DNA of 64,000 bases from Rhodanobacteraceae bacterium (GTDB lineage: Bacteria > Pseudomonadota > Gammaproteobacteria > Xanthomonadales > Rhodanobacteraceae). Under the pieces are notes generated by a model that saw nothing but the letters and a program-made list of their open reading frames with translations, ran no database searches and was not told where the DNA came from. The DNA lies in the NCBI GenBank assembly GCA_004299555.1, contig SCQU01000010.1, positions 1 through 64,000 of the forward strand. The letters run 5' to 3'. The position numbers and the translations under genes were made by a program. Positions 1 through 64,000 of this stretch are shown here, piece after piece. Numbering within the stretch: position 1 is the stretch's first letter; the number at the start of each line of letters is the position of its first letter.

Positions 1-84
1 AGCGAACATCGGCGCAGCCGATGGCCCGGAGGGCGAGGCACAGGAGGTGCCGAGTCAATCCGGCGTAGGGCGGTTGGGAAATTC

Positions 85-176
<92 letters not shown>

Positions 177-180
177 AATG

Positions 181-203
181 AAAGCGCCCCTTGTGGGCGC
201 TTT
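181..203 (+). terminator. hairpin just after tRNA-Ser
   Basis: A perfect 9-bp stem AAAGCGCCC / GGGCGCTTT with a 5-nt loop, starting 7 nt after the tRNA CCA end. The stem ends in TTT but no long T-tract follows. It probably ends or processes the tRNA transcript. Confidence 0.6.
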
Positions 204-328
204 GCGTTTCTGGGTGGGGTGGTGTGGACGAAGCCGTTGGGGTTCGACGAATTCGCCGGGAGCGAATTCGGACAGCCGCAGGCTGGCCCCGAGCGGTGCT
301 CGGGGCGAGGCTCCGGGATGAGCCGAGC

Positions 329-382
329 AATCCCATCCTCTCCGCCAGAAATGAAAGCGCCCTTTGCGGGCGTTTTGCGTTT
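329..382 (+). repeat. second partial copy of the tRNA-Ser 3' end plus terminator hairpin
   Basis: Positions 329-382 repeat 156-209 at a constant offset of 173 nt with 4 mismatches in 54 by my alignment. The copied part runs from the T-loop through the acceptor 3' strand and CCA, and then the hairpin (354-376, AAAGCGCCC / GGGCGTTTT). The anticodon and D arms are absent, so this is not a functional tRNA. Only about 120 nt separate the copies and hold nothing recognisable. It may be a tandem duplication or the leftover of an element that once used the tRNA 3' end as attachment site; no integrase is nearby. The rest of 175-493 holds no gene I can support. Confidence 0.8.
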
Positions 383-493
383 TCCGGGTGCCCGCCGGGC
401 CACCGTGCGGTGGTGGGCGCCTTGCGGACGGCTAAACGGCCGCGTGTTGCGCTACCATCGATGGCATTCGGTCGAACCACTGGAATGGCGCTC

Positions 494-1639
494 ATGCAGA
501 TTGAAACCAAGTTACCCAAGGTTGGTACCACCATCTTCACCGTGATGAGCCAGCTCGCGGTGGAGCACAAGGCCGTGAACCTGGGGCAGGGGTTTCCCGA
601 TTTCGAGACGCCAGCCAACCTGCGTGACGCCCTCGCCCGCGCCATGAGCGACGGGCGCAACCAGTACGCGCCCATGAGCGGCATCCCGAAACTGCGCGAG
701 CAGATCGCGCTGCTGGTGGAGCGCCTGTACGCACGCCGGGTCAGCGCGGACACCGAGGTCACCGTGACTTCGGGTGCTACCGAAGCCATCTTTGCGGCGA
801 TCGCCTGTTCGGTGCACACCGGCGACGAAGTGATCGTGCTGGACCCGTGCTACGACTGCTACGAGCCCGCGATCGCGTTGGCGGGCGGCAAGGCGGTGCA
901 TGTTCCGCTCAGTTTGCCGGACTTTGCGGTGGACTGGGACCGTGTGCGCGCGGCGATCACGCCAAGAACGCGGCTGCTCATGGTCAACAGCCCGCACAAC
1001 CCGTCGGGCGCCGTGTTTGCGGAACCGGATCTGGACGCGCTGGCCGCGATCGCGGTGCAGCATGGTCTGCTGGTGCTGTCCGACGAGGTGTACGAGCACA
1101 TCGTGTTTGACGGCCGCAAGCACCTCAGCGTGTCGCGGAGGCCTGCGCTCGCCGAGCGCAGCTTTGTCATTTCGTCATTCGGCAAGACCTGGCACTGCAC
1201 CGGCTGGAAGGTGGGCTACTGCGTCGCCCCCAAGGCGCTGACCGCGGAATTTCGCAAGGTGCATCAGTACCTGACGTTCTGCACGTTCCACCCGGCGCAG
1301 TGTGCGTTTGCCGAGGTGATGGAACACGATCCGCAGCACGCGCGTGAGCTGGCGGGGTTTTACCAGGCCAAATGCGACCAGTTCCGGCAACTGCTGGCGG
1401 GCTCGCGGTTCAAGCTGCCCGCGGTGCATGGCGGTTACTTTCAGCTGGCCGACTATTCCGCGATCCGCGACATCGACGACCTGAATTTTTGCGAGTGGAT
1501 GGTGCGCGAGGCCGGGGTGGCCGCGATTCCGGTTTCCGCGTTCTACGAAACGGCGCCGGATTCGCACCTGATCCGGTTCTGTTTTGCCAAGAGCGATGCC
1601 ACCCTCGAAGCGGCAGCGGAGCGGCTATGCAAAATCTGA
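494..1639 (+). CDS. ybdL: PLP-dependent methionine/glutamine-type aminotransferase (YbdL family)
   Basis: A class I/II aminotransferase of 381 residues, the usual length for YbdL / kynurenine-type transaminases. The N-terminus KLPKVGTTIF..NLGQGFPDF matches this subfamily. The PLP lysine is K231 in SFGKTWHCTGWK, and NSPHNPSGAVF and SDEVYEH are the other cofactor motifs. Known family members transaminate methionine, phenylalanine and kynurenine, or run in reverse to make methionine from its 2-oxo acid with glutamine as donor. The reading frame is open far upstream through the tRNA region. I chose ATG 494 because a GGA lies about 9 nt before it and it aligns with homologue N-termini; ATG 485 is possible. 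It overlaps the omega-amidase gene by 13 nt, which fits a coupled pathway. Confidence 0.9.
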   Translation: MQIETKLPKVGTTIFTVMSQLAVEHKAVNLGQGFPDFETPANLRDALARAMSDGRNQYAPMSGIPKLREQIALLVERLYARRVSADTEVTVTSGATEAIFAAIACSVHTGDEVIVLDPCYDCYEPAIALAGGKAVHVPLSLPDFAVDWDRVRAAITPRTRLLMVNSPHNPSGAVFAEPDLDALAAIAVQHGLLVLSDEVYEHIVFDGRKHLSVSRRPALAERSFVISSFGKTWHCTGWKVGYCVAPKALTAEFRKVHQYLTFCTFHPAQCAFAEVMEHDPQHARELAGFYQAKCDQFRQLLAGSRFKLPAVHGGYFQLADYSAIRDIDDLNFCEWMVREAGVAAIPVSAFYETAPDSHLIRFCFAKSDATLEAAAERLCKI

Positions 1640-2421
1640 GGGTTTCCATCGTCCAGGGCGCGACCCGCTGGCACGACCCGGCCGGCAATCGCGCGTACTA
1701 CGGTGCGCTGATTGCGCCGCTCGCGGGTACTACCGACCTGATCGTCCTGCCAGAGACCTTCAGCAGCGGGTTTTCCAACGAAGCCATCCACAACGCGGAG
1801 ACCATGGACGGGCCGACCGTCGCCTGGCTGAAGGACCGCGCCAAGACCCTGGGCGCCGCGCTCACGGGCAGCGTCCAACTGCGCGTGGGCGGGGACGTGT
1901 TCAACCGGCTGTTGTTCGTCACGCCGGACGGCGCGGTGCGGTACTACGACAAGCGCCACCTGTTCCGCTATGCCGACGAGCACAAGCGGTACGCTGCGGG
2001 AAACGCTCGCCTCGTGGTCGAATGGCAAGGCTGGAAGATCTGCCCGCTGGTTTGTTATGACCTGCGTTTCCCGGTGTTTTCACGCAATCGCCACGCGCCG
2101 CAGGGGGGATTCGACTACGACCTCGCGTTGTTCGTCGCCAATTGGCCGTCGGCACGTGCGTATGCGTGGCGCACGCTGCTGCGTGCGCGTGCGATCGAGA
2201 ACCTCAGCTATTGCGTTGGCGTCAACCGCGTTGGTGTCGACGGTAACCAGTTGCCATACTCCGGCGACAGCGCGGTACTGGACTACCTCGGTCAGCCGCT
2301 GGTGGCTCTTGGTACGCAGGAACAAACCGCAACCGCCTCACTCAGCCACACGGCGCTGACGGCCTTCCGCGAAAAGTTTCCCGCCTGGATGGACGCCGAC
2401 GCATTCGAGTGGCGCGCGTAG
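1627..2421 (+). CDS. yafV: omega-amidase of the nitrilase superfamily (YafV/Nit2 type)
   Basis: A carbon-nitrogen hydrolase of 264 residues. The catalytic triad is visible: E43 (LPETFSSGF), K109 (YDKRHLF) and C143 (CYDLRFP). YafV/Nit2 enzymes hydrolyse 2-oxoglutaramate and 2-oxosuccinamate to 2-oxo acids and ammonia. The start codon lies inside the end of the preceding aminotransferase gene, so the two are probably translated together. Known pathway: glutamine transaminase yields 2-oxoglutaramate and omega-amidase removes it, pulling the transamination towards methionine salvage. That these two products act together here is inferred from the overlap. Confidence 0.9.
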   Translation: MQNLRVSIVQGATRWHDPAGNRAYYGALIAPLAGTTDLIVLPETFSSGFSNEAIHNAETMDGPTVAWLKDRAKTLGAALTGSVQLRVGGDVFNRLLFVTPDGAVRYYDKRHLFRYADEHKRYAAGNARLVVEWQGWKICPLVCYDLRFPVFSRNRHAPQGGFDYDLALFVANWPSARAYAWRTLLRARAIENLSYCVGVNRVGVDGNQLPYSGDSAVLDYLGQPLVALGTQEQTATASLSHTALTAFREKFPAWMDADAFEWRA

Positions 2422-2479
2422 CTGCGGCCGCCGGTGCCGGCCTCGCCCCATGGCGTCCCGGCAACGGTGGGTCGGGCCT

Positions 2480-2839
2480 TCACAGGAGCGACAGTACGGC
2501 TTCTGGCGGCCGGCCGATCGCGGCCTTGCCGTTGGCGAACACGATCGGCCGTTCAATCAGGATCGGGTGTGCTGACATGGCGGCGATCAATTGTTCGCGC
2601 GTCAGCTTCGGGTCGTCCAGGCCAAGTTCCGCATAGATGGCTTCACCCTTGCGCATGAGCCCGCGCGGCTCAAGCCCAAGCAGATCCAGTGCGTGTTCGA
2701 TGTCGCCCGCGGTCGGTGGGGCGCTCTGGTAATCGACGACCACGGGTTCGATGCCGCGCGTGCGCAACAGGTCGAGGGCGCCGCGCGACTTGGAGCAGCG
2801 TGGGTTGTGCCAGATGGTGATGGGTTTCGCGGTGGACAT
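2480..2839 (-). CDS. arsC: ArsC-family (glutaredoxin-dependent) arsenate reductase-like protein
   Basis: A 119-residue thioredoxin-fold protein with the ArsC signature IWHNPRCSKSRGAL (catalytic Cys15) and the C-terminal block RPIVFANGKAAIGRPPE. Length and motifs fit the glutaredoxin-coupled ArsC/YfgD group. Enzymes of this group reduce arsenate to arsenite, but many chromosomal copies have no proven arsenic role. No arsR, arsB or acr3 is nearby. The gene begins 4 nt after the rluB stop and so probably rides on the scpA-scpB-rluB transcript. A longer open frame reaches 3076 but overlaps rluB and has no family similarity; ATG 2839 matches the family start. Confidence 0.85.
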   Translation of the reverse strand: MSTAKPITIWHNPRCSKSRGALDLLRTRGIEPVVVDYQSAPPTAGDIEHALDLLGLEPRGLMRKGEAIYAELGLDDPKLTREQLIAAMSAHPILIERPIVFANGKAAIGRPPEAVLSLL

Positions 2840-2843
2840 CGGG

Positions 2844-4148
2844 TCAGCCGCGCGTGGGTCCATTGCCACCACGGTGCGGGCCGCTGCGCCCGCCACCACG
2901 GTTGCCGCCGCCCGGACCGCGGTGCGGTCCGCCGCCCGGCCCGCGGCGCTGCCCGCCAGGCCCCGGGCCCCCTCGGCGCTGCGCACCGCCACCCGGCCCC
3001 CGGCTTTGGCCGCCCGGGCGCTTGTCGCCGGCAAACCAGGTGCGGACCGATGGCAGTTCCTGCCCCGGCGCAACACTGCGCCGGCGCTTGAAATTTTTGC
3101 GCGGTGGCTGGTCCGGCTTCAGCACATTGCCGTTGACGTCGCCGCGTGGAGGGCCGCGACGACGTTTGCCGCGACTGTCGAAATCGTCGGGGCGGACGCG
3201 GTCGAACGCCGTCAATTCGCGGGCTTCATCGTGGCGCGTGGCGGTCCAGGCGTTTGCGGTCTTGCCAGCGGGCCGGATCTCGGTGACCCCGCGCGTCGCG
3301 CGACGTTGGTGCAGGACCGGTTTCAGGGTCAGCACGGGGCGGGCGGACTCAGCCCCGGCCAATTCACGCAGGGCCTTGGTCGCGTCTTCGTCCAGTACCG
3401 CGTTCTGGCCCGGGCGCAAGGCGCGCGGAAGCTCGACGTTGCCGTAGCGGATGCGTTTCAGGCGGCTGACCATGAAGCCCTGCGATTCCCATAGCCGGCG
3501 CACTTCGCGGTTGCGGCCTTCGTGCGTGACGACCCGAAACCAGCAGTGGCTGCCGCCCCGGCTGACGACCTGGATGGAGGCAAAGTGCGCCGGACCGTCT
3601 TCCAGCTCGACCCCCGCCTGCAAGCGCTCCAGCGCGTCGTCGGGCACCTCACCGTGAACGCGGCACAGGTATTCGCGTTCGATTTCGTGGCTTGGATGCA
3701 TCAGGTCGTTGGCAAGCGCGCCGTCGGTCGTCAGCAGCAGCAGGCCCGTGGTGTTGATGTCCAGGCGTCCCACCGCGATCCAGCGCGAACCGTTCAGGTT
3801 CGGCAGGTTTTCAAACACGGTCGGCCGGCCCTCGGGATCGTCACGCGTGGTCAGCTCGCCCTCGGGCTTGTGGTACAGCAGCACCTGTGCGTGCTCGTGC
3901 GAATCGGTGGCGACGATGAACTGTTTCCTGTCGACTTCCACGCGGTCGCCAGCGCGTACGCTCGAACCGGTTGCGGCCGGCTGCCCGTTGACCAGGATCT
4001 CGCTGTCGGCAATACGCTGCTCGAGCAGGCGGCGCGAGCCCAGTCCGGCGTTGGCGAGCACCTTGTGCAGGCGTTCTTCCAGGGCGCCGTCAGCCGCTTG
4101 CGCATCCGGTCGTTTCAGGGTCAGCAGGGAACGTGGAGTGGAACTCAT
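2844..4148 (-). CDS. rluB: 23S rRNA pseudouridine synthase RluB with a long RG/PG-rich tail
   Basis: A 434-residue RsuA-type pseudouridine synthase. An S4 RNA-binding domain lies at about residues 24-75; the catalytic domain follows, with Asp130 in GRLDINTTGLLL and the motif THEGRNREVRRL. RluB modifies a uridine in helix 89 of 23S rRNA. From about residue 325 onward the protein is a basic, low-complexity tail dominated by RG, GG, PG and HRG runs. It is probably disordered and RNA-binding, as in other GC-rich proteobacteria, but here it takes a quarter of the protein. The start overlaps the scpB stop by 4 nt (ATGA). Confidence 0.93.
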   Translation of the reverse strand: MSSTPRSLLTLKRPDAQAADGALEERLHKVLANAGLGSRRLLEQRIADSEILVNGQPAATGSSVRAGDRVEVDRKQFIVATDSHEHAQVLLYHKPEGELTTRDDPEGRPTVFENLPNLNGSRWIAVGRLDINTTGLLLLTTDGALANDLMHPSHEIEREYLCRVHGEVPDDALERLQAGVELEDGPAHFASIQVVSRGGSHCWFRVVTHEGRNREVRRLWESQGFMVSRLKRIRYGNVELPRALRPGQNAVLDEDATKALRELAGAESARPVLTLKPVLHQRRATRGVTEIRPAGKTANAWTATRHDEARELTAFDRVRPDDFDSRGKRRRGPPRGDVNGNVLKPDQPPRKNFKRRRSVAPGQELPSVRTWFAGDKRPGGQSRGPGGGAQRRGGPGPGGQRRGPGGGPHRGPGGGNRGGGRSGPHRGGNGPTRG

Positions 4149-4804
4149 GCGGGATCCTCGGTGGTGCGTGGTGTGGCGACGGCGGGTTCAGTGACGGTGG
4201 TTTCGGCGTCGGGGGCGGAGGGCTCAGCGGCATCCGGTGTGGCGGCGGCATCCGCTGCCAGGGTGAGCTGGGGATCAGCGATTTCGCGGATCTCCGCCAG
4301 CGTGGGCAGCTGGTCCAGCGATTTCAAATTGAAGTAATCGAGAAACTGGCGGGTGGTACCAAACAACGCCGGTTTGCCGGGGACGTCGCGGTAGCCGACG
4401 ATGCGCACCCATTCGCGCTCTTCGAGGGTGTGGATGATGCTGGTGGATACGCCGACGCCGCGCACCTGTTCGATTTCGCCGCGCGTGATCGGCTGGCGGT
4501 AGGCAATCAACGCAAGGGTTTCCAGCAGCGCCCGCGAATATTTGGTCTGCCGCTCGGACCACAGGCGCGCCACCCACGGGTGGACCGCCTCGCGTACCTG
4601 GTAGCGGAAGCCGGATGCGACCTCGACCAGCTCGATGCCGTGGCCGGCGCAGCCAGCGGTCAAACCTTCCAGTGCGCGGCTGATCGCTTCGTGGCTGACC
4701 TCATCGGCGTCCTGGAACAGCGCGGCCAGCATGGGCAGCGTGAGCGGTTGCTGGGCCGCGAACAGTGCAGCCTCAACGATGTTGGTAATGTCTTGCTGTT
4801 CCAC
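4145..4804 (-). CDS. scpB: condensin subunit ScpB (kleisin-associated winged-helix protein)
   Basis: A 219-residue ScpB. Two winged-helix domains span about residues 5-165, with typical blocks AALFAAQQPLTLPML, TLALIAYRQPITRGEIEQVRG and YRDVPGKPALFGTT. The last 45 residues form an Ala/Pro/Thr/Glu-rich tail. ScpB dimers bind ScpA and join SMC in the complex that compacts and segregates the chromosome. The start is GTG at 4802-4804, with GAGGG about 10 nt upstream. It lies downstream of scpA after a 114-nt gap and is translationally coupled to rluB. Confidence 0.94.
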   Translation of the reverse strand: MEQQDITNIVEAALFAAQQPLTLPMLAALFQDADEVSHEAISRALEGLTAGCAGHGIELVEVASGFRYQVREAVHPWVARLWSERQTKYSRALLETLALIAYRQPITRGEIEQVRGVGVSTSIIHTLEEREWVRIVGYRDVPGKPALFGTTRQFLDYFNLKSLDQLPTLAEIREIADPQLTLAADAAATPDAAEPSAPDAETTVTEPAVATPRTTEDPA

Positions 4805-4918
4805 TGGAGGTCATCCCTCGTGTTGTTGCAAAAAAATACGTGCGCGCAACCTGGCAGTACGTTCCGCCCACCCGGGGGCTCAGTTCGGGCAGCCGCCATA
4901 CAGCCGATCCACGCGCAT

Positions 4919-5788
4919 TCAATCGGCTGCGTTGGCCGTGGCGCGCGCCTTCAGGTAGATTGCCGCCAGCGGCGCTTCCTGCATGATCTCGATCAGGCTG
5001 TCCTTGGCCAGTTCGAGCAGCGACAGGAACGTCACTACCACGCCGAGCCGCCCTTCCGCAGGTTCGAACAGCGACTCGAACCGGTGAAATGCCCCATCCC
5101 CAAGCCTGCGCAACACTTCGCCCATGCGTTGGCGCACTGACAGCGGCTCGCGTTCAACGTTGTGGTGACCCGACAGGTCGGCGCGCTGCAGTACATCGCG
5201 CAGTGCAAGCAGCATTTCGCGCAGATCGACGGGCGGCGGCAGCTTCACGATTTTGCGGTCCGGCACGAATGCCTGCGCCGTGTCGGTGTCGCGTTCCATG
5301 CGGGGCAGGGTATCGATATCCTCGGCCGCTTTCTTGAAGCGCTCGTACTCCTGCAGGCGGCGCACCAACTCGGCACGCGGATCTTCCTCGATGCTTTCTT
5401 CCTGGGGTGGCCGCGGCAGCAGCAGGCGTGACTTGATCTCGGCCAGAATCGCTGCCATCACCAGATACTCGGCCGCAAGTTCCAGCCGCATCGCGTGCAT
5501 GGTGCCGATGTAATCCATGTACTGCCGGGTGATCTCGGCGACCGGGATGTCGAGGATGTCGAGGTTCTGCCTGCGGATCAGGTACAGCAGCAGGTCCAAC
5601 GGGCCTTCGAAGGCTTCGAGGATCACTTCCAGCGCATCGGGCGGGATGTAGAGATCCTGTGGAATCTGCAACACGGGCTGGCCACGCACCAGCGCCAGCG
5701 GAATTTCCGCCTGCTGCGGCGCGACGTGGCCCGGCACCAGATCCGGCGCGGGCGCTACAGGTTCGATTGACTGGGTATCGGTGCTCAT
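4919..5788 (-). CDS. scpA: condensin kleisin subunit ScpA
   Basis: A 289-residue kleisin. The N-terminal SMC-contact helices are recognisable from about residue 60 (FEGPLDLLLYLIRRQNLDI and AEYLVMAAILAEIKSRLLLP). A variable middle follows, and a C-terminal winged helix (VVVTFLSLLELAKDSLIEI). Residues 1-50 are a Pro/Ala-rich extension. ScpA bridges the SMC heads together with ScpB. It is the first gene of a minus-strand operon scpA-scpB-rluB-arsC. The ATG at 5788 has only a weak ribosome binding site. Confidence 0.94.
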   Translation of the reverse strand: MSTDTQSIEPVAPAPDLVPGHVAPQQAEIPLALVRGQPVLQIPQDLYIPPDALEVILEAFEGPLDLLLYLIRRQNLDILDIPVAEITRQYMDYIGTMHAMRLELAAEYLVMAAILAEIKSRLLLPRPPQEESIEEDPRAELVRRLQEYERFKKAAEDIDTLPRMERDTDTAQAFVPDRKIVKLPPPVDLREMLLALRDVLQRADLSGHHNVEREPLSVRQRMGEVLRRLGDGAFHRFESLFEPAEGRLGVVVTFLSLLELAKDSLIEIMQEAPLAAIYLKARATANAAD

Positions 5789-6254
5789 TTAGCACTTGTC
5801 TGGGGTGGATCGGCAGCGCGGGAAGCACGGCTACCGGCGCACGGACGGGTCTGCATCAATCCATCATCGACAACGCGCCCGGCCGTGCTGCACACTACGT
5901 ATCCTGTGAGCGGAGAACCGGCGTGGATGCAGCGGGCAGGTGACAACAGGCCGGCAGCCCACGCATCAGTGTCCATCGGACAGGGGCCGCCGGTCGTCGG
6001 CGGCACCGTGACGATCCCCTTGATCTCGTGTTCGCAAGCGCAAAGGTTGCGGTCGCATCAAACCGACCACAGAGGCAACTGGACGTCGCCCAAGTGCCGG
6101 CATGCAACCCCGCCGACCTTGTGCTGCCTAGGGTAAGCCGGATCGGGCAGCAAGTCCAGTGCCGTGCAGTGTGGAGCTTGGCGCGTATCTTGCTTTCACC
6201 TTGAAGCCCACGCAAACAAGTGGGGCCGTGAGCACGCGGCGGGGTGACAGGGGC
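5789..6254. other. intergenic region between scpA and the PilZ-like gene
   Basis: A 466-nt divergent spacer that must hold the promoters of the scpA operon (minus) and the PilZ-like gene (plus). I see no confident -10/-35 pair, RNA gene or repeat. A long minus-strand frame crosses it but shows no protein-like features and runs antisense to the flanking genes. Confidence 0.5.
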
Positions 6255-6647
6255 ATGTTTGCAGTGGCCGATGAACCAAAACCTGAGCAGCTGGCGGGGC
6301 CCCATGTGCGGCACGCACGCATGCTGCGGCAGACCGCGGTCCTGATGAGCCGGCGCGGGGATGTCTGGCAGACGGACCTGGTCGACATCTCGGCGACCGG
6401 CGTCCGCTTGTTGCGGCCCGCTGGCTGGCAAGCGCGGGCCGGTGATGTGTGGGTGCTCGACATGCTCTTCGGGGACAAGGTCAACGTGCATGTGATGGCC
6501 GAAGTCGTCCGGGTTGGCGAGCAGTTCATCGCGTTGGCATTCGCGCGTATTCCGGAAGACACGCAGCAGGCGCTGTGGACACTGCTGGGCGGTTGCGCCG
6601 ACGCCCTCGAACCGTGGGACGAGGACGCCGGCGACGGCGCGCGTTGA
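6255..6647 (+). CDS. PilZ-domain-like protein, possible c-di-GMP receptor
   Basis: A 130-residue protein with the PilZ beta-barrel pattern: a basic N-terminal stretch RHARMLRQTAVLM, then TDLVDISATGVRLLRP (D-x-S-x-x-G motif) and AEVVRVGEQFIALAF. In canonical c-di-GMP binders an RxxxR motif precedes D/NxSxxG. Here the arginines are spaced R-x-x-R-x-x-R, so binding is uncertain. There is no signal peptide or membrane segment, so it should be cytosolic. Start choice is unsure: ATG 6255 has AGGGG almost touching it, and GTG 6228 in the same frame would add nine residues. Confidence 0.7.
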   Translation: MFAVADEPKPEQLAGPHVRHARMLRQTAVLMSRRGDVWQTDLVDISATGVRLLRPAGWQARAGDVWVLDMLFGDKVNVHVMAEVVRVGEQFIALAFARIPEDTQQALWTLLGGCADALEPWDEDAGDGAR

Positions 6648-6714
6648 GCGGTTGCCGCGGAAACAGGAGGCGGCCGCGGTCGGCGGCCACCCGGCGTTCG
6701 TCGTGTCGATGGAG

Positions 6715-7710
6715 TCAGCGATACCCGCCGTCGTTGTGCTTTTCGCGGGCGCTGCGGCCCGCGCGTACGGACGCCGCGGACCCTGCCCGTCGCCGGCCCG
6801 GCGCCATGCGCTCACGCGGCGCCCGGCTGCCGGGTGCGTACCCCCGCCGTGGCGGCGCGCTCCGTTCCTCGCGCGCCATGGGCGGCGCCGAACCAACGCG
6901 CCTTGCGCGGTCCTGGGGTGTCTGGACGAAGCCGCGCTCGTGTGCGGGCGCCGTAGCCATGCGGCTGCTGGCCAGGGCCGGCTGGCGTACCACCTGCGCG
7001 CCCTGGAAGCGCCCGGCGTACTGGGTCGCGAAGACCGCTGGCCGCAGCTGGCCCGCGTGGAATCGCTGCGTGGGGCTGCGCATGGCCGTTTCGCGTTGTC
7101 GCGCCTGCAGCGCGGTGGGTTGGTAGCGGCGTTCAGTTGCGTACTGCCGTTGTAGCGCGGTCGGCTGTGCGACGGTGCCGCCGCGGCCGCCGTTGTAACT
7201 GATGCGGCTGCCGCCAACGTTGCCGATGACGGTCCGGTCAACATACACGGTGTGAACGTTGACCGCGTTGACGTTGGAAACGGCACGGTTGTAGAAAAAT
7301 TGGTGGCCACGCCAGCGGCCCCCAACGTAACCGCTGCCAAAGTAACCAAAACCGTAGTTGACGCCGCCGTAAAACCCGACGTGCGGGCCCCAGTAGCCGG
7401 CGTGCCACCGGTAGCCCCCAACGACCACACCCCACCAGCCTGGCGTCCACAGCAGTCCGACGGCGGGCGGCGTGACCCAGGCTCCCGGCACCCAGTAGTA
7501 GCTTGCATAGGCGGGGTTCCAGGCCCAGTAACCTGGCGTCCACAGGTAGCCCGGACCGGGCGCAACCGGCTGCGCGTAGACGGGGAGTGCGGGCGGTGCA
7601 ATGCCAACGGAGATGCCGACGCTTATCCCCGCGTGGGCGGTGGTTGGCAGCACCAGCAGTGGTGAGGCCAACAGTCCTGCAACGAGCAACGTTGTCGCCA
7701 TGCGTCTCAT
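6715..7710 (-). CDS. secreted WxPGxW (YXWGXW)-repeat protein
   Basis: A 331-residue exported protein. A signal peptide (MRRMATTLLVAGLL..AHA) occupies residues 1-26. Residues about 50-140 are an aromatic repeat region with PGYLWTPGYWAWNP, YYWVPGAWVTPP and LLWTPGWWGVV units and then Gly/Tyr/Phe-rich sequence. The C-terminal half is Arg/Gln/Ala-rich and basic, probably disordered. WxPGxW repeats are common in beta- and gammaproteobacterial envelope proteins of unknown function. The start ATG 7710 is supported by GGAG 8 nt upstream, better than the second ATG at 7701. It stands alone, convergent with the PilZ-like gene. Confidence 0.8.
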   Translation of the reverse strand: MRRMATTLLVAGLLASPLLVLPTTAHAGISVGISVGIAPPALPVYAQPVAPGPGYLWTPGYWAWNPAYASYYWVPGAWVTPPAVGLLWTPGWWGVVVGGYRWHAGYWGPHVGFYGGVNYGFGYFGSGYVGGRWRGHQFFYNRAVSNVNAVNVHTVYVDRTVIGNVGGSRISYNGGRGGTVAQPTALQRQYATERRYQPTALQARQRETAMRSPTQRFHAGQLRPAVFATQYAGRFQGAQVVRQPALASSRMATAPAHERGFVQTPQDRARRVGSAPPMAREERSAPPRRGYAPGSRAPRERMAPGRRRAGSAASVRAGRSAREKHNDGGYR

Positions 7711-7922
7711 GGTGGCGTCTCCTGGCCGGCCGGGTGGCCTGATCGGGAAAACGAGCCGCCGCAGGCGGTGTTGACGCACCTGCCGCCGCGTCACGCGTCG
7801 CGTTCATCCTGCGTTGGGTGGCGGTTCAACGCGCTCGCACCGGCGGTGCCGCCTGACGGGCTTGGTCCACCGCGCACCCGGGTCCAGCTCGCCGGCCAAC
7901 ACCGGGGCCGCTTGCACCGAAC

Positions 7923-9611
7923 TCATGTTTTGGCGTGCGCCTTTTCCTCATCGCGCAGGGCGCGACGCAGGATTTTGCCAACGTTGCTCTTGGGCAATTC
8001 CTTGCGGAACTCGACGTGGCGGGGGCGCTTGTAGCCGGTGAGCCTGTCATGACAGTAAGCCTTCAGCGCGTCCTCGGTCAGTGCCGGGTCCTTCTTGACC
8101 ACGAACAGCTTTACTACTTCCCCCGAATGCTCGTCGGGTACGCCAATCGCGGCAACCTCAAGCACCCCTGGATGCTCGGCCACGACGTCCTCGATTTCAT
8201 TGGGGTAAACGTTGAAGCCCGAGACCAGGATCATGTCCTTCTTGCGATCGACGATATAGAACAATCCTTTTTCGTCCATGCGCGCGATGTCACCGGTACG
8301 CAGCCAGCCATCGGCGTCAAGGACATTGGCGGTTTCCTCCGGCCGGTTCCAGTAACCCTGCATGACCTGTGGGCCACGCACGCAGATTTCGCCGGGTTCG
8401 CCCGCCGGCACATCGTGGCCGGAGTCATCGCGCAGGGTAAGGTCGGTCGACGGCAATGGCATGCCGATCGCACCCGTGTAGTCCTTGATGTCGAGCGGAT
8501 TGGCCGTCGCGACCGGTGATGTCTCGGTCAGGCCGTAACCCTCGATCAGGGGAATGCCGGTGGTCTTTTTCCACTTTTCGGCCACCGCGCGCTGTACGGC
8601 CATGCCCCCCGCAAGGGCAAACTTGGCGCTGCTGAAATCCAGCGCCGCGAATTGCGGGTGGTTCAACAGCGCGTTGTAGAGCGTGTTGACGCCGGTAATC
8701 GCGCTCCAGCGGTTTTTCTTCAAGGTCTTGATGAAGCCCGGGATGTCGCGCGGATTGGTGATGAGGATGTTTTCACCGCCGAAGTGCATCATGAACAGCG
8801 CGTTCACCGTCAGCGAGAAGATGTGGTAGAGCGGCAGCGCGGTGATCATGCGTTCCTCGCCGCGCGTGAACAGGTCGCCAACCCACGCTGCGAGCTGCAG
8901 TGCATTGGACACCATGTTGCCGTGGGTCAGCATGGCGCCCTTGGCCACGCCGGTCGTGCCGCCGGTGTATTGCAGGAACGCGATATCGCTGTGGCCGAGC
9001 TGGACGTGCGGTACCTGCATGGATGCGCCCTTGCGCAACACGTCGCCAAAACACAGGTGACCCGGCAACGACCAGTGCGGTACCATTTTCTTGACGTGGC
9101 GGACCGCGAAGGTGATCAGCGCGCCCTTGGGAAAGCCAAGCTGGTCGCCGATTGAAGTCACGATGACGTGTTTGACCTCGGTGCGGGCGACGGCTTCCTG
9201 CAGCGTGGAAGCAAAGTTTTCCAGCACCACGATCGCCGTTGCACCCGAATCCTTCAGTTGGTGCTCCAGCTCGCGCGCGGTATAGAGCGGATTGACGTTG
9301 ACCACGGTCAAGCCGGCGCGCAGCGCGCCAAACAGTGCAATCGGGTACTGCAGCAGATTGGGCAGCATGATCGCGAGCCGATCACCCTTGCCGAGCTTCC
9401 ACTCGGTGGAAAGCCACGCGGAAAACCGGGCGCTCAGGCGGTCGAGCTCGGCCCAGGTCAGCGCGACGCCGAAGCTGGAATAGGCTGGGCGCTCGGGGAA
9501 GCGCCGGCAGGCTTCTTCAAACATGGCCACGATCGACGGGTAGGTGTCGGTGCGGATGTCCGCAGGCACACCGGCTGGATAATGCGCCAACCAAGGACGT
9601 GAATCGGCCAT
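7923..9611 (-). CDS. fadD: long-chain fatty acid--CoA ligase
   Basis: A 562-residue ANL-superfamily enzyme that activates fatty acids to acyl-CoA with ATP, probably at the inner membrane. Visible motifs: the phosphate-binding loop LQYTGGTTGVAKGAMLTHGN, the adenine motif GYGLTETSP, the hinge YIVDRKKDMILVSGFNVYP, and the C-terminal catalytic lysine in LPKSNVGKILRR. Start ATG 9611 is preceded by AGGAGG at good spacing; the open frame upstream to 9779 has no similarity. It lies a few kb from thiolase, fadN and a PsrA-like regulator, so it is probably part of the same fatty-acid regulon, though I see no PsrA-type site at its start. Confidence 0.94.
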   Translation of the reverse strand: MADSRPWLAHYPAGVPADIRTDTYPSIVAMFEEACRRFPERPAYSSFGVALTWAELDRLSARFSAWLSTEWKLGKGDRLAIMLPNLLQYPIALFGALRAGLTVVNVNPLYTARELEHQLKDSGATAIVVLENFASTLQEAVARTEVKHVIVTSIGDQLGFPKGALITFAVRHVKKMVPHWSLPGHLCFGDVLRKGASMQVPHVQLGHSDIAFLQYTGGTTGVAKGAMLTHGNMVSNALQLAAWVGDLFTRGEERMITALPLYHIFSLTVNALFMMHFGGENILITNPRDIPGFIKTLKKNRWSAITGVNTLYNALLNHPQFAALDFSSAKFALAGGMAVQRAVAEKWKKTTGIPLIEGYGLTETSPVATANPLDIKDYTGAIGMPLPSTDLTLRDDSGHDVPAGEPGEICVRGPQVMQGYWNRPEETANVLDADGWLRTGDIARMDEKGLFYIVDRKKDMILVSGFNVYPNEIEDVVAEHPGVLEVAAIGVPDEHSGEVVKLFVVKKDPALTEDALKAYCHDRLTGYKRPRHVEFRKELPKSNVGKILRRALRDEEKAHAKT

Positions 9612-9721
9612 GCTTGTTCCCTCCTGTTGGATCGCGCAGGTTGCGCGCGCTTGGCGCATTGGAGCACGATACGCCAAAGCGCGGCAAGCCGCGTGCGCTG
9701 GGGCGGAACCGGGGGTGACGC

Positions 9722-10189
9722 ATGTGGGGTTTGAAAGCTGCCGGCATACGCGACTGTGCGTGGATACTTGTCCTGGCACTGGCCGCGACGGCCCTGGCCG
9801 GGTGTCACCGCACCCCGGCCGAGCAGCAGGTTCGACAGGCGATTGCCGGCGCGGTTGCGGCCGCGCGCAGCAACGACGTGCATGGTGTGCTCGGCGTTGT
9901 CACCGACGACTTCACCGGCAACCACGGTGACCTGGACCGGCGCGGTTTGCACCAGTTGTTGGCGGTGCGTGCGCTGCGGCAGGACCAAACGGGCGTACTG
10001 GTGGGCCCGATCAGTTTTCAGCATCGCGGCGGCCGTATCGTCGCGACGTTCAACCTGGTGCTGACGGGCGGCAAGCCGGGTGACCTGGTGCCGCGTGATT
10101 CGGCGGTGTATGCCATGACCACCGCGTGGCGCCTGGATGGCGGATACTGGCGTTGCTACAACGCCACCTGGACGGGCAGCGGGTCCTGA
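9722..10189 (+). CDS. small lipoprotein, NTF2-like fold possible
   Basis: A 155-residue protein with a lipoprotein signal peptide: hydrophobic residues 13-26 and lipobox ALAGC (Cys27). It should be lipid-anchored. The rest (RQAIAGAVAAARSNDVHGVLGVVTDDF and YAMTTAWRLDGGYWRCYNATW) resembles the small alpha+beta barrel of NTF2-like or DUF4440 proteins, but I cannot name a family with certainty. The start ATG 9722 has a GGGGG stretch just upstream. It may be cotranscribed with the DUF456 gene 48 nt downstream. Function unknown. Confidence 0.7.
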   Translation: MWGLKAAGIRDCAWILVLALAATALAGCHRTPAEQQVRQAIAGAVAAARSNDVHGVLGVVTDDFTGNHGDLDRRGLHQLLAVRALRQDQTGVLVGPISFQHRGGRIVATFNLVLTGGKPGDLVPRDSAVYAMTTAWRLDGGYWRCYNATWTGSGS

Positions 10190-10237
10190 CTGCGTGGCCG
10201 GCGGCGTGATGCCGCACGATGCCGGTATCCTGCGTGC

Positions 10238-10723
10238 ATGGAGTGGACTGTCCTCTGGTACGTCATCGCCGGGATCATCATCGCGGCTGGATTCGTGGGC
10301 TCGGTGGTGCCGAACCTGCCGGGCATCCCGGTACTGTTTGGCGGCATGTTGCTGGCCGCGTGGGTCGGGCATTTCCAGAAGATCGCGGTGTGGGTGATCG
10401 TCCTGCTCGGCGTGCTCGCCGCGTTCTCTGTCCTGTTGGATTTTCTTGCCGGTACCTGGGGCGCAAAAAAATACGGAGCCAGCGCGGCGGCGGTCTGGGG
10501 TGCGTTGGCCGGTACCGTGGTCGGTCTTTTTTTTGGTATCCCCGGCCTCATTCTCGGTCCGTTCCTTGGCGCGATGACCGGACAACTTGCGTCTGGCAGC
10601 CGCGTGGGCGACGCCGCGCGCGTCGGCGTGGGTACCTGGATCGGGCTCTTGCTGGGCACCGTGGTCAAGCTGGCGGTAGCCTGCATGATGCTGGGGATGT
10701 TCGTCCTGGCGCTGCTGGTGTAA
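10238..10723 (+). CDS. DUF456 integral membrane protein
   Basis: A 161-residue, very hydrophobic protein with about four membrane segments. It carries the DUF456 hallmarks SVVPNLPGIPVLFGGMLLAAW near the N-terminus, a Gly-rich central part (KYGASAAAVWGALAGTVVGLFFGIPG) and GPFLGAMTGQL. The family is widespread and unnamed. It is convergent with the thiolase gene, with only 21 nt between the stops. Family assignment is good; the role is unknown. Confidence 0.82.
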   Translation: MEWTVLWYVIAGIIIAAGFVGSVVPNLPGIPVLFGGMLLAAWVGHFQKIAVWVIVLLGVLAAFSVLLDFLAGTWGAKKYGASAAAVWGALAGTVVGLFFGIPGLILGPFLGAMTGQLASGSRVGDAARVGVGTWIGLLLGTVVKLAVACMMLGMFVLALLV

Positions 10724-10744
10724 CTGGCTGCACCAGTACCTCCG

Positions 10745-11941
10745 TCACACCATTTCGAAGATCCCCGCAGCGCCCATCCCGGTGCCGATGCACATGGTGA
10801 CCATGCCGTACTTCTGCTTGCGCCGGTGCATGCCGTGGACCAGCGTCGCGATGCGGATGGAGCCCGTGGCGCCGAGCGGATGACCCAACGCGATCGCGCC
10901 GCCTTCAGGGTTCACCTTGCCAGGATCAAGGCCGAGGTCGTGCATGACGGCCAGGGACTGCGCCGCAAAGGCCTCGTTCAACTCGATCCATTCCATGTCA
11001 TCTTGCTTCATGCCGGTTGCCTTGAGCGCCTTCGGGATGGCTTCCTTGGGGCCGATGCCCATGATTTCCGGCGGCACGCCGGCAACCGAGAAGCCCACGA
11101 AGCGTGCAAGCGGCGTGAGGCCGTAGTCCTTGATGGCCTGTTCACTCGCCAGCACCACCGCGGCGGCGCCGTCGGACATTTGCGATGAATTGCCCGCGGT
11201 GACCGACCCGTCACGCTTGAATACGGTGCGCAACTTGGCAAGGATCTCCGCGCTGGTACCGCGCCGCGGGCCCTCGTCGTTTTCAATCACGCGCCGGTCT
11301 TGCGTCACGCCGCGCACCTTGAGATCCGGGTAGCGATCGTCGAGCGGGTAGGGCGTGATTTCTGCCTTGAAATTGCCGGCGTCCTGCGCTGCGATCGCAC
11401 GCAGGTGACTGCGCAACGCAAACGCATCCTGTTCCTCGCGGCTTATTTTCCAGCGGCTGGCAATGTTTTCCGCGGTGATGCCCATGCCGTATGCGATGCC
11501 GATGTTTTCATCCTTGAAAATCTCCGGATTCATGACCGGTTTGAAGCCCATCATCGGCACCATGCTCATCGACTCGGTGCCGCCCGCAAGCACGAGGTCC
11601 GCCTCGCCGAGGCGGATGGTGTTGGCGGCAATCGCCACCGACTGCAGGCCCGACGAGCAAAAGCGGTTGACGGTCATGCCGGGAATCGAGTCCGGCAGGC
11701 CGGCGAGCAGCGCGCCGATGCGCGCCACGTTCATGCCTTGCTCGGCTTCCGGCATCGCGCAGCCGACCACGACGTCGCTGATGCGCTTGACGTCGATGCC
11801 GGGACACTCGGCGAGTGTTGCGCGCAGTACATGCGCGAGCATGTCGTCGGGCCGCGTATGGCGGAACACGCCGCGTGGAGCCTTGCCGACCGGCGTGCGT
11901 TTGACGGCGACGATGTAGGCATCTTGGACTTGCTTGGTCAT
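10745..11941 (-). CDS. fadA: acetyl-CoA acyltransferase (3-ketoacyl-CoA thiolase)
   Basis: A 398-residue thiolase. The acylation cysteine sits in NRFCSSGLQ (about residue 93). The C-terminal catalytic blocks are NPEGGAIALGHPLGATG (His) and CIGTGMGAAG (Cys). NEAFAAQS is also present. It cleaves 3-ketoacyl-CoA to acetyl-CoA and a shortened acyl-CoA in the last step of beta-oxidation. AAGAGAG lies upstream of the ATG. It is downstream of the FadN-type fusion on the same strand after a 139-nt gap, giving the order psrA-fadN-fadA. The length and FadN partner suggest the FadN/FadA pairing described in Bacillus rather than E. coli fadBA. Confidence 0.93.
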   Translation of the reverse strand: MTKQVQDAYIVAVKRTPVGKAPRGVFRHTRPDDMLAHVLRATLAECPGIDVKRISDVVVGCAMPEAEQGMNVARIGALLAGLPDSIPGMTVNRFCSSGLQSVAIAANTIRLGEADLVLAGGTESMSMVPMMGFKPVMNPEIFKDENIGIAYGMGITAENIASRWKISREEQDAFALRSHLRAIAAQDAGNFKAEITPYPLDDRYPDLKVRGVTQDRRVIENDEGPRRGTSAEILAKLRTVFKRDGSVTAGNSSQMSDGAAAVVLASEQAIKDYGLTPLARFVGFSVAGVPPEIMGIGPKEAIPKALKATGMKQDDMEWIELNEAFAAQSLAVMHDLGLDPGKVNPEGGAIALGHPLGATGSIRIATLVHGMHRRKQKYGMVTMCIGTGMGAAGIFEMV

Positions 11942-11956
11942 GGCATTCTCTCTTGG

Positions 11957-11983
11957 TTGTCATTCCGGCGTGGGCCGGACTGT
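11957..11983. repeat. possible dispersed palindromic intergenic repeat
   Basis: The TTGTCATTCCGGCGTGGGCCGGACTG stretch has a small CCGGC/GCCGG hairpin and resembles the TGTCATTCC..-type short palindromic repeats common between genes in proteobacteria. It lies in the fadN-fadA gap. A nearby segment (12000-12045) weakly resembles positions 3-45 at the left edge of the window (both contain GAACATCGGCG). Only a genome-wide count could confirm it. Confidence 0.35.
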
Positions 11984-12080
11984 GAAGGCTGGATGCCGAA
12001 ACGAACATCGGCGGGGCCGGAGGTCCGCAGGGCGGGCGCCGCGGACGGGGCGAACCATCCAGCATGGGTCTTCGCTGGCG

Positions 12081-14453
12081 TCAGTTGCGCAGGGGCTTGC
12101 CGGTCGCCATCGTGTGGGCAATGCGTGCCTGGGTTTTCTCCATTTGCGCGAGCGCCATGAAATGGTGGCGTTCGAGGTCGAGCAACCACTGGGCGTCAAC
12201 CACACTGCCGCGTTCAATGTTGCCTCCGCACAGCGTGTCGGCGATGCGGGTGGCGATGTCCATGTCGTGTTCGGAGATGAAGTGACCCGCCAACATGTTG
12301 ACGAGCTGGGCCTTGAAGGTCGCGGTGGCGACATCGCCGGCAACGTGCGTGGCTTGCGGCAGCGGCGGGCGCCACCCGGACTCGGCCAATGACGCGGCCA
12401 CGTGCTTGGCGACGTACAACAGCTCGTTGGCATTGAATACGACCACGTCCGACGGACGCAGGTAGCCAAGCTGTTTGGCTTCGAGCGCGCTGCCCGAAGC
12501 CTTGGCCATGGCAATGGTTTCAAAGTAGTGCTTGACCTGCTCGAAGGGGTCGTCGGTGAACGAGGCGCGTGCACAGCGTTCGGCGATCTCCTTCAGACCG
12601 CCGCCCGCCGGCAGCAGCCCGACGCCGGCTTCCACCAGACCGATGTAACTTTCCAGCGCGGCCACCGTGCGCGCACTGTGCATTTGCAACTCGCAGCCGC
12701 CACCCAGGCACAGGCCGCGCACCGCGGCGACGGTTGGAACCAGGCCATGTTGCACGCGCTGCGTGGTGCGCTGGAAATTGGCAATCATCGATTCGAGCTG
12801 CGAAACCTTGCCTTCCTGCAGCAACCCCAACACGCCCTTGAGGTTGGCGCCGGCGGAAAACACCGGGCCGGTCTGCCACACCACCAGGGCCTTCAATTTC
12901 TCCTCTGCCAGTCCGACGGCGTGCTGGATGCCGTCCAGCACCTGGTCGTCAAAGGTACACATCTTGGTCTTGAAGCTGACGATGCCGACGTCATCGTTGC
13001 CGAGTGTCCACAGGCGGATCCCGCCGTTTTCCCACACGGTGCTGCCGGTATCAAACGTCTCGCCTATCAGCGCGTCGGGAAACAGCTGGCGCCGGTAGAC
13101 CGGCGCGGCCGAGCGCGGGATGGCTTTGTTCGCGCGGGGCGAGTACGAGCCGTCCGCGGTGTGTACGCCCTTGCGGCCGTCGGTGACCCAGCGCGGCAGC
13201 GGCGCCCTGCTCATCGCCTTGCCGGCCGCGATGTCTTCGGCGATCCACCTGGCGACCTGCTCCCAGCCCGCGGCCTGCCAGGTCTCGAACGGCCCGAGTT
13301 TCCAGCCGTAGCCCCAGCGAATGGCAAAGTCGACGTCGCGCGCCGTCTCCGCGATCCCCTCAAGGTGGTAGGCGGTGTAGTGGAAGAGGTCGCGGAAGCA
13401 CGCCCACAGGAACTGCGCCTCCGGGTCACCGGACGCGCGCAGCTTGGCAAATTTTTCCGCCGGGTTCTTGAGCGCGAGGATGGCCGCCACCGCATCCGAG
13501 GCTTTCTGTTCCGAGGCGCGGTAATCGCGCTTGGCAAGATCGAGTACCTGGATTTCCTTGCCCGCCTTGCGGTAGAAGCCGGCACCCGCCTTGGCGCCCA
13601 GCGCGCCTTTTTCGATCAGCGCCGCAAGCCACACCGGCGCCTTGAAATGCTCCCGCCACGGGTCATCCGGCAAGGTGTCGGCCATCGTCTTGATGACGTG
13701 TGCCATCGTATCCAGCCCCACGACGTCGGCGGTGCGGTACGTCGCCGACTTCGGCCGCCCAACCGCCGGCCCGGTCAACGCATCGACCACGTCGAACCCC
13801 AGCCCGAATTGCGCGGTGTGGTACATCGTTGCCAGCATCGAAAACACGCCGATGCGGTTGCCGATGAAATTGGGCGTGTCCCTGGCGAACACCACACCCT
13901 TGCCGAGCGAGGACGTCAGGAAGGCTTCAAGCCCCTCCAGCAGCTTGTGATCGGTCGCCTTGCCGGGCGTCACCTCGACCAGGTGCATGTAGCGCGGCGG
14001 GTTGAAGAAATGCACGCCGAGGAAACGGTGGCGCAGGTTTTCCGGCAGCGCTTCGGCGAGCCGGTTGATGGAAAGGCCGGAGGTGTTGCTGGCGAGGATG
14101 GTGCGCTCGGGGATGTGCGCGGCGATCTTCCGGTAGAGGTCGAGTTTCCAATCCATGCGCTCGGCGATCGCTTCGATCACGAAATCGCAATCCTTCAATT
14201 CGGCCAGATGCTCGTCGTAATCGGCGGGTGTGATCGCGGCTGCAAGCTCCCTGGCCGCCAGCGGCGCCGGCGAGAGCTTGCCAAGGTGCGTGATGGCCTT
14301 GATGGCGATGCCGTTTTTCGGGCCTTCCCTGGCGGCAAGGTCAAACAGCACGGTTTGGATGCCGGCGTTGGTGAGGTGGGCGGCGATCTGCGCGCCCATG
14401 ACACCGGCGCCGAGCACGGCGGCTTTGCGAATGCGAAGAGTGGCTTGGGACAT
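12081..14453 (-). CDS. fadN: 3-hydroxyacyl-CoA dehydrogenase / enoyl-CoA hydratase fusion, FadN type
   Basis: A 790-residue bifunctional beta-oxidation enzyme with dehydrogenase first and hydratase last, the reverse of FadB/FadJ and the order of Bacillus FadN (also about 790 residues). N-terminal NAD site VLGAGVMGAQIAAHL; dehydrogenase motifs ASNTSGLSI and GVHFFNPPRYMHLVEV (catalytic His). The crotonase part begins near residue 480, with oxyanion-hole sequence FSAGANLKG and the block GLCLGGGCELQMHSARTVAA. The ATG at 14453 has CGGAG upstream. It lies 61 nt after psrA and upstream of the thiolase, so the three probably share a transcript. Confidence 0.93.
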   Translation of the reverse strand: MSQATLRIRKAAVLGAGVMGAQIAAHLTNAGIQTVLFDLAAREGPKNGIAIKAITHLGKLSPAPLAARELAAAITPADYDEHLAELKDCDFVIEAIAERMDWKLDLYRKIAAHIPERTILASNTSGLSINRLAEALPENLRHRFLGVHFFNPPRYMHLVEVTPGKATDHKLLEGLEAFLTSSLGKGVVFARDTPNFIGNRIGVFSMLATMYHTAQFGLGFDVVDALTGPAVGRPKSATYRTADVVGLDTMAHVIKTMADTLPDDPWREHFKAPVWLAALIEKGALGAKAGAGFYRKAGKEIQVLDLAKRDYRASEQKASDAVAAILALKNPAEKFAKLRASGDPEAQFLWACFRDLFHYTAYHLEGIAETARDVDFAIRWGYGWKLGPFETWQAAGWEQVARWIAEDIAAGKAMSRAPLPRWVTDGRKGVHTADGSYSPRANKAIPRSAAPVYRRQLFPDALIGETFDTGSTVWENGGIRLWTLGNDDVGIVSFKTKMCTFDDQVLDGIQHAVGLAEEKLKALVVWQTGPVFSAGANLKGVLGLLQEGKVSQLESMIANFQRTTQRVQHGLVPTVAAVRGLCLGGGCELQMHSARTVAALESYIGLVEAGVGLLPAGGGLKEIAERCARASFTDDPFEQVKHYFETIAMAKASGSALEAKQLGYLRPSDVVVFNANELLYVAKHVAASLAESGWRPPLPQATHVAGDVATATFKAQLVNMLAGHFISEHDMDIATRIADTLCGGNIERGSVVDAQWLLDLERHHFMALAQMEKTQARIAHTMATGKPLRN

Positions 14454-14514
14454 GGAAACTCCGGGTGCTTGGAAAACGAACGGTGGCTGCGGGTGCGGGC
14501 AGGCCGGCGTGGCG

Positions 14515-15135
14515 TCAGGCCCGCAGCCCCGCGGCGGTGAAATGAACAAGGTGTCTGGCCATTTGTTCGCGGTGCTGGCGCTCGGTTTCGCCGCTGCGCC
14601 GCTGGATCATGCCGAAGTCGGCCATGGCGTAGGTCAGGGCACCCACCGCCAGGTCGAGCCGCCAGTACAGCTCGTCCTTGCTGAGGTGTGGCAGCAACCG
14701 CGCAAACGCGGCGGCAAACTCCTTGAGCACGTGCCCGTAGTTGTCGGACAGGAACTTGCGCAGGTTGCTGTTGTGCTCGGCGAACGCGCGGGCGAGCACG
14801 CGCATGAAGACCGAGCCGCCCTCGCGGTCCAGCGACAGCTCCAGCGCCGGCATGATGAAGGCGTCGAGGACGGCCTCGAGGGTAGGTGCGACGCTGCGGT
14901 TGACCTCGGCCAGGCGCTCCAGGCGCCGATGGCTCAGCTCGTCCAGCCGGCGGCGGAACACTTCCTCGATCAGGTTGTCCTTGGAACCGAAATGGTAGTT
15001 CACGGCCGCGAGGTTGACCTTGGCGGCAGCGGTAACCTGGCGCAGCGACGCACCGGCGAAACCGCGCTCGGCGAAGAGTTCCTCGGCGGCGCCAAGGATG
15101 CGCTGACGCGTGGAAAATTGCGTGTCGTGTGGCAT
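14515..15135 (-). CDS. psrA: TetR-family regulator, PsrA-like repressor of fatty-acid degradation
   Basis: A 206-residue TetR protein. Its helix-turn-helix region (ILGAAEELFAERGFAGASL and VNLAAVNYHFGSKDNLI) and ligand-domain blocks SVFMRVLARAFAEH and LRKFL resemble Pseudomonas PsrA closely by eye. PsrA proteins bind long-chain fatty acids or acyl-CoA and repress beta-oxidation and their own gene. An in-frame TTG at 15156 is possible but lies in the operator; ATG 15135 gives the family length. It heads the psrA-fadN-fadA run, and the operator in its promoter matches the PsrA consensus. Confidence 0.85.
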   Translation of the reverse strand: MPHDTQFSTRQRILGAAEELFAERGFAGASLRQVTAAAKVNLAAVNYHFGSKDNLIEEVFRRRLDELSHRRLERLAEVNRSVAPTLEAVLDAFIMPALELSLDREGGSVFMRVLARAFAEHNSNLRKFLSDNYGHVLKEFAAAFARLLPHLSKDELYWRLDLAVGALTYAMADFGMIQRRSGETERQHREQMARHLVHFTAAGLRA

Positions 15136-15147
15136 GCCCGTCCGCGT

Positions 15148-15193
15148 TTCAAACAAACGTTTGAAGCTTAGGCCCGCAGGCGCCCGGGGTCAA
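15148..15193 (-). promoter_or_regulatory. psrA promoter with PsrA-type operator
   Basis: On the minus strand a -35 TTGACC (15193-15188), a 17-nt spacer and a weak -10 TAAGCT (15170-15165) precede psrA. Directly following is a perfect inverted repeat TTCAAAC-AAAC-GTTTGAA at 15148-15165. It contains CAAAC-N4-GTTTG, which fits the published PsrA site form (G/C)AAAC-N2-4-GTTT(G/C). Its position over the -10 end and start point fits repression of its own transcription. Confidence 0.75.
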
Positions 15194-15209
15194 ACGCCCA
15201 CCGCGTGCG

Positions 15210-15238
15210 TGGCCAACACGTGCGTGTTGGGCTAGAAT
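15210..15238 (+). promoter_or_regulatory. ndk promoter with palindrome in the spacer
   Basis: -35 TGGCCA (15210-15215), a 17-nt spacer and -10 TAGAAT (15233-15238). An inverted repeat CCAACACG-TG-CGTGTTGG occupies 15213-15230, covering the end of the -35 and the whole spacer. A dimeric regulator bound there would block or, by twisting, activate RNA polymerase. The protein is unknown. Confidence 0.55.
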
Positions 15239-15262
15239 CGGCCACTCTTTTGTGAGCTAACC

Positions 15263-15284
15263 CCGCATTTTGTGCGGTTTTTTT
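15263..15284 (+). terminator. terminator-like hairpin in the ndk leader
   Basis: CCGCA / TGCGG stem with a 5-nt loop, followed by seven T residues (15278-15284). It sits between the predicted ndk promoter and the ndk start, about 18 nt after the predicted transcription start. No plus-strand gene lies upstream that it could terminate. It could attenuate ndk or release a very short RNA. Confidence 0.6.
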
Positions 15285-15351
15285 GGTTATGCTCGCGGAC
15301 CCGCGTGGGTATCGTGCGCAGCGCCAACCATCCACTTCAGTCGAGGATTCC

Positions 15352-15777
15352 ATGGCGCTTGAGCGCACCCTTTCCATCGTCAAGCCCGATGCTGTTGGCA
15401 AAAACCTGATCGGTAAGATCTACGCGCGGTTCGAGCAAGCTGGCCTCAGGATTGTCGCCGCGAAAATGAAACACCTGTCGCGGGCAGAGGCCGAAGGCTT
15501 CTACGCGGTACATCGCGAGCGCCCATTCTTCAAGCCTCTGGTGGACTTCATGGTTTCTGGACCGGTGATGATCCAGGTGCTCGAAGGCGACGGCGCGATC
15601 GCGAAGAATCGCGAGTTGATGGGTGCGACCAACCCGCAGGACGCGGCGCCGGGGACGATCCGGGCTGACTTTGCGCAAAGCATTGATGCCAATGCGGTGC
15701 ATGGATCGGACGGCGTGGACAGCGCACGTTTCGAGATCGGTTATTTCTTTGCCGCGACGGAATTGTGCCCGCGGTAA
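15352..15777 (+). CDS. ndk: nucleoside-diphosphate kinase
   Basis: A 141-residue NDK of standard length that transfers gamma-phosphate between nucleoside triphosphates and diphosphates. [15 protein letters not shown] is the N-terminal signature, and the active-site histidine lies in NAVHGSDG (about residue 117). The first gene of the conserved ndk-rlmN-pilW-rodZ-yfgM-bamB-der run. The ATG lies in TCCATGGCG with only a weak purine stretch upstream. Confidence 0.97.
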
Positions 15778-15849
15778 TGTTTGCGTCCGGCGGCGGGCGC
15801 GGGGATCCAGTTTGGCCATGCCGGCCAGGCCATCAGTCTAAGCACTGCC

Positions 15850-16977
15850 ATGAGTGACGTCAGGACCAACCTGCTGGATTTCGACCGCGAGGGACTGCGG
15901 GGCTTCTTCGCCGGGCTTGGCGAGAAGCCCTATCGCGCCGACCAGGTCATGAAGTGGATCTATCACCGCCTCGAAAGCGATTTCGGCGCGATGACCGATC
16001 TTGGCAAGGGCCTGCGTGAAAAACTGCCCGAGGTTGCCGTCGTGTCGCCACCCAAGGCGCTGGTTGACAAGACATCCACCGACGGCACCCGCAAGTGGCT
16101 GCTCGGGATGGACGCCGGCAACGCCGTGGAAACCGTCTACATCCCCGAGCCGGCCCGCGGGACCCTGTGCGTATCGTCCCAGATTGGCTGCGGCCTCAAC
16201 TGCCGGTTCTGTTCCACCGGCGCGCAGGGGTTCAATCGCAACCTCGCGGCGTCGGAAATCACCGGGCAGGTCTGGTATGCCGCCAAGCAACTCGGCAACA
16301 TTCCCCACCAGCAGCGGCGCATCACCAACGTGGTGATGATGGGGATGGGCGAGCCGCTGCTCAATTTCGACAACGTCGTGCGCGCGATGAGCGTCATGCG
16401 CGACGATCTTGGGTTTGGCCTGGCATCCAAACGGGTCACGTTGTCCACCGCCGGCGTGGTGCCGATGATCGACAAGCTGGGCGAGGTCGCGGACGTATCG
16501 CTCGCCGTGTCGCTGCACGCACCCAACGACGAGCTGCGCACGCAGCTGATGCCGATCAACAAGCGTTGGGGCATCGATGAATTGCTGGAGGCCTGCGCGC
16601 GCTATACCGCCCGCCGGCCGCGGGCGACGATCACCTTCGAATACACCCTGATGAAGGGGATCAACGACACGCCGGTGCTGGCCAGGCAACTGATCAAGCT
16701 GATGCGGCGCTTGGCAGCCAAGGTGAACCTGATTCCGTTCAACCCGTTTCCGGGCACGCAGTTCGAGCGCTCGGACGCGGCCGTCATCCGCGAGTTCCAG
16801 ACGCTCCTCATGGATGCCGGCGTACAGGCCATGGTGCGGCGTACCCGCGGGGATGACATCGATGCGGCGTGCGGACAATTGCGCGGCAAGGTGGCGGATC
16901 GTACCCGCCGCCATGCCGAATTCCAGCGCCGTGTCGAGGCGGCCCGAGCCAGTGAGGTACAGGCTGATGTTGCGTAA
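15850..16977 (+). CDS. rlmN: dual-specificity rRNA/tRNA methyltransferase RlmN (radical SAM)
   Basis: A 375-residue radical SAM enzyme that makes 2-methyladenosine at A2503 of 23S rRNA and A37 of some tRNAs. The 4Fe-4S motif CxxxCxxC is seen in [17 protein letters not shown] (about residue 112-119). The second catalytic cysteine near the C-terminus is in [20 protein letters not shown] is the SAM-binding GEP motif. ATG 15850 has a weak ribosome binding site. Its 3' end overlaps pilW by 11 nt. Confidence 0.96.
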
Positions 16978-17779
16978 GTCTTGTTATGTACTGGCCGCGG
17001 TGCTGCTGGCGCTGGGGTTGTCGGCGTGCAAGCACAATCCGGGCATCATCAAATACCCGACGCCCATGACCAACCTCAAGAACGCTCCGCACGATACGGC
17101 CAAGGAGGACAAGCTGGCGGCCGCGCAGACACACACGCAGCTCGCGGTGGCGTACATGAACGGCGGGCACCTGAAGGAAGCCGAGGCGGCCTTGCACAAG
17201 GCCATCGACTTTGACGGCCAGTACGTTCCCGCGCATACGATACTGGCGATCCTCGACTGGCGGATCAACCGGCTGCAGGATGCCGACAAGGAATTTCGTG
17301 CAGCGGTGGCGCTGGACCCCACCGGCGGTGATACCAACAACAACTATGGCAAGTTCCTGTGCGACCAGGGCCGGCGCGCCGACGCGATGGCGCGGTTCCG
17401 CAAGGCACTGGCCGATCCGTTCTACAAAACGCCCGCGGTGGCAAATACCAACGCCGGGATGTGCCTGCTGAAATACAAGGATTATGCCGCCGCCGCGCCG
17501 TATCTGCACAAGGCGCTGGAAATCGACCCGGCCTACGGTGCGGCGTTGCTGGCGATGGCGCAGCTGGATCTGGATCAGAATCAGGCATTCCAGGCGCGCG
17601 GCTACATGCAGCGTTTTGAATCGGCGGGGCAGGCAACGCCCGAATCGCTGCTGCTGGGTTATCAAATTGCCACGAACCTGGGTGACAAGGAAGCCGCCAC
17701 CAGTTATTTCAATCGCCTGCAGGATCAATTTCCCAACTCCACGCAAGCGCAATCGTTGAGCGGCCCGACGCATGATTGA
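16967..17779 (+). CDS. pilW: type IV pilus biogenesis lipoprotein PilW/PilF (TPR)
   Basis: A 270-residue lipoprotein with a signal peptide and lipobox LSAC (Cys21), followed by tetratricopeptide repeats (for example [24 protein letters not shown] and [17 protein letters not shown]). PilW/PilF is the outer-membrane pilotin needed for PilQ secretin assembly. The start ATG 16967 lies inside rlmN, with AGGT 8-10 nt upstream. The stop overlaps rodZ by 8 nt. The location between rlmN and rodZ is the standard gammaproteobacterial one. Confidence 0.92.
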
Positions 17780-18752
17780 TCAACAGGACTCCGAAGATCT
17801 GTTTGCCGGCGCAGGGCCGGCGGCCCCGGCGATCCGCGCGGACGCTGGTTTGTCACGCACAGACGGCCGCCCCACGGCAACGTCGATCGGTGCCAGGCTG
17901 CGCGCGGCACGCGCTGCCAAGGGGCTGACCCTTGCCGATTGCGGCCGTGGCCTGCACCTTCCGGTCAAGGTGTTGCAGCGGCTGGAAGCGAACGACCCGG
18001 GTGCGCCGGAAGATTTCGTGTTCCTGCGCGGTGCGATGCGCGGCTACGCGAAATTCCTGGGGATGTCACCGGCGATCTGCGACGAGGCCTTGCGCGCGGC
18101 GGCGCCAGCCGCGCAGCCGGCGCTGGTATCGGTGGCGCGCACATCAAGCACCCGCTGGTTGCTGCAGCGCTATGGCACCGCGGCAACCTACATCATCCTC
18201 ACGGCGACCATTGCGGTTCCGCTCGTGTTGCTCGGGTTGCGCGGGGGACTGCACCGGCCTGCGCCCAGGGTCGTGTCGCTTGATCAGGCGGTGGCGGCAA
18301 CGCCCGGCGCCGCGCCCAGGGTGGTCATTGCACCGGCCACGGTGACGCTGGCGTCGCCCGACGCCACGCCATTCCGGGCCTCGATCACGCCGTTCGGCGC
18401 GATGGACCTCGACACCGCCGGCGCTGCGCCTGACCCGGCGATGGGAGCCGGTACGCCCGCCCAGCCGGCAGCCGCGACAGGACCGGGGCGGCACACCCTC
18501 AGCATCGCGGCGGCGGCCGACTGCTGGTTCGAGATCACCGATGCCGCTGGCAACAAGATTGATTCAGGCATGCTCCACGCCGGCGACACGCGCAGCTGGC
18601 ACGCGGATGGCGTTCTGCATGTGACGCTTGGCAATGCGGGTGGCGTGACGGTCGCGCGCGATGGGCAACCGCTTGCATTGGATGACGTGCAGCATTCCAA
18701 CGTCGCCAGGTTTGACGTGTTCGGATCGCCGGGCGCGAGCGGGAACGACTGA
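17772..18752 (+). CDS. rodZ: cytoskeletal regulator RodZ
   Basis: A 326-residue bitopic membrane protein. The cytoplasmic helix-turn-helix (IGARLRAARAAKGLTLADCGRGL) spans about residues 38-105. A single membrane segment (TYIILTATIAVPLVLLGL) is near residue 140, with a Pro/Ala linker, and a periplasmic RodZ C-terminal domain follows from about residue 240 (ADCWFEITDAAGNKI and GNAGGVTV). It links MreB to the elongasome and sets rod shape. It overlaps pilW. In many gammaproteobacteria ispG and hisS follow here; in this window yfgM follows directly. Confidence 0.92.
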   Translation: MIDQQDSEDLFAGAGPAAPAIRADAGLSRTDGRPTATSIGARLRAARAAKGLTLADCGRGLHLPVKVLQRLEANDPGAPEDFVFLRGAMRGYAKFLGMSPAICDEALRAAAPAAQPALVSVARTSSTRWLLQRYGTAATYIILTATIAVPLVLLGLRGGLHRPAPRVVSLDQAVAATPGAAPRVVIAPATVTLASPDATPFRASITPFGAMDLDTAGAAPDPAMGAGTPAQPAAATGPGRHTLSIAAAADCWFEITDAAGNKIDSGMLHAGDTRSWHADGVLHVTLGNAGGVTVARDGQPLALDDVQHSNVARFDVFGSPGASGND

Positions 18753-18816
18753 TTCTCTAGTATGCTTTCCGGTTTCCGCGTTGGCGCGGGAACGTCCGTG
18801 CGCATGTGGGTGACCA

Positions 18817-19491
18817 ATGGCCTTTGACGACTTCGACGAATACGAACAGGGCGAACAGGTTCGCCAGTGGCTCAAGGAAAACGGCATCGCCATCCTGGTG
18901 GGCGTCGTGTTGGCCCTGGTATTGATATTTGGCTACCGGCAGTGGACGGCGCATGGGGTCGCACACGAAGTCCAGGCGGCTTCGCAGTTTGCGATCGTGC
19001 AAAACGCCGTGCAGGCCAACAGCAAGGATGCGCTGGCCACAGGGGCCGCCGCGCTCGGTGACCTGCAGAAGAATTACCCAAAGACCCCGTATGCCGCCTT
19101 CGCCAGCGGCGCGATGGCCGAATACGAGGTGGGCAAGGGCAACCTCAAGGCGGCCGCGCAGAATCTGCAATGGGCGGTCGACCACAGCCGGCAGCCAGGG
19201 CTGAAGGAATTGTTTGCGTTGCGCCTGGCCCGGGTTTTGCTGGCGCAAAACGAGGCCCAACCGGCATTGACCGTGCTGGGCAACATCGCGCCCGGTGATT
19301 ATGCCGCGGTCGCGGATGAACTTCGGGGCGACGCGTCGCTCAAACTCGGGAACACCGCTGCAGCACGCAAGGCGTACGAAGCCGCGTTGGGCAAGCTGGA
19401 CAAGGACGCGCCCGGCCGCAATGTGGTGCAGATGAAGCTTGACAACCTCGCGCCCAATGCGGCTACGCCATCCGGGACAAAGGCCAAATGA
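18817..19491 (+). CDS. yfgM: YfgM, ancillary SecYEG translocon TPR protein
   Basis: A 224-residue protein with a short acidic N-terminus, one membrane segment (GIAILVGVVLALVLIFGY, about residues 23-40) and a periplasmic TPR-like domain (ANSKDALATGAAALGDLQKNYPKTPYAAFA and LARVLLAQNEAQPAL). YfgM is a translocon-associated periplasmic chaperone partner. It overlaps bamB by 4 nt (ATGA), the conserved arrangement. Confidence 0.9.
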   Translation: MAFDDFDEYEQGEQVRQWLKENGIAILVGVVLALVLIFGYRQWTAHGVAHEVQAASQFAIVQNAVQANSKDALATGAAALGDLQKNYPKTPYAAFASGAMAEYEVGKGNLKAAAQNLQWAVDHSRQPGLKELFALRLARVLLAQNEAQPALTVLGNIAPGDYAAVADELRGDASLKLGNTAAARKAYEAALGKLDKDAPGRNVVQMKLDNLAPNAATPSGTKAK

Positions 19492-20717
19492 AACCTCGTC
19501 ACTTTTTCGTGTTGCCGCTGCTGGCGGCAACGCTCGTGCTCTCGGGCTGCGGTTTGTGGGCCAAGCTCCTGAACCACGGCAGCAACATTCAGCCACCGAA
19601 GCCGTTGGCCGAATTCGCACCGACCTTGCAGGTACAGAAAGTCTGGTCGACCCGTATCGGTGACGGTGCCGGGCGCTCGGGCGTGCGGCTGCAGCCGGCG
19701 CTGGCCAATGGCGACCTGTACCTCATCAGCACCAATGGCAAGCTTGAGGCGCTGGACGCGGCAACGGGCAAGCGGGTGTGGGAGCAATCCACGCGCACCT
19801 GGCCGGGCATCTGGCCGTTCAAGCGCAAGAAGCCCGGGCCGGATGCGCGTTACGCTGGCGGCCCGACGGTTTCCGGCAACCTGCTGGTCGTCGGCACGCT
19901 CGACGGGCACGTGGATGCGTTCGACGCGGCGACCGGCAAGCATCTGTGGAGCGCCACGGTCGACAACGAAGTGATTTCACCGCCCGCGATCGACGCCGGC
20001 ATTGTGTACATACGCACCAACTCGGGTTATGTATACGCGTTTGACGCCAATACCGGTGACCGCAAGTGGCTGAATGACCAGGGCACGGTGCCGCTGCTGA
20101 GCCTGCGCGGCAACGGGCCGCTGCTGGCGGCACACGGCGTGGTGATGTTCGGCAGCGACGATGGCAAGGCGGTGTCGCTGCGCAGCGACACCGGCGCCAT
20201 CCAGTGGCAAATCCCGATCACGCGCGGTCTCGGGCGTTCCGACATCCAGAAATTGAACGACGCCGACGATACGCTGCAGCTCGATGGCAATACGCTGTAC
20301 GCGACGGCTTACCACGGCGAACTGGTTGCGATCGATGCCGCGCAGGGCCAGTTGTTGTGGAATCGGCCGTTCTCGAGCTACGTCGGTGTGGGCGTGGCCG
20401 GCAAAGAACTCGTGGGTGTGGATGACAATTCACTGGTGTGGGCGTTCTCGACGGATGGCGGCGGCGACCTGTGGAAGCAGGATGCGCTGCAGTACCACTG
20501 GCTGACCGCTCCCGCGGTGCAGGATCAGTACGCCGTGGTCGGCGGGGTCGAAGGTTACGTCCATTGGCTTGACCTGTCCGACGGCAAGCTGGCGGCGCGC
20601 GTACGCCTGTCGAGGGATGCGATCCGCGCGCGCCCGGTCGTCCACGGCGACATGGTGTACGTCGAGGATGTCAAGGGACACGTCGCGGCGTATCGCATTG
20701 CGGCTGCGGGCAGATAG
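19488..20717 (+). CDS. bamB: outer-membrane assembly lipoprotein BamB
   Basis: A 409-residue lipoprotein with lipobox LSGC (Cys21), then an eight-bladed PQQ-like beta-propeller. Repeating DAATGKRVWEQ, DAATGKHLWSA, DANTGDRKWLN and DAAQGQLLWNR units mark the blades. BamB binds BamA and helps insert outer-membrane beta-barrels. There is an extra basic loop PFKRKKPGPDARYAGG near residue 110. It is coupled to yfgM, and der follows after 185 nt. Confidence 0.95.
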   Translation: MKPRHFFVLPLLAATLVLSGCGLWAKLLNHGSNIQPPKPLAEFAPTLQVQKVWSTRIGDGAGRSGVRLQPALANGDLYLISTNGKLEALDAATGKRVWEQSTRTWPGIWPFKRKKPGPDARYAGGPTVSGNLLVVGTLDGHVDAFDAATGKHLWSATVDNEVISPPAIDAGIVYIRTNSGYVYAFDANTGDRKWLNDQGTVPLLSLRGNGPLLAAHGVVMFGSDDGKAVSLRSDTGAIQWQIPITRGLGRSDIQKLNDADDTLQLDGNTLYATAYHGELVAIDAAQGQLLWNRPFSSYVGVGVAGKELVGVDDNSLVWAFSTDGGGDLWKQDALQYHWLTAPAVQDQYAVVGGVEGYVHWLDLSDGKLAARVRLSRDAIRARPVVHGDMVYVEDVKGHVAAYRIAAAGR

Positions 20718-20718
20718 C

Positions 20719-20734
20719 GCTGCGCGGGCGCAGC
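20719..20734 (+). terminator. GC-rich hairpin after bamB, without T-tract
   Basis: GCTGCGC / GCGCAGC, a perfect 7-bp stem starting 2 nt after the bamB stop. There is no U-tract, so it is not a classical intrinsic terminator; it may block 3' exonucleases or slow read-through into der. Confidence 0.35.
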
Positions 20735-20902
20735 CGCAGCGGACACGCGCGATCGCGATGGCGTGCGCCGTGTTCTTCGCTGCGGTGCGTGCGGGCTTGC
20801 CGCACAGGGGCTGATGCGGCGGCGCGCAGCGAAACAGTGTTTCACGGCCGGCGAACCCCTGGCGGCCCAACCCCGCACCTTCCGAGTCTGGATGCTTGAC
20901 CC

Positions 20903-22300
20903 ATGTTGCCAGTCGTCGCCCTGGTAGGCCGCCCCAACGTTGGCAAGTCAACGCTGTTCAACGCGCTTACGCGGCGGCGCGATGCGCTGGTCGCCGACCT
21001 GCCGGGGGTCACGCGCGACCGCCACTACGGAGTGTGCCACCTGGGTGACCGGCCCTTCGTGCTGGTCGACACCGGCGGCCTGTCGGGCGCACGCGTTGAG
21101 ATCGACGAACTGACCGAACGCCAGGTGCTGCTCGCGATTGAGGAAGCCAGCGTGTGCGTGCTGCTGGTGGATGCGCAGGATGGTCTGCTGCCGCAGGATC
21201 GCGCGATCCTCGAGCGTCTGCGGCGCACCGGCAAGCCTGCGCTCCTCGCGGTCAACAAGACCGACGCGGTTGACCCCCAGGCCGCCCTGGCTGAATTTTC
21301 GCCGTTGGGCGCGGATACCACGCTTGCGATCGCGGCGGCGCACGCGCGCGGGCTGGATGCCCTGCTGGGCGCGCTGCAACCCCTGTTGCCCGCGGACGCC
21401 GATGCCGGCGAGTCACCCGGTCCGGATGCCGCCGCTGGCATACGGGTCGCGATCGTAGGCCGGCCCAACGTTGGCAAGTCCACGCTGGTGAATCGACTGC
21501 TGGGCGAAGAACGCGTCGTCGTATCGGACGTTGCCGGCACCACGCGCGATTCAATTCAGGTGCCGCTCGAACGCGACGGCAAGCACTACGTCCTCATCGA
21601 TACCGCGGGGGTGCGGCGGCGCGCGCGCGTAGAGGAAGCGGTGGAGAAGTTCAGCGTCATCAAGACCCTACAGTCGATTGCCGCGGCCGACGTGGCGGCG
21701 GTGATGCTGGATGCGGGGGAGGGCGTCACCGACCAGGATCTGGCGGTGATCGGGCAGGTACTGGACGCAGGGCGCGCGCTGGTGATTGTCGCGAACAAGT
21801 GGGATGGCCTGGAGGCCTACGATCGCGAGCGCTGCGAAGCCGGACTGGACCGCAAGCTGGGTTTCGTTGCCTGGGCGAAGATCGTGTTCCTGTCTGCCAA
21901 ACACGGATCGGGTCTGCGCGAGCTCATGCGCGCAATCGATCGTGCCGGCGCTGCCGCCGCGCGTGAACTTGGAACGGCCGACCTGACGCGTGCGCTCGAG
22001 AAGGCGGTTGCCGCCCATCAACCGCCGCTGGTGCGCGGCCACTCACCCAAGTTGCGGTTCGCGCATCCCGGCGGCGACCATCCCCCGACGATCGTCATCC
22101 ATGGCAGCCGCACCAGGAACATCGCGGACAGCTACCGGCGCTATCTGGAGAACTTCTTCCGCAAGCAGTACCGGCTGGAAGGTACGCCGATCCGCATTGA
22201 ATTTCGCGAAGGTGAAAACCCCTATGCCGGCAAGCGCAACGTGTTGACGCCGGGTCAACGGCGCAAGCGGCAGCGCCTGGTGCATCACAACCGCCCCTAG
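20903..22300 (+). CDS. der: ribosome biogenesis GTPase Der (EngA)
   Basis: A 465-residue double GTPase. G domain 1 starts at VALVGRPNVGKSTLFN (with DTGGL and NKTD); G domain 2 at VAIVGRPNVGKSTLVN (about residue 182), with DTAGV and NKWD. A C-terminal KH-like domain ends in a basic stretch (GKRNVLTPGQRRKRQR). Der acts in 50S subunit maturation and is essential in most bacteria. The 185-nt gap to bamB is longer than in many relatives and may hold a promoter. Confidence 0.97.
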   Translation: MLPVVALVGRPNVGKSTLFNALTRRRDALVADLPGVTRDRHYGVCHLGDRPFVLVDTGGLSGARVEIDELTERQVLLAIEEASVCVLLVDAQDGLLPQDRAILERLRRTGKPALLAVNKTDAVDPQAALAEFSPLGADTTLAIAAAHARGLDALLGALQPLLPADADAGESPGPDAAAGIRVAIVGRPNVGKSTLVNRLLGEERVVVSDVAGTTRDSIQVPLERDGKHYVLIDTAGVRRRARVEEAVEKFSVIKTLQSIAAADVAAVMLDAGEGVTDQDLAVIGQVLDAGRALVIVANKWDGLEAYDRERCEAGLDRKLGFVAWAKIVFLSAKHGSGLRELMRAIDRAGAAAARELGTADLTRALEKAVAAHQPPLVRGHSPKLRFAHPGGDHPPTIVIHGSRTRNIADSYRRYLENFFRKQYRLEGTPIRIEFREGENPYAGKRNVLTPGQRRKRQRLVHHNRP

Positions 22301-22463
22301 GCGCGGCATGCGCCGTCGCGGGATCCCCTCCGGCGGTGCGCTGTCAGGGAACGCGCCTTGTCGCGAATCCGGACTGCCCGGTCGCGCGGCCCGGTGTCCG
22401 TTTCCAGGCTTGATCGAGCACGCGGTTCAGCGCCCGTACGCCAGGCTGATCGTCGTGCCGCGC

Positions 22464-22766
22464 CTAGGCATGCGCCTTGTGGCGGCCCGCCGCCGCAAGC
22501 GCCGCCAGTTGCTCCGGCGTCGCTTCCCTCTGGTACTTTTTCTTCCACGCGGCAGAGGGCATTCCATACACCGCCTGGCGTGCCTCCTCCCTGGACAGGT
22601 CCAGCCCACGTTCTGCGGCAGCTTCGCGGTACCAGTCGGCAAGGCAATTGCGGCAAAACCCCGCGAGGATCATGAGGTCGATGTTTTGGACATCGACGCG
22701 GTCCTCATTGAGATGCCGCAGCAGGCGACGAAACACCGCGGCTTGGAGGTCGGTGGCTTCAATCAT
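22464..22766 (-). CDS. DUF1244 small conserved protein
   Basis: A 100-residue protein with the DUF1244 core QNIDLMILAGFCRNCLADWY and the C-terminal block EEARQAVYGMPSAAWKKKYQREAT. The length is typical. The family is common in proteobacteria and has a solved structure but no proven function. ATG 22766 has GAGG about 10 nt upstream; a longer open frame to 22826 has no support. It is convergent with der. Confidence 0.85.
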   Translation of the reverse strand: MIEATDLQAAVFRRLLRHLNEDRVDVQNIDLMILAGFCRNCLADWYREAAAERGLDLSREEARQAVYGMPSAAWKKKYQREATPEQLAALAAAGRHKAHA

Positions 22767-22907
22767 TGTGAAGGTGCCTCGGCTGGCAGGTATGGGTTTG
22801 GCGACGCCACGGCGCGGGGCGTGCACCCGGCTACGCTACTGCCGCTGACGGCAAGCCTGCCGTGAACTGGATAACGGATGCGCAGCGACGCCGCCCACGG
22901 TGCGCCA

Positions 22908-22936
22908 TTGTGTGGCCCGCGCCACACCGCGATAAT
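22908..22936 (+). promoter_or_regulatory. folD promoter
   Basis: -35 TTGTGG (22908-22913), a 17-nt spacer, -10 GATAAT (22931-22936). Predicted transcription starts near 22943, which rules out the upstream in-frame ATG at 22935 and supports ATG 22962. Confidence 0.55.
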
Positions 22937-22961
22937 GCGGCTTTCGGCAGACCCCGAGACG

Positions 22962-23825
22962 ATGGCCGCACGCATTCTGGATGGACGCAAGATCTCGGGC
23001 GAGGTTTTGGATCGCGTCGCGGTTGGGGTCAAGGCCCGGCTCGGCGCGGGTCGCATAGCTCCTGGCCTGGCGGTGGTTCTGGTGGGCGCCGATGCGGCGT
23101 CTGCCGTGTACGTGCGCAACAAGCGCAAGGCGTGCAAGCGCGTCGGCTTCATTTCGTTCGATTTCGACCTGCCGGCAACGACCAGCCAGGCCGACCTGTT
23201 CGCCTTGGTGGACCGGTTGAACGCCGATCCGGCCGTGCACGGCATCCTGGTGCAACTGCCGCTGCCGGTGCACATCGATTCGGCCGCGCTGATTGACCGC
23301 ATCGATCCAGGCAAGGATGTGGACGGTTTCAGCGCGGTCAACCTGGGGCAACTCGCATTGCGGCGCTTCGGCCTCCGGCCATGCACGCCCAAGGGCGTGA
23401 TGACGCTGCTCGGCCACACCGACCGGCCGGTCCGCGGACAGCACGCGGTGGTGGTCGGGGTATCCAACCACGTTGGCCGGCCGCTGGCACTCGAACTCCT
23501 GATCGCCGGCTGCACGACGACGTGCTGTCACAAGTTCACCCAGGACCTCGGCGCCGAGGTGCGCCGCGGCGACATCGTGATTGCGGCGGTCGGCAAGCCC
23601 GGCGTGGTCAAGGGCGAATGGATCAAGCCCGGTGCGATCGTGATCGACGTCGGCATCAACCGCATGGAAAACGGGCATCTGGTCGGTGACGTCGAGTTTG
23701 CCGCGGCGGCTGAGCGGGCGGCCTGGATTACACCGGTGCCGGGCGGCGTGGGCCCGATGACGGTCGCCACGCTGATGGAAAACACGCTCGAGGCCGCGCA
23801 GGCGCTGGATGCCGCCGCCGCGTAA
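22962..23825 (+). CDS. folD: bifunctional methylenetetrahydrofolate dehydrogenase/cyclohydrolase FolD
   Basis: A 287-residue FolD that interconverts 5,10-methylene-, 5,10-methenyl- and 10-formyl-THF with NADP. The catalytic region [14 protein letters not shown] (Tyr and Lys), [20 protein letters not shown] and the terminal [18 protein letters not shown] are present. The NADP loop reads [17 protein letters not shown] where most bacteria have GRSxxVGxP; this GVSNHVGRP variant is, to my knowledge, a Xanthomonadales trait. Confidence 0.95.
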
Positions 23826-23834
23826 GGTCGCAAA

Positions 23835-26203
<2,369 letters not shown>

Positions 26204-26346
26204 TTTTGTGCCCTTCCCCCTCCGGGAACAGGCGGCGCGCGGCGCCGAACGGGGGTACGGCGCATCCGGCGGGGCCTCGCAAAGCGCCGCTCGGCAAACC
26301 CAGGCCCCTACCTTGGCCCATCTCCCGGCGGGAGCAGGGAGCAAGC

Positions 26347-27894
26347 ATGTCAGACATTCATACCGACAAGATCCTCATTCTCGATTTCGGCTCGCAGTAC
26401 ACGCAACTCATCGCGCGCCGTATACGCGAGATTGGTGTGTACTGCGAGATCTGGGCGTGGGACCATGACCCCGCGGAGATCGCGAAATTTGCGCCCAAGG
26501 GCGTGATCCTCTCGGGCGGTCCGGCATCCGTGACCGAAACCGGCTCGCCGCGCGCGCCGGAACAGGTTTTCCGCCTGGCGGCGCCGATCCTTGGCATCTG
26601 CTATGGCATGCAGACCATGGCCGCCCAGCACGGCGGTACAGTGGAAGGCGGTCACGCGCGCGAATTTGGCCATGCGGTCATTGCGACGCAGCCATGCGGA
26701 CTGTTTGCGGACTTGCCGCGTGCGCAGGATGTCTGGATGTCGCACGGCGACCGGGTAACCGTGTTGCCGCCGGGCTTCGCGGTGGCCGCATCGACCGCAT
26801 CCGTGCCGATCGCGGCGATGGCCGATGACAAGCGCCATTGGTACGGCCTGCAATTCCATCCGGAGGTGACCCACACCGAACACGGCGTTGCGATCCTGCG
26901 TCGCTTCGTCGCGGAAATCTGCCACTGCGCGACGCTCTGGACGCCGGCACGCATCATCGATGACACGCTGGCCACCGTGCGCGGCCTGGTTGGCAATGAC
27001 AAGGTGTTGCTGGGCCTGTCCGGCGGCGTCGACTCATCGGTGGTTGCCGCCTTGCTGGACAAGGCGATCGGTGATCAGCTGACCTGCGTATTCGTTGACA
27101 CCGGCCTGTTGCGCGCGGGTGAGGGCGACCAGGTCATGCACACGATGGCGCGCAACATGGGCGTACGCGTCATCCGCGTCAACGCCGCCGAGCGTTTTTT
27201 CGCGGCGCTGCGCGGCGTCGTTGATCCGGAAGCCAAGCGCAAGGCCATCGGCAAGCTGTTTGTCGAGGTGTTTGACGCGGAAGCGAAAAAACTGGCAGGC
27301 GTGCGGTGGCTGGCGCAGGGCACGATCTATCCCGACGTGATCGAGTCCGCGGGCGGCAAGACCGGCAAGGCGCACGTCATCAAGAGCCACCACAACGTCG
27401 GCGGTTTGCCCGCAAAAATGCATCTCAAGTTGCTGGAGCCGCTGCGCGCACTGTTCAAGGACGAGGTGCGGCGCATTGGCGTGGAACTTGGCCTGCCGCG
27501 TGAAATGGTGTACCGGCATCCATTCCCGGGCCCCGGGCTGGGCGTGCGCATCCTCGGTGAGGTAAAACCGGAATACGCCGAAATCCTGCAACGGGCCGAT
27601 CGCATCTTCATCGAGGAGCTGCGTGCGGCCGGGCAGTATGACAAGGTCAGCCAGGCCTTCGCGGTGTTCCTGCCGGTCAAGTCCGTTGGCGTCGTCGGCG
27701 ACGGCCGCGCCTACGAGTGGGTGATTGCGTTGCGCGCGGTTGAAACGATCGACTTCATGACCGCGCGCTGGTCGCACCTGCCCTATGACCTGCTTGGACG
27801 TATTTCAAGTCGAATTATCAATGAGGTACGTGCAGTATCTCGGGTTGTTTATGACATCTCGGGCAAGCCGCCGGCAACCATTGAGTGGGAGTGA
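26347..27894 (+). CDS. guaA: GMP synthase (glutamine-hydrolysing)
   Basis: A 515-residue GuaA converting XMP to GMP with glutamine and ATP. Glutamine amidotransferase domain 1-195 with nucleophile in GICYGMQTM and [13 protein letters not shown]-pyrophosphatase domain with P-loop [13 protein letters not shown] near residue 227. The C-terminal dimerisation domain ends in [15 protein letters not shown] 26347 has GGGAG 7-8 nt upstream. The second gene of guaBA. Confidence 0.97.
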
Positions 27895-28017
27895 GTTGGC
27901 ATCAGCGGCACGTGGTCGGTTGCCTTGCGCCGGCGCTGGCGTCAACGGGCCAACGGCAACGAACGCCCGCCGACCATGCAAACGTGACCCCGGTCGGCTT
28001 ATGGCAGCCAAGCGGCA

Positions 28018-28482
28018 ATGACGCCATTTTCAGCCGAAGACCACACCTACATGCAGCGGGCGCTCGCGCTCGCCGTCCACGCGCGGGACGCCGAGAACGA
28101 AATTCCGGTTGGTGCGGTATTGGTGCTGGGCGGCAGCGTGGCGGGTGAAGGCTGGAACCGCAATATCACCTTGAGCGATCCAACGGCGCACGCGGAAATC
28201 TGCGCGCTGCGCGACGCCGGCCGGCGCGTCGGAAACTACCGGCTTCCACGCTCGACGCTGTATGTGACCTTGGAACCATGCGTGATGTGCGCAATGGCGT
28301 TGGTACATGCGCGCGTCGCACGTGTGGTGTACGCCGCGACCGACCCCAAGGCGGGCGCGGCAGGCAGCGTATTCGACACCTTGATCTCGGAGCAACACAA
28401 CCACCGTGTCCAGGTCGAAGGGGGTCTGCTGGCTGAGGCCGCCAGCCGGTTGTTGCGGGACTTCTTTCGTTCCCATCGTTGA
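28018..28482 (+). CDS. tadA: tRNA-specific adenosine deaminase TadA
   Basis: A 154-residue deaminase that makes inosine at the wobble position of tRNA-Arg(ACG). Zinc ligands and catalytic Glu are in TAHAE (H58, E60) and EPCVMC (C88, C91). NEIPVGAVLV and DPKAGAAGSVFD are family blocks. It lies 123 nt after guaA with no clear promoter between, so it may be cotranscribed. Confidence 0.95.
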   Translation: MTPFSAEDHTYMQRALALAVHARDAENEIPVGAVLVLGGSVAGEGWNRNITLSDPTAHAEICALRDAGRRVGNYRLPRSTLYVTLEPCVMCAMALVHARVARVVYAATDPKAGAAGSVFDTLISEQHNHRVQVEGGLLAEAASRLLRDFFRSHR

Positions 28483-28652
28483 TGGCCTCCCGAAACGATG
28501 GCGCCGTTTTGCCGCATCTACCCGTAGTTGATGACGCCGGTCTGGCGGGAGTGGACGCAGCAGAAACATCCGCCAGCCACGTGGTGCCGGACCCTTCGCG
28601 TCATGGACCGGCGTGGATCACTGCACAGGAAGGCAAGCCGCCGATGAAAAAT

Positions 28653-29045
28653 TCATGGTTTGCCGCGCACGCCGGCGCACACCCTGGTCAGAACCTCGTT
28701 GATGGCCCGCAGGGTTTCCGCGTCGCTCAACCCGTGACGTTGCCTGAGCCATGCGATGCTGTTGTGGGCGATCCTGACCTCGCCGCGTTCATCCTCCCAC
28801 GCCAGCGCCTTCATCGGCAGGTCGATGGCGGCCAGTTGGTTCTCTTGCATCAAGCGCGTGCCTATCCCGGGATTGCCGAACAGGATCAGCTCGGTGGGCC
28901 GTAGCGTCAGTCCCTTGCTGCGGGCGTGCGCCGCGTGATCGATGCGCGCAAAAACATGCCAGCCCTGCGCTTCGACGATCGAGACCATCCGATCAACGGT
29001 TTCCTTGACCGGAAGTTCGCTCGTTGCAATGGTCAAGCCGCTCAT
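28653..29045 (-). CDS. DUF302 domain protein
   Basis: A 130-residue protein whose core PTELILFGNPGIGTRLMQENQ, IDLPMKALAWED and RIAHNS matches DUF302. Family members are soluble and of unknown function, sometimes linked to stress or sulfur metabolism. There is no signal peptide. ATG 29045 has GGAGG 8-9 nt upstream, deciding against the longer frame to 29102. It is divergent from tyrA. Confidence 0.85.
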   Translation of the reverse strand: MSGLTIATSELPVKETVDRMVSIVEAQGWHVFARIDHAAHARSKGLTLRPTELILFGNPGIGTRLMQENQLAAIDLPMKALAWEDERGEVRIAHNSIAWLRQRHGLSDAETLRAINEVLTRVCAGVRGKP

Positions 29046-29199
29046 CACTGTTGCCTCCGCGTTGTTTGCGTTGTTTCCGGGGGTTCGCTGATCGACACCC
29101 ATGCGCCTTGCTGCGCCGGGCGCCGCCGCAGAGTGTACCGCGCGGTATCAAATCACCACGGGTCGACGCAGTTGCACCTGGCCGCGCGTGGTCCGGTGA

Positions 29200-29228
29200 T
29201 TGCCAGTACTGCATGCCATGCGCATAAT
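29200..29228 (+). promoter_or_regulatory. tyrA promoter
   Basis: -35 TTGCCA (29200-29205), 17-nt spacer, -10 CATAAT (29223-29228). Predicted start near 29235 excludes the in-frame ATG codons at 29200-29227 and points to GTG 29263 as the tyrA start. Confidence 0.65.
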
Positions 29229-29262
29229 GCGCGGCCGTTTCTTTCTTCAATGCGACGTGGTC

Positions 29263-30393
29263 GTGACAGCCGACCTCAACGATTTGCGTGCGCGTATCGA
29301 CCAGGTCGATGACGAACTGGTCGATGTGCTGACGCGGCGCGCACAACTGACCGCAGCGGTGGGGGCCTGGAAGTCACGGCATCGACTCCCGCTGTACGTG
29401 CCCGAACGCGAGGCGCAATTGCTGGCGGCACGGCGGGCCAAGGCCGCCGCCGCGGGCGTTGATCCTGCGCTGATGGAAGATGTCTTGCGGCGCATCATGC
29501 GCGAGAGCTACAGCAGCCAGGAAGCCGATTTCTCGGCGGCGGGCGATCTTGCCCGGCCCGTGGTGATCGTGGGTGGCAACGGCGCATTGGGGCGTTGTCT
29601 GGGGTCCTTCTTCATCCGCTCGGGCTACACGTTGCGTGTTCTGGACAAGGACGACTGGGGTAAGGCGCCTTCGCTGCTCGCCAATGCCGGCCTGGTTCTG
29701 GTTGCCGTTCCGATCGAGCACACTTGTGCGCTGATCGCCAGGCTGCCGCAACTGCCGCCCGACTGCATCCTCGCGGACGTCACCAGCATCAAGCAGGCAC
29801 CCCTTCGGGCCATGCTGGCCGTACATGCCGGTCCCGTGGTCGGCCTGCACCCGATGTTTGGTCCGGATGTGAAAAGCCTGGCCAAGCAGGTGGTGGCGGT
29901 GTGTCCGGGCCGCGACGCGGAGCGCTGCCGCTGGCTGCTCGAACAATTGACCATCTGGGGTGCCGTGCTGCGCGAGGAACAGGCCGAGCATCACGACCGC
30001 GCGATGGAACTGATCCAGGCAATGCGCCACCTGACCAGCATGGCCTACGGCATCTTCCTGCAACGCCAGCACGCCGACTTGTCCGAGCTGATGCGCCTGA
30101 GCTCGCCGATCTACCGCCTTGAACTGGCCATGGTCGGGCGCCTGTTTGCACAGTCACCGCAGCTGTACGTGGACATCATAATGGCGGCGAAGGGGTTGCC
30201 GAGGCTGCTCGAACAATATCGCGATGTTCTCGATGGCCTGTTCAAACGGGTACGTGAACGCCAGCGTACCGAATTGATCGAGGACTTCAACGGCGCGAGT
30301 GCATATTTCGGCGATCTGGCGCCTGCCTTGTTGCGCGAAAGCGGTGAGCTGTTGCGCAAGGCGCACGATGCGCGCGACCCGCTCACTGGCTGA
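29263..30393 (+). CDS. tyrA: bifunctional chorismate mutase / prephenate dehydrogenase (T-protein)
   Basis: A 376-residue AroQ-TyrA fusion. Residues 1-90 are the helical chorismate mutase ([20 protein letters not shown] and [14 protein letters not shown]). The prephenate dehydrogenase follows, with NAD loop [12 protein letters not shown] and [17 protein letters not shown], then [18 protein letters not shown]. It makes 4-hydroxyphenylpyruvate for tyrosine synthesis, the same compound the hppD cluster at 49 kb degrades. The GTG start aligns with E. coli TyrA and fits the promoter. Overall it is strikingly like the enteric T-protein. Confidence 0.93.
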
Positions 30394-30501
30394 AGGTCGC
30401 GCCGGTTTTGCCAACCGCCAGCGCCCCACGAAATTCATCCGGGGACCCAGACCGCAATCGTCCACCGAGCGCGAACCGGAAAAGATCGGATGCGCAGCCG
30501 G

Positions 30502-31077
30502 TCAGGTGCTGACCGCATCGTGGCTCGGCGGCTCTTCCGCTTCTGCCGCCTGCCGTGCCAGCACGTAGATGAGGTCGGAGACCCGGTTGAGGTAGGTCGA
30601 GACGTGCGGATTTGGTTGCCGCGGAAGATCCGGTTGACCCTGATAGGCGACCAGGCGGCGTTCGGCGCGCCGCACCGCGGTACGGCCAAGATCCAGCGCC
30701 GCTGACGCAGGGTTGGCGCCGGGCACCACGAACACCGGCCGCAGGGGCCGCGCAGCCACCAATTCATCGATCAGGCTCTCGATCCGGGCGACCATTGCTG
30801 CGGTTGCCAGCGACACGCCGGGGATGAGCCGATCGCGGGCGTGCGGGTTGGCCGCGAGGTCGGCGGCGATGACAAACAGGTCGCGCTGGATCCGCAGGAT
30901 GCGGGCGCCCATGGCTGCGTCGGCGGTTGCGGCACGTGCCAGGCCCAGCGCCGAGATCGTCTCATCGATACTGCCCAGCGTGTCGATCAACAAGTCAGCC
31001 TTGGAGATGCGGCCGCCAAACAGCAGGCCGGTGCTGCCATCGTCGCCGAGCTTGGTGTAAATGCGGGGTTCGCTCAC
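30502..31077 (-). CDS. ATP:cob(I)alamin adenosyltransferase, PduO type
   Basis: A 191-residue PduO-type corrinoid adenosyltransferase. It carries the N-terminal ATP motif YTKLGDDGSTGLLFGG, the GRTAVRRAERRLV block and the C-terminal STYLNRVSDLIYVLAR. It attaches adenosyl to Co(I) of cobalamin, making coenzyme B12. GTG 31077 overlaps the stop of the upstream flavoprotein gene in GTGA, so the two are translationally coupled. That coupling suggests the flavoprotein may supply the electrons that reduce Co(II) to Co(I). Confidence 0.92.
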   Translation of the reverse strand: MSEPRIYTKLGDDGSTGLLFGGRISKADLLIDTLGSIDETISALGLARAATADAAMGARILRIQRDLFVIAADLAANPHARDRLIPGVSLATAAMVARIESLIDELVAARPLRPVFVVPGANPASAALDLGRTAVRRAERRLVAYQGQPDLPRQPNPHVSTYLNRVSDLIYVLARQAAEAEEPPSHDAVST

Positions 31078-31835
31078 CGTGGGGTTTCCTGTTTGGCGGC
31101 AACCGGCGGAAGCCGGGTCCAGGGTTGTGGCTCGGTAAAAAACTCCTCGGTGCGGATCGCGGCACGCTCGGCGCCCAGCGTCTCGGCCACCGCGGCGCAA
31201 CCGGTGACGAACGCGGGTGGCCCGGAGACAAATACTTCCCAGCCCTTAAGGTCGCCAAACTCGACCGGAAGCAGGTCTGGTATGCGCGGATGCTTCGGTG
31301 CGCCGGGATCGCGGGTCAGTGTCAGCAGGTAGTGGAAGTCCTTGCGGCTGTTTGCCCAGTCCCGCCAGCGGGTATCGTCAATGGTGTCGGCGCGGCCGCG
31401 CGCGGAAAAGAACAACGTCACCGGCCGTGGCTGCGGCGTATCGAGCAGCGCTTCGGCCAGCGCCCGTGCCGGCGCGATGCCCGAACCCGCGGCCAGCAGC
31501 AACACCGGCCCGGCTTGGTCCGCATCCGGCAGGAACGTTCCATACGGACCTGTGAGCCTGACCCGATGCCCGGGGCGCAATCGTTCGTGCACCCAACCGG
31601 TGATCACGCCGCCGGGCACCAGCGTCACCAACAGGTCCACGACACCGTCTGCACGCGGGGCATTGGCCACCGAGTAGGAACGCGGCGGCAGCCGCTGCCC
31701 GGGGTCCCCGAGCAGCACATACTGCCCCGCGCGGTACGGCAACGCGGCTTGCTCCGGCGCCAGCTCCAACGCGCGGATGACCGGGGTGACCAGCCGGCTG
31801 CTCAATACGCGGTATGGATAATGGTTGCCGGCCAT
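31074..31835 (-). CDS. ferredoxin-NADP reductase-like flavoprotein (copy 1)
   Basis: A 253-residue FAD/NAD(P)H oxidoreductase of the FNR family. FAD motif PPRSYSVANAP (about residue 50) and phosphate loop GPYGTF; NAD(P) motif LLAAGSGIAPARALAEALL; C-terminal VSGPPAFV. No iron-sulfur domain is present, so it passes electrons between NAD(P)H and a separate carrier. It lies between a second FNR-like gene and the cobalamin adenosyltransferase, overlapping the latter by 4 nt. The partner is unknown. Confidence 0.82.
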   Translation of the reverse strand: MAGNHYPYRVLSSRLVTPVIRALELAPEQAALPYRAGQYVLLGDPGQRLPPRSYSVANAPRADGVVDLLVTLVPGGVITGWVHERLRPGHRVRLTGPYGTFLPDADQAGPVLLLAAGSGIAPARALAEALLDTPQPRPVTLFFSARGRADTIDDTRWRDWANSRKDFHYLLTLTRDPGAPKHPRIPDLLPVEFGDLKGWEVFVSGPPAFVTGCAAVAETLGAERAAIRTEEFFTEPQPWTRLPPVAAKQETPR

Positions 31836-31862
31836 ACGCGCCCCGCGAGCCCCGAGGCCCGC

Positions 31863-32573
31863 TCAATAACCGGTGAATTCCTCGGTGCGGATGTTGTCCT
31901 CGTTGACCTTGAGCTCCACCAGGAGTGTACGCATCGCCTTGACCATGCCTTCCGGGCCAGACAGGTAGTAGATGGGTTTGTGCAAGTCCGCCACGTGTCT
32001 CTTCACCATTGCCGCGTCGACGCGGCCGCGCTCGCCCTGCCAGCCGTTGGGAGCCGACTCGACGGTCATGACGTAGGTGAAATTCGGGTTGTCCCTGGCC
32101 AGCCGCTCCAAGTCGGCCTTCAGCGGCAGATCCTCCGGGGTACGACTGGCGTGCAGCAAGGTGATCTGGTGTGCGGTCCTGTCGTGGGTGGCCTGGGCGA
32201 TCATGCAGCGCACCGGGGTGACGCCGATGCCGCCAATGATGAAAACCGCCGGGGTGGTTTGGGTGTTGTGCAGCGTGAAGTCGCCGTAGGGTGCATCGAG
32301 CTTGAGCTCGGTGCCGATCGGCAAGTCCTTCAGCACGCGCTTGAACGCGGTATCGCGCATGCGCGTCGCGGCGACGAGGTCAGGTTCGAACGGTGCCTGC
32401 ACCAGGGAAAATCCGCGGGTATTGCCTTCGGCGTCCGTTTCCGGCGGATTGATCAGCGTGTAGTCGGCGAATTGCCCGGCGCGAAACTTGAAGCCCTCCG
32501 GCTTGGAAAAATGAAAGGCCATGGTGCCGTTGGCGACGGTTTCTTTTTTAATCAGTTTGACGTTGGTTTGCAT
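31863..32573 (-). CDS. ferredoxin-NADP reductase-like flavoprotein (copy 2)
   Basis: A 236-residue FNR-family protein with FAD region RAGQFADYTL and GFSLVQAPFE, LDAPYGDFTL, NAD(P) motif VFIIGGIGVTPVRCMIAQA and YYLSGPEGMVKAM. It is only distantly like copy 1, so probably not a recent duplication. AAGGAGG is placed 9 nt before ATG 32573. It precedes copy 1 by 27 nt on the same strand, forming a three-gene run with the adenosyltransferase. The substrate and carrier cannot be told. Confidence 0.82.
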   Translation of the reverse strand: MQTNVKLIKKETVANGTMAFHFSKPEGFKFRAGQFADYTLINPPETDAEGNTRGFSLVQAPFEPDLVAATRMRDTAFKRVLKDLPIGTELKLDAPYGDFTLHNTQTTPAVFIIGGIGVTPVRCMIAQATHDRTAHQITLLHASRTPEDLPLKADLERLARDNPNFTYVMTVESAPNGWQGERGRVDAAMVKRHVADLHKPIYYLSGPEGMVKAMRTLLVELKVNEDNIRTEEFTGY

Positions 32574-32652
32574 GTCACAGGCCTCCTTGTTGGTTTCATT
32601 CCACGGTTCTGGCTGTCGCCAGCGCAACACACGGTGCGCTGCTGCCAGGTGT

Positions 32653-33000
32653 TCACTGGGGTGCGCCCGCCAGCAACTGCCGCAGTATGCACTGCAGGAT
32701 ACCGCCGTGCTGGCGGTAAGTGCCCTTGACCGGCGTATCGACGCGCGCACGTGCCTCGAGTTTCCGCGTTTGTCCTTGGCGGCCGATCGCCTTGACCCGT
32801 ACGGTCGCTGGGACTTCCTTGTGTCCCTCAAGGCTGGTGACCGCGAACGTCTCCCCACGGGACAACCCCAGCGATCCGGCGTTCTGGCCCTCCGGAAATT
32901 GCAGCGGTAGCGCGCCATCGGCGCGGTCCAGCCGATGGATGCCGTATGCCGTATCGCCGACGTCAAGCCGATCGCGCGTCCCGAAGCTGTTGCTGGTCAT
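32653..33000 (-). pseudogene. acnA: internally deleted aconitate hydratase (acnA) relic
   Basis: A 115-codon open frame that begins like AcnA (NSFGTRDRLDVGDTAYGIHR, residues 4-23, with a good GGGAG site) and then, near residue 29, jumps in frame to the last ~85 residues of AcnA (LPLQFPEGQNAGSLGL and RVDTPVKGTYRQHGGILQC). About 780 residues, including all Fe-S cysteines and the active site, are missing. The product cannot be an aconitase. It looks like a clean in-frame deletion, or an assembly collapse. Another aconitase (acnB or acnA) must serve the cell if this is real. Confidence 0.85.
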
Positions 33001-33526
33001 CGGATACTCCCGGGTCGTGGTTGGGGAGGTCTGGAAAATCCCTTTGCCGGTGGATACGCGCCGGCGGCGCAGCGCTGCCGCAATTGTAAGGACCGTGCAA
33101 GTGATCGGCGCGTGATCGGTGCCATGGAGCGCAGATGATTGGCAAGCGCGAGCCTCCGGAATGAACGCCATCCGCGGCGATGCCGCATCGCGGCTGACGC
33201 TGCCCGGTGCGTCGCGCCGCTCCAGACGCGGATTGCGATCGCAACGCCAGCGGACCAGCGTGGGGTTGGCGTCCGTTGACCTGCGGCAAGCGATTTGCGG
33301 AGGATAATGCGTATCCTTACAACTGGAGAGTGGCGTCACGTCATGCCGGCCGAGCCTGTGGCAAAGTTGTGCCGCGGCGGCGCAAGGCGGTGGCGCGGAG
33401 ACCTGGCGTTGCCGTGGCGCGCAACGATGCTTGCACCGGGCGTGGGCCGGCGGGCGGAAGTGGCCCCGCAAGTACCTGCGCTTGATCCAGCTTGATGAGT
33501 CAACCGTAAAATTTGAGGAAGTACCC
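33001..33526. other. divergent region between the acnA relic and aceE
   Basis: A 526-nt non-coding stretch holding the old acnA promoter (minus) and the aceE promoter (plus). On the plus strand GATAAT (33303-33308) lies within an inverted repeat AGGATA-ATGCG-TATCCT (33301-33317), with TTGACC at 33276-33281 upstream; the 21-nt spacing is too long for a strong promoter, but the palindrome is a candidate operator. No gene is seen. Confidence 0.4.
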
Positions 33527-36241
33527 ATGAATGCAGAGGCTCAGGCATACGCCGACCTTGACCCGGACCCGACTGAAACCCGTGAGTGGATCGAATCGAT
33601 CGAGGCGGTGATCAACGCCGAAGGGACGACCCGGGCCCACCGGCTCCTGGAGAAACTGGTCGACCAGACCCGGCTGGCTGGCGGCAACCTGCCGTTTCCG
33701 CCCACCACCGAATACGTCAACACCATCCCGCCGCAGCTCGAGGCGAAGTCGCCTGGTGATGCCGCGATGGAATGGCGCATCCGCAACATCGTCCGCTGGA
33801 ACGCGATGGCGATGGTCGTGCGCGCCAATCGCAGGCCGGGCAAGCTCGGTGGTCACATCGCCAGCTTTGGCTCCAGCGCCACGCTTTTTGACGTCGGCTT
33901 CAACCATTTCTGGCGTGCGCCCTCGGACGAACATCCCGGCGACCTGGTCGCCCTCCAGGGCCACTCCAGCCCTGGCTTGTACGCGCGTTCGTACCTCGAG
34001 GGCCGCATCAGCGAAACACAGATGGACAACTTCCGCCGTGAGGCCTCCTACCCGCCGGGTCAGGCGCTGTCATCGTATCCGCATGCCTGGCTGATGCCCG
34101 ATTATTGGCAGATGTCCACCGTATCGATGGGCCTGGGGCCGATCCAGGCAATCTACCAGGCGCAATTCATGAAGTACCTGGAAGCGCGCGGCCTGATGCC
34201 CCGGACGGATCGCAAGGTGTGGTGTTTCGTGGGTGACGGCGAGGTGGACGAGCCTGAATCCCTGGCCGCGATTTCGCTGGCCGCGCGCGAGCGGCTCGAC
34301 AATCTGATCTTCGTGGTCAATTGCAACCTGCAGCGCCTGGACGGCCCGGTGCGGGGCAACGGCAAGATCATCCAGGAACTGGAAGGCGCGTTCCGCGGCG
34401 CCGGCTGGAACGTGATCAAGCTGATCTGGGGCAGCCGCTGGGATCCGCTGCTGGCGCGCGATACCCAGGGCGTGTTGCGCAAGCTGATGATGGAGACCGT
34501 GGATGGGGACTATCAGGCCTTCAAGGCATTGGGCGGCGCCTATACGCGCGAGCATTTCTTCGGCAAGTACCCCGAGACCGCAGCGATGGTGGCCAGTCTT
34601 GCCGATGACGACATCTGGCGGCTCAACCGCGGTGGTCACGATCCGCACAAGGTCTACGCGGCGTATCACGCGGCGGTACACACCGAAGGCGGGCCGACCG
34701 TGATCCTGGCGCAGACGGTGAAGGGTTACGGAATGGGCAAGGCGGGCGAGTCACAGAACATCGCCCACCAGGCCAAGAAGATGCACGAGGATGCAGTGAA
34801 GGTTTTCCGCGACCGCTTCCAGATACCGATCGACGACAAACAACTCGAGGGCGAAGGCCCCGACTCGGTACCGTACTACCACCCGGGCATGGATTCGCCA
34901 GAGGTGCAATACATGCTCGAACGCCGCAAGGAACTCGGCGGCTTCCTGCCACAGCGCCGCCAGAAATCCTCCAGGACGTTGCCGGCGCCGTCGTTGGACA
35001 CGTTTGCACAGATTACCCAGGGCACCAAGGGCCGCGAGATCAGCAACACCATGGCATTGGTGCGCGGCATGAACCTGCTGCTGCGCGACAAGTCCATCGC
35101 GCCCTACGTGGTGCCAATCGTCGCCGACGAGGCCCGCACGTTCGGGATGGAAAGCATGTTTCGCTCGATTGGCATCTACGCGCCAGGCGGCCAGAAATAC
35201 CGGCCGCAGGATGCCGACCAGCTGCTGTACTACCGCGAAGCCGCGGACGGCCAGGTGTTGCAGGAAGGCCTGTCCGAGGCGGGTGGCGTATCGGCGTGGA
35301 TCGCCGCGGGTACCAGCTACTCGGTGTCGGACCGGCCGATGCTGCCGTTCTTTATCTTCTACTCGTTCTTCGGCTTCCGTCGTATCGGCGACCTGATCTG
35401 GGCCGCCGGCGACCAGCGCGTCCGCGGGTTCCTGGTCGGTGCCACCGCTGGCTGCAGCTTCCCGGGCGAGGGTCTGCAGCACTCCGATTGCGCCTCGCAA
35501 TTGATGGCGGGAACCGTACCGAACTGCCGGGCCTACGACCCCACCTTCTCCTACGAGGTGGCGGTGATCATGCAGGACGGCATCCGCCGGATGCTGCACG
35601 AGCAGGAAGACATCTTCTATTACCTGACCGTCACCAACGAGAACTACGAGCACCCCGACATGCCCGAAGGATGTGCCGAGGGCATCCTCAAGGGCATGTA
35701 CCTGTATCAGGCCGCGGACAAACCGGGAAGCAAAGCCCCGCGGGTACAGCTGCTCGCCGCCGGCGGTGCCTTGCGCGAGGCCATCGCGGCGGCGGAACTG
35801 CTGGACAAGGACTTTGGCGTCAAGGCCGACGTCTGGTCCTGTCCGAGTTTCGTTGAACTGTCGCGCGACGGATTCGACTGTGAACGCTGGAACTCGCTGC
35901 ATCCGGCTGCCAAGGACAGCCGCACGCCATACGTCACGCAATGCCTCACCGGTCACGACGGCCCGGTGGTGGCGGTCAGCGAATACGTGCGCGCGGTGGC
36001 CGATCAGGTGCGCGCGTTCGTCCCCGAGGGGCGCCGCTTTACCGCGCTGGGTGCCGATGGCTACGGCCGCAGTGACACGCGTGATGCGTTGCGCACCTTC
36101 TTCGAGGTGGACTCACGCCGTATCGCGCACGCCGCAATTACAGCCCTCGCGGCAGACGCCGTGCTGACCGTCAGTGATGTCGAACGCGCCATCAAGACCT
36201 GGGGGCTTGATCCGGACAAGCAAAACCCGCTGCAGGCATGA
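33527..36241 (+). CDS. aceE: pyruvate dehydrogenase E1 component (homodimeric)
   Basis: A 904-residue thiamine-diphosphate E1 that decarboxylates pyruvate and acetylates the E2 lipoyl domain. Landmarks: SFGSSATLFDVGFNHFW, GHSSPGLYARSYLEGR, the ThDP motif GDGEVDEPES..NLIFVVNCNLQ, SYSVSDRPMLPFFIFYSFFGF and HEQEDIFYYLTVTNENY. The GAGGA upstream of ATG 33527 decides the start. It stands alone: no aceF or lpd follow, so E2 and E3 are encoded elsewhere. Confidence 0.97.
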   Translation: MNAEAQAYADLDPDPTETREWIESIEAVINAEGTTRAHRLLEKLVDQTRLAGGNLPFPPTTEYVNTIPPQLEAKSPGDAAMEWRIRNIVRWNAMAMVVRANRRPGKLGGHIASFGSSATLFDVGFNHFWRAPSDEHPGDLVALQGHSSPGLYARSYLEGRISETQMDNFRREASYPPGQALSSYPHAWLMPDYWQMSTVSMGLGPIQAIYQAQFMKYLEARGLMPRTDRKVWCFVGDGEVDEPESLAAISLAARERLDNLIFVVNCNLQRLDGPVRGNGKIIQELEGAFRGAGWNVIKLIWGSRWDPLLARDTQGVLRKLMMETVDGDYQAFKALGGAYTREHFFGKYPETAAMVASLADDDIWRLNRGGHDPHKVYAAYHAAVHTEGGPTVILAQTVKGYGMGKAGESQNIAHQAKKMHEDAVKVFRDRFQIPIDDKQLEGEGPDSVPYYHPGMDSPEVQYMLERRKELGGFLPQRRQKSSRTLPAPSLDTFAQITQGTKGREISNTMALVRGMNLLLRDKSIAPYVVPIVADEARTFGMESMFRSIGIYAPGGQKYRPQDADQLLYYREAADGQVLQEGLSEAGGVSAWIAAGTSYSVSDRPMLPFFIFYSFFGFRRIGDLIWAAGDQRVRGFLVGATAGCSFPGEGLQHSDCASQLMAGTVPNCRAYDPTFSYEVAVIMQDGIRRMLHEQEDIFYYLTVTNENYEHPDMPEGCAEGILKGMYLYQAADKPGSKAPRVQLLAAGGALREAIAAAELLDKDFGVKADVWSCPSFVELSRDGFDCERWNSLHPAAKDSRTPYVTQCLTGHDGPVVAVSEYVRAVADQVRAFVPEGRRFTALGADGYGRSDTRDALRTFFEVDSRRIAHAAITALAADAVLTVSDVERAIKTWGLDPDKQNPLQA

Positions 36242-36425
36242 GGCTCGTACCGTCGTCAAGGCCCGAGGCAAGCGCCGGGCGTACCTGACCGCAAAAGGCC
36301 AACGGGACAACCGCCGCGCGGCGGGCGCCGTCGTGCGGCAGTTTCCGGGCAATGCTGCCAACGATGTCGGCGGCAATCTGCGATGGGCAGCCATCGACGG
36401 AGCCGTGCGCACACGGCGAGGGGCC

Positions 36426-37259
36426 TCAGTTCGATGAGGCCGGGTCGAGGAACAGGTCGGGAAGCAACGCATGCCCGGCGGCAACCGCATAGGCATCGAA
36501 GTCGTCGATGCCGGCCTCGCGCAGGGCTTCCTCGTCGATGAAAAACCGGCCCGTATTCTCACGGGCCGGCCTGACCAGGATGGCGTGGGCAGCGTCGGCG
36601 AGGATGTCGGGCTTGCGGCAGCGTTTCTCGTCGACGCCGGGAATCATCCGCAGCGCATCGGTGGCGATGACGGTACGCGGCCACAGCGCGTTGACGGCAA
36701 TGCCGGCGTCGCGAAATTCGGCGGCCAGGCCCAGGGTTACGAAGCTCATGCCCATTTTGGCCAGGGTGTAGCCGGTGTGGGGCGCCCACCAGCGCGGGTC
36801 GAGGTTGGGTGGCGGCGCCAGGCTGAGGATGTGCGGATTGGCCGCCTTCCTGAGGTGGGGGATGACGGCCTGGGCGCACAGGAAGCTGCCGCGCGCGTTG
36901 ACTTGCTGCATCAGGTCGAAGCGCTTCATGGGCGTTTCCAGCGTTCCCCTCAGCCAGATGGCGCTGGCGTTGTTGATGAGGATGTCAATGCCGCCGAAGT
37001 GCTCAACCGTGCGCGCGACAGCGTCGCGCACATTGTCTTCATCGCGGATGTCGCACCTGACCGGAAGTGCCTTGCCGCCCGCGGCTTCGATGGCCGCCGC
37101 GGCAGAGTAGATGGTGCCGGGCAGGGTCGGGTGCGGCCGGTCGCTCTTGGCCGCCACCGTCACGTTCGCGCCGTCGCGTGCAGCCCGCAAGGCGATCGCC
37201 AGGCCTATCCCGCGCGAGGCGCCGGTAATGAACAACGTTTTGCCACCCAAATCGCCCAC
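36426..37259 (-). CDS. short-chain dehydrogenase (HSDL2-like SDR)
   Basis: A 277-residue SDR. It has cofactor motif FITGASRGIGLAIA, an atypical insert AAKSDRPHPTLPGTIYSAA (the pattern of HSDL2-type reductases), NNASAIWLRGTLETPMKRFDLM, and YTLAKMGMS with catalytic Tyr and Lys. Residues LSLAPPPNL stand where the catalytic Ser normally lies; the serine is in ILSLAPP. The start is GTG 37259, with CGGAGG upstream. Substrate unknown, probably a lipid-like carbonyl. It is convergent with aceE. Confidence 0.85.
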   Translation of the reverse strand: MGDLGGKTLFITGASRGIGLAIALRAARDGANVTVAAKSDRPHPTLPGTIYSAAAAIEAAGGKALPVRCDIRDEDNVRDAVARTVEHFGGIDILINNASAIWLRGTLETPMKRFDLMQQVNARGSFLCAQAVIPHLRKAANPHILSLAPPPNLDPRWWAPHTGYTLAKMGMSFVTLGLAAEFRDAGIAVNALWPRTVIATDALRMIPGVDEKRCRKPDILADAAHAILVRPARENTGRFFIDEEALREAGIDDFDAYAVAAGHALLPDLFLDPASSN

Positions 37260-37389
37260 GGTTACCTCCGAGCAGACCCAACCGGCTATTGGGTTGCGTA
37301 CGCCGACAATACCCCATGGTCGGATGCGCGGCGATGCGGGTCAACTGCCGCGTGCCTGCAATCGCGGTGTTGGGGCCAGACGGACGCGC

Positions 37390-37402
37390 GATAATGCGGG
37401 CA
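37390..37402 (+). promoter_or_regulatory. -10 element of the moeB-like gene; possible leaderless mRNA
   Basis: GATAAT at 37390-37395 lies 6 nt before ATG 37402, so transcription would begin at or next to the start codon. No Shine-Dalgarno sequence precedes the ATG. A -35 at the right distance is not obvious. Confidence 0.35.
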
Positions 37403-38532
37403 TGAGCGTCGATGAAGTTTCCCCCAGGGCAGCGCGGCAACGCCAGCGCGCCGGCGCGCTGCTGCTGGACGTTCGCGAACCCTACGAACAGGCGGCGGGC
37501 TTGGCGGTGGGCGCGATCGCCTTGCCCGCCGGTGAAGTGCTGGACCGCATTGACGAGGTTGCCCCGGATCGGCAGCGCGAGATACTCGCGATCTGCGCGC
37601 ATGGTGCGCGTTCACTGCGGATCGCGGCGGCGCTGCAGCAGCGCGGGTACGCCAACGTGTTCTCCGTTGCCGGTGGCACGGCAGCCTGGGTCGCCGCCGG
37701 CCTGCCCCTCGCAAATCCCGGGGGTGATGCAGATTTTTACGACCGCTATTCGCGCCACCTGCGGTTGCCGGAAGTCGGTGAGGCTGGCCAGCGCAAGCTG
37801 GAAGCATCCCGCGTGGTGGTGCTGGGGGCAGGCGGACTGGGCTGCCCGGCCGCGTTCTATCTTGCAGCGGCGGGGGTGGGCACGTTGGTGATCGCCGATG
37901 ATGACGTGGTCGAACGCAGCAACCTGCAACGCCAGATCCTGCATACCAATGACCGCATCGGCGACTCCAAGCTGACTTCAGCCGCACGCGCGTTGCGCGC
38001 GTTGAATCCGCGCGTCAGGGTCGTGGGCGTGCCTGAGCGGGTGACCTCTGCGAACGTTGAAGCGTTACTTGAAGGCGCCGATGTGGTGCTGGATGGCGCC
38101 GACAATTTTCCTGTGCGCTACCTGCTGAACGACGCTTGTGTGAAGCTTGGCAAGCCGTTGGTGTATGGCGCGGTACAGCGTTTCCAGGGCCAGGTGAGCG
38201 TTTTTGATGCCGGTCGCCAACGGGGCAGGGCCCCCTGCTACCGCTGTTTGTTTCCGCGGCCGCCGGCACCTGAAGACGCGCCGAATTGCTCCGACGCCGG
38301 CGTGCTCGGCGTCCTGCCGGGCGTGATCGGGATGTTGCAAGCCACCGAGGCCATGAAGCTGATTCTCGGCATTGGCGAGCCGCTGAGCGGGCGCGTGCTG
38401 ATGTTCGATGCGCTTGCCATGCACTTCCACGAGGTGCGCTTGGCGCCGGATCCGGAATGCGCGGTGTGTGCGCCAGATACGCCGTTCCCGGGGTATGTCG
38501 ACTACGCGAAGTTCTGCGGGTCCGCGGTGTAG
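37402..38532 (+). CDS. moeB: rhodanese-MoeB/ThiF fusion (sulfur-carrier adenylyltransferase)
   Basis: A 376-residue protein. Residues about 10-105 form a rhodanese domain with active-site loop ICAHGARS (Cys65). Residues 115-376 are an E1-like adenylyltransferase: RYSRHLRLPEVGEAGQRKL, VVVLGAGGLGCPAAFYL, DDDVVERSNLQRQILH and two Zn CxxC pairs (CYRC and CAVC). It adenylates the C-terminus of a sulfur carrier such as MoaD or ThiS. In MoeZ and MOCS3 the rhodanese is C-terminal; here it is N-terminal, an order I associate with Xanthomonadales. The target carrier (MoaD is likely) is not in the window. Confidence 0.9.
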   Translation: MSVDEVSPRAARQRQRAGALLLDVREPYEQAAGLAVGAIALPAGEVLDRIDEVAPDRQREILAICAHGARSLRIAAALQQRGYANVFSVAGGTAAWVAAGLPLANPGGDADFYDRYSRHLRLPEVGEAGQRKLEASRVVVLGAGGLGCPAAFYLAAAGVGTLVIADDDVVERSNLQRQILHTNDRIGDSKLTSAARALRALNPRVRVVGVPERVTSANVEALLEGADVVLDGADNFPVRYLLNDACVKLGKPLVYGAVQRFQGQVSVFDAGRQRGRAPCYRCLFPRPPAPEDAPNCSDAGVLGVLPGVIGMLQATEAMKLILGIGEPLSGRVLMFDALAMHFHEVRLAPDPECAVCAPDTPFPGYVDYAKFCGSAV

Positions 38533-38868
38533 CGGCCCGTGCCTGCCGTGCCCGTGGGTGTGGACGGGTGGATGGTGGATGTTCCCCGGAATGCAGGCGG
38601 TGCTTTGCGACCTCGGCGAGGCCGCCAGATGGCGGTCGTTGCCGGATTGCCATGACACAGGAACTGTCGACACGCCCGGGACAAGTCGTCCCTGGCCGGG
38701 GTCCTTGGCGGCAACTTGTTTTCTGCGTCCACGGTTTACATGCCCTCGACTCCGGTTTGAAAGATGACGATGGCGCACGCCAGTAGCGAGGGCGGTACAC
38801 GCTCGTCGTGAAACCTTGCGCGTGATCGGGCACCATGCCTCCGCTTGCGGCAGGCCGGTAACGAACGC
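38533..38868. other. convergent intergenic region moeB-uup
   Basis: A 336-nt gap between two convergent genes. I see no open frame with protein character, no strong terminator hairpin and no repeat. Confidence 0.5.
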
Positions 38869-40728
38869 CTACCCGTCCAATTCGGTCCAGCGTGCGTAGG
38901 CCGTGTCCAGGTCGGCCTGAAGCGCATCCAGCACCTTCCTCGCTTGCGCGATCACGCCGCTGTCTTGCTTGAAAAACGCCGGTTCGCTGCTGGCCGCCAC
39001 CCGGTTGGCGATCTCACTTTCCAACTGTTCGATACGCCTGGGCAGCTGGTCCAGTTCGCGTTGCTCCTTGAAGCTGCGCTTGTGTTTTGCCGCCGCCGGC
39101 GCGGGATCGACCCTGTCGGCCGGCTTACCGGCGCGGCTTGCGACCTGTGGGTCGGCGGGCCGCTGGCGCAGCCAGTCAGTGTAGCCGCCGACGTATTCAC
39201 CGATCCGGCCTTGGCCTTCCAGGACCAGGGTGCTGGAGACGACGTTGTCGAGGAACGTACGGTCATGTGACACCAGCAACAGGGTGCCCTTGTAATCGGT
39301 CAACAACTCTTCCAGCAGTTCCAGGGTTTCCACGTCAAGATCGTTGGTCGGTTCGTCCATCACCAACAGGTTGGACGGTTGCGCGAACAACTTCGCCAGC
39401 AGCAGGCGGTTGCGCTCGCCACCGGACAGGCGGGTGATCGGCGCGCGTGCGCGTTCCGGCGAGAACAGGAAATCCTGCAGGTAGCCGATGATGTGCTTGC
39501 GGTGGCCATTGAGCTCGATGAAGTCGACACCGCCGGCGACGTTGTCCACGGCGTTGAGTGAGTCGTCCAGTTGCAGGCGGTGCTGATCGAAGTACGCAAT
39601 TTGCGTGCCGGTGCCAAGCTCGGCCGTACCTCGTTGCGGCAGCAACTCACCCAGCATGATTTTCAGCAGCGTGCTTTTGCCGGCGCCGTTCGGGCCAATG
39701 ATGCCGATGCGATCGCTGCGCATCACCGTGGTGCTCAGGTCATCGATCAACACGCGGCCGTCAAAGCCGTGGGTCACGTGTTTGAGGTCGATCACCTTTT
39801 TGCCGGAGGCCTGCATGCGCCCCAGCGTCATCCTGGCATTGCCGGTGAGGTTGCGCCGTGCCGCACGCTCTCTGCGCAGCGCTTCCAGTGCGCGCACACG
39901 GCCTTCGTTGCGGGTGCGCCGCGCCTTGATGCCCTGGCGAATCCACACTTCCTCTTGCGCCAGCTTTTTGTCGAACAGCGCGTTCGCCTGACTTTCAGCA
40001 TGCAGGCGCTCCCCGCGGCGGCGCAGGTAATTGTCGTAGTCACCCGGCCAATCGGTCAGCGCGCCGCGATCGATTTCAACGATCCGCGTGGCCAAGGCGC
40101 GCACGAGGCTGCGGTCATGGGTGACGAAAACGAGGCTGCCGGCAAATTGCTTGAGGAAACCCTCCAGCCAGCCGATCGCCTCGATATCCAGATGGTTGGT
40201 GGGTTCGTCCAGCAGCAATACGTCCGGTTTGCGGACCAGTGCTTGCGCCAGCAACACGCGCCGCTTCATGCCACCGGACAGGACGGAAAAGTCCATCGCG
40301 CCGGGCAGTTCCAGCTGGGTCAGTACTTCGTCCACCCGACGATTCAGGTCCCAGCCATGCCGCGCCTCGATCTTTGCCTGCGCATCACCCAGCCCGTCAA
40401 GGTCACCGATGGCCAGCAAGTGCTGGTAGCGCGCGAGCAGGCGACCCAGGTCGCCCAGTCCTTCTGCCACCACGTCAAACACGCTGCCAGCGGTGTCCTG
40501 CGGCACTTCCTGCGGCATGCGCGCGATGACGGCGCCGGTTTGCACGCGCACCTCACCGTCGTCGGCACGCAGCTCGCCGCTGATCAGCTTCATCAGGGTG
40601 GATTTGCCCTCGCCGTTGCGGCCGACAATGCATAGCCGTTCGTTCGGTTCGATGGACAAATCGACCTGTTCGAGCAGGAGTGGGCCGCCGACGCTGAAAT
40701 CGACGCATTGCAATTGGACCAGGGACAT
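38869..40728 (-). CDS. uup: ABC-F ATPase Uup
   Basis: A 619-residue soluble protein with two ABC domains and no membrane segments. Walker A GRNGEGKST (about residue 37) and GPNGAGKST (about residue 346); signatures LSGGMKRR and LSGGERNR; Walker B LLLDEPTNHLD and LVMDEPTNDLD. A charged inter-domain linker sits between, and a C-terminal coiled coil starts near residue 555 (KRSFKEQRELDQLPRRIEQLE). Uup-type ABC-F proteins act on ribosomes and branched DNA structures. ATG 40728 has GAGG upstream. Confidence 0.94.
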   Translation of the reverse strand: MSLVQLQCVDFSVGGPLLLEQVDLSIEPNERLCIVGRNGEGKSTLMKLISGELRADDGEVRVQTGAVIARMPQEVPQDTAGSVFDVVAEGLGDLGRLLARYQHLLAIGDLDGLGDAQAKIEARHGWDLNRRVDEVLTQLELPGAMDFSVLSGGMKRRVLLAQALVRKPDVLLLDEPTNHLDIEAIGWLEGFLKQFAGSLVFVTHDRSLVRALATRIVEIDRGALTDWPGDYDNYLRRRGERLHAESQANALFDKKLAQEEVWIRQGIKARRTRNEGRVRALEALRRERAARRNLTGNARMTLGRMQASGKKVIDLKHVTHGFDGRVLIDDLSTTVMRSDRIGIIGPNGAGKSTLLKIMLGELLPQRGTAELGTGTQIAYFDQHRLQLDDSLNAVDNVAGGVDFIELNGHRKHIIGYLQDFLFSPERARAPITRLSGGERNRLLLAKLFAQPSNLLVMDEPTNDLDVETLELLEELLTDYKGTLLLVSHDRTFLDNVVSSTLVLEGQGRIGEYVGGYTDWLRQRPADPQVASRAGKPADRVDPAPAAAKHKRSFKEQRELDQLPRRIEQLESEIANRVAASSEPAFFKQDSGVIAQARKVLDALQADLDTAYARWTELDG

Positions 40729-41099
40729 TGCCTCATTGTAATGGCGGGTCCGCCGCGGGCCGCCCCGGCTGGTGGCGAGCGGCCGGTCACGGGATCAAGC
40801 TTGACCGCGAGGATGATCCACTGCGGTCACCGGCAGCCGCCAGCCCGAAGTGCAGGCGCAAGGTTCTCAATGTTCTTCAGTACCGCAAGACGCGGGCGCG
40901 ATCCAGTGGAGCAGCAATGTCAGCTGCAACGTCTTGGAGTTGGCGCACCTGGACCCTGCGGGCGCCGCCTGAAGGTCGGTCAGCGACCGTCGAGCAATGT
41001 TTACCAGTCGATGAATCGGCAAACGGCGAGCAAAGACCACTGACCGGACAGAAGGAGACCGCAACCACCGCGACCGGTAGTTGGGCGGTGCAATGCGCG
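40729..41099. other. intergenic region upstream of uup
   Basis: A 371-nt gap between the uup start and the 3' end of the broken HD-domain gene, both on the minus strand. It should contain the uup promoter, but no convincing pair of boxes is visible. The string CAGCGACCGTCGAG (about 40981) recurs near 53787, a hint of a small shared repeat. Confidence 0.4.
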
Positions 41100-41632
41100 T
41101 TACCAGCGATACATCGGCAACGGGTTGAGCGGGTGCCGCAGACACCACTTGTACCCCAACTGCACGAGTCGCTTGTGGAACCCGCAGTTCGGAAAAGCCA
41201 CCTTGAGGCTCCTCAGGAGTCCTTCGACAGCCCCATCCTGACCAGGCCCAGCGAGAAGTCGGCCGCATCGGCGCGCCTGAACGGCTCGACAAGGTTGTAC
41301 CTGGAGTGGGCACACGAATGGATACGATGATGCAACTCGATCATCTCTGAGATTTCAGGTGCCCAGTCGCCTTTGCCGTGCGCCAGCAGATAGCTCCGCG
41401 CGGCATCTGCCGACGGAGCCAGGTAGTCCAGGGTGCCTGCAGTCCAAATTCCGATGTCGTGGAAGCTACCGGCAATTTGAATCTTCTCTTTCTCGATGTC
41501 CGTGAACTCCCCCGCCGAGTAGCAGAGACTCACGACACGACAGACGTGGTTTCTGTAGCCGCCAAGGTCGGCGCCGATGACCGCTCCGAAGGAGTTGAGG
41601 ATTTCATCCACCAAATGCAAGTTTCTGTCCAC
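41100..41632 (-). pseudogene. HD-domain hydrolase gene with a frameshift
   Basis: The N-terminal frame (41632 to a TGA at 41215-41213) encodes an HD-type phosphohydrolase: YRNHVCRV (His), SFHDIG (HD pair), LHHRIH (His) and VEPFRRADAADFSLGLVRMGL. The expected ending (LKVAFPNCGFHKRLVQLGYK and HPLNPLPMYRW) continues in another frame down to the TAA at 41100. One extra G in the GG of TCGAAGGACTCC (near 41220) would restore a single ~177-residue protein. So the gene has lost one base, by mutation or sequencing error. Start probably GTG 41632 (AGGTG 10 nt upstream) or TTG 41641. Function of this HD family is unknown. Confidence 0.85.
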
Positions 41633-41852
41633 GGTACCCAATCACCTTGGCAGCCGATGCGCTTGGCGTCGCGTGTGATGCTGTGCGCGCGTCACGCGTC
41701 ACGTCGCGAGTACTGGCGGCCGCGCCGTAGTGCCCGCATCGCGCGGTGAAGGAGGACTTACATGCCGATCCCAGCTCGTTCAGTGTAACCCGGTGTGCCG
41801 GTCATGCGGGCAGCTGTTTCTGCACGTGTGCGCAAGGCGCGTTGGTGGGCGT

Positions 41853-42689
41853 TTACGCGACCGGCAGGCGAAGGTCCGACCATTGTTGCAGCAACCCCGA
41901 CCGGAACCCAATGGCCACTGCGTGACACCGGTTGCGCGCACCCAGCTTCTCAAACAGATTGCGCATGTGGAAACGCACCGTGGGCACGGAGATGGCAAGC
42001 ACGTCGGCGATTTGGATATCGCCGTAGCCAGCGGCCAGCAACTCCAACACGGACTGTTCGCGCCCACTCAACGCATCCGCGGTCGACTCGGGCGCCAACA
42101 AGCGCAGGAGGGTCCGGCACAGTACCGGCCGGAGCGCAAACAGGGCCAGTGCGGCGCGGGGTGTGCAGTCGCGATGGTCAGCAACGGCAGAGAACAGCGC
42201 GACGCGCCCATTCTGCACGACGCCGCCAGCGAATCCGCCGCGCTCGCGCCCATAGTCGTGCGCAAGTTGCAGGAAACGGGCGTAAGCGTGGCTGCCTTGT
42301 CTGGATGCCTGCACGAATGCGTTGTGGTCGTTGATGACTCGTGTCCGGTCGACGAACTTCTGACCATCCGCTATCGCCCGCACGATCGGGTCCACCAGAA
42401 TGAACCGTTCTCGCACATATACGGCACGCCAGCGCGCGTCATAGCCCGCGCCATCGAACTCTACTTCCGGTAGTGCTGCCTTGTGGCCAGCCGCGACAAC
42501 GATTTCGCGCAGGTCAAGCCACTCGCCCAGGCCATCTAGACAATGTGGAAGGCTGCCGCGATCGTCGAGGGTTTGAATTTCCCATGCGCGCTCCAGCAGC
42601 TGGTCGCGATCGCGCTTGTCCAGGGTGACGGCGATACGACCAGCGTTGACCGGCGCGACCGCCGTGTTGGATCGTGTACCCGGACTCAT
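41853..42689 (-). CDS. LuxR-family regulator with autoinducer-binding-like domain, no LuxI partner
   Basis: A 278-residue protein. The N-terminal half resembles an autoinducer-binding domain: WRAVYVRERFILVDPIV keeps the Trp, Tyr and Asp-Pro that contact acyl-homoserine lactones, but the second pocket Trp is not evident. The C-terminal LuxR helix-turn-helix is clear (LSGREQSVLELLAAGYGDIQIADVLAISVPTVRFHMRNLFEKL). No luxI-type synthase is in the window. It lies downstream of the transporter genes on the same strand and is a good candidate regulator of the aromatic cluster. ATG 42689 was chosen; the frame is open to 42788. Confidence 0.82.
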   Translation of the reverse strand: MSPGTRSNTAVAPVNAGRIAVTLDKRDRDQLLERAWEIQTLDDRGSLPHCLDGLGEWLDLREIVVAAGHKAALPEVEFDGAGYDARWRAVYVRERFILVDPIVRAIADGQKFVDRTRVINDHNAFVQASRQGSHAYARFLQLAHDYGRERGGFAGGVVQNGRVALFSAVADHRDCTPRAALALFALRPVLCRTLLRLLAPESTADALSGREQSVLELLAAGYGDIQIADVLAISVPTVRFHMRNLFEKLGARNRCHAVAIGFRSGLLQQWSDLRLPVA

Positions 42690-42872
42690 CAACTCCGGTT
42701 CCTCGGCTCTGGCCACGTTCTGGGTCGATAACGCGGCACCGCACGAGTCTGACACGAAGTGCTGATACCGCGGTGTGCGCTGCAGCAATCGCGGATAAGC
42801 TTGCGCACGCGCTGCGCGTGTTGGATCGCCACCACGGGCCGGCGCTGGTACCGGGCCTGGTCACGCGTACGC

Positions 42873-44312
42873 TCAGGGTGCCGCGGCCGCGTCGCGCACG
42901 ACAAAGTCCGCGCGCTTCAGGCGATAGCTGTGAAGCGCCAACAGCATGACCGGAAGCAGCACCAGCAGCAGGATCGCCGGGTAGATGGCGAGGTCGTAGC
43001 GGGTGGCAGGCGCCTGCACCAGTGCCTTGTCGCGAAAACCGATGAAGCCAAGCAGGAACCCGCTCAACGCCACGCTCAGGCTGCTTCCCAGCTTGTACGC
43101 GAAAATGTACAGGCCGGTGTACGCACCTGCGAGATTAACTCCGCTGCGGTTTTCGTTGGCGCGGGCGCAGTCGGTCACCATGGCGTAAGGCAGCGACCAG
43201 AAGGCTCCGTTGCCAAGGCCGGCCAGGATCTGGAATGGCAGCAGGGTCAGTACCACGTGTGCGGATGGCGCCAGCGGAAACCAGTGCCACGCCACGTGGG
43301 TGAACGGTGCGCCCGCGATTCCGACCACCGCCAGCGCGACCGCCATGTACAGGGCGGGCCGCTTGTCATAACGCCGGGCGATGCGGGCCCAGATCGGTTG
43401 CGAGACGACTGCCGAGACCAGCAGGCCGATCATGAGAACGGCAATCTCCGGGCCCGACAGGCCATAGGTAAACGTGTTGATGTGGAATCCAAGCGCGAAT
43501 GTGAGCTGGGCGCCGATTTCGGTCGCGAGTATCAGGAACACCAGTGCGCGAAGGTTGTGGTCGCCCAACACGTCACGCACGGCACGCCAGCCCACGCGCG
43601 GTGCGCCGCGCGCGATCCGCATCCGTGGTATGAATTGCCAGGTACTGGACACCGTAATGGTGGTCACGATGAGGATCAGCACCGCACAGGCCCAGCCCAT
43701 CGGCGCGTAGGCGGCCGGGTTCAACTGGCCCTGCGGGAATGCCGGGGTCGGCCTGAAAAACCATGCACTGCTGCCGATTAGCGCCAGCGCCATTCCGACG
43801 ACCTGAAACGTCGCACGGTACGCCTGAGCGGTGGTGCGGCCATCATAGCTTTCGACAAGATCGCTTCCCATCGCGGTGTGCGGCACGACGAACGCACTGA
43901 TCGCGGTCTTGAGTGCGAATAACGCTGCAACCAGCCAGACGATGGTGAGTCCTGGTGGCAATCCGCGTGGAATCGACCACAGCACGACCGTCAGTACCGC
44001 CACGGCAATACCACCAGCGATCAAAAACGGGTGCCGTCGACCCAGTCGTTGCGAGCGTGTATGGTCAGACATCCAACCGAGGGGCAGGTCGGTCAGCGCG
44101 TCCCACAGGGTCGACAACCCGATGACAACGCCCGCGACATCCGGCGAGACATGCAGGATGGTGGTCGCGTAGAACAGGAACGATGCGCTGACCAGATAGT
44201 ACGCCGCAAGCACCATCCCGCCGCTGCCGTAGCCGGCAAACTGCCATGCCCGCAGCGTCGTTGGGGTGGCGGCATCCGCCATGCCGCCAGGGGAGACGTC
44301 CGCGCGGCTCAT
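42873..44312 (-). CDS. MFS transporter, GPH:cation symporter family
   Basis: A 479-residue, 12-helix membrane protein of the MFS_2 (melibiose-permease-like) type. The GPH pattern is seen in STLWDALTDLPLGWMSDHTRSQRLGRRHPFL (about residue 70-100), ALKTAISAFVVPHTAMGSDL and LGNGAFWSLPYAMVTDCARANENRSG. Family members take up sugars, glycosides or, in several proteobacteria, aromatic and steroid-like compounds with a cation. Start ATG 44312 or 44282. It lies between luxR and the TonB-dependent receptor on the same strand, so it probably moves the receptor's ligand across the inner membrane. Confidence 0.87.
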   Translation of the reverse strand: MSRADVSPGGMADAATPTTLRAWQFAGYGSGGMVLAAYYLVSASFLFYATTILHVSPDVAGVVIGLSTLWDALTDLPLGWMSDHTRSQRLGRRHPFLIAGGIAVAVLTVVLWSIPRGLPPGLTIVWLVAALFALKTAISAFVVPHTAMGSDLVESYDGRTTAQAYRATFQVVGMALALIGSSAWFFRPTPAFPQGQLNPAAYAPMGWACAVLILIVTTITVSSTWQFIPRMRIARGAPRVGWRAVRDVLGDHNLRALVFLILATEIGAQLTFALGFHINTFTYGLSGPEIAVLMIGLLVSAVVSQPIWARIARRYDKRPALYMAVALAVVGIAGAPFTHVAWHWFPLAPSAHVVLTLLPFQILAGLGNGAFWSLPYAMVTDCARANENRSGVNLAGAYTGLYIFAYKLGSSLSVALSGFLLGFIGFRDKALVQAPATRYDLAIYPAILLLVLLPVMLLALHSYRLKRADFVVRDAAAAP

Positions 44313-44448
44313 GTGTTTCGCCCGTCCGCGTCCGCCGGCCACGCGCAAAGGACGAGGCCTGCTGCGCCGTCGCACGCGGCAGCGGCAGGTCGCGGCTCCG
44401 CTACACGGTAGGGTCGGCTGTCCGGCGATGTGGATCGTTCCATCCGGG

Positions 44449-46725
44449 TCAGAACCGGTAACGGACGTCGATGCCGTAGGTGCGCAGCACGGGCGCCAGA
44501 ACCAGCGGCTGGAACAGAGACAGTCCGGGCCGCTGGTGCGTCGCAAAGTCGAAGGTCGTTGCCGGGTCGCCAGCAAACAATGCCGATGGGACGGATTTCT
44601 TGTTGAGTAAATTGTCGACCCACAGCGATACCTGCACGCGGCCCATCTCTAGGCTGCTGTTGAGGTTGAAGACCGTGGTGGACGGGATGATCGCGCTGCC
44701 GGTCTGCACCGCGACCATGCTCGAGCGGTAACGGCCGTCCAGCCGGGTGGTCCACAGCCAGCCATTGGCGAGTGGCTGGGAATGGATGACGCTCGCGGTG
44801 TAGATCCAGCGTGGTGCGTACTGCAACGGCACGCCGGCGAGGTCGGGATCCATGCCGATGATCGAGGCGATCGGGAACAGGTATTTCTGGTAGTTGGAAT
44901 GGTTGTAGGCAAGGCCGGCGCGGAATTGCCAGCGCTGGCTGGGTGCGTACTGGAGGTTGGCCTCAACGCCCTTCGACACGGTTGCCCCTGCGTTGGTGTT
45001 CAATATTGCGCCCAGCGAACCGATGGTGCGCACGATCTGGTCGTGCCAGTTGATCCGGTACACATCCATGTCCAGCAACATGTTGCCATCGAGAAGACTC
45101 AGCTTGGTGCCCAGCTCGTAATTGAGGCTGCGCTCGGACTTGTACGCGCGCTCATTCGGTGCGATGGCACCGTTGGTCGTAAACGTGTTGAACCCGCCCA
45201 CCTTGATCGCCTTCACGACACTCGCGTACACCGTGGCCGTCTTGCTGGGCTTGTAAGTCAGGTACAGTCCGGGCGTGAACGGGGTGAATTTCTGCGACGC
45301 ATCGAACGGCGTGACCGTTTGCGGCCCCTTGACGCTGGCGAGCGTTGTGGTCACCGCCGCCACCGACTTCTTCTCGTCGGTCTTGCGTACGGCCAGCATC
45401 AAGTCCCACTGCGGGGCGATGTGCCAGGTCAAGGTGCCGTACAGAGCCGCCGAGCGGGTGCCCTCGTTGTTGTCGCTGATCAGTCCGCCGAGCGGCACGG
45501 CTGGACCGACATACTCGGTGGTGTCGTTGTGACCGTTGCTGAGGTGGTAGTAATAGAACCCGAGCATCCAGTCGAAGCGCTGATTGCCGGGGGAGAGCAG
45601 GCGCAGGTCCTCGCTGTATGAGTTCTGCGGGCCAGTCGTTCCACCCATTTGCACCGGCGCTGGCGAATAATCGGCATCGAAAAGCTGGTTGATGTCGAAG
45701 TGGTTGTACGCCGTCACCGAGGTCAGGGTTGCCCAGTCCATGCTGTAGTTCATGGTCAGCGACGTGAGGAGGCTGTGGTGGTTGTACTGCCCTGGAGTGA
45801 CGCCGAATCCGCTGGTCAGGGTCGGCAAGTTGCCGAAGAACATCTGGTTGTCGTTGAACATCGGCACGAACGCACCGTTGTTCTCGACGAAGCGCTGTGC
45901 GAAGCCGCGTTGCTGTGTCGCGTCGTAGATCAGGTTGTAGCGAAAGTTGAAGCGGTCGGTCGGCGTGCCGGTCAAGGTCAGGAACGCACCGCGCTTGCGG
46001 TCGCGGTCGACTTTTTTTCCGGTCACCGAGTTGCGATAGAAGCCACCGAAGTAATCCTGCGACAACCCCACCCGGTAGTGATACTTCGATCCGGGTGAGA
46101 ACGGCCCGGAGGCGATGAACTGTTCCTTGTGGGAGTCGTAATTGCCGGCACCCACCAGTACGGACGCTTCCTGATGGTCGCTGGGTTGCTTGGTGATGAA
46201 GTTGATGGCTCCGGCAAAGCTGTTCTGACCAAACAAGGCGAATTGCGGACCTTCGGCGACCTCCACGCGGGCAATGTTGTCCGCGAGCAGAAAGTTCAAT
46301 TCGTCACGCGAGGGAATGTAGACGCCGTCAACGAAGAAGCTGACATTGGGCTCACCGATGGTCGTCGATTCGCCACGGATTACTGTATTCGCGGCCCCCG
46401 GCCCGTTGAACGGCACCATGTTCAGCCCGGGCACGATCATCTGCAGATCGGACGCCGACGTCAGGCCGGCGGTCTGGATGTCCTTCGCGGTCACGACGTT
46501 GACGGCAATCGGCACGTTTTGCATCAGCTCGACCCGTTTGGTGGCGGTGACCGTGATCGCGGCCAATGTTTGCGTTGGTTTCGACTTCTCCGTTGCGGCT
46601 TGCGCGTCCGGCGCGCTTGTTTGTGCTGCCGCGGGCGTATCGGTGGTGGCCTGCTGTGCGTGCGCCGGCTGCATCGCGAGTGCCGCCATGATTGCGAGCG
46701 ACAAGACGCTTGTCTTGGTGTGCAT
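44449..46725 (-). CDS. TonB-dependent outer-membrane receptor
   Basis: A 758-residue receptor. Signal peptide 1-23 (ending AHA); a Thr/Ala/Gln-rich linker; TonB box ITVTATKR near residue 57; plug domain 65-185 (NVPIAVNVVTAKDIQTAG, VIRGESTTIGEPNVSFFVDGVYIP, GPQFALFGQNSFAGAINFITKQP); then a 22-strand barrel ending in YRF, with terminal Phe for BAM recognition. The plug sequence is of the type common in sphingomonads and xanthomonads for organic substrates, not a classic siderophore receptor. GGAGG is upstream of the ATG. No FecIR-like sigma system is next to it. Confidence 0.93.
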   Translation of the reverse strand: MHTKTSVLSLAIMAALAMQPAHAQQATTDTPAAAQTSAPDAQAATEKSKPTQTLAAITVTATKRVELMQNVPIAVNVVTAKDIQTAGLTSASDLQMIVPGLNMVPFNGPGAANTVIRGESTTIGEPNVSFFVDGVYIPSRDELNFLLADNIARVEVAEGPQFALFGQNSFAGAINFITKQPSDHQEASVLVGAGNYDSHKEQFIASGPFSPGSKYHYRVGLSQDYFGGFYRNSVTGKKVDRDRKRGAFLTLTGTPTDRFNFRYNLIYDATQQRGFAQRFVENNGAFVPMFNDNQMFFGNLPTLTSGFGVTPGQYNHHSLLTSLTMNYSMDWATLTSVTAYNHFDINQLFDADYSPAPVQMGGTTGPQNSYSEDLRLLSPGNQRFDWMLGFYYYHLSNGHNDTTEYVGPAVPLGGLISDNNEGTRSAALYGTLTWHIAPQWDLMLAVRKTDEKKSVAAVTTTLASVKGPQTVTPFDASQKFTPFTPGLYLTYKPSKTATVYASVVKAIKVGGFNTFTTNGAIAPNERAYKSERSLNYELGTKLSLLDGNMLLDMDVYRINWHDQIVRTIGSLGAILNTNAGATVSKGVEANLQYAPSQRWQFRAGLAYNHSNYQKYLFPIASIIGMDPDLAGVPLQYAPRWIYTASVIHSQPLANGWLWTTRLDGRYRSSMVAVQTGSAIIPSTTVFNLNSSLEMGRVQVSLWVDNLLNKKSVPSALFAGDPATTFDFATHQRPGLSLFQPLVLAPVLRTYGIDVRYRF

Positions 46726-46854
46726 GATCCCCGCCTCCGTATGCTCTCGCGGTGAGCGTAAGCCGCTGCATCTATCCGTGTAACTATCGAAATCGACAGG
46801 TCACGACAGCGCCTGCCGACGCCTAGAATCGGGGCGAATTACGAAGGACGCCCC
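46726..46854. promoter_or_regulatory. divergent control region of the aromatic-uptake/catabolism genes
   Basis: 129 nt between the receptor gene (minus) and the dienelactone-hydrolase gene (plus). A plus-strand -10 TAGAAT lies at 46824-46829, about 25 nt before the ATG, with only a weak -35 (TCACGA, 46801-46806). Both gene sets could be switched from here. No clear lux-type palindrome is visible. Confidence 0.5.
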
Positions 46855-47685
46855 ATGCAACAGGCCGACACTCGATACGGTGTACGTGTTCGCTACATCA
46901 CGTTCGCGACCGCGTTAGCCAGCGATCCACTCATCATCGCGGCGCAGTTGCGGCTTCCCACGGTGACGGACAGGCAGCCTGCCGTGGTGATCCTGCATGG
47001 TTCGGCGGGGGTCGACACGCGCGGCACCTATCACGCCGAGGCCCTCAACGAGGCCGGGATTGCAACACTGGAACCCGACCTCTGGTCGCCGCGCGCGCTG
47101 CTTGGTGGTACCGGGCCGAACGGCCGGCCGCAGAGCGTGGCGGAAACGGTACCGGATGCGTTCGGCGCACTGAATTACCTGGCGGCGCGCTCCGACATCG
47201 ACGCACGACGGATTGGCGTGATGGGGTTTTCCTGGGGTGGCGTGCTGGCGATGCTCACCGCAACACGCCCGTATTGCGAGCGATATCTCAAGCCCGGTGC
47301 GCCGCGGTTTGCTGCACACGCACCGTTCTACCCGGTGTGCTGGACCTACAACACGGTGCCGGGGCACGAGTTCACCGAACTCACTGGCGCGCCGGTCTTC
47401 ATCCAGAGCGGTGAACGCGACGACTACGACCAGCCCGATACCTGCGAGCGCCTGATCCGAGGCTTGCCGGCAGCAGCACGGCGCTGCGTTACCTGCAAGA
47501 TTTATCCCGACGCGACCCACGCCTTTGACCGGCTTGGTACGCCGCTTGCCGGTGACGATCCGTACTCCCACCTCGGCAAGGGCGGCCAAATCACGATTGC
47601 TCCCAATCCGGGTGCGGCGGCGGCGGCAAGGCGGGCGATGGTGGCCTTCTTCCAGCGCGCGTTCACGGCGGTGGGTGTCCAGTAG
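46855..47685 (+). CDS. dienelactone hydrolase-family alpha/beta hydrolase
   Basis: A 276-residue cytosolic alpha/beta hydrolase. Oxyanion region VVILHGSAGVDTRG; nucleophile elbow GFSWGG (about residue 125) with Ser where classical dienelactone hydrolases have Cys; acid in SGERDDYDQPD; catalytic His in DATHAFDR. It may cleave an ester or lactone; the true substrate is unknown. It is the first gene of the plus-strand operon leading to hppD-hmgA-fahA-maiA, and 14 nt separate it from the ligase gene. Confidence 0.87.
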   Translation: MQQADTRYGVRVRYITFATALASDPLIIAAQLRLPTVTDRQPAVVILHGSAGVDTRGTYHAEALNEAGIATLEPDLWSPRALLGGTGPNGRPQSVAETVPDAFGALNYLAARSDIDARRIGVMGFSWGGVLAMLTATRPYCERYLKPGAPRFAAHAPFYPVCWTYNTVPGHEFTELTGAPVFIQSGERDDYDQPDTCERLIRGLPAAARRCVTCKIYPDATHAFDRLGTPLAGDDPYSHLGKGGQITIAPNPGAAAAARRAMVAFFQRAFTAVGVQ

Positions 47686-47699
47686 CGAGGACAGGCGCC

Positions 47700-49421
47700 A
47701 TGTTCATTGATGTCCACAACCCGGTTGCAAGAACCCCGTCCGCGCGCGCCTTCCCGCTGCTACTGAAGCAATTGTGGATCACACCACTGGCCAACAGCCC
47801 CGCGCGCGAGATCGTGTACCGCGATGGGCGACGCTTCACCTACCGCCAAACGTGGGCGCGCATCGCACGGCTGGCCTCGGCACTCGCGGAACTCGGGGTC
47901 AGGCCGGGGATGACGGTCGCAGTGATGGACTGGGACAGCCATCGCTACTTCGAGTGTTTCTTCGCGATCCCCATGATGGGCTGCGTGCTGCAGACGGTGA
48001 ACGTACGGCTGTCGCGGGCGCAGGTCGCCTACACCCTTAACCACGCCGAGGCGGACGTGGTTCTCGCCAACGCCGAGTTCGTGCCGCTGCTGGACGCGAT
48101 CCGTGACGATTTGACCCGCAAGATCACGTTTGTACTGCTGAGTGATGCGACGCCTGCATCACCACCCGCCGCGCCATTCGCGGGCGAGTACGAAACGCTC
48201 CTCGCGCGAGCGAGCGCCGCGTACGACTTCCCTGATTTTGACGAGAACACACGCGCGACCACGTTTTATACGACAGGCACCACCGGCGAACCCAAGGGGG
48301 TCTATTACAGCCATCGCCAGCTGGTGCTGCACACGCTGGCGATCGCCGGCTGGCTTGGCACCGCGCCGGTACAAGGGCGGCTGCACCGTGAAGACGTCTA
48401 CATGCCGATCACACCCATGTTTCATGTGCACGCGTGGGGCATGCCGTACGCAGCGACGTTGCTTGGGTTGAAGCAGGTGTATCCGGGGCGTTACGACGGA
48501 GCGACCCTGCTGCGGCTGATCCGCGACGAAAAGGTGACGTTCTCCCACTGCGTTCCGACACTGTTGCAAATGTTGCTTGACCATCCGGATTCGAAACTTA
48601 CGGACCTGTCACACCTGAAGATGGTGATTGGCGGTTCCGCGTTGTCGCCTGGATTGTGCCGGCGCGCGCTCGAACGCGGCATTGACGTGTTCACCGGCTA
48701 CGGAATGAGCGAAACCTGCCCCATCCAGACGGTGCTGCACCTCAGCAGTACCGAGGCGGCGACGTCGATCGAGCAGCAGGCCGAACTGCGCACGCTGACT
48801 GGTAGCCCGTTCATGCTGTGCGATGTGCGGGTAGCTGACGATGCCGTGCGCGGGCAACCACATGACGGTGTGTCCCAGTGCGAAGTGGTGTTCCGCAGCC
48901 CATGGTTGACGCAAGGTTACCTGAAGGACCCCGCGCGCTCGGAGGCGCTGTGGCGCGGTGGCTATCTCCACTCCGGCGACATCGGCAGCATCGACAGCGA
49001 CGGTCGACTGCGGATCACCGATCGCCTCAAGGACGTGATCAAGACCGGCGGTGAATGGGTCAGCTCGCTCACGCTCGAGGGGCTGATTTCGAGAATTCCC
49101 GGCGTGAGTGAGGTTGCGGTGATCGCGGTGCCGGACCCGAAGTGGGGCGAGCGCCCGCTGGCATTGGTGGTACCGCAGGCCGGGGCGACGCTGACCTCTG
49201 ACAGTATCCGCGCGGAGCTCGAGCAGGCCGCCCACGCGGGCGCAATAGGAACCTATGCGGTACCCGACGCCATCCGATTCGTCGAGTCACTGGCCAAGAC
49301 CAGCGTTGGCAAGCTCGACAAGAAAAAACTGCGGCAGCTCCACGCCACTGCACCGGCGGCACCATCCGCCGGCTCCCATCCAAACCCGACGCCGGCCACG
49401 GCGCAACGGAGGACACCATGA
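47700..49421 (+). CDS. acyl-CoA ligase (AlkK-like ANL enzyme)
   Basis: A 573-residue ANL enzyme. P-loop FYTTGTTGEPKGVYYSHRQ; PMFHVHAWGMPY; adenine motif GYGMSETCP; hinge ITDRLKDVIKTGGEWVSS; catalytic Lys in KTSVGKLDKKKL. It resembles AlkK-type medium-chain ligases; the acid it activates is unknown. The homogentisate pathway itself needs no CoA ligase, so this enzyme points to an added substrate. Residues after about 545 are a Pro/Ala-rich tail. Strong site GAGGACAGG before the ATG; it overlaps hppD by 4 nt. Confidence 0.87.
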   Translation: MFIDVHNPVARTPSARAFPLLLKQLWITPLANSPAREIVYRDGRRFTYRQTWARIARLASALAELGVRPGMTVAVMDWDSHRYFECFFAIPMMGCVLQTVNVRLSRAQVAYTLNHAEADVVLANAEFVPLLDAIRDDLTRKITFVLLSDATPASPPAAPFAGEYETLLARASAAYDFPDFDENTRATTFYTTGTTGEPKGVYYSHRQLVLHTLAIAGWLGTAPVQGRLHREDVYMPITPMFHVHAWGMPYAATLLGLKQVYPGRYDGATLLRLIRDEKVTFSHCVPTLLQMLLDHPDSKLTDLSHLKMVIGGSALSPGLCRRALERGIDVFTGYGMSETCPIQTVLHLSSTEAATSIEQQAELRTLTGSPFMLCDVRVADDAVRGQPHDGVSQCEVVFRSPWLTQGYLKDPARSEALWRGGYLHSGDIGSIDSDGRLRITDRLKDVIKTGGEWVSSLTLEGLISRIPGVSEVAVIAVPDPKWGERPLALVVPQAGATLTSDSIRAELEQAAHAGAIGTYAVPDAIRFVESLAKTSVGKLDKKKLRQLHATAPAAPSAGSHPNPTPATAQRRTP

Positions 49422-50506
49422 ACCCGCAGCAAGACAAAGGCATGGAGCTCATGCCGTTTGAAAACCCGATGGGCATCGATGGATTCGAGTTCGTCGAATT
49501 CGCCGCACCTGATCCAAAGGTGCTGCACGAGGTGTTTCACGGGCTCGGCTTCACCCCGGTGGCAAAGCGTCGCCGGCGGGCGGTCACGTTGTACCGGCAG
49601 GGACAGTGCAACCTGCTTTTGAATGCCGAGCCGGACTCGTTCGCATCCGCGTTCGCCGCTGCGCACGGCCCCTCCGCGTGCGGGTTCGCGCTGCGCTTCA
49701 CCCGCCCCGTGCGTGAGGTGCTGCACGAAGTGCTCGCCAAGGACGCGCGCGAGGTACCCGGCAACGCTGACACGCTCGCCGTGGACACGCCCGCGATCGA
49801 TGGCGTCGGCGGATCCGCGTTGTACCTGGTTGATCGCTATGGCGACCGGGGTAGTCTCTACGACGATTGGGAATGGCTGGTTCCGGAGGGACGCCGCCAC
49901 CCCGCCGGGTCAGGCCTCACCTTCATCGATCATCTCACCAACAACGTCGAGCTCGGCAAGATGGTCGAGTGGGCAGGCTTCTACGAGCGACTGTTCAACT
50001 TCCGTGAGCTTCACTACTACGACATCAAAGGCGCCAAGACCGGCCTCGTCTCCAAGGCGATGACCGCGCCCGATGACCGGGTCCGCATTCCGGTCAACGA
50101 GTCAAGCGATCCGAAATCGCAGATCAACGAATTCATCGAGCAATATCATGGTGCGGGTATCCAGCACATCGCGATCCGCACCGACGACATCTACGCGACC
50201 GTCGAGAAGATGCGCGCCGCAGGGGTGGCCTTCCTGGATACCCCGGATGCCTACTTCGAGATGATCGACACCCGGATCCCGAACCACGGAGAGGACATAC
50301 CACGGCTGGCCCGGAACAAGATCCTGATCGACGCCGACCTCGAATCCAGGAAGAAGATTCTGCTGCAGATTTTCACCCAGAACTGCATCGGCCCGATCTT
50401 CTTCGAGATCATCCAGCGCAAGGGCAACCGCGGTTTTGGCGACGGCAACTTCACCGCGCTGTTCGAGGCGATGGAGCGCGACCAGATGCAACGCGGAGTG
50501 TTGTGA
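49418..50506 (+). CDS. hppD: 4-hydroxyphenylpyruvate dioxygenase
   Basis: A 362-residue HPPD that converts 4-hydroxyphenylpyruvate to homogentisate with O2. Two glyoxalase-like halves; Fe(II) ligands are His in FIDHLTNNV, His in AGIQHIAI and Glu in [28 protein letters not shown] and the end [17 protein letters not shown] are typical. ATGA overlap with the ligase shows translational coupling; hmgA begins 10 nt later. Confidence 0.96.
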
Positions 50507-50516
50507 GGCCTGCGCG

Positions 50517-51818
50517 ATGACTTGCGCGTACCTGAGCGGGTTGGGCAACAGCCATGCGAGCGAGGCGTTGCCCGGTGCGCTGCCGGTTGGGCAGAACGCC
50601 CCGCAGCATGTGCCCTACGGCTTGTACACCGAACAGTTTTCCGGCACCGCCTTCACCGCACCGCGCCACCTCAATCGCAGAAGCTGGCTCTACCGGATCC
50701 GGCCCGCGGCGGTGCAGGGTGCGTTCGAGGAGTACCCGCACCCGCGCTTCTCGAACGATTTCGCGGAGGTGCCAACTTCGCCGGAGCCGATGCGCTGGGG
50801 GCCATTTCCGTTCCCCGACGCGCCCACCGATTTCGTTGACGGTCTCTACACTCTGGCCGGCAACGGCTCTGCGCCACGGCGGGTCGGCGCCGGTGTTCAT
50901 CTGTACGCTTGCAACCGACCGATGCAGGGCCGCTATTTCTATGACGCCGATGCCGAGCTCGTGATCGTGCCGCAACAGGGGCGCCTCGCGCTTGCAACCG
51001 AGCTCGGCGTACTCGAAGTCGAGCCGCAGCAGCTGGCGGTACTGCCGCGCGGGTTGCGATTCCGGGTCGACCTGGGCGATGGCGCGGCGCGTGGCTACGT
51101 TGGCGAGAACTTTGGCGAGCCCCTGCAATTGCCGGAGCTTGGCCCGATCGGCGCTAACGGTCTTGCCAATGCCCGTGATTTCGAGGCGCCCGTCGCGGCG
51201 TATGAAGACCTTGAAGGCAACTTCGAGCTGATCGCCAAGTTCCAAGGCCGGCTATGGCGCGCACCCATCGACCACTCGCCCCTGGACGTCGTGGCGTGGC
51301 ACGGGACGCATGTGCCGTATCGGTACGATCTGCGTCACTTCAACACGATCGGCTCGGTTTCCTACGACCATCCCGATCCCTGCATCTACACAGTGCTGAC
51401 CTCGCCATCCGACACACCCGGCACCGCCAATCTTGACCTTGCGGTGATTCCACCGCGTTGGCTGGTCGCCGAGCACACCTTTCGGCCGCCGTGGTTCCAC
51501 CGCAACATTGCGAGCGAATTCATGGGACTCATCCACGGCGAGTACGACGCCAAGGACGCGGGTGGCGGCTTCGTGCCGGGGGCGATGAGCCTGCACAATT
51601 GCATGACCGGGCACGGCCCGGACGCCGCGAGCTACACGCGTGCGATGGCGGTCGACACGCGTGTGCCACAACATATCGTCGACACCATGGCGTTCATGTT
51701 CGAAACACGCTGCGTGCTCCACCCGACCCGGAGGGCACTGAACGCGCCGCAGCGGCAGCGTGACTACCCACGGTGCTGGCAGGGAGTCACCAAGCACTTC
51801 AACGCAACGGCACCCTGA
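50517..51818 (+). CDS. hmgA: homogentisate 1,2-dioxygenase
   Basis: A 433-residue HGO that opens homogentisate to maleylacetoacetate. N-terminal [19 protein letters not shown] and [14 protein letters not shown]; Fe ligands in [20 protein letters not shown] (His, Glu) and [13 protein letters not shown] (His). GAGG lies 9 nt before ATG 50517. It sits between hppD and fahA, completing the ring-cleavage step. Confidence 0.96.
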
Positions 51819-51837
51819 GAGCGTGGAGGTCTACTGG

Positions 51838-52833
51838 ATGAAACTTGCAACACTCCGGGAGGGCAGCCGCGATGGCACCCTCATCGTCGTCAGCCGCGAT
51901 CTTGTTCACGGTGTCCGCGTCCGCGGCATTGTGCCAACGCTGCAATGCGCGTTGGACGACTGGGCGCAAGTCGCCCCGCGGCTGGAGTCGGTGTACGCAG
52001 CGCTAAACCAACATCCCACGCACACGGTGCAAGGGGCGTTCGCGCTTGATGTGCAGGCTCTTGCGGCGCCGTTCCCGCGTGCTTATGAATTCCTGGATGG
52101 GAGCTCCTATCTTGCACACGTCGAGCGCGTGCGCCAGGCGCGCGGTGCCACCGTTCCCGAGACGTTCTACACCGATCCGTTGATGTACCAGGCGACCTGC
52201 GGCGGCTTTCTCGCCGCTCGCGATCCGATCGTGATACCGGACGATCGCTTCGGCCTGGACCTGGAAGCGGAGGTCATCGTTGTGACCGATGATGTCCCGA
52301 TGGCGACGGATGCCGCTCAAGCATCATCCCACATTCGGCTGCTGGGACTGGTCAATGACGTCAGCCTGCGAAACCTCATTCCGGTTGAAATCGCAAAAAG
52401 CCTGGGCTTTGTGCAGTCCAAGCCGCGCTCCGCGCTGTCGCCGGTACTGGCGACACCGGACGAGCTCGGCACAGCGTGGGCCGGTGACAAGGTCCACCTG
52501 CCCATGCGCACCTGGATCAACGGCAAGTGGTTCGGTGCAGCCGAAGCCGGCGAAGACATGCAATTCAACTTCGCGCAATTGATCGCCCACGCCGCCCGCA
52601 CCCGTCCGCTCGTGGCCGGCACATTGATCGGCTCGGGCACCGTTGCCAACCATGACACGGCCAAGGGCAATTCATGCATTGCCGGGCGCCGGAGCGTGGA
52701 AACGTTGCATGGGGGCGCCCCGGTGACGCCGTTCCTGCGCTATGGCGATACCGTGAAGATCGACATGCTGGATCGTGACGGGCGTTCCATCTTCGGTGCG
52801 ATCGACCAATGCATCAGACCGCTGGCCGAGTGA
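51838..52833 (+). CDS. fahA: fumarylacetoacetate hydrolase
   Basis: A 331-residue FAH of the short bacterial type, cleaving fumarylacetoacetate to fumarate and acetoacetate. DLEAEVIVV holds the metal-binding acids, and LLGLVNDVSLRNLIP, GFVQSKPRSALSPV and TLIGSGTVANHD are family blocks. GGAGGT precedes ATG 51838 by 8 nt; the frame open from 51760 lies within hmgA. The spacing to hmgA is 19 nt. Confidence 0.94.
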   Translation: MKLATLREGSRDGTLIVVSRDLVHGVRVRGIVPTLQCALDDWAQVAPRLESVYAALNQHPTHTVQGAFALDVQALAAPFPRAYEFLDGSSYLAHVERVRQARGATVPETFYTDPLMYQATCGGFLAARDPIVIPDDRFGLDLEAEVIVVTDDVPMATDAAQASSHIRLLGLVNDVSLRNLIPVEIAKSLGFVQSKPRSALSPVLATPDELGTAWAGDKVHLPMRTWINGKWFGAAEAGEDMQFNFAQLIAHAARTRPLVAGTLIGSGTVANHDTAKGNSCIAGRRSVETLHGGAPVTPFLRYGDTVKIDMLDRDGRSIFGAIDQCIRPLAE

Positions 52834-52858
52834 ATCGGCGCAGATCGAGGACAAACGC

Positions 52859-53530
52859 ATGCCGGCCGAACGAGCCCTGTACAGCTACTGGCGGTCCAGC
52901 GCGGCCTACCGTGTACGCATCGCCCTGAACTTGAAGGGCCTCGATTATGTGATCAGGCCGGTACACATGCTGCGCGATGGCGGTGAACAGCACCACGCCG
53001 GTTACCATGCACTCAATCCGCTTGAAGTAGTACCGACCCTGGTCGATCGTGGGAACGTACTGACCGAGTCACTCGCGATCATTGAGTACCTCGAGGAAGC
53101 CTATCCCGATACGCCGCGGCTGTTGCCACGCAGACCTCTTGTACGCGCCCGCGTACGTTCGCTCGCCCAGGTCGTCGCCTGTGACATCCACCCGATCGGC
53201 AATCTGCGTGTACTGCAATATCTGCAGCGCGAACTCGGCGTCGATGACCCGCACAAGGGCGAATGGTCCCGGTACTGGATCGAAGTCGGCTTCGCGGCGA
53301 TCGAGGCAACCCTGGCCGCAGGCGGGCACGACGGCAGGTTTTGCGTGGGCAATGAACCCACCCTCGCGGACTGCTGCCTTGTGCCACAGGTGTACAACGC
53401 GCGGCGATTCGGCGTATCCCTGCTGCCGTTCCCAACCATCGTCGCGATCGATGCGGCGTGCGCCGAGATCGGCGCATTCCTCCGAGCGCTACCGGAGACC
53501 CAACCCGACGCACCGGCCACCAATGGATGA
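52859..53530 (+). CDS. maiA: maleylacetoacetate isomerase (zeta-class GST)
   Basis: A 223-residue glutathione transferase fold protein. The zeta motif region reads YSYWRSSAAYRVRIALNLKGL, followed by NPLEVVPTLVDRGNVLTESLAIIEYLEE (GSH site) and CDIHPIGNLRVLQYL. It isomerises maleylacetoacetate to fumarylacetoacetate with glutathione. The Cys of the classical SSCxWRVRIAL motif is Ala here, as in several proteobacterial enzymes as far as I recall. GAGG before ATG 52859. The last gene of the operon. Confidence 0.93.
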   Translation: MPAERALYSYWRSSAAYRVRIALNLKGLDYVIRPVHMLRDGGEQHHAGYHALNPLEVVPTLVDRGNVLTESLAIIEYLEEAYPDTPRLLPRRPLVRARVRSLAQVVACDIHPIGNLRVLQYLQRELGVDDPHKGEWSRYWIEVGFAAIEATLAAGGHDGRFCVGNEPTLADCCLVPQVYNARRFGVSLLPFPTIVAIDAACAEIGAFLRALPETQPDAPATNG

Positions 53531-53973
53531 CTGCACGTCCGGCAGCGTCACATCGCGTTTTCTGCGCGTGGCGCGCTTGCCATAGCAATGCAATCGCGGT
53601 CTCCCACCAACTCATGTGGTTGAGGCACTCGGATAAACCAGATGCTTGAGCGAACGCCATAAGAAGATGTTGGCCATTAGACACCCACCACGCGTTGTCG
53701 AAAACGTTGTATGCCGGGCAGCCGATTCTCCATCGGCAAAGCCGACATTGGCGAGCAGCGCAGCGTGACAGCAGGGGACCGGACAGCGACCGTCGAGTGA
53801 CACCCGGCACCTGCAGAACCACCGGCTGGGCGGGCCGCATAGGCCATACGGGATCTTCGGGCCGGTCGCCGGCGCGTAGCCGCTTGCCGTGGGGTTGGGA
53901 CGCCTGGGCGCAAGCGTCACCGCGGCGTCAATAACCTGTAGACTCGCCCGACAATCCAGGCGGAGAGTCGCGC
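53531..53973. other. intergenic region between maiA and the S9A peptidase relic
   Basis: 443 nt. The stretch 53580-53720 is less GC-rich than its surroundings and includes a small hairpin GCCGAT-TCTCC-ATCGGC (53721-53737). Its minus-strand translation (around NHMSWWETAIALLWQARH) looks faintly protein-like but matches nothing I know. It could be the remains of a lost gene. Confidence 0.35.
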
Positions 53974-56164
53974 ATGCGTGCCGTAAATCGCGTTGCCGCT
54001 TCGGCGTTCTCGCTGTCCCTGGCCATCCTCGCCGGTTCACCTGCGCTGGCCGCCACTGACCCGCTTGCGTCGGTCGGCGTGGGTACCGCGCCACCCGAAG
54101 CGCCCATCAAGTCGGTGACCGAAACGCTTACGGTGTCAAGGTGACGGACAATTACCGTTACATGGAAAAGCTGGACCAGGCGACCCTCGAGTGGATGAAG
54201 GCCGATGGCGCCTATACGCGCAAGGTGCTGGACGCGATCGCGCCTCGGGCCGCACTGCAAAAGCGTGTTTCTGCATTGACCGGCAGCTTCGGTTTCATGC
54301 AAGGCTATGTGTCCTATGGTGGTCGCGAGTTCTATGAAGAACGTTTGCCGGCTGCGGATGATTTCGACCTGATCGTGCGTGATGCCGCTGGCGCCCGCAG
54401 GCTCGTCGATGTCGACGCCCTCCGCGCGGTGAGTGGGGGCAGGCCCTACGCGATCAACTGGTTTCTTGCATCGCAGGACGGAAGCAAAGTGGCGGTCGGG
54501 GTATCCGAGGGCGGTTCGGAAAATGCTGCGATGACCGTTTACGACGCGGCTACCGGCAAACCCATCGGCAGCCCGATCGACCGCGTGCAGCTCGGCGCGA
54601 CCGCGTGGAGCCATGATTCGAAGACGGTGTATTTCAATCGTCTGCGGCAATTGAAGCCCGGTGAATCAGGAACCGACACCTACAAGAACTCCACGCTGTA
54701 TGGCTGGAACCTCAAGGACGAACCGTTCGCAGTGCTTGGTACCCGCGTCGGCCACGGCCCGAAGTTCGCCTCCGAGGAATTGCCCGGACTCGCCATCATC
54801 CCGGGTTCGACGGAGGCGCTGGCGCTGTCAATCAATGGTGTGCAGCACGAATGGAAAGCATGAATGACACCAGCCGCGGATGTGGCAAATCCAAAGGCCG
54901 TCTGGAGGTCCCTCGTCGATCGCAGTGACGACATCACCGGTATGGGCGTGCGCGGCGACGAGATCTTCCTGCTGTCGCACAAGGACGCGCCGACCTTCAA
55001 GGTACTGGAGATGAAGGCTGGAGGACCCCTGTCGGCCGCAAGGACGCTGGTGGCTGCGCAACCCGATCGCGTGATAGAGAAGATTGCCGCAGCCTCGGAG
55101 GCCTTGTACGTGCTGGCGCGCAGGGGCGCATATTCGCAACTACTGCGCATCCCGGCCGGCAGCAACCAGGCTGAGCAGGTCATCCTGCCGTTCGAAGGCC
55201 ACATCGACGAGGCGTTTGCCGACTCCCGCCAGCCGGGCATCACCCTCGTTCTTTCCAGTTGGGTGGTACAGCCGACCACGTTCCGCTACGACCCCTCGGT
55301 GCAGAAGTTCGCGGCCCTGGACATCGGGCATCGCGGTGACATGGACGCAGCTGCATTCAAGGTCAGCGATCTCGAATCGAAGGCAAGCGATGGCGTGATG
55401 GTACCGCTGAGCCTGATCCAGCCGAAGGGTGCCGAGGGTGCGCAGATCACCCTGATCGAGGCCTATGGTTCCTACGGCATCTCCAATCTTGCCGACTTCA
55501 GCACGCGACGCGCGGCGGCGATGCGGGAGCGCGTCACTTATGGAATAGGCCACGTACGCGGTGGCGGCGAGAAGAGCGAGGCGTGGCGCCTCGGCGGCAA
55601 GGATGCCAACAAGCACCATACCTGGGAAGACCTGATCGCCTGCAGCGAGGATCTGATTGCGCGCGGCATCACCACGAAGGACAAACTGTTCATCATCGGC
55701 GGCTCGGCTGGCGGTATCACCATGGGTCGCGCGATGACCGAGGTCCCGACCTGTTTGCGGGCGTCATCGACCTGGTGCCGGCGGCCAACACGCTCCGCGC
55801 CGAGTTCTCGCCGAATGGACCGCCGAACATCCCGGAGTTTGGCGCGGTCGAACACGAGCGGGGGTTCAAGAACCTGTACGCGATGGACTCGATCCAGCAC
55901 GTGAAGCACGGGGTTGCCTATCCTGCCGTGATGATTACCACGGGTCTGAACGATCCGCGTGTTTTGCCGTGGGAGCCAGCCAAGTTCGCGGCGGCTTTGC
56001 AGGCTTCGGGTACACCCAACCCGGTGCTGCTGCGGATCGACACCAAGGCCGGTCACGGCGTTGGCTCGACCCGGACGCAGATTGACCGGCTGACCGCCGA
56101 CTGGATCGCCTTCACGTTCTGGCGCGCAGGCGATGCCGGCTGGCGACCCGCCGCGGAGCATTGA
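53974..56164 (+). pseudogene. secreted S9A prolyl oligopeptidase gene with three lesions
   Basis: Joined, the pieces give one ~730-residue S9A peptidase. It starts at ATG 53974 with GGAG upstream and a signal peptide ending ALA. The frame then shifts near 54126 (after VTET; the continuation VKVTDNYRYMEKLDQ is in another frame, ending the first piece at TGA 54142-54144). A TGA at 54861-54863 interrupts HEWKA/MTPAADV in frame, where a TGG is likely ancestral. A second shift lies near 55743, after GRAMTE. Catalytic Ser (IIGGSAGGITMG), Asp (TGLNDPRV) and His (AGHGVGSTR) are all still readable. No single product can be made unless these are sequencing errors. Confidence 0.88.
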
Positions 56165-56607
56165 CACCGACGCCCAGAAACGTCGCGGGTGGCAGGGCGA
56201 TCATTGCCCTCACCACGTACGCTGGCTGACTGACGGGGGAGGGTACGCGGTTACGTGGGTGCGTTACCTGGGAGACGCCAAAGGCTCACGCTGCTGGACG
56301 CCAACACGCACGGTTGCTGTATCGGGCCTGCTCGCATTGCCGCTGTCTTGCCGTCACCCCGGGGAAATGGGCTTGCCCAAAACCGGACGCTCGCGAAGGG
56401 CTGAGCCGGGTCGACAGTCACCAGTTGGCCGTGGTCAGCACCGGCAGCCTGGTCAGCAATCTGCGGCGTATTGGTCAGCGTTTACCGGCACGCCGGTCAG
56501 CGAGAATCCGCGTACCCAGCGCGTGCGGCCGGCCGCGTCGCGACCCCATGGGCTGAGCGCTGTTCCGGATGCGCAGAGTCGCTGCGCTGCGCGGGGGCGA
56601 GGCGCAA
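56165..56607. other. convergent intergenic region between the S9A relic and sufT-like gene
   Basis: 443 nt with no recognisable gene, RNA or terminator. A weak AGGGC/GCCCT hairpin occurs near 56195. Confidence 0.4.
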
Positions 56608-57465
56608 CTACAGCATGCCGGTATCAAGCTTGGCCGCTGCCGACATCATCGAGTAGTTCCACGGTGGGTCGAACACCAGTTCGATTTTCACGTCGGCAAT
56701 CGTTGGGATCAGCTTGAGCTTGCTGGTGGCGTCATCGACCAGGACATCACCCATGCCGCAACCCGGTGCCGTCAGTGTCAACTTCACCTGCACACTGCGG
56801 CGGCCGTCATCGGTGTGCGTGAGCGCAAGCGCGTACACGAGGCCAAGATCCACCACGTTGACTGGGATCTCCGGATCAAAGCACGTCCGTAGCTGCGCCC
56901 ATGCCAACGTCTCCACGTCACGGTCGTTGGCATCGTCCGGCAGCCGCAGGGGTTCGGGGGCATCCTTGCCAATGGCGTCCGCATCTTCGCCGGTCACGCG
57001 GTACAGATTGCCGGCTACGAAGATCGTGAAGCTGCCGCCAACCGCCTGGGTGACATATCCGCCCTGTCCCGCCTGCAGCACGACCTTGTCGCCCTGCGGC
57101 ACCATCACCACCGCGCAGTCACGCTGCAGGACGATTTCGTCCCGGCCTGTCTTCCGGGTGCTCGGTTTTGCGCCCATCTCGGGGATCGGCTGGGCGCGGC
57201 TGCCCAGTATCCGGCCTTCTGCATCGCCGGCGTTTTCAGGCATGGCTGGGGGCTTGGGCGGGCTTCGATCGAGCGCGTCAACGTGCGTGCCGTCGATCCG
57301 CAGGAGGTCGCCCGCGACGTACACGAGGAAGTGACTGGCGAAAGCCTGCATGATTGAGCCGGCCTGCCCGACACGCAACGTAATTTCATCGCCTTGCGAC
57401 ACCATGGTTGCGGGGCAGTCGCGAAGAACGGTGAACGGGGTGCCGCCTACATCAGAACTGAACAT
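56608..57465 (-). CDS. SufT-like Fe-S assembly protein with a duplicated N-terminal domain
   Basis: A 285-residue protein. Residues 190-285 are a DUF59/MIP18 domain with LRTCFDPEIPVNVVDLGLVY, APGCGMGDVLV and LVFDPPWNYSMM, as in SufT. The usual SufT N-terminal module (RDCPA..QGDEITL..) occurs twice: residues 15-65 and 115-165, exactly 100 residues apart, joined by a Pro/Gly linker. SufT helps mature Fe-S proteins under high demand. Being the last gene after narGHJI, it could support the five clusters of NarGH. GAGG is upstream of ATG 57465. Confidence 0.82.
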   Translation of the reverse strand: MFSSDVGGTPFTVLRDCPATMVSQGDEITLRVGQAGSIMQAFASHFLVYVAGDLLRIDGTHVDALDRSPPKPPAMPENAGDAEGRILGSRAQPIPEMGAKPSTRKTGRDEIVLQRDCAVVMVPQGDKVVLQAGQGGYVTQAVGGSFTIFVAGNLYRVTGEDADAIGKDAPEPLRLPDDANDRDVETLAWAQLRTCFDPEIPVNVVDLGLVYALALTHTDDGRRSVQVKLTLTAPGCGMGDVLVDDATSKLKLIPTIADVKIELVFDPPWNYSMMSAAAKLDTGML

Positions 57466-57585
57466 GATCCGCCTCGCACAGCGCGTGCGGATCCCGGGTT
57501 GCGGCATGCCGAGGAGATATCCAGCGGCGGTTCCCCGGGGCGGGATGCAGCACGCGCGCGCCACCAAGGCCGGGCTGGCTGCGGG

Positions 57586-58026
57586 TCACCGTGCAAACTC
57601 CACCGGGTGGCCCTGCCGGTCAAACGCCACCAGGTGTGCCAGGGACTGTCCAAGGCGAAGCGCCCGCAGCAGATCGTGCAATGACGCGTCGACTTCCTGC
57701 GGCGTCGGCTCGGCCGTCCCGTGTCCATCCAGACAGCCGACGATCATGAGGTCCCAATCGGTCTCCACGCCACTGCCAAGTGCTCCCGCGGTGTGCTCGG
57801 CCTCAGCCACGATGTCCTCGAAGCTGGAGAGTTCGTACTCGGCCTTGTCCACGTACATGACCGGTACCAGGGCGCCACCTTGCTTTGCATGGAAGCGGTT
57901 GACCTGACCGGCCTTCGCGTCTCCAGGAAGCACCGCTTTCACGAACACCAGCAGGAGACGCTGGCGCACGGGTTGCTCGCGCGCTGCGCGAATCAGGTCT
58001 TCAAAAGTCTCAAGCTCGGCCAACAT
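57586..58026 (-). CDS. conserved protein of unknown function in the nar cluster
   Basis: A 146-residue soluble protein (FEDLIRAAREQPVRQRLLLVF, NRFHAKQGGALVPVMYVDK, HLVAFDRQGHPVEF). I recognise relatives in Pseudomonas and Burkholderia, often labelled 'ribonucleotide reductase subunit alpha', but it has none of the RNR features (no glycyl or cysteinyl site, far too short). It is in the same direction as narGHJI, 120 nt before the sufT-like gene. Function unknown. Confidence 0.75.
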   Translation of the reverse strand: MLAELETFEDLIRAAREQPVRQRLLLVFVKAVLPGDAKAGQVNRFHAKQGGALVPVMYVDKAEYELSSFEDIVAEAEHTAGALGSGVETDWDLMIVGCLDGHGTAEPTPQEVDASLHDLLRALRLGQSLAHLVAFDRQGHPVEFAR

Positions 58027-58109
58027 AAACTCTCACCGCCATTTTTTGGGGAACCACACCCACGGCATTTTGGTGCCGCGCGAAAACCGCAGTCGGGCTA
58101 GTCGCCACG

Positions 58110-58134
58110 CGTCGCATGGTCATCACATGCGACG
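58110..58134. promoter_or_regulatory. perfect 9-bp inverted repeat inside the nar-distal region
   Basis: CGTCGCATG-GTCATCA-CATGCGACG between two minus-strand genes. No T-tract follows on either strand. It may be an operator for the downstream genes or an RNA hairpin marking a processing point. Confidence 0.5.
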
Positions 58135-58216
58135 GCCCTGGAGCAAGGCTCTGGAACTAGCAGCCGAAAACCCGGGCCGGCCGCGCGGGTCAAGACGGTC
58201 CCATCAGGGATCCGGT

Positions 58217-58534
58217 TCACACCATCGCCTCGATACCGACGCCGAGCAGTACCTTGCGTACCACCGCCACGAATGTGTCGGGCAGGTACGGCGTCAGGAA
58301 CACGACACCGTGAACCGATTGGTCCTCGACCAGGAATTCTATTTCCATGAAATGGCCATTCGGTATCGCATCCAGGCTGCCGCGCGTTCCGCGCGTGCGC
58401 GCGACGATCTGTGACCGGATCATCTCGACCATCTGGATCAAATCCGCGTCATCCTCGGAAACCTGCGCGTAAACGTCAGAAGCGTTGTCCTTGATGACTT
58501 TTTTAAAGCTTGCGTTGTATTCAGGCACGATCAC
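58217..58534 (-). CDS. small hypothetical protein in the nar cluster
   Basis: A 105-residue acidic protein (DNASDVYAQVSEDDADLIQM, NGHFMEIEFLVEDQSVHGVVF and a hydrophobic C-terminus TFVAVVRKVLLGVGIEAMV) with no signal peptide. I do not recognise a family. The start is GTG 58534, with an alternative GTG at 58528; the ribosome binding site is weak. Its orientation and place behind the ppiC-like gene (114 nt) suggest cotranscription with narGHJI. Confidence 0.6.
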   Translation of the reverse strand: MIVPEYNASFKKVIKDNASDVYAQVSEDDADLIQMVEMIRSQIVARTRGTRGSLDAIPNGHFMEIEFLVEDQSVHGVVFLTPYLPDTFVAVVRKVLLGVGIEAMV

Positions 58535-58648
58535 CCATCCATCTCAAGACACCGGCACATCGCAAAACGCCTTCCGGACCGCGCGCGCAACTCGTTCCAG
58601 TGGTCGCGCGGCCGGTTTGCCGGTGCGTGTAGCGCGCGACTGCAAAGA

Positions 58649-59365
58649 CTATTGCAGCAGCGGAGACGCCGTGGCGTTCAGTTCCACGCCTTCGATGTCG
58701 GCATGCCCGGCCAATACCTGCACGTACTGCGACAAGGCGCGCGCCTCGCTGCGCTGCCTGAGTTCTTTGGCGACCTGTGCGCGGACGGCTTCGTAGGGAA
58801 GCTGCTGGCCTTGGATTCGCTGGTCGACGCTCACGATGTGGAAGCCGTAGCGGGTTTTGACCAGGGCCGGCAACACCCCGGTGGTTTTCGTTTCAAAGAT
58901 GGCCTTGTCGAATTCCGCGACCATCTGTCCACGCTGGATCTGGCCCAGGTTGCCGCCATTGGCACCCGATGGACAGTTCGAGTTCTTGCGTGCGCGCTCC
59001 TCGAACAATTCCGGCTTGGCCCGAATCTCTTTCAGGGTTGCCTCGGCAAACGCACGAATGGCCGGTACCGAAACCTTCGGGGTTACCTGAAACAGGATGT
59101 GGCGGGCATTTACCAGGTCGCCAGACCGGTAGTGCTTCTTGTTGGCGGCGTACCAGCGACGGCATTCATCTTCGCTGGGGTCCGGCACCGGAACATCTTC
59201 AGCGAGGGTGCGTTCAATCGCGTGTGCAATCGCCGTGGCATCGGCCGCGTCCGTCAACAAGCCAAGTTCGCAGGCTCGCTGGCGCAGCAGTTCATGTACC
59301 ACCGCAAGCTCGCGTGTGGGCCATGCGTCGATGTCAACGCTGACTCCATTGACCGCGACGTTCAT
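58649..59365 (-). CDS. parvulin-type peptidyl-prolyl isomerase (NifM/PpiC-like)
   Basis: A 238-residue protein with an N-terminal helical region and a rotamase domain from about residue 95: NARHILFQVTPKVSVPA, NCPSGANGGNLGQIQRGQMV, KTRYGFHIVSVDQRI. There is no signal peptide, so it acts in the cytosol. Similar genes sit after narI in many beta/gammaproteobacteria and are thought to help fold nitrate reductase, as NifM does for nitrogenase. ATG 59365 overlaps the narI stop by 4 nt, with GGAG upstream. Confidence 0.88.
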   Translation of the reverse strand: MNVAVNGVSVDIDAWPTRELAVVHELLRQRACELGLLTDAADATAIAHAIERTLAEDVPVPDPSEDECRRWYAANKKHYRSGDLVNARHILFQVTPKVSVPAIRAFAEATLKEIRAKPELFEERARKNSNCPSGANGGNLGQIQRGQMVAEFDKAIFETKTTGVLPALVKTRYGFHIVSVDQRIQGQQLPYEAVRAQVAKELRQRSEARALSQYVQVLAGHADIEGVELNATASPLLQ

Positions 59366-60114
59366 ACGCCTGGCTCCACATCGTCGCGCACCCTTGCCAC
59401 CCGCTGCGGCTCGCTTACGGTATTGCCGCGCTTGCGCACCAGCTGCTGCGGCCGGAGCAGGTAAGCCAACGTGCCAACACCGCTCCAGATGTGGACCATG
59501 CGTGTAAAGGGCGACACGAGGAAGATGGTGAAGCCCAGCAGGATGTGGATCTGGTAGGCCCATGGCGCGCCCTGGATGATCGCGGCGCTGCCCCCCTCGA
59601 AATATACGATCGACTGGACGTAATGGATCAGCACTTCAAAGTCACCGGTCTGCAGCGTACGTGCGGAGTACCAGATCGTGGTCAGCCCCAGCGCAAGCTG
59701 GAACCACAGCATGAACACGATGGTGATATCCCACTTGCGGCTGTTGCCGCGGATGCGCCGGTAATACAGGCGGCGGTGAATCAGGATCGTCATGCCGGTA
59801 AGGGCGAGCAGGCCGGCAATCCCGCCCACGATCATCGCCAGCAGTTCGTGCTGGGTCGGCGTAATCAGTAGATAGACCAGTTTTTCCGGCAGCAGGAACC
59901 CGACGAAATGTCCTGCGATCACGATCAGCACGCCGTAGTGAAACAAATTGGAACCAAGCTTGAGTTCATGCCGCGACAGCGTCTGCGATGAATCGCTCTT
60001 CCACGAATAGGGTTCGCGGTCGAACCGGACGAGGCTGCCCAGCAGCAGCACCGCGAGGCAGATGTACGGATAAACACCAAACAGGAACTCGTTCAAGGGG
60101 CCGGGCAGGGTCAT
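59362..60114 (-). CDS. narI: respiratory nitrate reductase gamma subunit (cytochrome b)
   Basis: A 250-residue membrane protein with five helices. Haem b ligands H59 and H69 in NLFHYGVLIVIAGHFVG, and the pair in YQIHILLGF and SPFTRMVHIWS, 18 residues apart as in E. coli. It takes electrons from quinol on the periplasmic side and hands them to NarH. It starts 19 nt after narJ and is coupled to the isomerase gene. The last ~25 residues are a basic cytoplasmic tail. Confidence 0.96.
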   Translation of the reverse strand: MTLPGPLNEFLFGVYPYICLAVLLLGSLVRFDREPYSWKSDSSQTLSRHELKLGSNLFHYGVLIVIAGHFVGFLLPEKLVYLLITPTQHELLAMIVGGIAGLLALTGMTILIHRRLYYRRIRGNSRKWDITIVFMLWFQLALGLTTIWYSARTLQTGDFEVLIHYVQSIVYFEGGSAAIIQGAPWAYQIHILLGFTIFLVSPFTRMVHIWSGVGTLAYLLRPQQLVRKRGNTVSEPQRVARVRDDVEPGV

Positions 60115-60133
60115 GGGGATACCTCCAGCGGAT

Positions 60134-60778
60134 TCATCTCACGGTGGCGTGTTCCGGCCGCAGGGCAGGATTGGGTTCAGGCGGCGCAAACGCAGGCGTT
60201 TCTTCCCACGCGCGATCGAGGTCTTCAGGTGGCGGGACCGGTGCGCTGGCATCGAGGCCCTGCTCGCCGGCAAGTGCCAGCAACGCCGCCATGACCGCGG
60301 CGTAGCGGCTGTGGCGCTTGAGCAGGGTATTGCCCAACGCGCGAAGGATGTGGGCGATCTCGCCAATGGTGCTGCGGGTTTCGGCAGCGTCACAGCAACT
60401 CAAGTATTCGAGCAACACGGGCAGGTGGTCGGGCAGTTCATCGGTACGCGGCTCCAGCCCGGCGTCGAGGTAGCGCTTGCGCAGTTCCAGCATGGCCGGA
60501 CCCCGCTGGCGGCCGTCGCCGTGGACGTGCTCGAAGAGGTTCAACGACGTGCGCCGGCCGCGGTCGAACAGGTCCACGTAGCGTCCCTCCGCCTCGAGCG
60601 GATCGCTGGCGGAGATTTCGTCTGCCAGCGCGCACAGGTCGTCCTTGAGGTTGGCCTTGAGCGTGCGGCTCGTGCGGATCGCGTCGGTGATCTCGGGCAG
60701 CGCCGCACGCAGTTCCGCGTCTGGATAGACCAGCAGGGCGGAAAGTGCGCGCAGCAGGAGCGTTGGATTCCTGGCCAT
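60134..60778 (-). CDS. narJ: nitrate reductase molybdenum-cofactor assembly chaperone
   Basis: A 214-residue all-helical chaperone: LLLRALSALLVYPDAELRAALPEI, YVDLFDRGRRTSLNLFEHVHGDGRQRGPAML, LDAGLEPRTDELPDHLPVLLEYLS. It binds apo-NarGH in the cytosol and allows Mo-bisMGD insertion before membrane attachment. GAGGGA upstream of ATG 60778; 11 nt after narH. The C-terminus is Pro-rich. Confidence 0.95.
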   Translation of the reverse strand: MARNPTLLLRALSALLVYPDAELRAALPEITDAIRTSRTLKANLKDDLCALADEISASDPLEAEGRYVDLFDRGRRTSLNLFEHVHGDGRQRGPAMLELRKRYLDAGLEPRTDELPDHLPVLLEYLSCCDAAETRSTIGEIAHILRALGNTLLKRHSRYAAVMAALLALAGEQGLDASAPVPPPEDLDRAWEETPAFAPPEPNPALRPEHATVR

Positions 60779-60789
60779 GGTTCGATCCC

Positions 60790-62331
60790 TCAGTCGGCGT
60801 CGTCCAGTTCGCGGACCGGAATGATCTTGCGCCGGCCCATCTTGCCGCCGAACAGTCCAGCCTTGGCATCGATGCCGTCGCACCCATTGCCAAAGGTGAA
60901 ACCGCAGCCGCCGCGCAACTGGTAGGCATTTTCCGTCTCTTCACGGTGCGCGGTGGGAATCACGAAGCGGTCTTCATAGTTCGCGATCGCGAGGTAACGA
61001 TGCATCTCCCGGGCGGTGGCTTCATCCAGCCCGACGCTGGAAAGCAACGCGGGATCGGGCGGCATCCCAAGTTGCAGCGCGCGAAACCAGGCCCGCATCG
61101 CCATCAGCCGCTCCAGGGCGCTCACGATCGGCGGCTCGTTGCCGGCGGTCAGCAGGTTGGCGAGGTAGCGCACCGGGATGCGCAGCTTCCGGACATCCGG
61201 AAGGCCGTTGCTGGCGCTGTCAATGTCGCCCGAATTGGCGTGCGAGGTGATCGGTGAAAGCGGCGGTACATACCAGACCATGGGCAGGGTGCGATATTCG
61301 GGGTGCAGCGGGAAGGCGATCTTCCAGTCCACCGCCATTTTGTAGATGGGCGACTGTTGCGCAGCTTCGATCCAGTGTTCCGGAATGCCATCCGCGATGG
61401 CCTGGCGCTGGATGTCCGGGTCGAACGGGTCGAGGAAGATGTCGAGCTGTGCCTGGTACAGATCCTCGGGGTTCTCGGCGCTGGCGGCCTCGAGGATGCG
61501 GTCGGCGTCGTACAGCAGCACGCCGAGATAGCGGATGCGCCCGACGCAGGTTTCCGAGCACACCGTCGGCATCCCGGCCTCGATCCGCGGGTAGCAGAAC
61601 GTGCACTTCTCGGCCTTGCCACTGACCCAGTTGAAGTAGATCTTCTTGTACGGACAGCCGGACACGCACATGCGCCAACCGCGACACTTGTCCTGGTCGA
61701 TCAGGACGATGCCATCCTCTTCGCGCTTGTAGATCGCGCCGGCGGGGCAGGAAGCGACGCACGCGGGATTGAGGCAGTGCTCGCACAATCGCGGCAGGTA
61801 CATCATGAAGGTGTTCTCGAACTGGCCGTAGATGTCCTTCTGGATGGCCTGGAAGTTGTAGTCCTTGCTGCGCTTGTCAAACTCGCCGCCAAGGATTTCT
61901 TCCCAGTTCGGGCCCCACTCGATCTTGTCCATGGTGCGCCCGGAAACCAGGGAAATCGGGCGCGCCACCGGAGCGGTTGGCAACTCCGGCGCCGTGTGCA
62001 GGTTTTCGTAGTCGAACGTGAACGGCTCGTAGTAGTCGTCGATCTCGGGGAGATTGGGATTGGCAAAGATCTTGGCGAGCACCGCGAACCGTCCGCCCTG
62101 CTTGAGCTCGAGCTTGCCGTTCTTCTTGCGGATCCAGCCGCCGTTCCAGCGCTCCTGGTTCTCCCAGTCCTTGGGATAGCCGATCCCGGGCTTGGTTTCG
62201 ACGTTGTTGAACCACGCGTATTCCATGCCCTTGCGGGATGTCCACACGTTCTTGCAGGTCACCGAACAGGTGTGGCAGCCGATGCACTTGTCGAGGTTAA
62301 GCACCATCGCGATTTGCGCGCGGATCTTCAT
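60790..62331 (-). CDS. narH: nitrate reductase beta subunit (Fe-S)
   Basis: A 513-residue cytoplasmic electron-transfer subunit with one 3Fe-4S and three 4Fe-4S clusters. Cluster ligands are in CIGCHTCSVTCKNVWT, CEHCLNPACVASCPAGAIYKR, CRGWRMCVSGCPYKK and CTFCYPRIEAGMPTVCSETC. The Trp in CRGW replaces a Cys and marks the 3Fe-4S site. It follows narG after 24 nt. Usual length for NarH. Confidence 0.97.
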   Translation of the reverse strand: MKIRAQIAMVLNLDKCIGCHTCSVTCKNVWTSRKGMEYAWFNNVETKPGIGYPKDWENQERWNGGWIRKKNGKLELKQGGRFAVLAKIFANPNLPEIDDYYEPFTFDYENLHTAPELPTAPVARPISLVSGRTMDKIEWGPNWEEILGGEFDKRSKDYNFQAIQKDIYGQFENTFMMYLPRLCEHCLNPACVASCPAGAIYKREEDGIVLIDQDKCRGWRMCVSGCPYKKIYFNWVSGKAEKCTFCYPRIEAGMPTVCSETCVGRIRYLGVLLYDADRILEAASAENPEDLYQAQLDIFLDPFDPDIQRQAIADGIPEHWIEAAQQSPIYKMAVDWKIAFPLHPEYRTLPMVWYVPPLSPITSHANSGDIDSASNGLPDVRKLRIPVRYLANLLTAGNEPPIVSALERLMAMRAWFRALQLGMPPDPALLSSVGLDEATAREMHRYLAIANYEDRFVIPTAHREETENAYQLRGGCGFTFGNGCDGIDAKAGLFGGKMGRRKIIPVRELDDAD

Positions 62332-62355
62332 GCGTCTACTCCAGACAGTACTTGT

Positions 62356-64000
62356 TCAACGTGCGTCGACAAGCCGGGTGCCGAGTTCCTGCTCGCGCGC
62401 CTGCCGCTGGACGCGGTCCATCCAGTCGATCTTTTCCATCTTGCGGACGAGCACGAAGTTGTCGCGATCGGAGCCGACTGGCCCGTAGTAATTGAGCGTC
62501 CACGACAGTTGCGCTGCGCCACCGACCATCTGCGTCGGTTTCAGGACGATGCGCGTGACCGAGTTGTGGATGCCGCCGCGCTGCCCGGTAATTTCCGAAC
62601 CAGGTACGTTCACGATCTTTTCCTGCGCGTGGTACATCATGCACATGCCCTCGTTCACGCGCTGGCTGACGACCGCGCGTGCGGTGAGCGCGCCATTGGC
62701 GTTGAACACCTCGATCCAGTCGTTGTCTTCGATGCCGGCCTTCTTTGCGTCGACCTCGGAAATCCACACGATCGGGCCGCCACGCGACAGCGTCAGCATG
62801 ATCAGGTTGTCGGTATAGGTGCTGTGGATGCCCCACTTCTGGTGCGGCGTCACAAAGTTCAGCACGATCTCCGGGTGGCCGTTGCTGTGCTTGCCTGCCA
62901 TCCCGCGCAGCGCGCGGGTATCGACCGGCGGGCGGTAGATCGCGAAGGATTCACCAAAATCGCGGAACCACCGATGGTCGAGGTAGAAGTGCTGGCGGCC
63001 GGTCAGGGTGCGCCACGGAATCAGTTCGTGGACGTTGGTGTAGTACCCCGCATAGTCGATGCCGTCCTCGTTGGTATCAACGCCGGACCAGATTGGCGAA
63101 ACGATCACGCGGCGTGGCTGCGCCTGCAGGTCGCGGTAACGGAACTTCTCGCCCTGCCGCGGTTCTGCCAGGTGCCGGTGGCTGCGGCCGGTCTGCTCGG
63201 ACACCGAGTCCCAGCCGCGGACCGCGACTTCGCCGTTGGTTTCCGGCGAGATCATCAGGATCGTTTCCACCGCATCGATGTCGCTGTAGATCTTCGGCCG
63301 GCCCTTGGCCGGACCCTGCGCGACAACGCCGTTGAGCTTGCCGAGCGCCTCCGCCTCAGGCCGCGCGTTCCACTCGACGCCCTTGCCCTCGACCCCCTTG
63401 GTCTCGACCAGCGGTCCGAGCGCGGTATAGCGGGCATACACCGCCGGGTAGTCGCGGTCGAGGAAGGTAATCGACGGGCCCGTCACGCCTGGCACCAAGT
63501 CACACTCGCCCTGCTTCCAGTCGCGCACCTCGAACGGTTGTGCAAGTTCCTTCGGCGTGTCGTGCATGATCGGCGACAGCACCACGTCCTTTTCGACCCC
63601 CAACTCGCCCTCGGTGAGCTCGGAGAACTTCTTGGCGATGGTCCGGAACGCATCCCAGTCGCTCCGTGATTCGTAGACCGGGTCGATCGCCGCGGTAAAC
63701 GGATGGATGAACGGGTGCATGTCGGTGGTGGAGAGGTCGTTCTTCTCGTACCACGATGCGGTCGGCAGCACGATGTCCGAATACAGCGCCGTCGTGGACA
63801 TCCGGAAATCCGAAGTCACCACCAGGTCGAGCTTGCCCTCCGGTGCCGGATCACGCCACTTCACCTCGCTGGGCTTTTCCTGGCTTTCGGCGCCAAGGTC
63901 CTTTCCTTGCACTCCGGACTGCGTACCCAGGAAGTGCTTCAGGAAGTATTCGTGGCCCTTGCCGGATGAGCCCAGCAGGTTGGAGCGCCAGACGAACAGG
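62356..64000 (-). CDS. narG: nitrate reductase alpha subunit, C-terminal part (cut by window edge)
   Basis: About 548 C-terminal codons of NarG; the N-terminus with the FS0 cluster and most of the Mo-bisMGD domain lie beyond 64000. Readable here: WRSNLLGSSGKGHEYFLKH, VTSDFRMSTTALYSDIVLP, ATSWYEKNDLSTTDMHPF-like cofactor-binding region around 63750, TGRQHFYLDHRWF and MMYHAQEKIVNVPGSE. NarG reduces nitrate to nitrite on the cytoplasmic side. It is the upstream gene of narGHJI in this window; narK and regulators, if any, lie outside. Confidence 0.95.
   Translation of the reverse strand, partial: LFVWRSNLLGSSGKGHEYFLKHFLGTQSGVQGKDLGAESQEKPSEVKWRDPAPEGKLDLVVTSDFRMSTTALYSDIVLPTASWYEKNDLSTTDMHPFIHPFTAAIDPVYESRSDWDAFRTIAKKFSELTEGELGVEKDVVLSPIMHDTPKELAQPFEVRDWKQGECDLVPGVTGPSITFLDRDYPAVYARYTALGPLVETKGVEGKGVEWNARPEAEALGKLNGVVAQGPAKGRPKIYSDIDAVETILMISPETNGEVAVRGWDSVSEQTGRSHRHLAEPRQGEKFRYRDLQAQPRRVIVSPIWSGVDTNEDGIDYAGYYTNVHELIPWRTLTGRQHFYLDHRWFRDFGESFAIYRPPVDTRALRGMAGKHSNGHPEIVLNFVTPHQKWGIHSTYTDNLIMLTLSRGGPIVWISEVDAKKAGIEDNDWIEVFNANGALTARAVVSQRVNEGMCMMYHAQEKIVNVPGSEITGQRGGIHNSVTRIVLKPTQMVGGAAQLSWTLNYYGPVGSDRDNFVLVRKMEKIDWMDRVQRQAREQELGTRLVDAR

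Follow-up and report, generated by a model that had tools for sequence, protein, structure and literature searches.

The genome of Rhodanobacteraceae bacterium GCA_004299555.1 holds a rare import and cleavage module together with a second set of homogentisate genes, a combination that points to a dedicated route for some conjugated aromatic compound. On balance, the sequence leads us to favour a LuxR-controlled module for the uptake and cleavage of a conjugate, the aromatic part of which would enter the homogentisate pathway. Below, the window is the whole 64,000-nucleotide stretch analysed (contig SCQU01000010.1), G000 is the source genome, other G numbers are compared genomes and g19 is a genus with three further carriers of the module.

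Organization of the block

The block at 41853-53530 contains nine genes, all of them present and with open frames according to ORF calls and Pfam and NCBIfam profiles. The gene set given in the earlier note, that is luxR, an MFS transporter and a TonB receptor divergent from a DLH hydrolase, a ligase and hppD-hmgA-fahA-maiA, is thereby confirmed. The left arm (luxR, transporter, tonB) lies on the minus strand and the right arm (hydrolase, ligase and the four homogentisate genes) on the plus strand. The features are:

41853..42689, minus strand: LuxR-family regulator, unpaired, with autoinducer-binding and GerE HTH domains; likely start 42689, ORF open to 42788
42873..44312, minus strand: MFS_2-family (GPH-like) transporter, PF13347 191.5 bits; likely start 44282-44312
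44449..46725, minus strand: TonB-dependent outer-membrane receptor, PF00593 barrel 137.8 bits, PF07715 plug 64.9 bits
46782..46801, no strand: lux-box-like inverted repeat between tonB and the hydrolase gene, from a five-locus alignment
46855..47685, plus strand: DLH-family hydrolase, PF01738 65.8 bits, GFSWGG motif
47700..49421, plus strand: AlkK-like acyl-CoA/ACP ligase, AMP-binding 248.7 bits, NF004837 604.3 bits
49418..50506, plus strand: hppD, second copy in the genome, TIGR01263 371.5 bits
50517..51818, plus strand: hmgA, second copy, TIGR01015 618.9 bits
51838..52833, plus strand: fahA, second copy, FAA_hydrolase 96.8 bits, FAA_hydro_N_2 84.2 bits, and gene position
52859..53530, plus strand: maiA, second copy (the other on contig C28), TIGR01262 294.2 bits

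The genes of the right arm form a tight operon, with intergenic gaps of 14, -4, 10, 19 and 25 bp when likely starts are used (50517 for hmgA, 51838 for fahA and 52859 for maiA). The MFS frame in the ORF list runs into tonB; we place its likely start at about 44282-44312 instead. The transporter is above the cut-off for MFS_2 and below that of the GPH symporter model TIGR00792 (110.5 bits, cut-off 231). The ligase exceeds the cut-off of the AlkK-like fatty-acid ligase model NF004837 (476) and has a near full-length PDB match, 8hsy, at 610 bits. In an alignment of eight relatives the hydrolase has the GFSWGG motif and a conserved Asp and His; a predicted structure of the hydrolase alone had a mean pLDDT of 37 and was set aside. 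We also considered the hydrolase as an AHL lactonase of the UilS type. It scores 36.5 bits with NF047920 over residues 28-137, against a cut-off of 400, and because this match is weak and the homogentisate genes would stay unexplained, we rejected that identification.

The second homogentisate pathway

The genome also has a canonical hppD-hmgA-fahA locus, with its hppD on contig C26, and another maiA on contig C28. Because these are kept as well, the genes of the block constitute a second, divergent homogentisate pathway and are not the sole tyrosine route of the cell. The block and canonical copies are 71% (hppD), 74% (hmgA) and 70% (fahA) identical, and the two maiA genes 67%. HPPD, HmgA and MaiA all exceed their NCBIfam cut-offs. 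FahA has 18.5 bits with the NCBIfam fumarylacetoacetase model TIGR01266 (cut-off 375); it matches the Pfam models, and its 70% identity is to the gene in the same position of the canonical locus. On inspection of the sequence, the block HPPD keeps what we take to be the metal-ligand motifs.

Two copies of hppD were found only in G000 among the 218 hppD-bearing genomes of the order (250 searched), and the double homogentisate set was likewise seen in G000 alone. Overall, the block hppD, hmgA and fahA resemble those of the host genus (68-78%) more than those of g19 (64-71%), and genes of the block lie on a long branch apart from both. The closer resemblance to the host genus implies separate histories for the module and the homogentisate genes, which chance may have brought together. 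A donor of the homogentisate genes was not found; the best full-length plasmid hppD among the matches listed is 57% identical.

The LuxR-type regulator and the inverted repeat

The block LuxR matches PF00196 (GerE, 60.7 bits) and PF03472 (Autoind_bind, 38.4 bits), both above cut-off. It has an autoinducer-binding domain and a LuxR HTH with no adjacent luxI, which makes it a candidate LuxR solo. When aligned to CviR, RhlR and the LuxRs of other modules it keeps the equivalents of W57, Y61, D70 and P71 and lacks that of W85, the residue numbers (TraR numbering) and roles being those we assume from general knowledge. All five module LuxRs retain W57 and Y61 and lack the W85-equivalent, so that none has the full AHL-binding pocket. 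In plant-responsive LuxRs of the OryR type, W57 and Y61 of TraR are replaced by M and W. The block LuxR retains both, and we ruled out a plant-signal receptor of this kind. The only PF00765 (LuxI) match in G000 is on contig C3 near another full LuxR, an arrangement found in one of 16 genomes of the genus, namely G000. The block LuxR is therefore unpaired, yet the genome has an AHL synthase. The block and C3 LuxRs are 22% identical. No LuxI was found in G166 (81% complete), which carries a related LuxR and the repeat. A scan of genome contigs with the LuxR gave a single match, to the HTH part only, and Padloc matched the LuxR HTH weakly and nothing else.

Between the arms lies an inverted repeat whose centre is about 63-66 bp from the start codons of both tonB and the hydrolase gene. 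In the best 20 columns of the five-locus alignment 14 positions are invariant, where the average is 6.5, and 14 of the 20 repeat positions are self-complementary. The repeat agrees at 11 of 16 positions with the lux-box consensus that we assumed for scoring, a score not significant alone, as 543 of 127,962 window positions reach at least 11/16. Scores from a weight matrix prove nothing here, because the matrix was built from the same sites that it recovers; the independent evidence for the repeat is the alignment. The C3 luxI frame has a dyad at its start, from which the half-site differs. We regard the repeat as resembling a lux box and as a candidate site at which the LuxR would bind and regulate both arms.

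The module in other genomes

The hydrolase was found in at least five of 233 genomes of the family (G000, G166, G1136, G1137 and G1140), this and the other counts of this kind being lower bounds because the first 5, 6, 10 or 11 candidates per genome were scored. All five have the divergent core, LuxR-MFS-TonB facing the DLH hydrolase, with one common inverted repeat. The three g19 loci (G1136, G1137, G1140) are closely related to one another and perhaps amount to a single case. The TonB receptor of G000 is 60-65% identical to those of the four other modules. Conservation of receptor, transporter and regulator with the catabolic genes, a check proposed in the earlier note, thus held for the hydrolase in five of five; homogentisate genes are in the module or within about 6 kb of it in three of five. 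In G1140 the module is between a tryptophan dioxygenase gene and marR-hppD, a position taken by POT transporters at 13 of the 14 hppD loci used for comparison that have no module beside them, and in G1137 it is beside sdhB-acnA-marR-hppD. No homogentisate gene was found near the module in G166 (a 10.9-kb contig; hppD is on another contig, of which 19 kb were examined) or in G1136 (a 155-kb contig, of which 54 kb were examined).

The hydrolase arm is variable. A rhamnosidase-like gene directly follows the hydrolase gene in G166, G1137 and G1140, and a remnant of it is present in G1136. Its product is above cut-off for PF17389, PF17390, PF08531 and PF05592, has 72.9 and 71.3 bits with NF041573 and NF041572 (cut-offs 1720 and 1800) and, by eye, has no evident signal peptide. 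A related ligase gene comes after the rhamnosidase-like gene in the hydrolase arm of G1140 (72% identical to that of G000) and of G1137, where the first 78 residues are missing; the G1136 module has no ligase. The remnant and missing ligase in G1136 and the damaged ligase in G1137 suggest that the module decays easily. G166, G1137 and G1140 have an esterase of the hormone-sensitive-lipase type, and G1140 has a GHL6/fucosidase-like gene. A RidA gene is present in the G1140 module and a RidA fragment in that of G1137; the G000 block has neither a rhamnosidase-like nor a RidA gene.

A sample of 398 genomes of the order, from which G166 and the three g19 carriers were absent, gave the hydrolase in G000 only, and 398 genomes of the phylum gave it in G000 and, as a lone hydrolase with no module gene in the surrounding 37 kb, in G787. 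The transporter was found in G000 only among 274 genomes of the class. The best plasmid matches among those listed are at most 30% (transporter), 34% (LuxR) and 28% (TonB) identical, and of the plasmids with hydrolase matches three, all from Deinococcus, were inspected, as was one with a transporter match; none carries the module. In the three Deinococcus plasmids the hydrolase relative neighbours RidA, on the same strand in two and convergently in one. We rejected a recent acquisition of the entire block from g19, because among the five modules divergence is greatest for the core genes of G000 and because the block hppD, hmgA and fahA have, overall, more in common with the host genus. No empty insertion site was found; among the window ORFs, an ABC-F gene alone matches surroundings from G166 and G157.

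Discussion

In the explanation that we favour, the TonB receptor would bring an intact conjugate, acylated and in the relatives perhaps rhamnosylated, across the outer membrane, and the MFS_2 transporter would move it into the cytoplasm. The hydrolase may then cleave an ester or amide bond, and the acid set free may be activated by the AlkK-like ligase, while the dedicated HppD, HmgA, FahA and MaiA would convert a presumably tyrosine-derived part, as 4-hydroxyphenylpyruvate, to fumarate and acetoacetate. The unpaired LuxR, whose gene lies behind those of the receptor and the transporter, would bind the repeat midway between the arms, and the conjugate or its acyl product would turn both arms on. 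The earlier note had proposed import of an aromatic ester or lactone feeding homogentisate. The co-conserved core, the repeat and the nearby homogentisate genes in three of five genomes agree with this proposal; G166, G1136 and the rhamnosidase-like gene of the relatives do not. Because that gene directly follows the hydrolase gene, the substrates that the modules share may belong to a glycosidic or acylated class, beyond the plain aromatic ester or lactone of the note.

The same gene raises the possibility, in our view rather unlikely, that the module serves the use of rhamnosides or rhamnolipids: a rhamnosylated lipid or phenolic would be imported, its rhamnose removed, its ester cut by the hydrolases and the fatty acid activated by the ligase, the G000 homogentisate genes being an unrelated second copy. 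The GHL6/fucosidase-like gene, the lipase-type esterases, the membership of the transporter in a sugar-transport family and the fatty-acid type of the ligase are all in keeping with this. The G000 block, however, lacks the rhamnosidase-like gene, its homogentisate genes are in one operon with the ligase (4-bp overlap), and the G1140 and G1137 modules are in or by a tyrosine/tryptophan catabolic locus. That the two parts are chance neighbours, a duplicated and diverged homogentisate operon without a particular function beside an unrelated uptake locus, would account for the core without nearby homogentisate genes in G166 and G1136 and for the long branch. We think this very unlikely given the tight six-gene operon with hydrolase and ligase, in which every frame is open, and the nearby hppD in G1140 and G1137.

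Quorum control of tyrosine catabolism, in which the LuxR would sense the AHL of the C3 LuxI and, in dense populations, activate a surplus homogentisate pathway together with a receptor for scavenging, would make use of the LuxI of G000, the one such case among 16 genomes of the genus, and of the retained W57, Y61, D70 and P71 equivalents. It is nevertheless quite improbable, as no LuxI was found in the 81% complete G166 despite its related LuxR and repeat, the W85-equivalent is missing from all five LuxRs, the half-site is unlike the C3 luxI dyad and the two LuxRs are 22% identical. Returning to the uptake and cleavage of a conjugate, we may speculate, with marked doubt, that lipid-like tyrosine or dehydrotyrosine conjugates (N- or O-acyl, sometimes rhamnosylated) are what the module breaks down. 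The hydrolase would free a fatty acid for the ligase and an enamine/imine tyrosine, which RidA would convert to 4-hydroxyphenylpyruvate for HppD, and the LuxR would be a quorum-sensing receptor turned nutrient sensor for an AHL-shaped acyl conjugate. RidA beside hydrolase relatives in the Deinococcus plasmids and RidA in the modules of G1140 and, as a fragment, of G1137 would fit; the G000 block is without it.

The central homogentisate pathway of Pseudomonas putida consists of hmg genes with hpd. The block encodes the same four steps, hppD-hmgA-fahA-maiA; unlike in P. putida it is a second set, behind a hydrolase and a ligase and divergent from a TonB receptor. Its putative LuxR control also contrasts with the HmgR repressor, the role of which is described in PMC13273656, and with the MarR-type gene beside the canonical copy. 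Like LuxR solos such as LesR and OryR/PsoR/XccR, the block LuxR is an autoinducer-binding and HTH protein without an adjacent LuxI. LesR of Lysobacter, according to an excerpt of PMC4886534, alters the expression of nine TonB receptors. Unlike these solos, the block LuxR is encoded with the uptake genes that it probably controls, in a genome with a LuxI elsewhere. A LuxR solo, known to us from the title of a 2025 report by Fu et al., reportedly acts on dibenzofuran-catabolic genes in Rhodococcus, likewise a LuxR-type protein over aromatic catabolism, although host and substrate differ. Glycoside utilisation loci combine a TonB receptor and an MFS transporter with an alpha-L-rhamnosidase. They share with the module the receptor, the MFS_2 transporter and, in the relatives, the rhamnosidase-like gene, but the block has in addition a LuxR, a DLH hydrolase, a fatty-acid-type ligase and homogentisate genes. 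In the open-access literature we found no paper on a glycoside locus type matching this module, no described system with exactly this gene set, nothing relevant on N-acyl tyrosine with LuxR or on duplicated homogentisate clusters and, among the matches listed, nothing relevant on RidA/dehydrotyrosine.

For many LuxR proteins without an adjacent LuxI we know of no ligand. Here the gene for such a protein is accompanied by genes for import and cleavage and by a conserved site at which the protein may bind, and the catabolic functions would narrow its ligand to something that yields 4-hydroxyphenylpyruvate and an acid, which makes the ligand question directly testable. A duplicate of the homogentisate pathway has apparently been put to use for a new input, and the module is a candidate for the import of a conjugated aromatic.

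Gene content of the block

The nine-gene block at positions 41853-53530 was present as an earlier note had described it, as judged from open reading frames and profile searches. The minus-strand arm encodes a LuxR-family regulator, an MFS_2 (GPH-like) transporter and a TonB receptor. The divergent arm is a tight operon of six genes, for a DLH-type hydrolase, an AlkK-like ligase, hppD, hmgA, fahA and maiA; measured to the likely starts, the gaps are 14, -4, 10, 19 and 25 bp. The HPPD, HmgA and MaiA proteins pass NCBIfam cut-offs, and the motifs that we take to hold the HPPD metal ligands are present. FahA scores 18.5 bits with the NCBIfam fumarylacetoacetase model, against a cut-off of 375, and has the Pfam domains. 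Beyond luxR lies a gene for a PF01966 HD-domain protein (41213-41641), with no tie to the block seen. A prolyl-oligopeptidase (S9) gene adjoins the block (54141-56164), its reading frame interrupted by a stop codon and a frameshift, unless these are assembly errors; downstream are genes for the gamma and beta subunits of a respiratory nitrate reductase, with a PPIC-type isomerase (58649-62331).

A second homogentisate set

The homogentisate genes of the block are a second set in this genome (G000). In the host genus hppD was found in 14 of 16 genomes, as a single copy except in G000, which has two, and maiA in 15 of 16, with two copies only in G000. The other G000 hppD, on contig C26, lies within the canonical hppD-hmgA-fahA locus, which was present at all 14 hppD loci examined for the host genus. 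At the level of the order, hppD was detected at E <= 1e-100 in 218 of 250 genomes and, among the matches listed, every matching genome except G000 has one copy. A tree of 44 HPPDs, made up of the block HPPD, 14 from the host genus and 29 of the best order matches, puts the block HPPD on a very long branch. A joint analysis of hppD, hmgA and fahA (17 rows) does the same for the block copy; the position of a row this long is uncertain in such trees. Identity of the block genes to those of the host genus is 68-71% (hppD), 70-78% (hmgA) and 69-73% (fahA), and to those of two genomes of genus g19 it is 64%, 70-71% and 66-67%, respectively. The block copies differ at 15 of 177 (HPPD), 14 of 230 (HmgA) and 35 of 230 (FahA) otherwise invariant columns; in leave-one-out controls other copies deviate at up to 5, 12 and 4 columns, respectively, so the block HmgA is unremarkable in this respect.

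Conservation of the core module

At least five of 233 family genomes carry the hydrolase: G000 and G166 of the host genus and G1136, G1137 and G1140 of g19. Wider searches of 398 order, 398 phylum and 274 class genomes, and of plasmids among the matches listed, revealed no further module; in the genome searches, that of the family included, only the first few candidates per genome were scored and the counts are lower bounds. A LuxR search covered 197 family genomes, a sample without the three g19 carriers, with at most 11 candidates scored per genome; among the matches listed, those spanning most of the protein came from G000 and G166 alone. The earlier note had joined these genes and the homogentisate genes in one system. 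In all five carriers LuxR, MFS and TonB are indeed together, divergent from the hydrolase and in identical order, but homogentisate genes were found nearby, in the sequence examined, only in G000, G1140 and G1137. In the other four modules identity to the window proteins is 46-50% (LuxR), 68-72% (MFS), 60-65% (TonB) and 59-61% (hydrolase). For all four core proteins G166 is closer to g19 than to G000, and the module therefore does not simply track genera.

For comparison we took 14 hppD loci that have no module beside them, ten from g19 and four (G000, G166, G083 and G024) of the 14 examined for the host genus. The usual order is tryptophan dioxygenase, POT transporter(s), marR, hppD, hmgA, fahA; tryptophan dioxygenase and marR are present in all 14 and POT in 13. 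In G1140 the module has tryptophan dioxygenase on one side and marR-hppD on the other, and no POT match was found there. In G1137 the module adjoins sdhB-acnA-marR-hppD, approximately 5-6 kb from hppD, with no tryptophan dioxygenase in the 1.2 kb to its left, up to the contig end; in the module-free G039, sdhB-acnA is at the equivalent place, behind the POT genes. Compared with the POT-bearing loci, these positions indicate that in g19 the module seems to occupy the transporter slot of an aromatic amino acid locus, and the two placements beside hppD may represent one event. In G000 the module comes with an hppD operon of its own. Against this link, the neighbourhood of the module yielded no homogentisate genes in G166 (10.9-kb contig) or in G1136, whose contig was examined over 54 of its 155 kb.

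The relatives also differ in accessory genes. Next after the hydrolase, G166 and G1140 have a gene whose product carries Pfam domains of alpha-L-rhamnosidases (GH78); the G1140 protein scores far under the NCBIfam rhamnosidase cut-offs. This gene is shortened in G1137, lacking the C-terminal domain, and only its first ~130 residues remain behind the G1136 hydrolase (L131, 12267-12613), with no ligase found behind the remnant. A ligase 72% identical to that of the window is in the hydrolase arm of G1140, the G1137 ligase lacks its first 78 residues, and the sole ligase found on the G166 contig is a distant one (26%) on the opposite strand. Behind the ligase comes a RidA gene in G1140 and a RidA fragment in G1137. 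An esterase of the hormone-sensitive-lipase kind is at the other module end in G166, G1140 and G1137, and G1140 carries a GHL6/fucosidase-like gene as well. Searched for in the window, the rhamnosidase-like, RidA, esterase and GHL6 genes gave no match. In the G1137 module (L130, 1238-11974) the esterase is split over two frames, the rhamnosidase-like gene is shortened and the ligase and RidA genes are missing their starts; this module is apparently decaying.

Putative regulation

The G000 and G166 regions between tonB and the hydrolase gene, each extended a little into the coding sequence at both sides, align with a score of 61, compared with a mean of 22 (SD 3.7, maximum 36) in 300 shuffles. 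When all five loci are aligned, again with 20-30 flanking coding bases on either side, 14 positions are invariant within the best 20 columns; the mean is 6.5. These columns coincide with an inverted repeat at 46782-46801, midway between both start codons, self-complementary at 14 of 20 positions in the window and at 12 in G166. The sites of the three g19 genomes are identical, so at most three independent sequences lie behind the conservation. The match to the lux-box consensus, 11-12 of 16, is not significant alone. We regard the repeat as a candidate operator.

The earlier note had seen part of an acyl-homoserine-lactone (AHL) pocket in the LuxR. All five module LuxRs have what we take to be the equivalents of TraR W57, Y61, D70 and P71, and lack that of W85; the pocket therefore matches neither a complete AHL pocket nor the plant-responsive OryR type. 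The only LuxI found in the 16 host-genus genomes is that of G000, on contig C3 with a LuxR and a DUF4902 gene (L124, 7812-9751; a dyad is at the start of the luxI frame); in G166 (81% complete) none was found. An AHL of the cell's own is therefore a possible, though less likely, ligand of the block LuxR. In Lysobacter a LuxR solo is reported to alter TonB receptors (PMC4886534), and the reference list of PMC13273656 cites a LuxR solo over dibenzofuran genes. No paper describing the block's gene set was found in searches of an open-access library.

Possible function

Relatives of the hydrolase adjoin RidA-family genes in three Deinococcus plasmids (L077, 9893-11367; L148, 3950-5353; L076, 9929-11285), whose RidAs share 66-70% identity with the G1140 RidA. 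Together with the G1140 RidA gene, this suggests that hydrolases of this kind can free an enamine or imine. That leads to a bolder reading, which we consider unlikely, in which lipid-like tyrosine or dehydrotyrosine conjugates would be degraded, with RidA feeding HppD and the LuxR sensing the acyl conjugate.

Gene content, co-conservation and the inverted repeat are observed directly; for substrate, ligand and control we infer that the block most likely combines uptake, hydrolysis and homogentisate oxidation under the LuxR. An intact conjugate would be imported via the TonB receptor and the transporter and hydrolysed inside the cell; the ligase would activate the released acid, while the dedicated homogentisate set would oxidise the aromatic part. 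On binding the conjugate or the acyl portion of it, the LuxR would turn on both arms, its own gene included.
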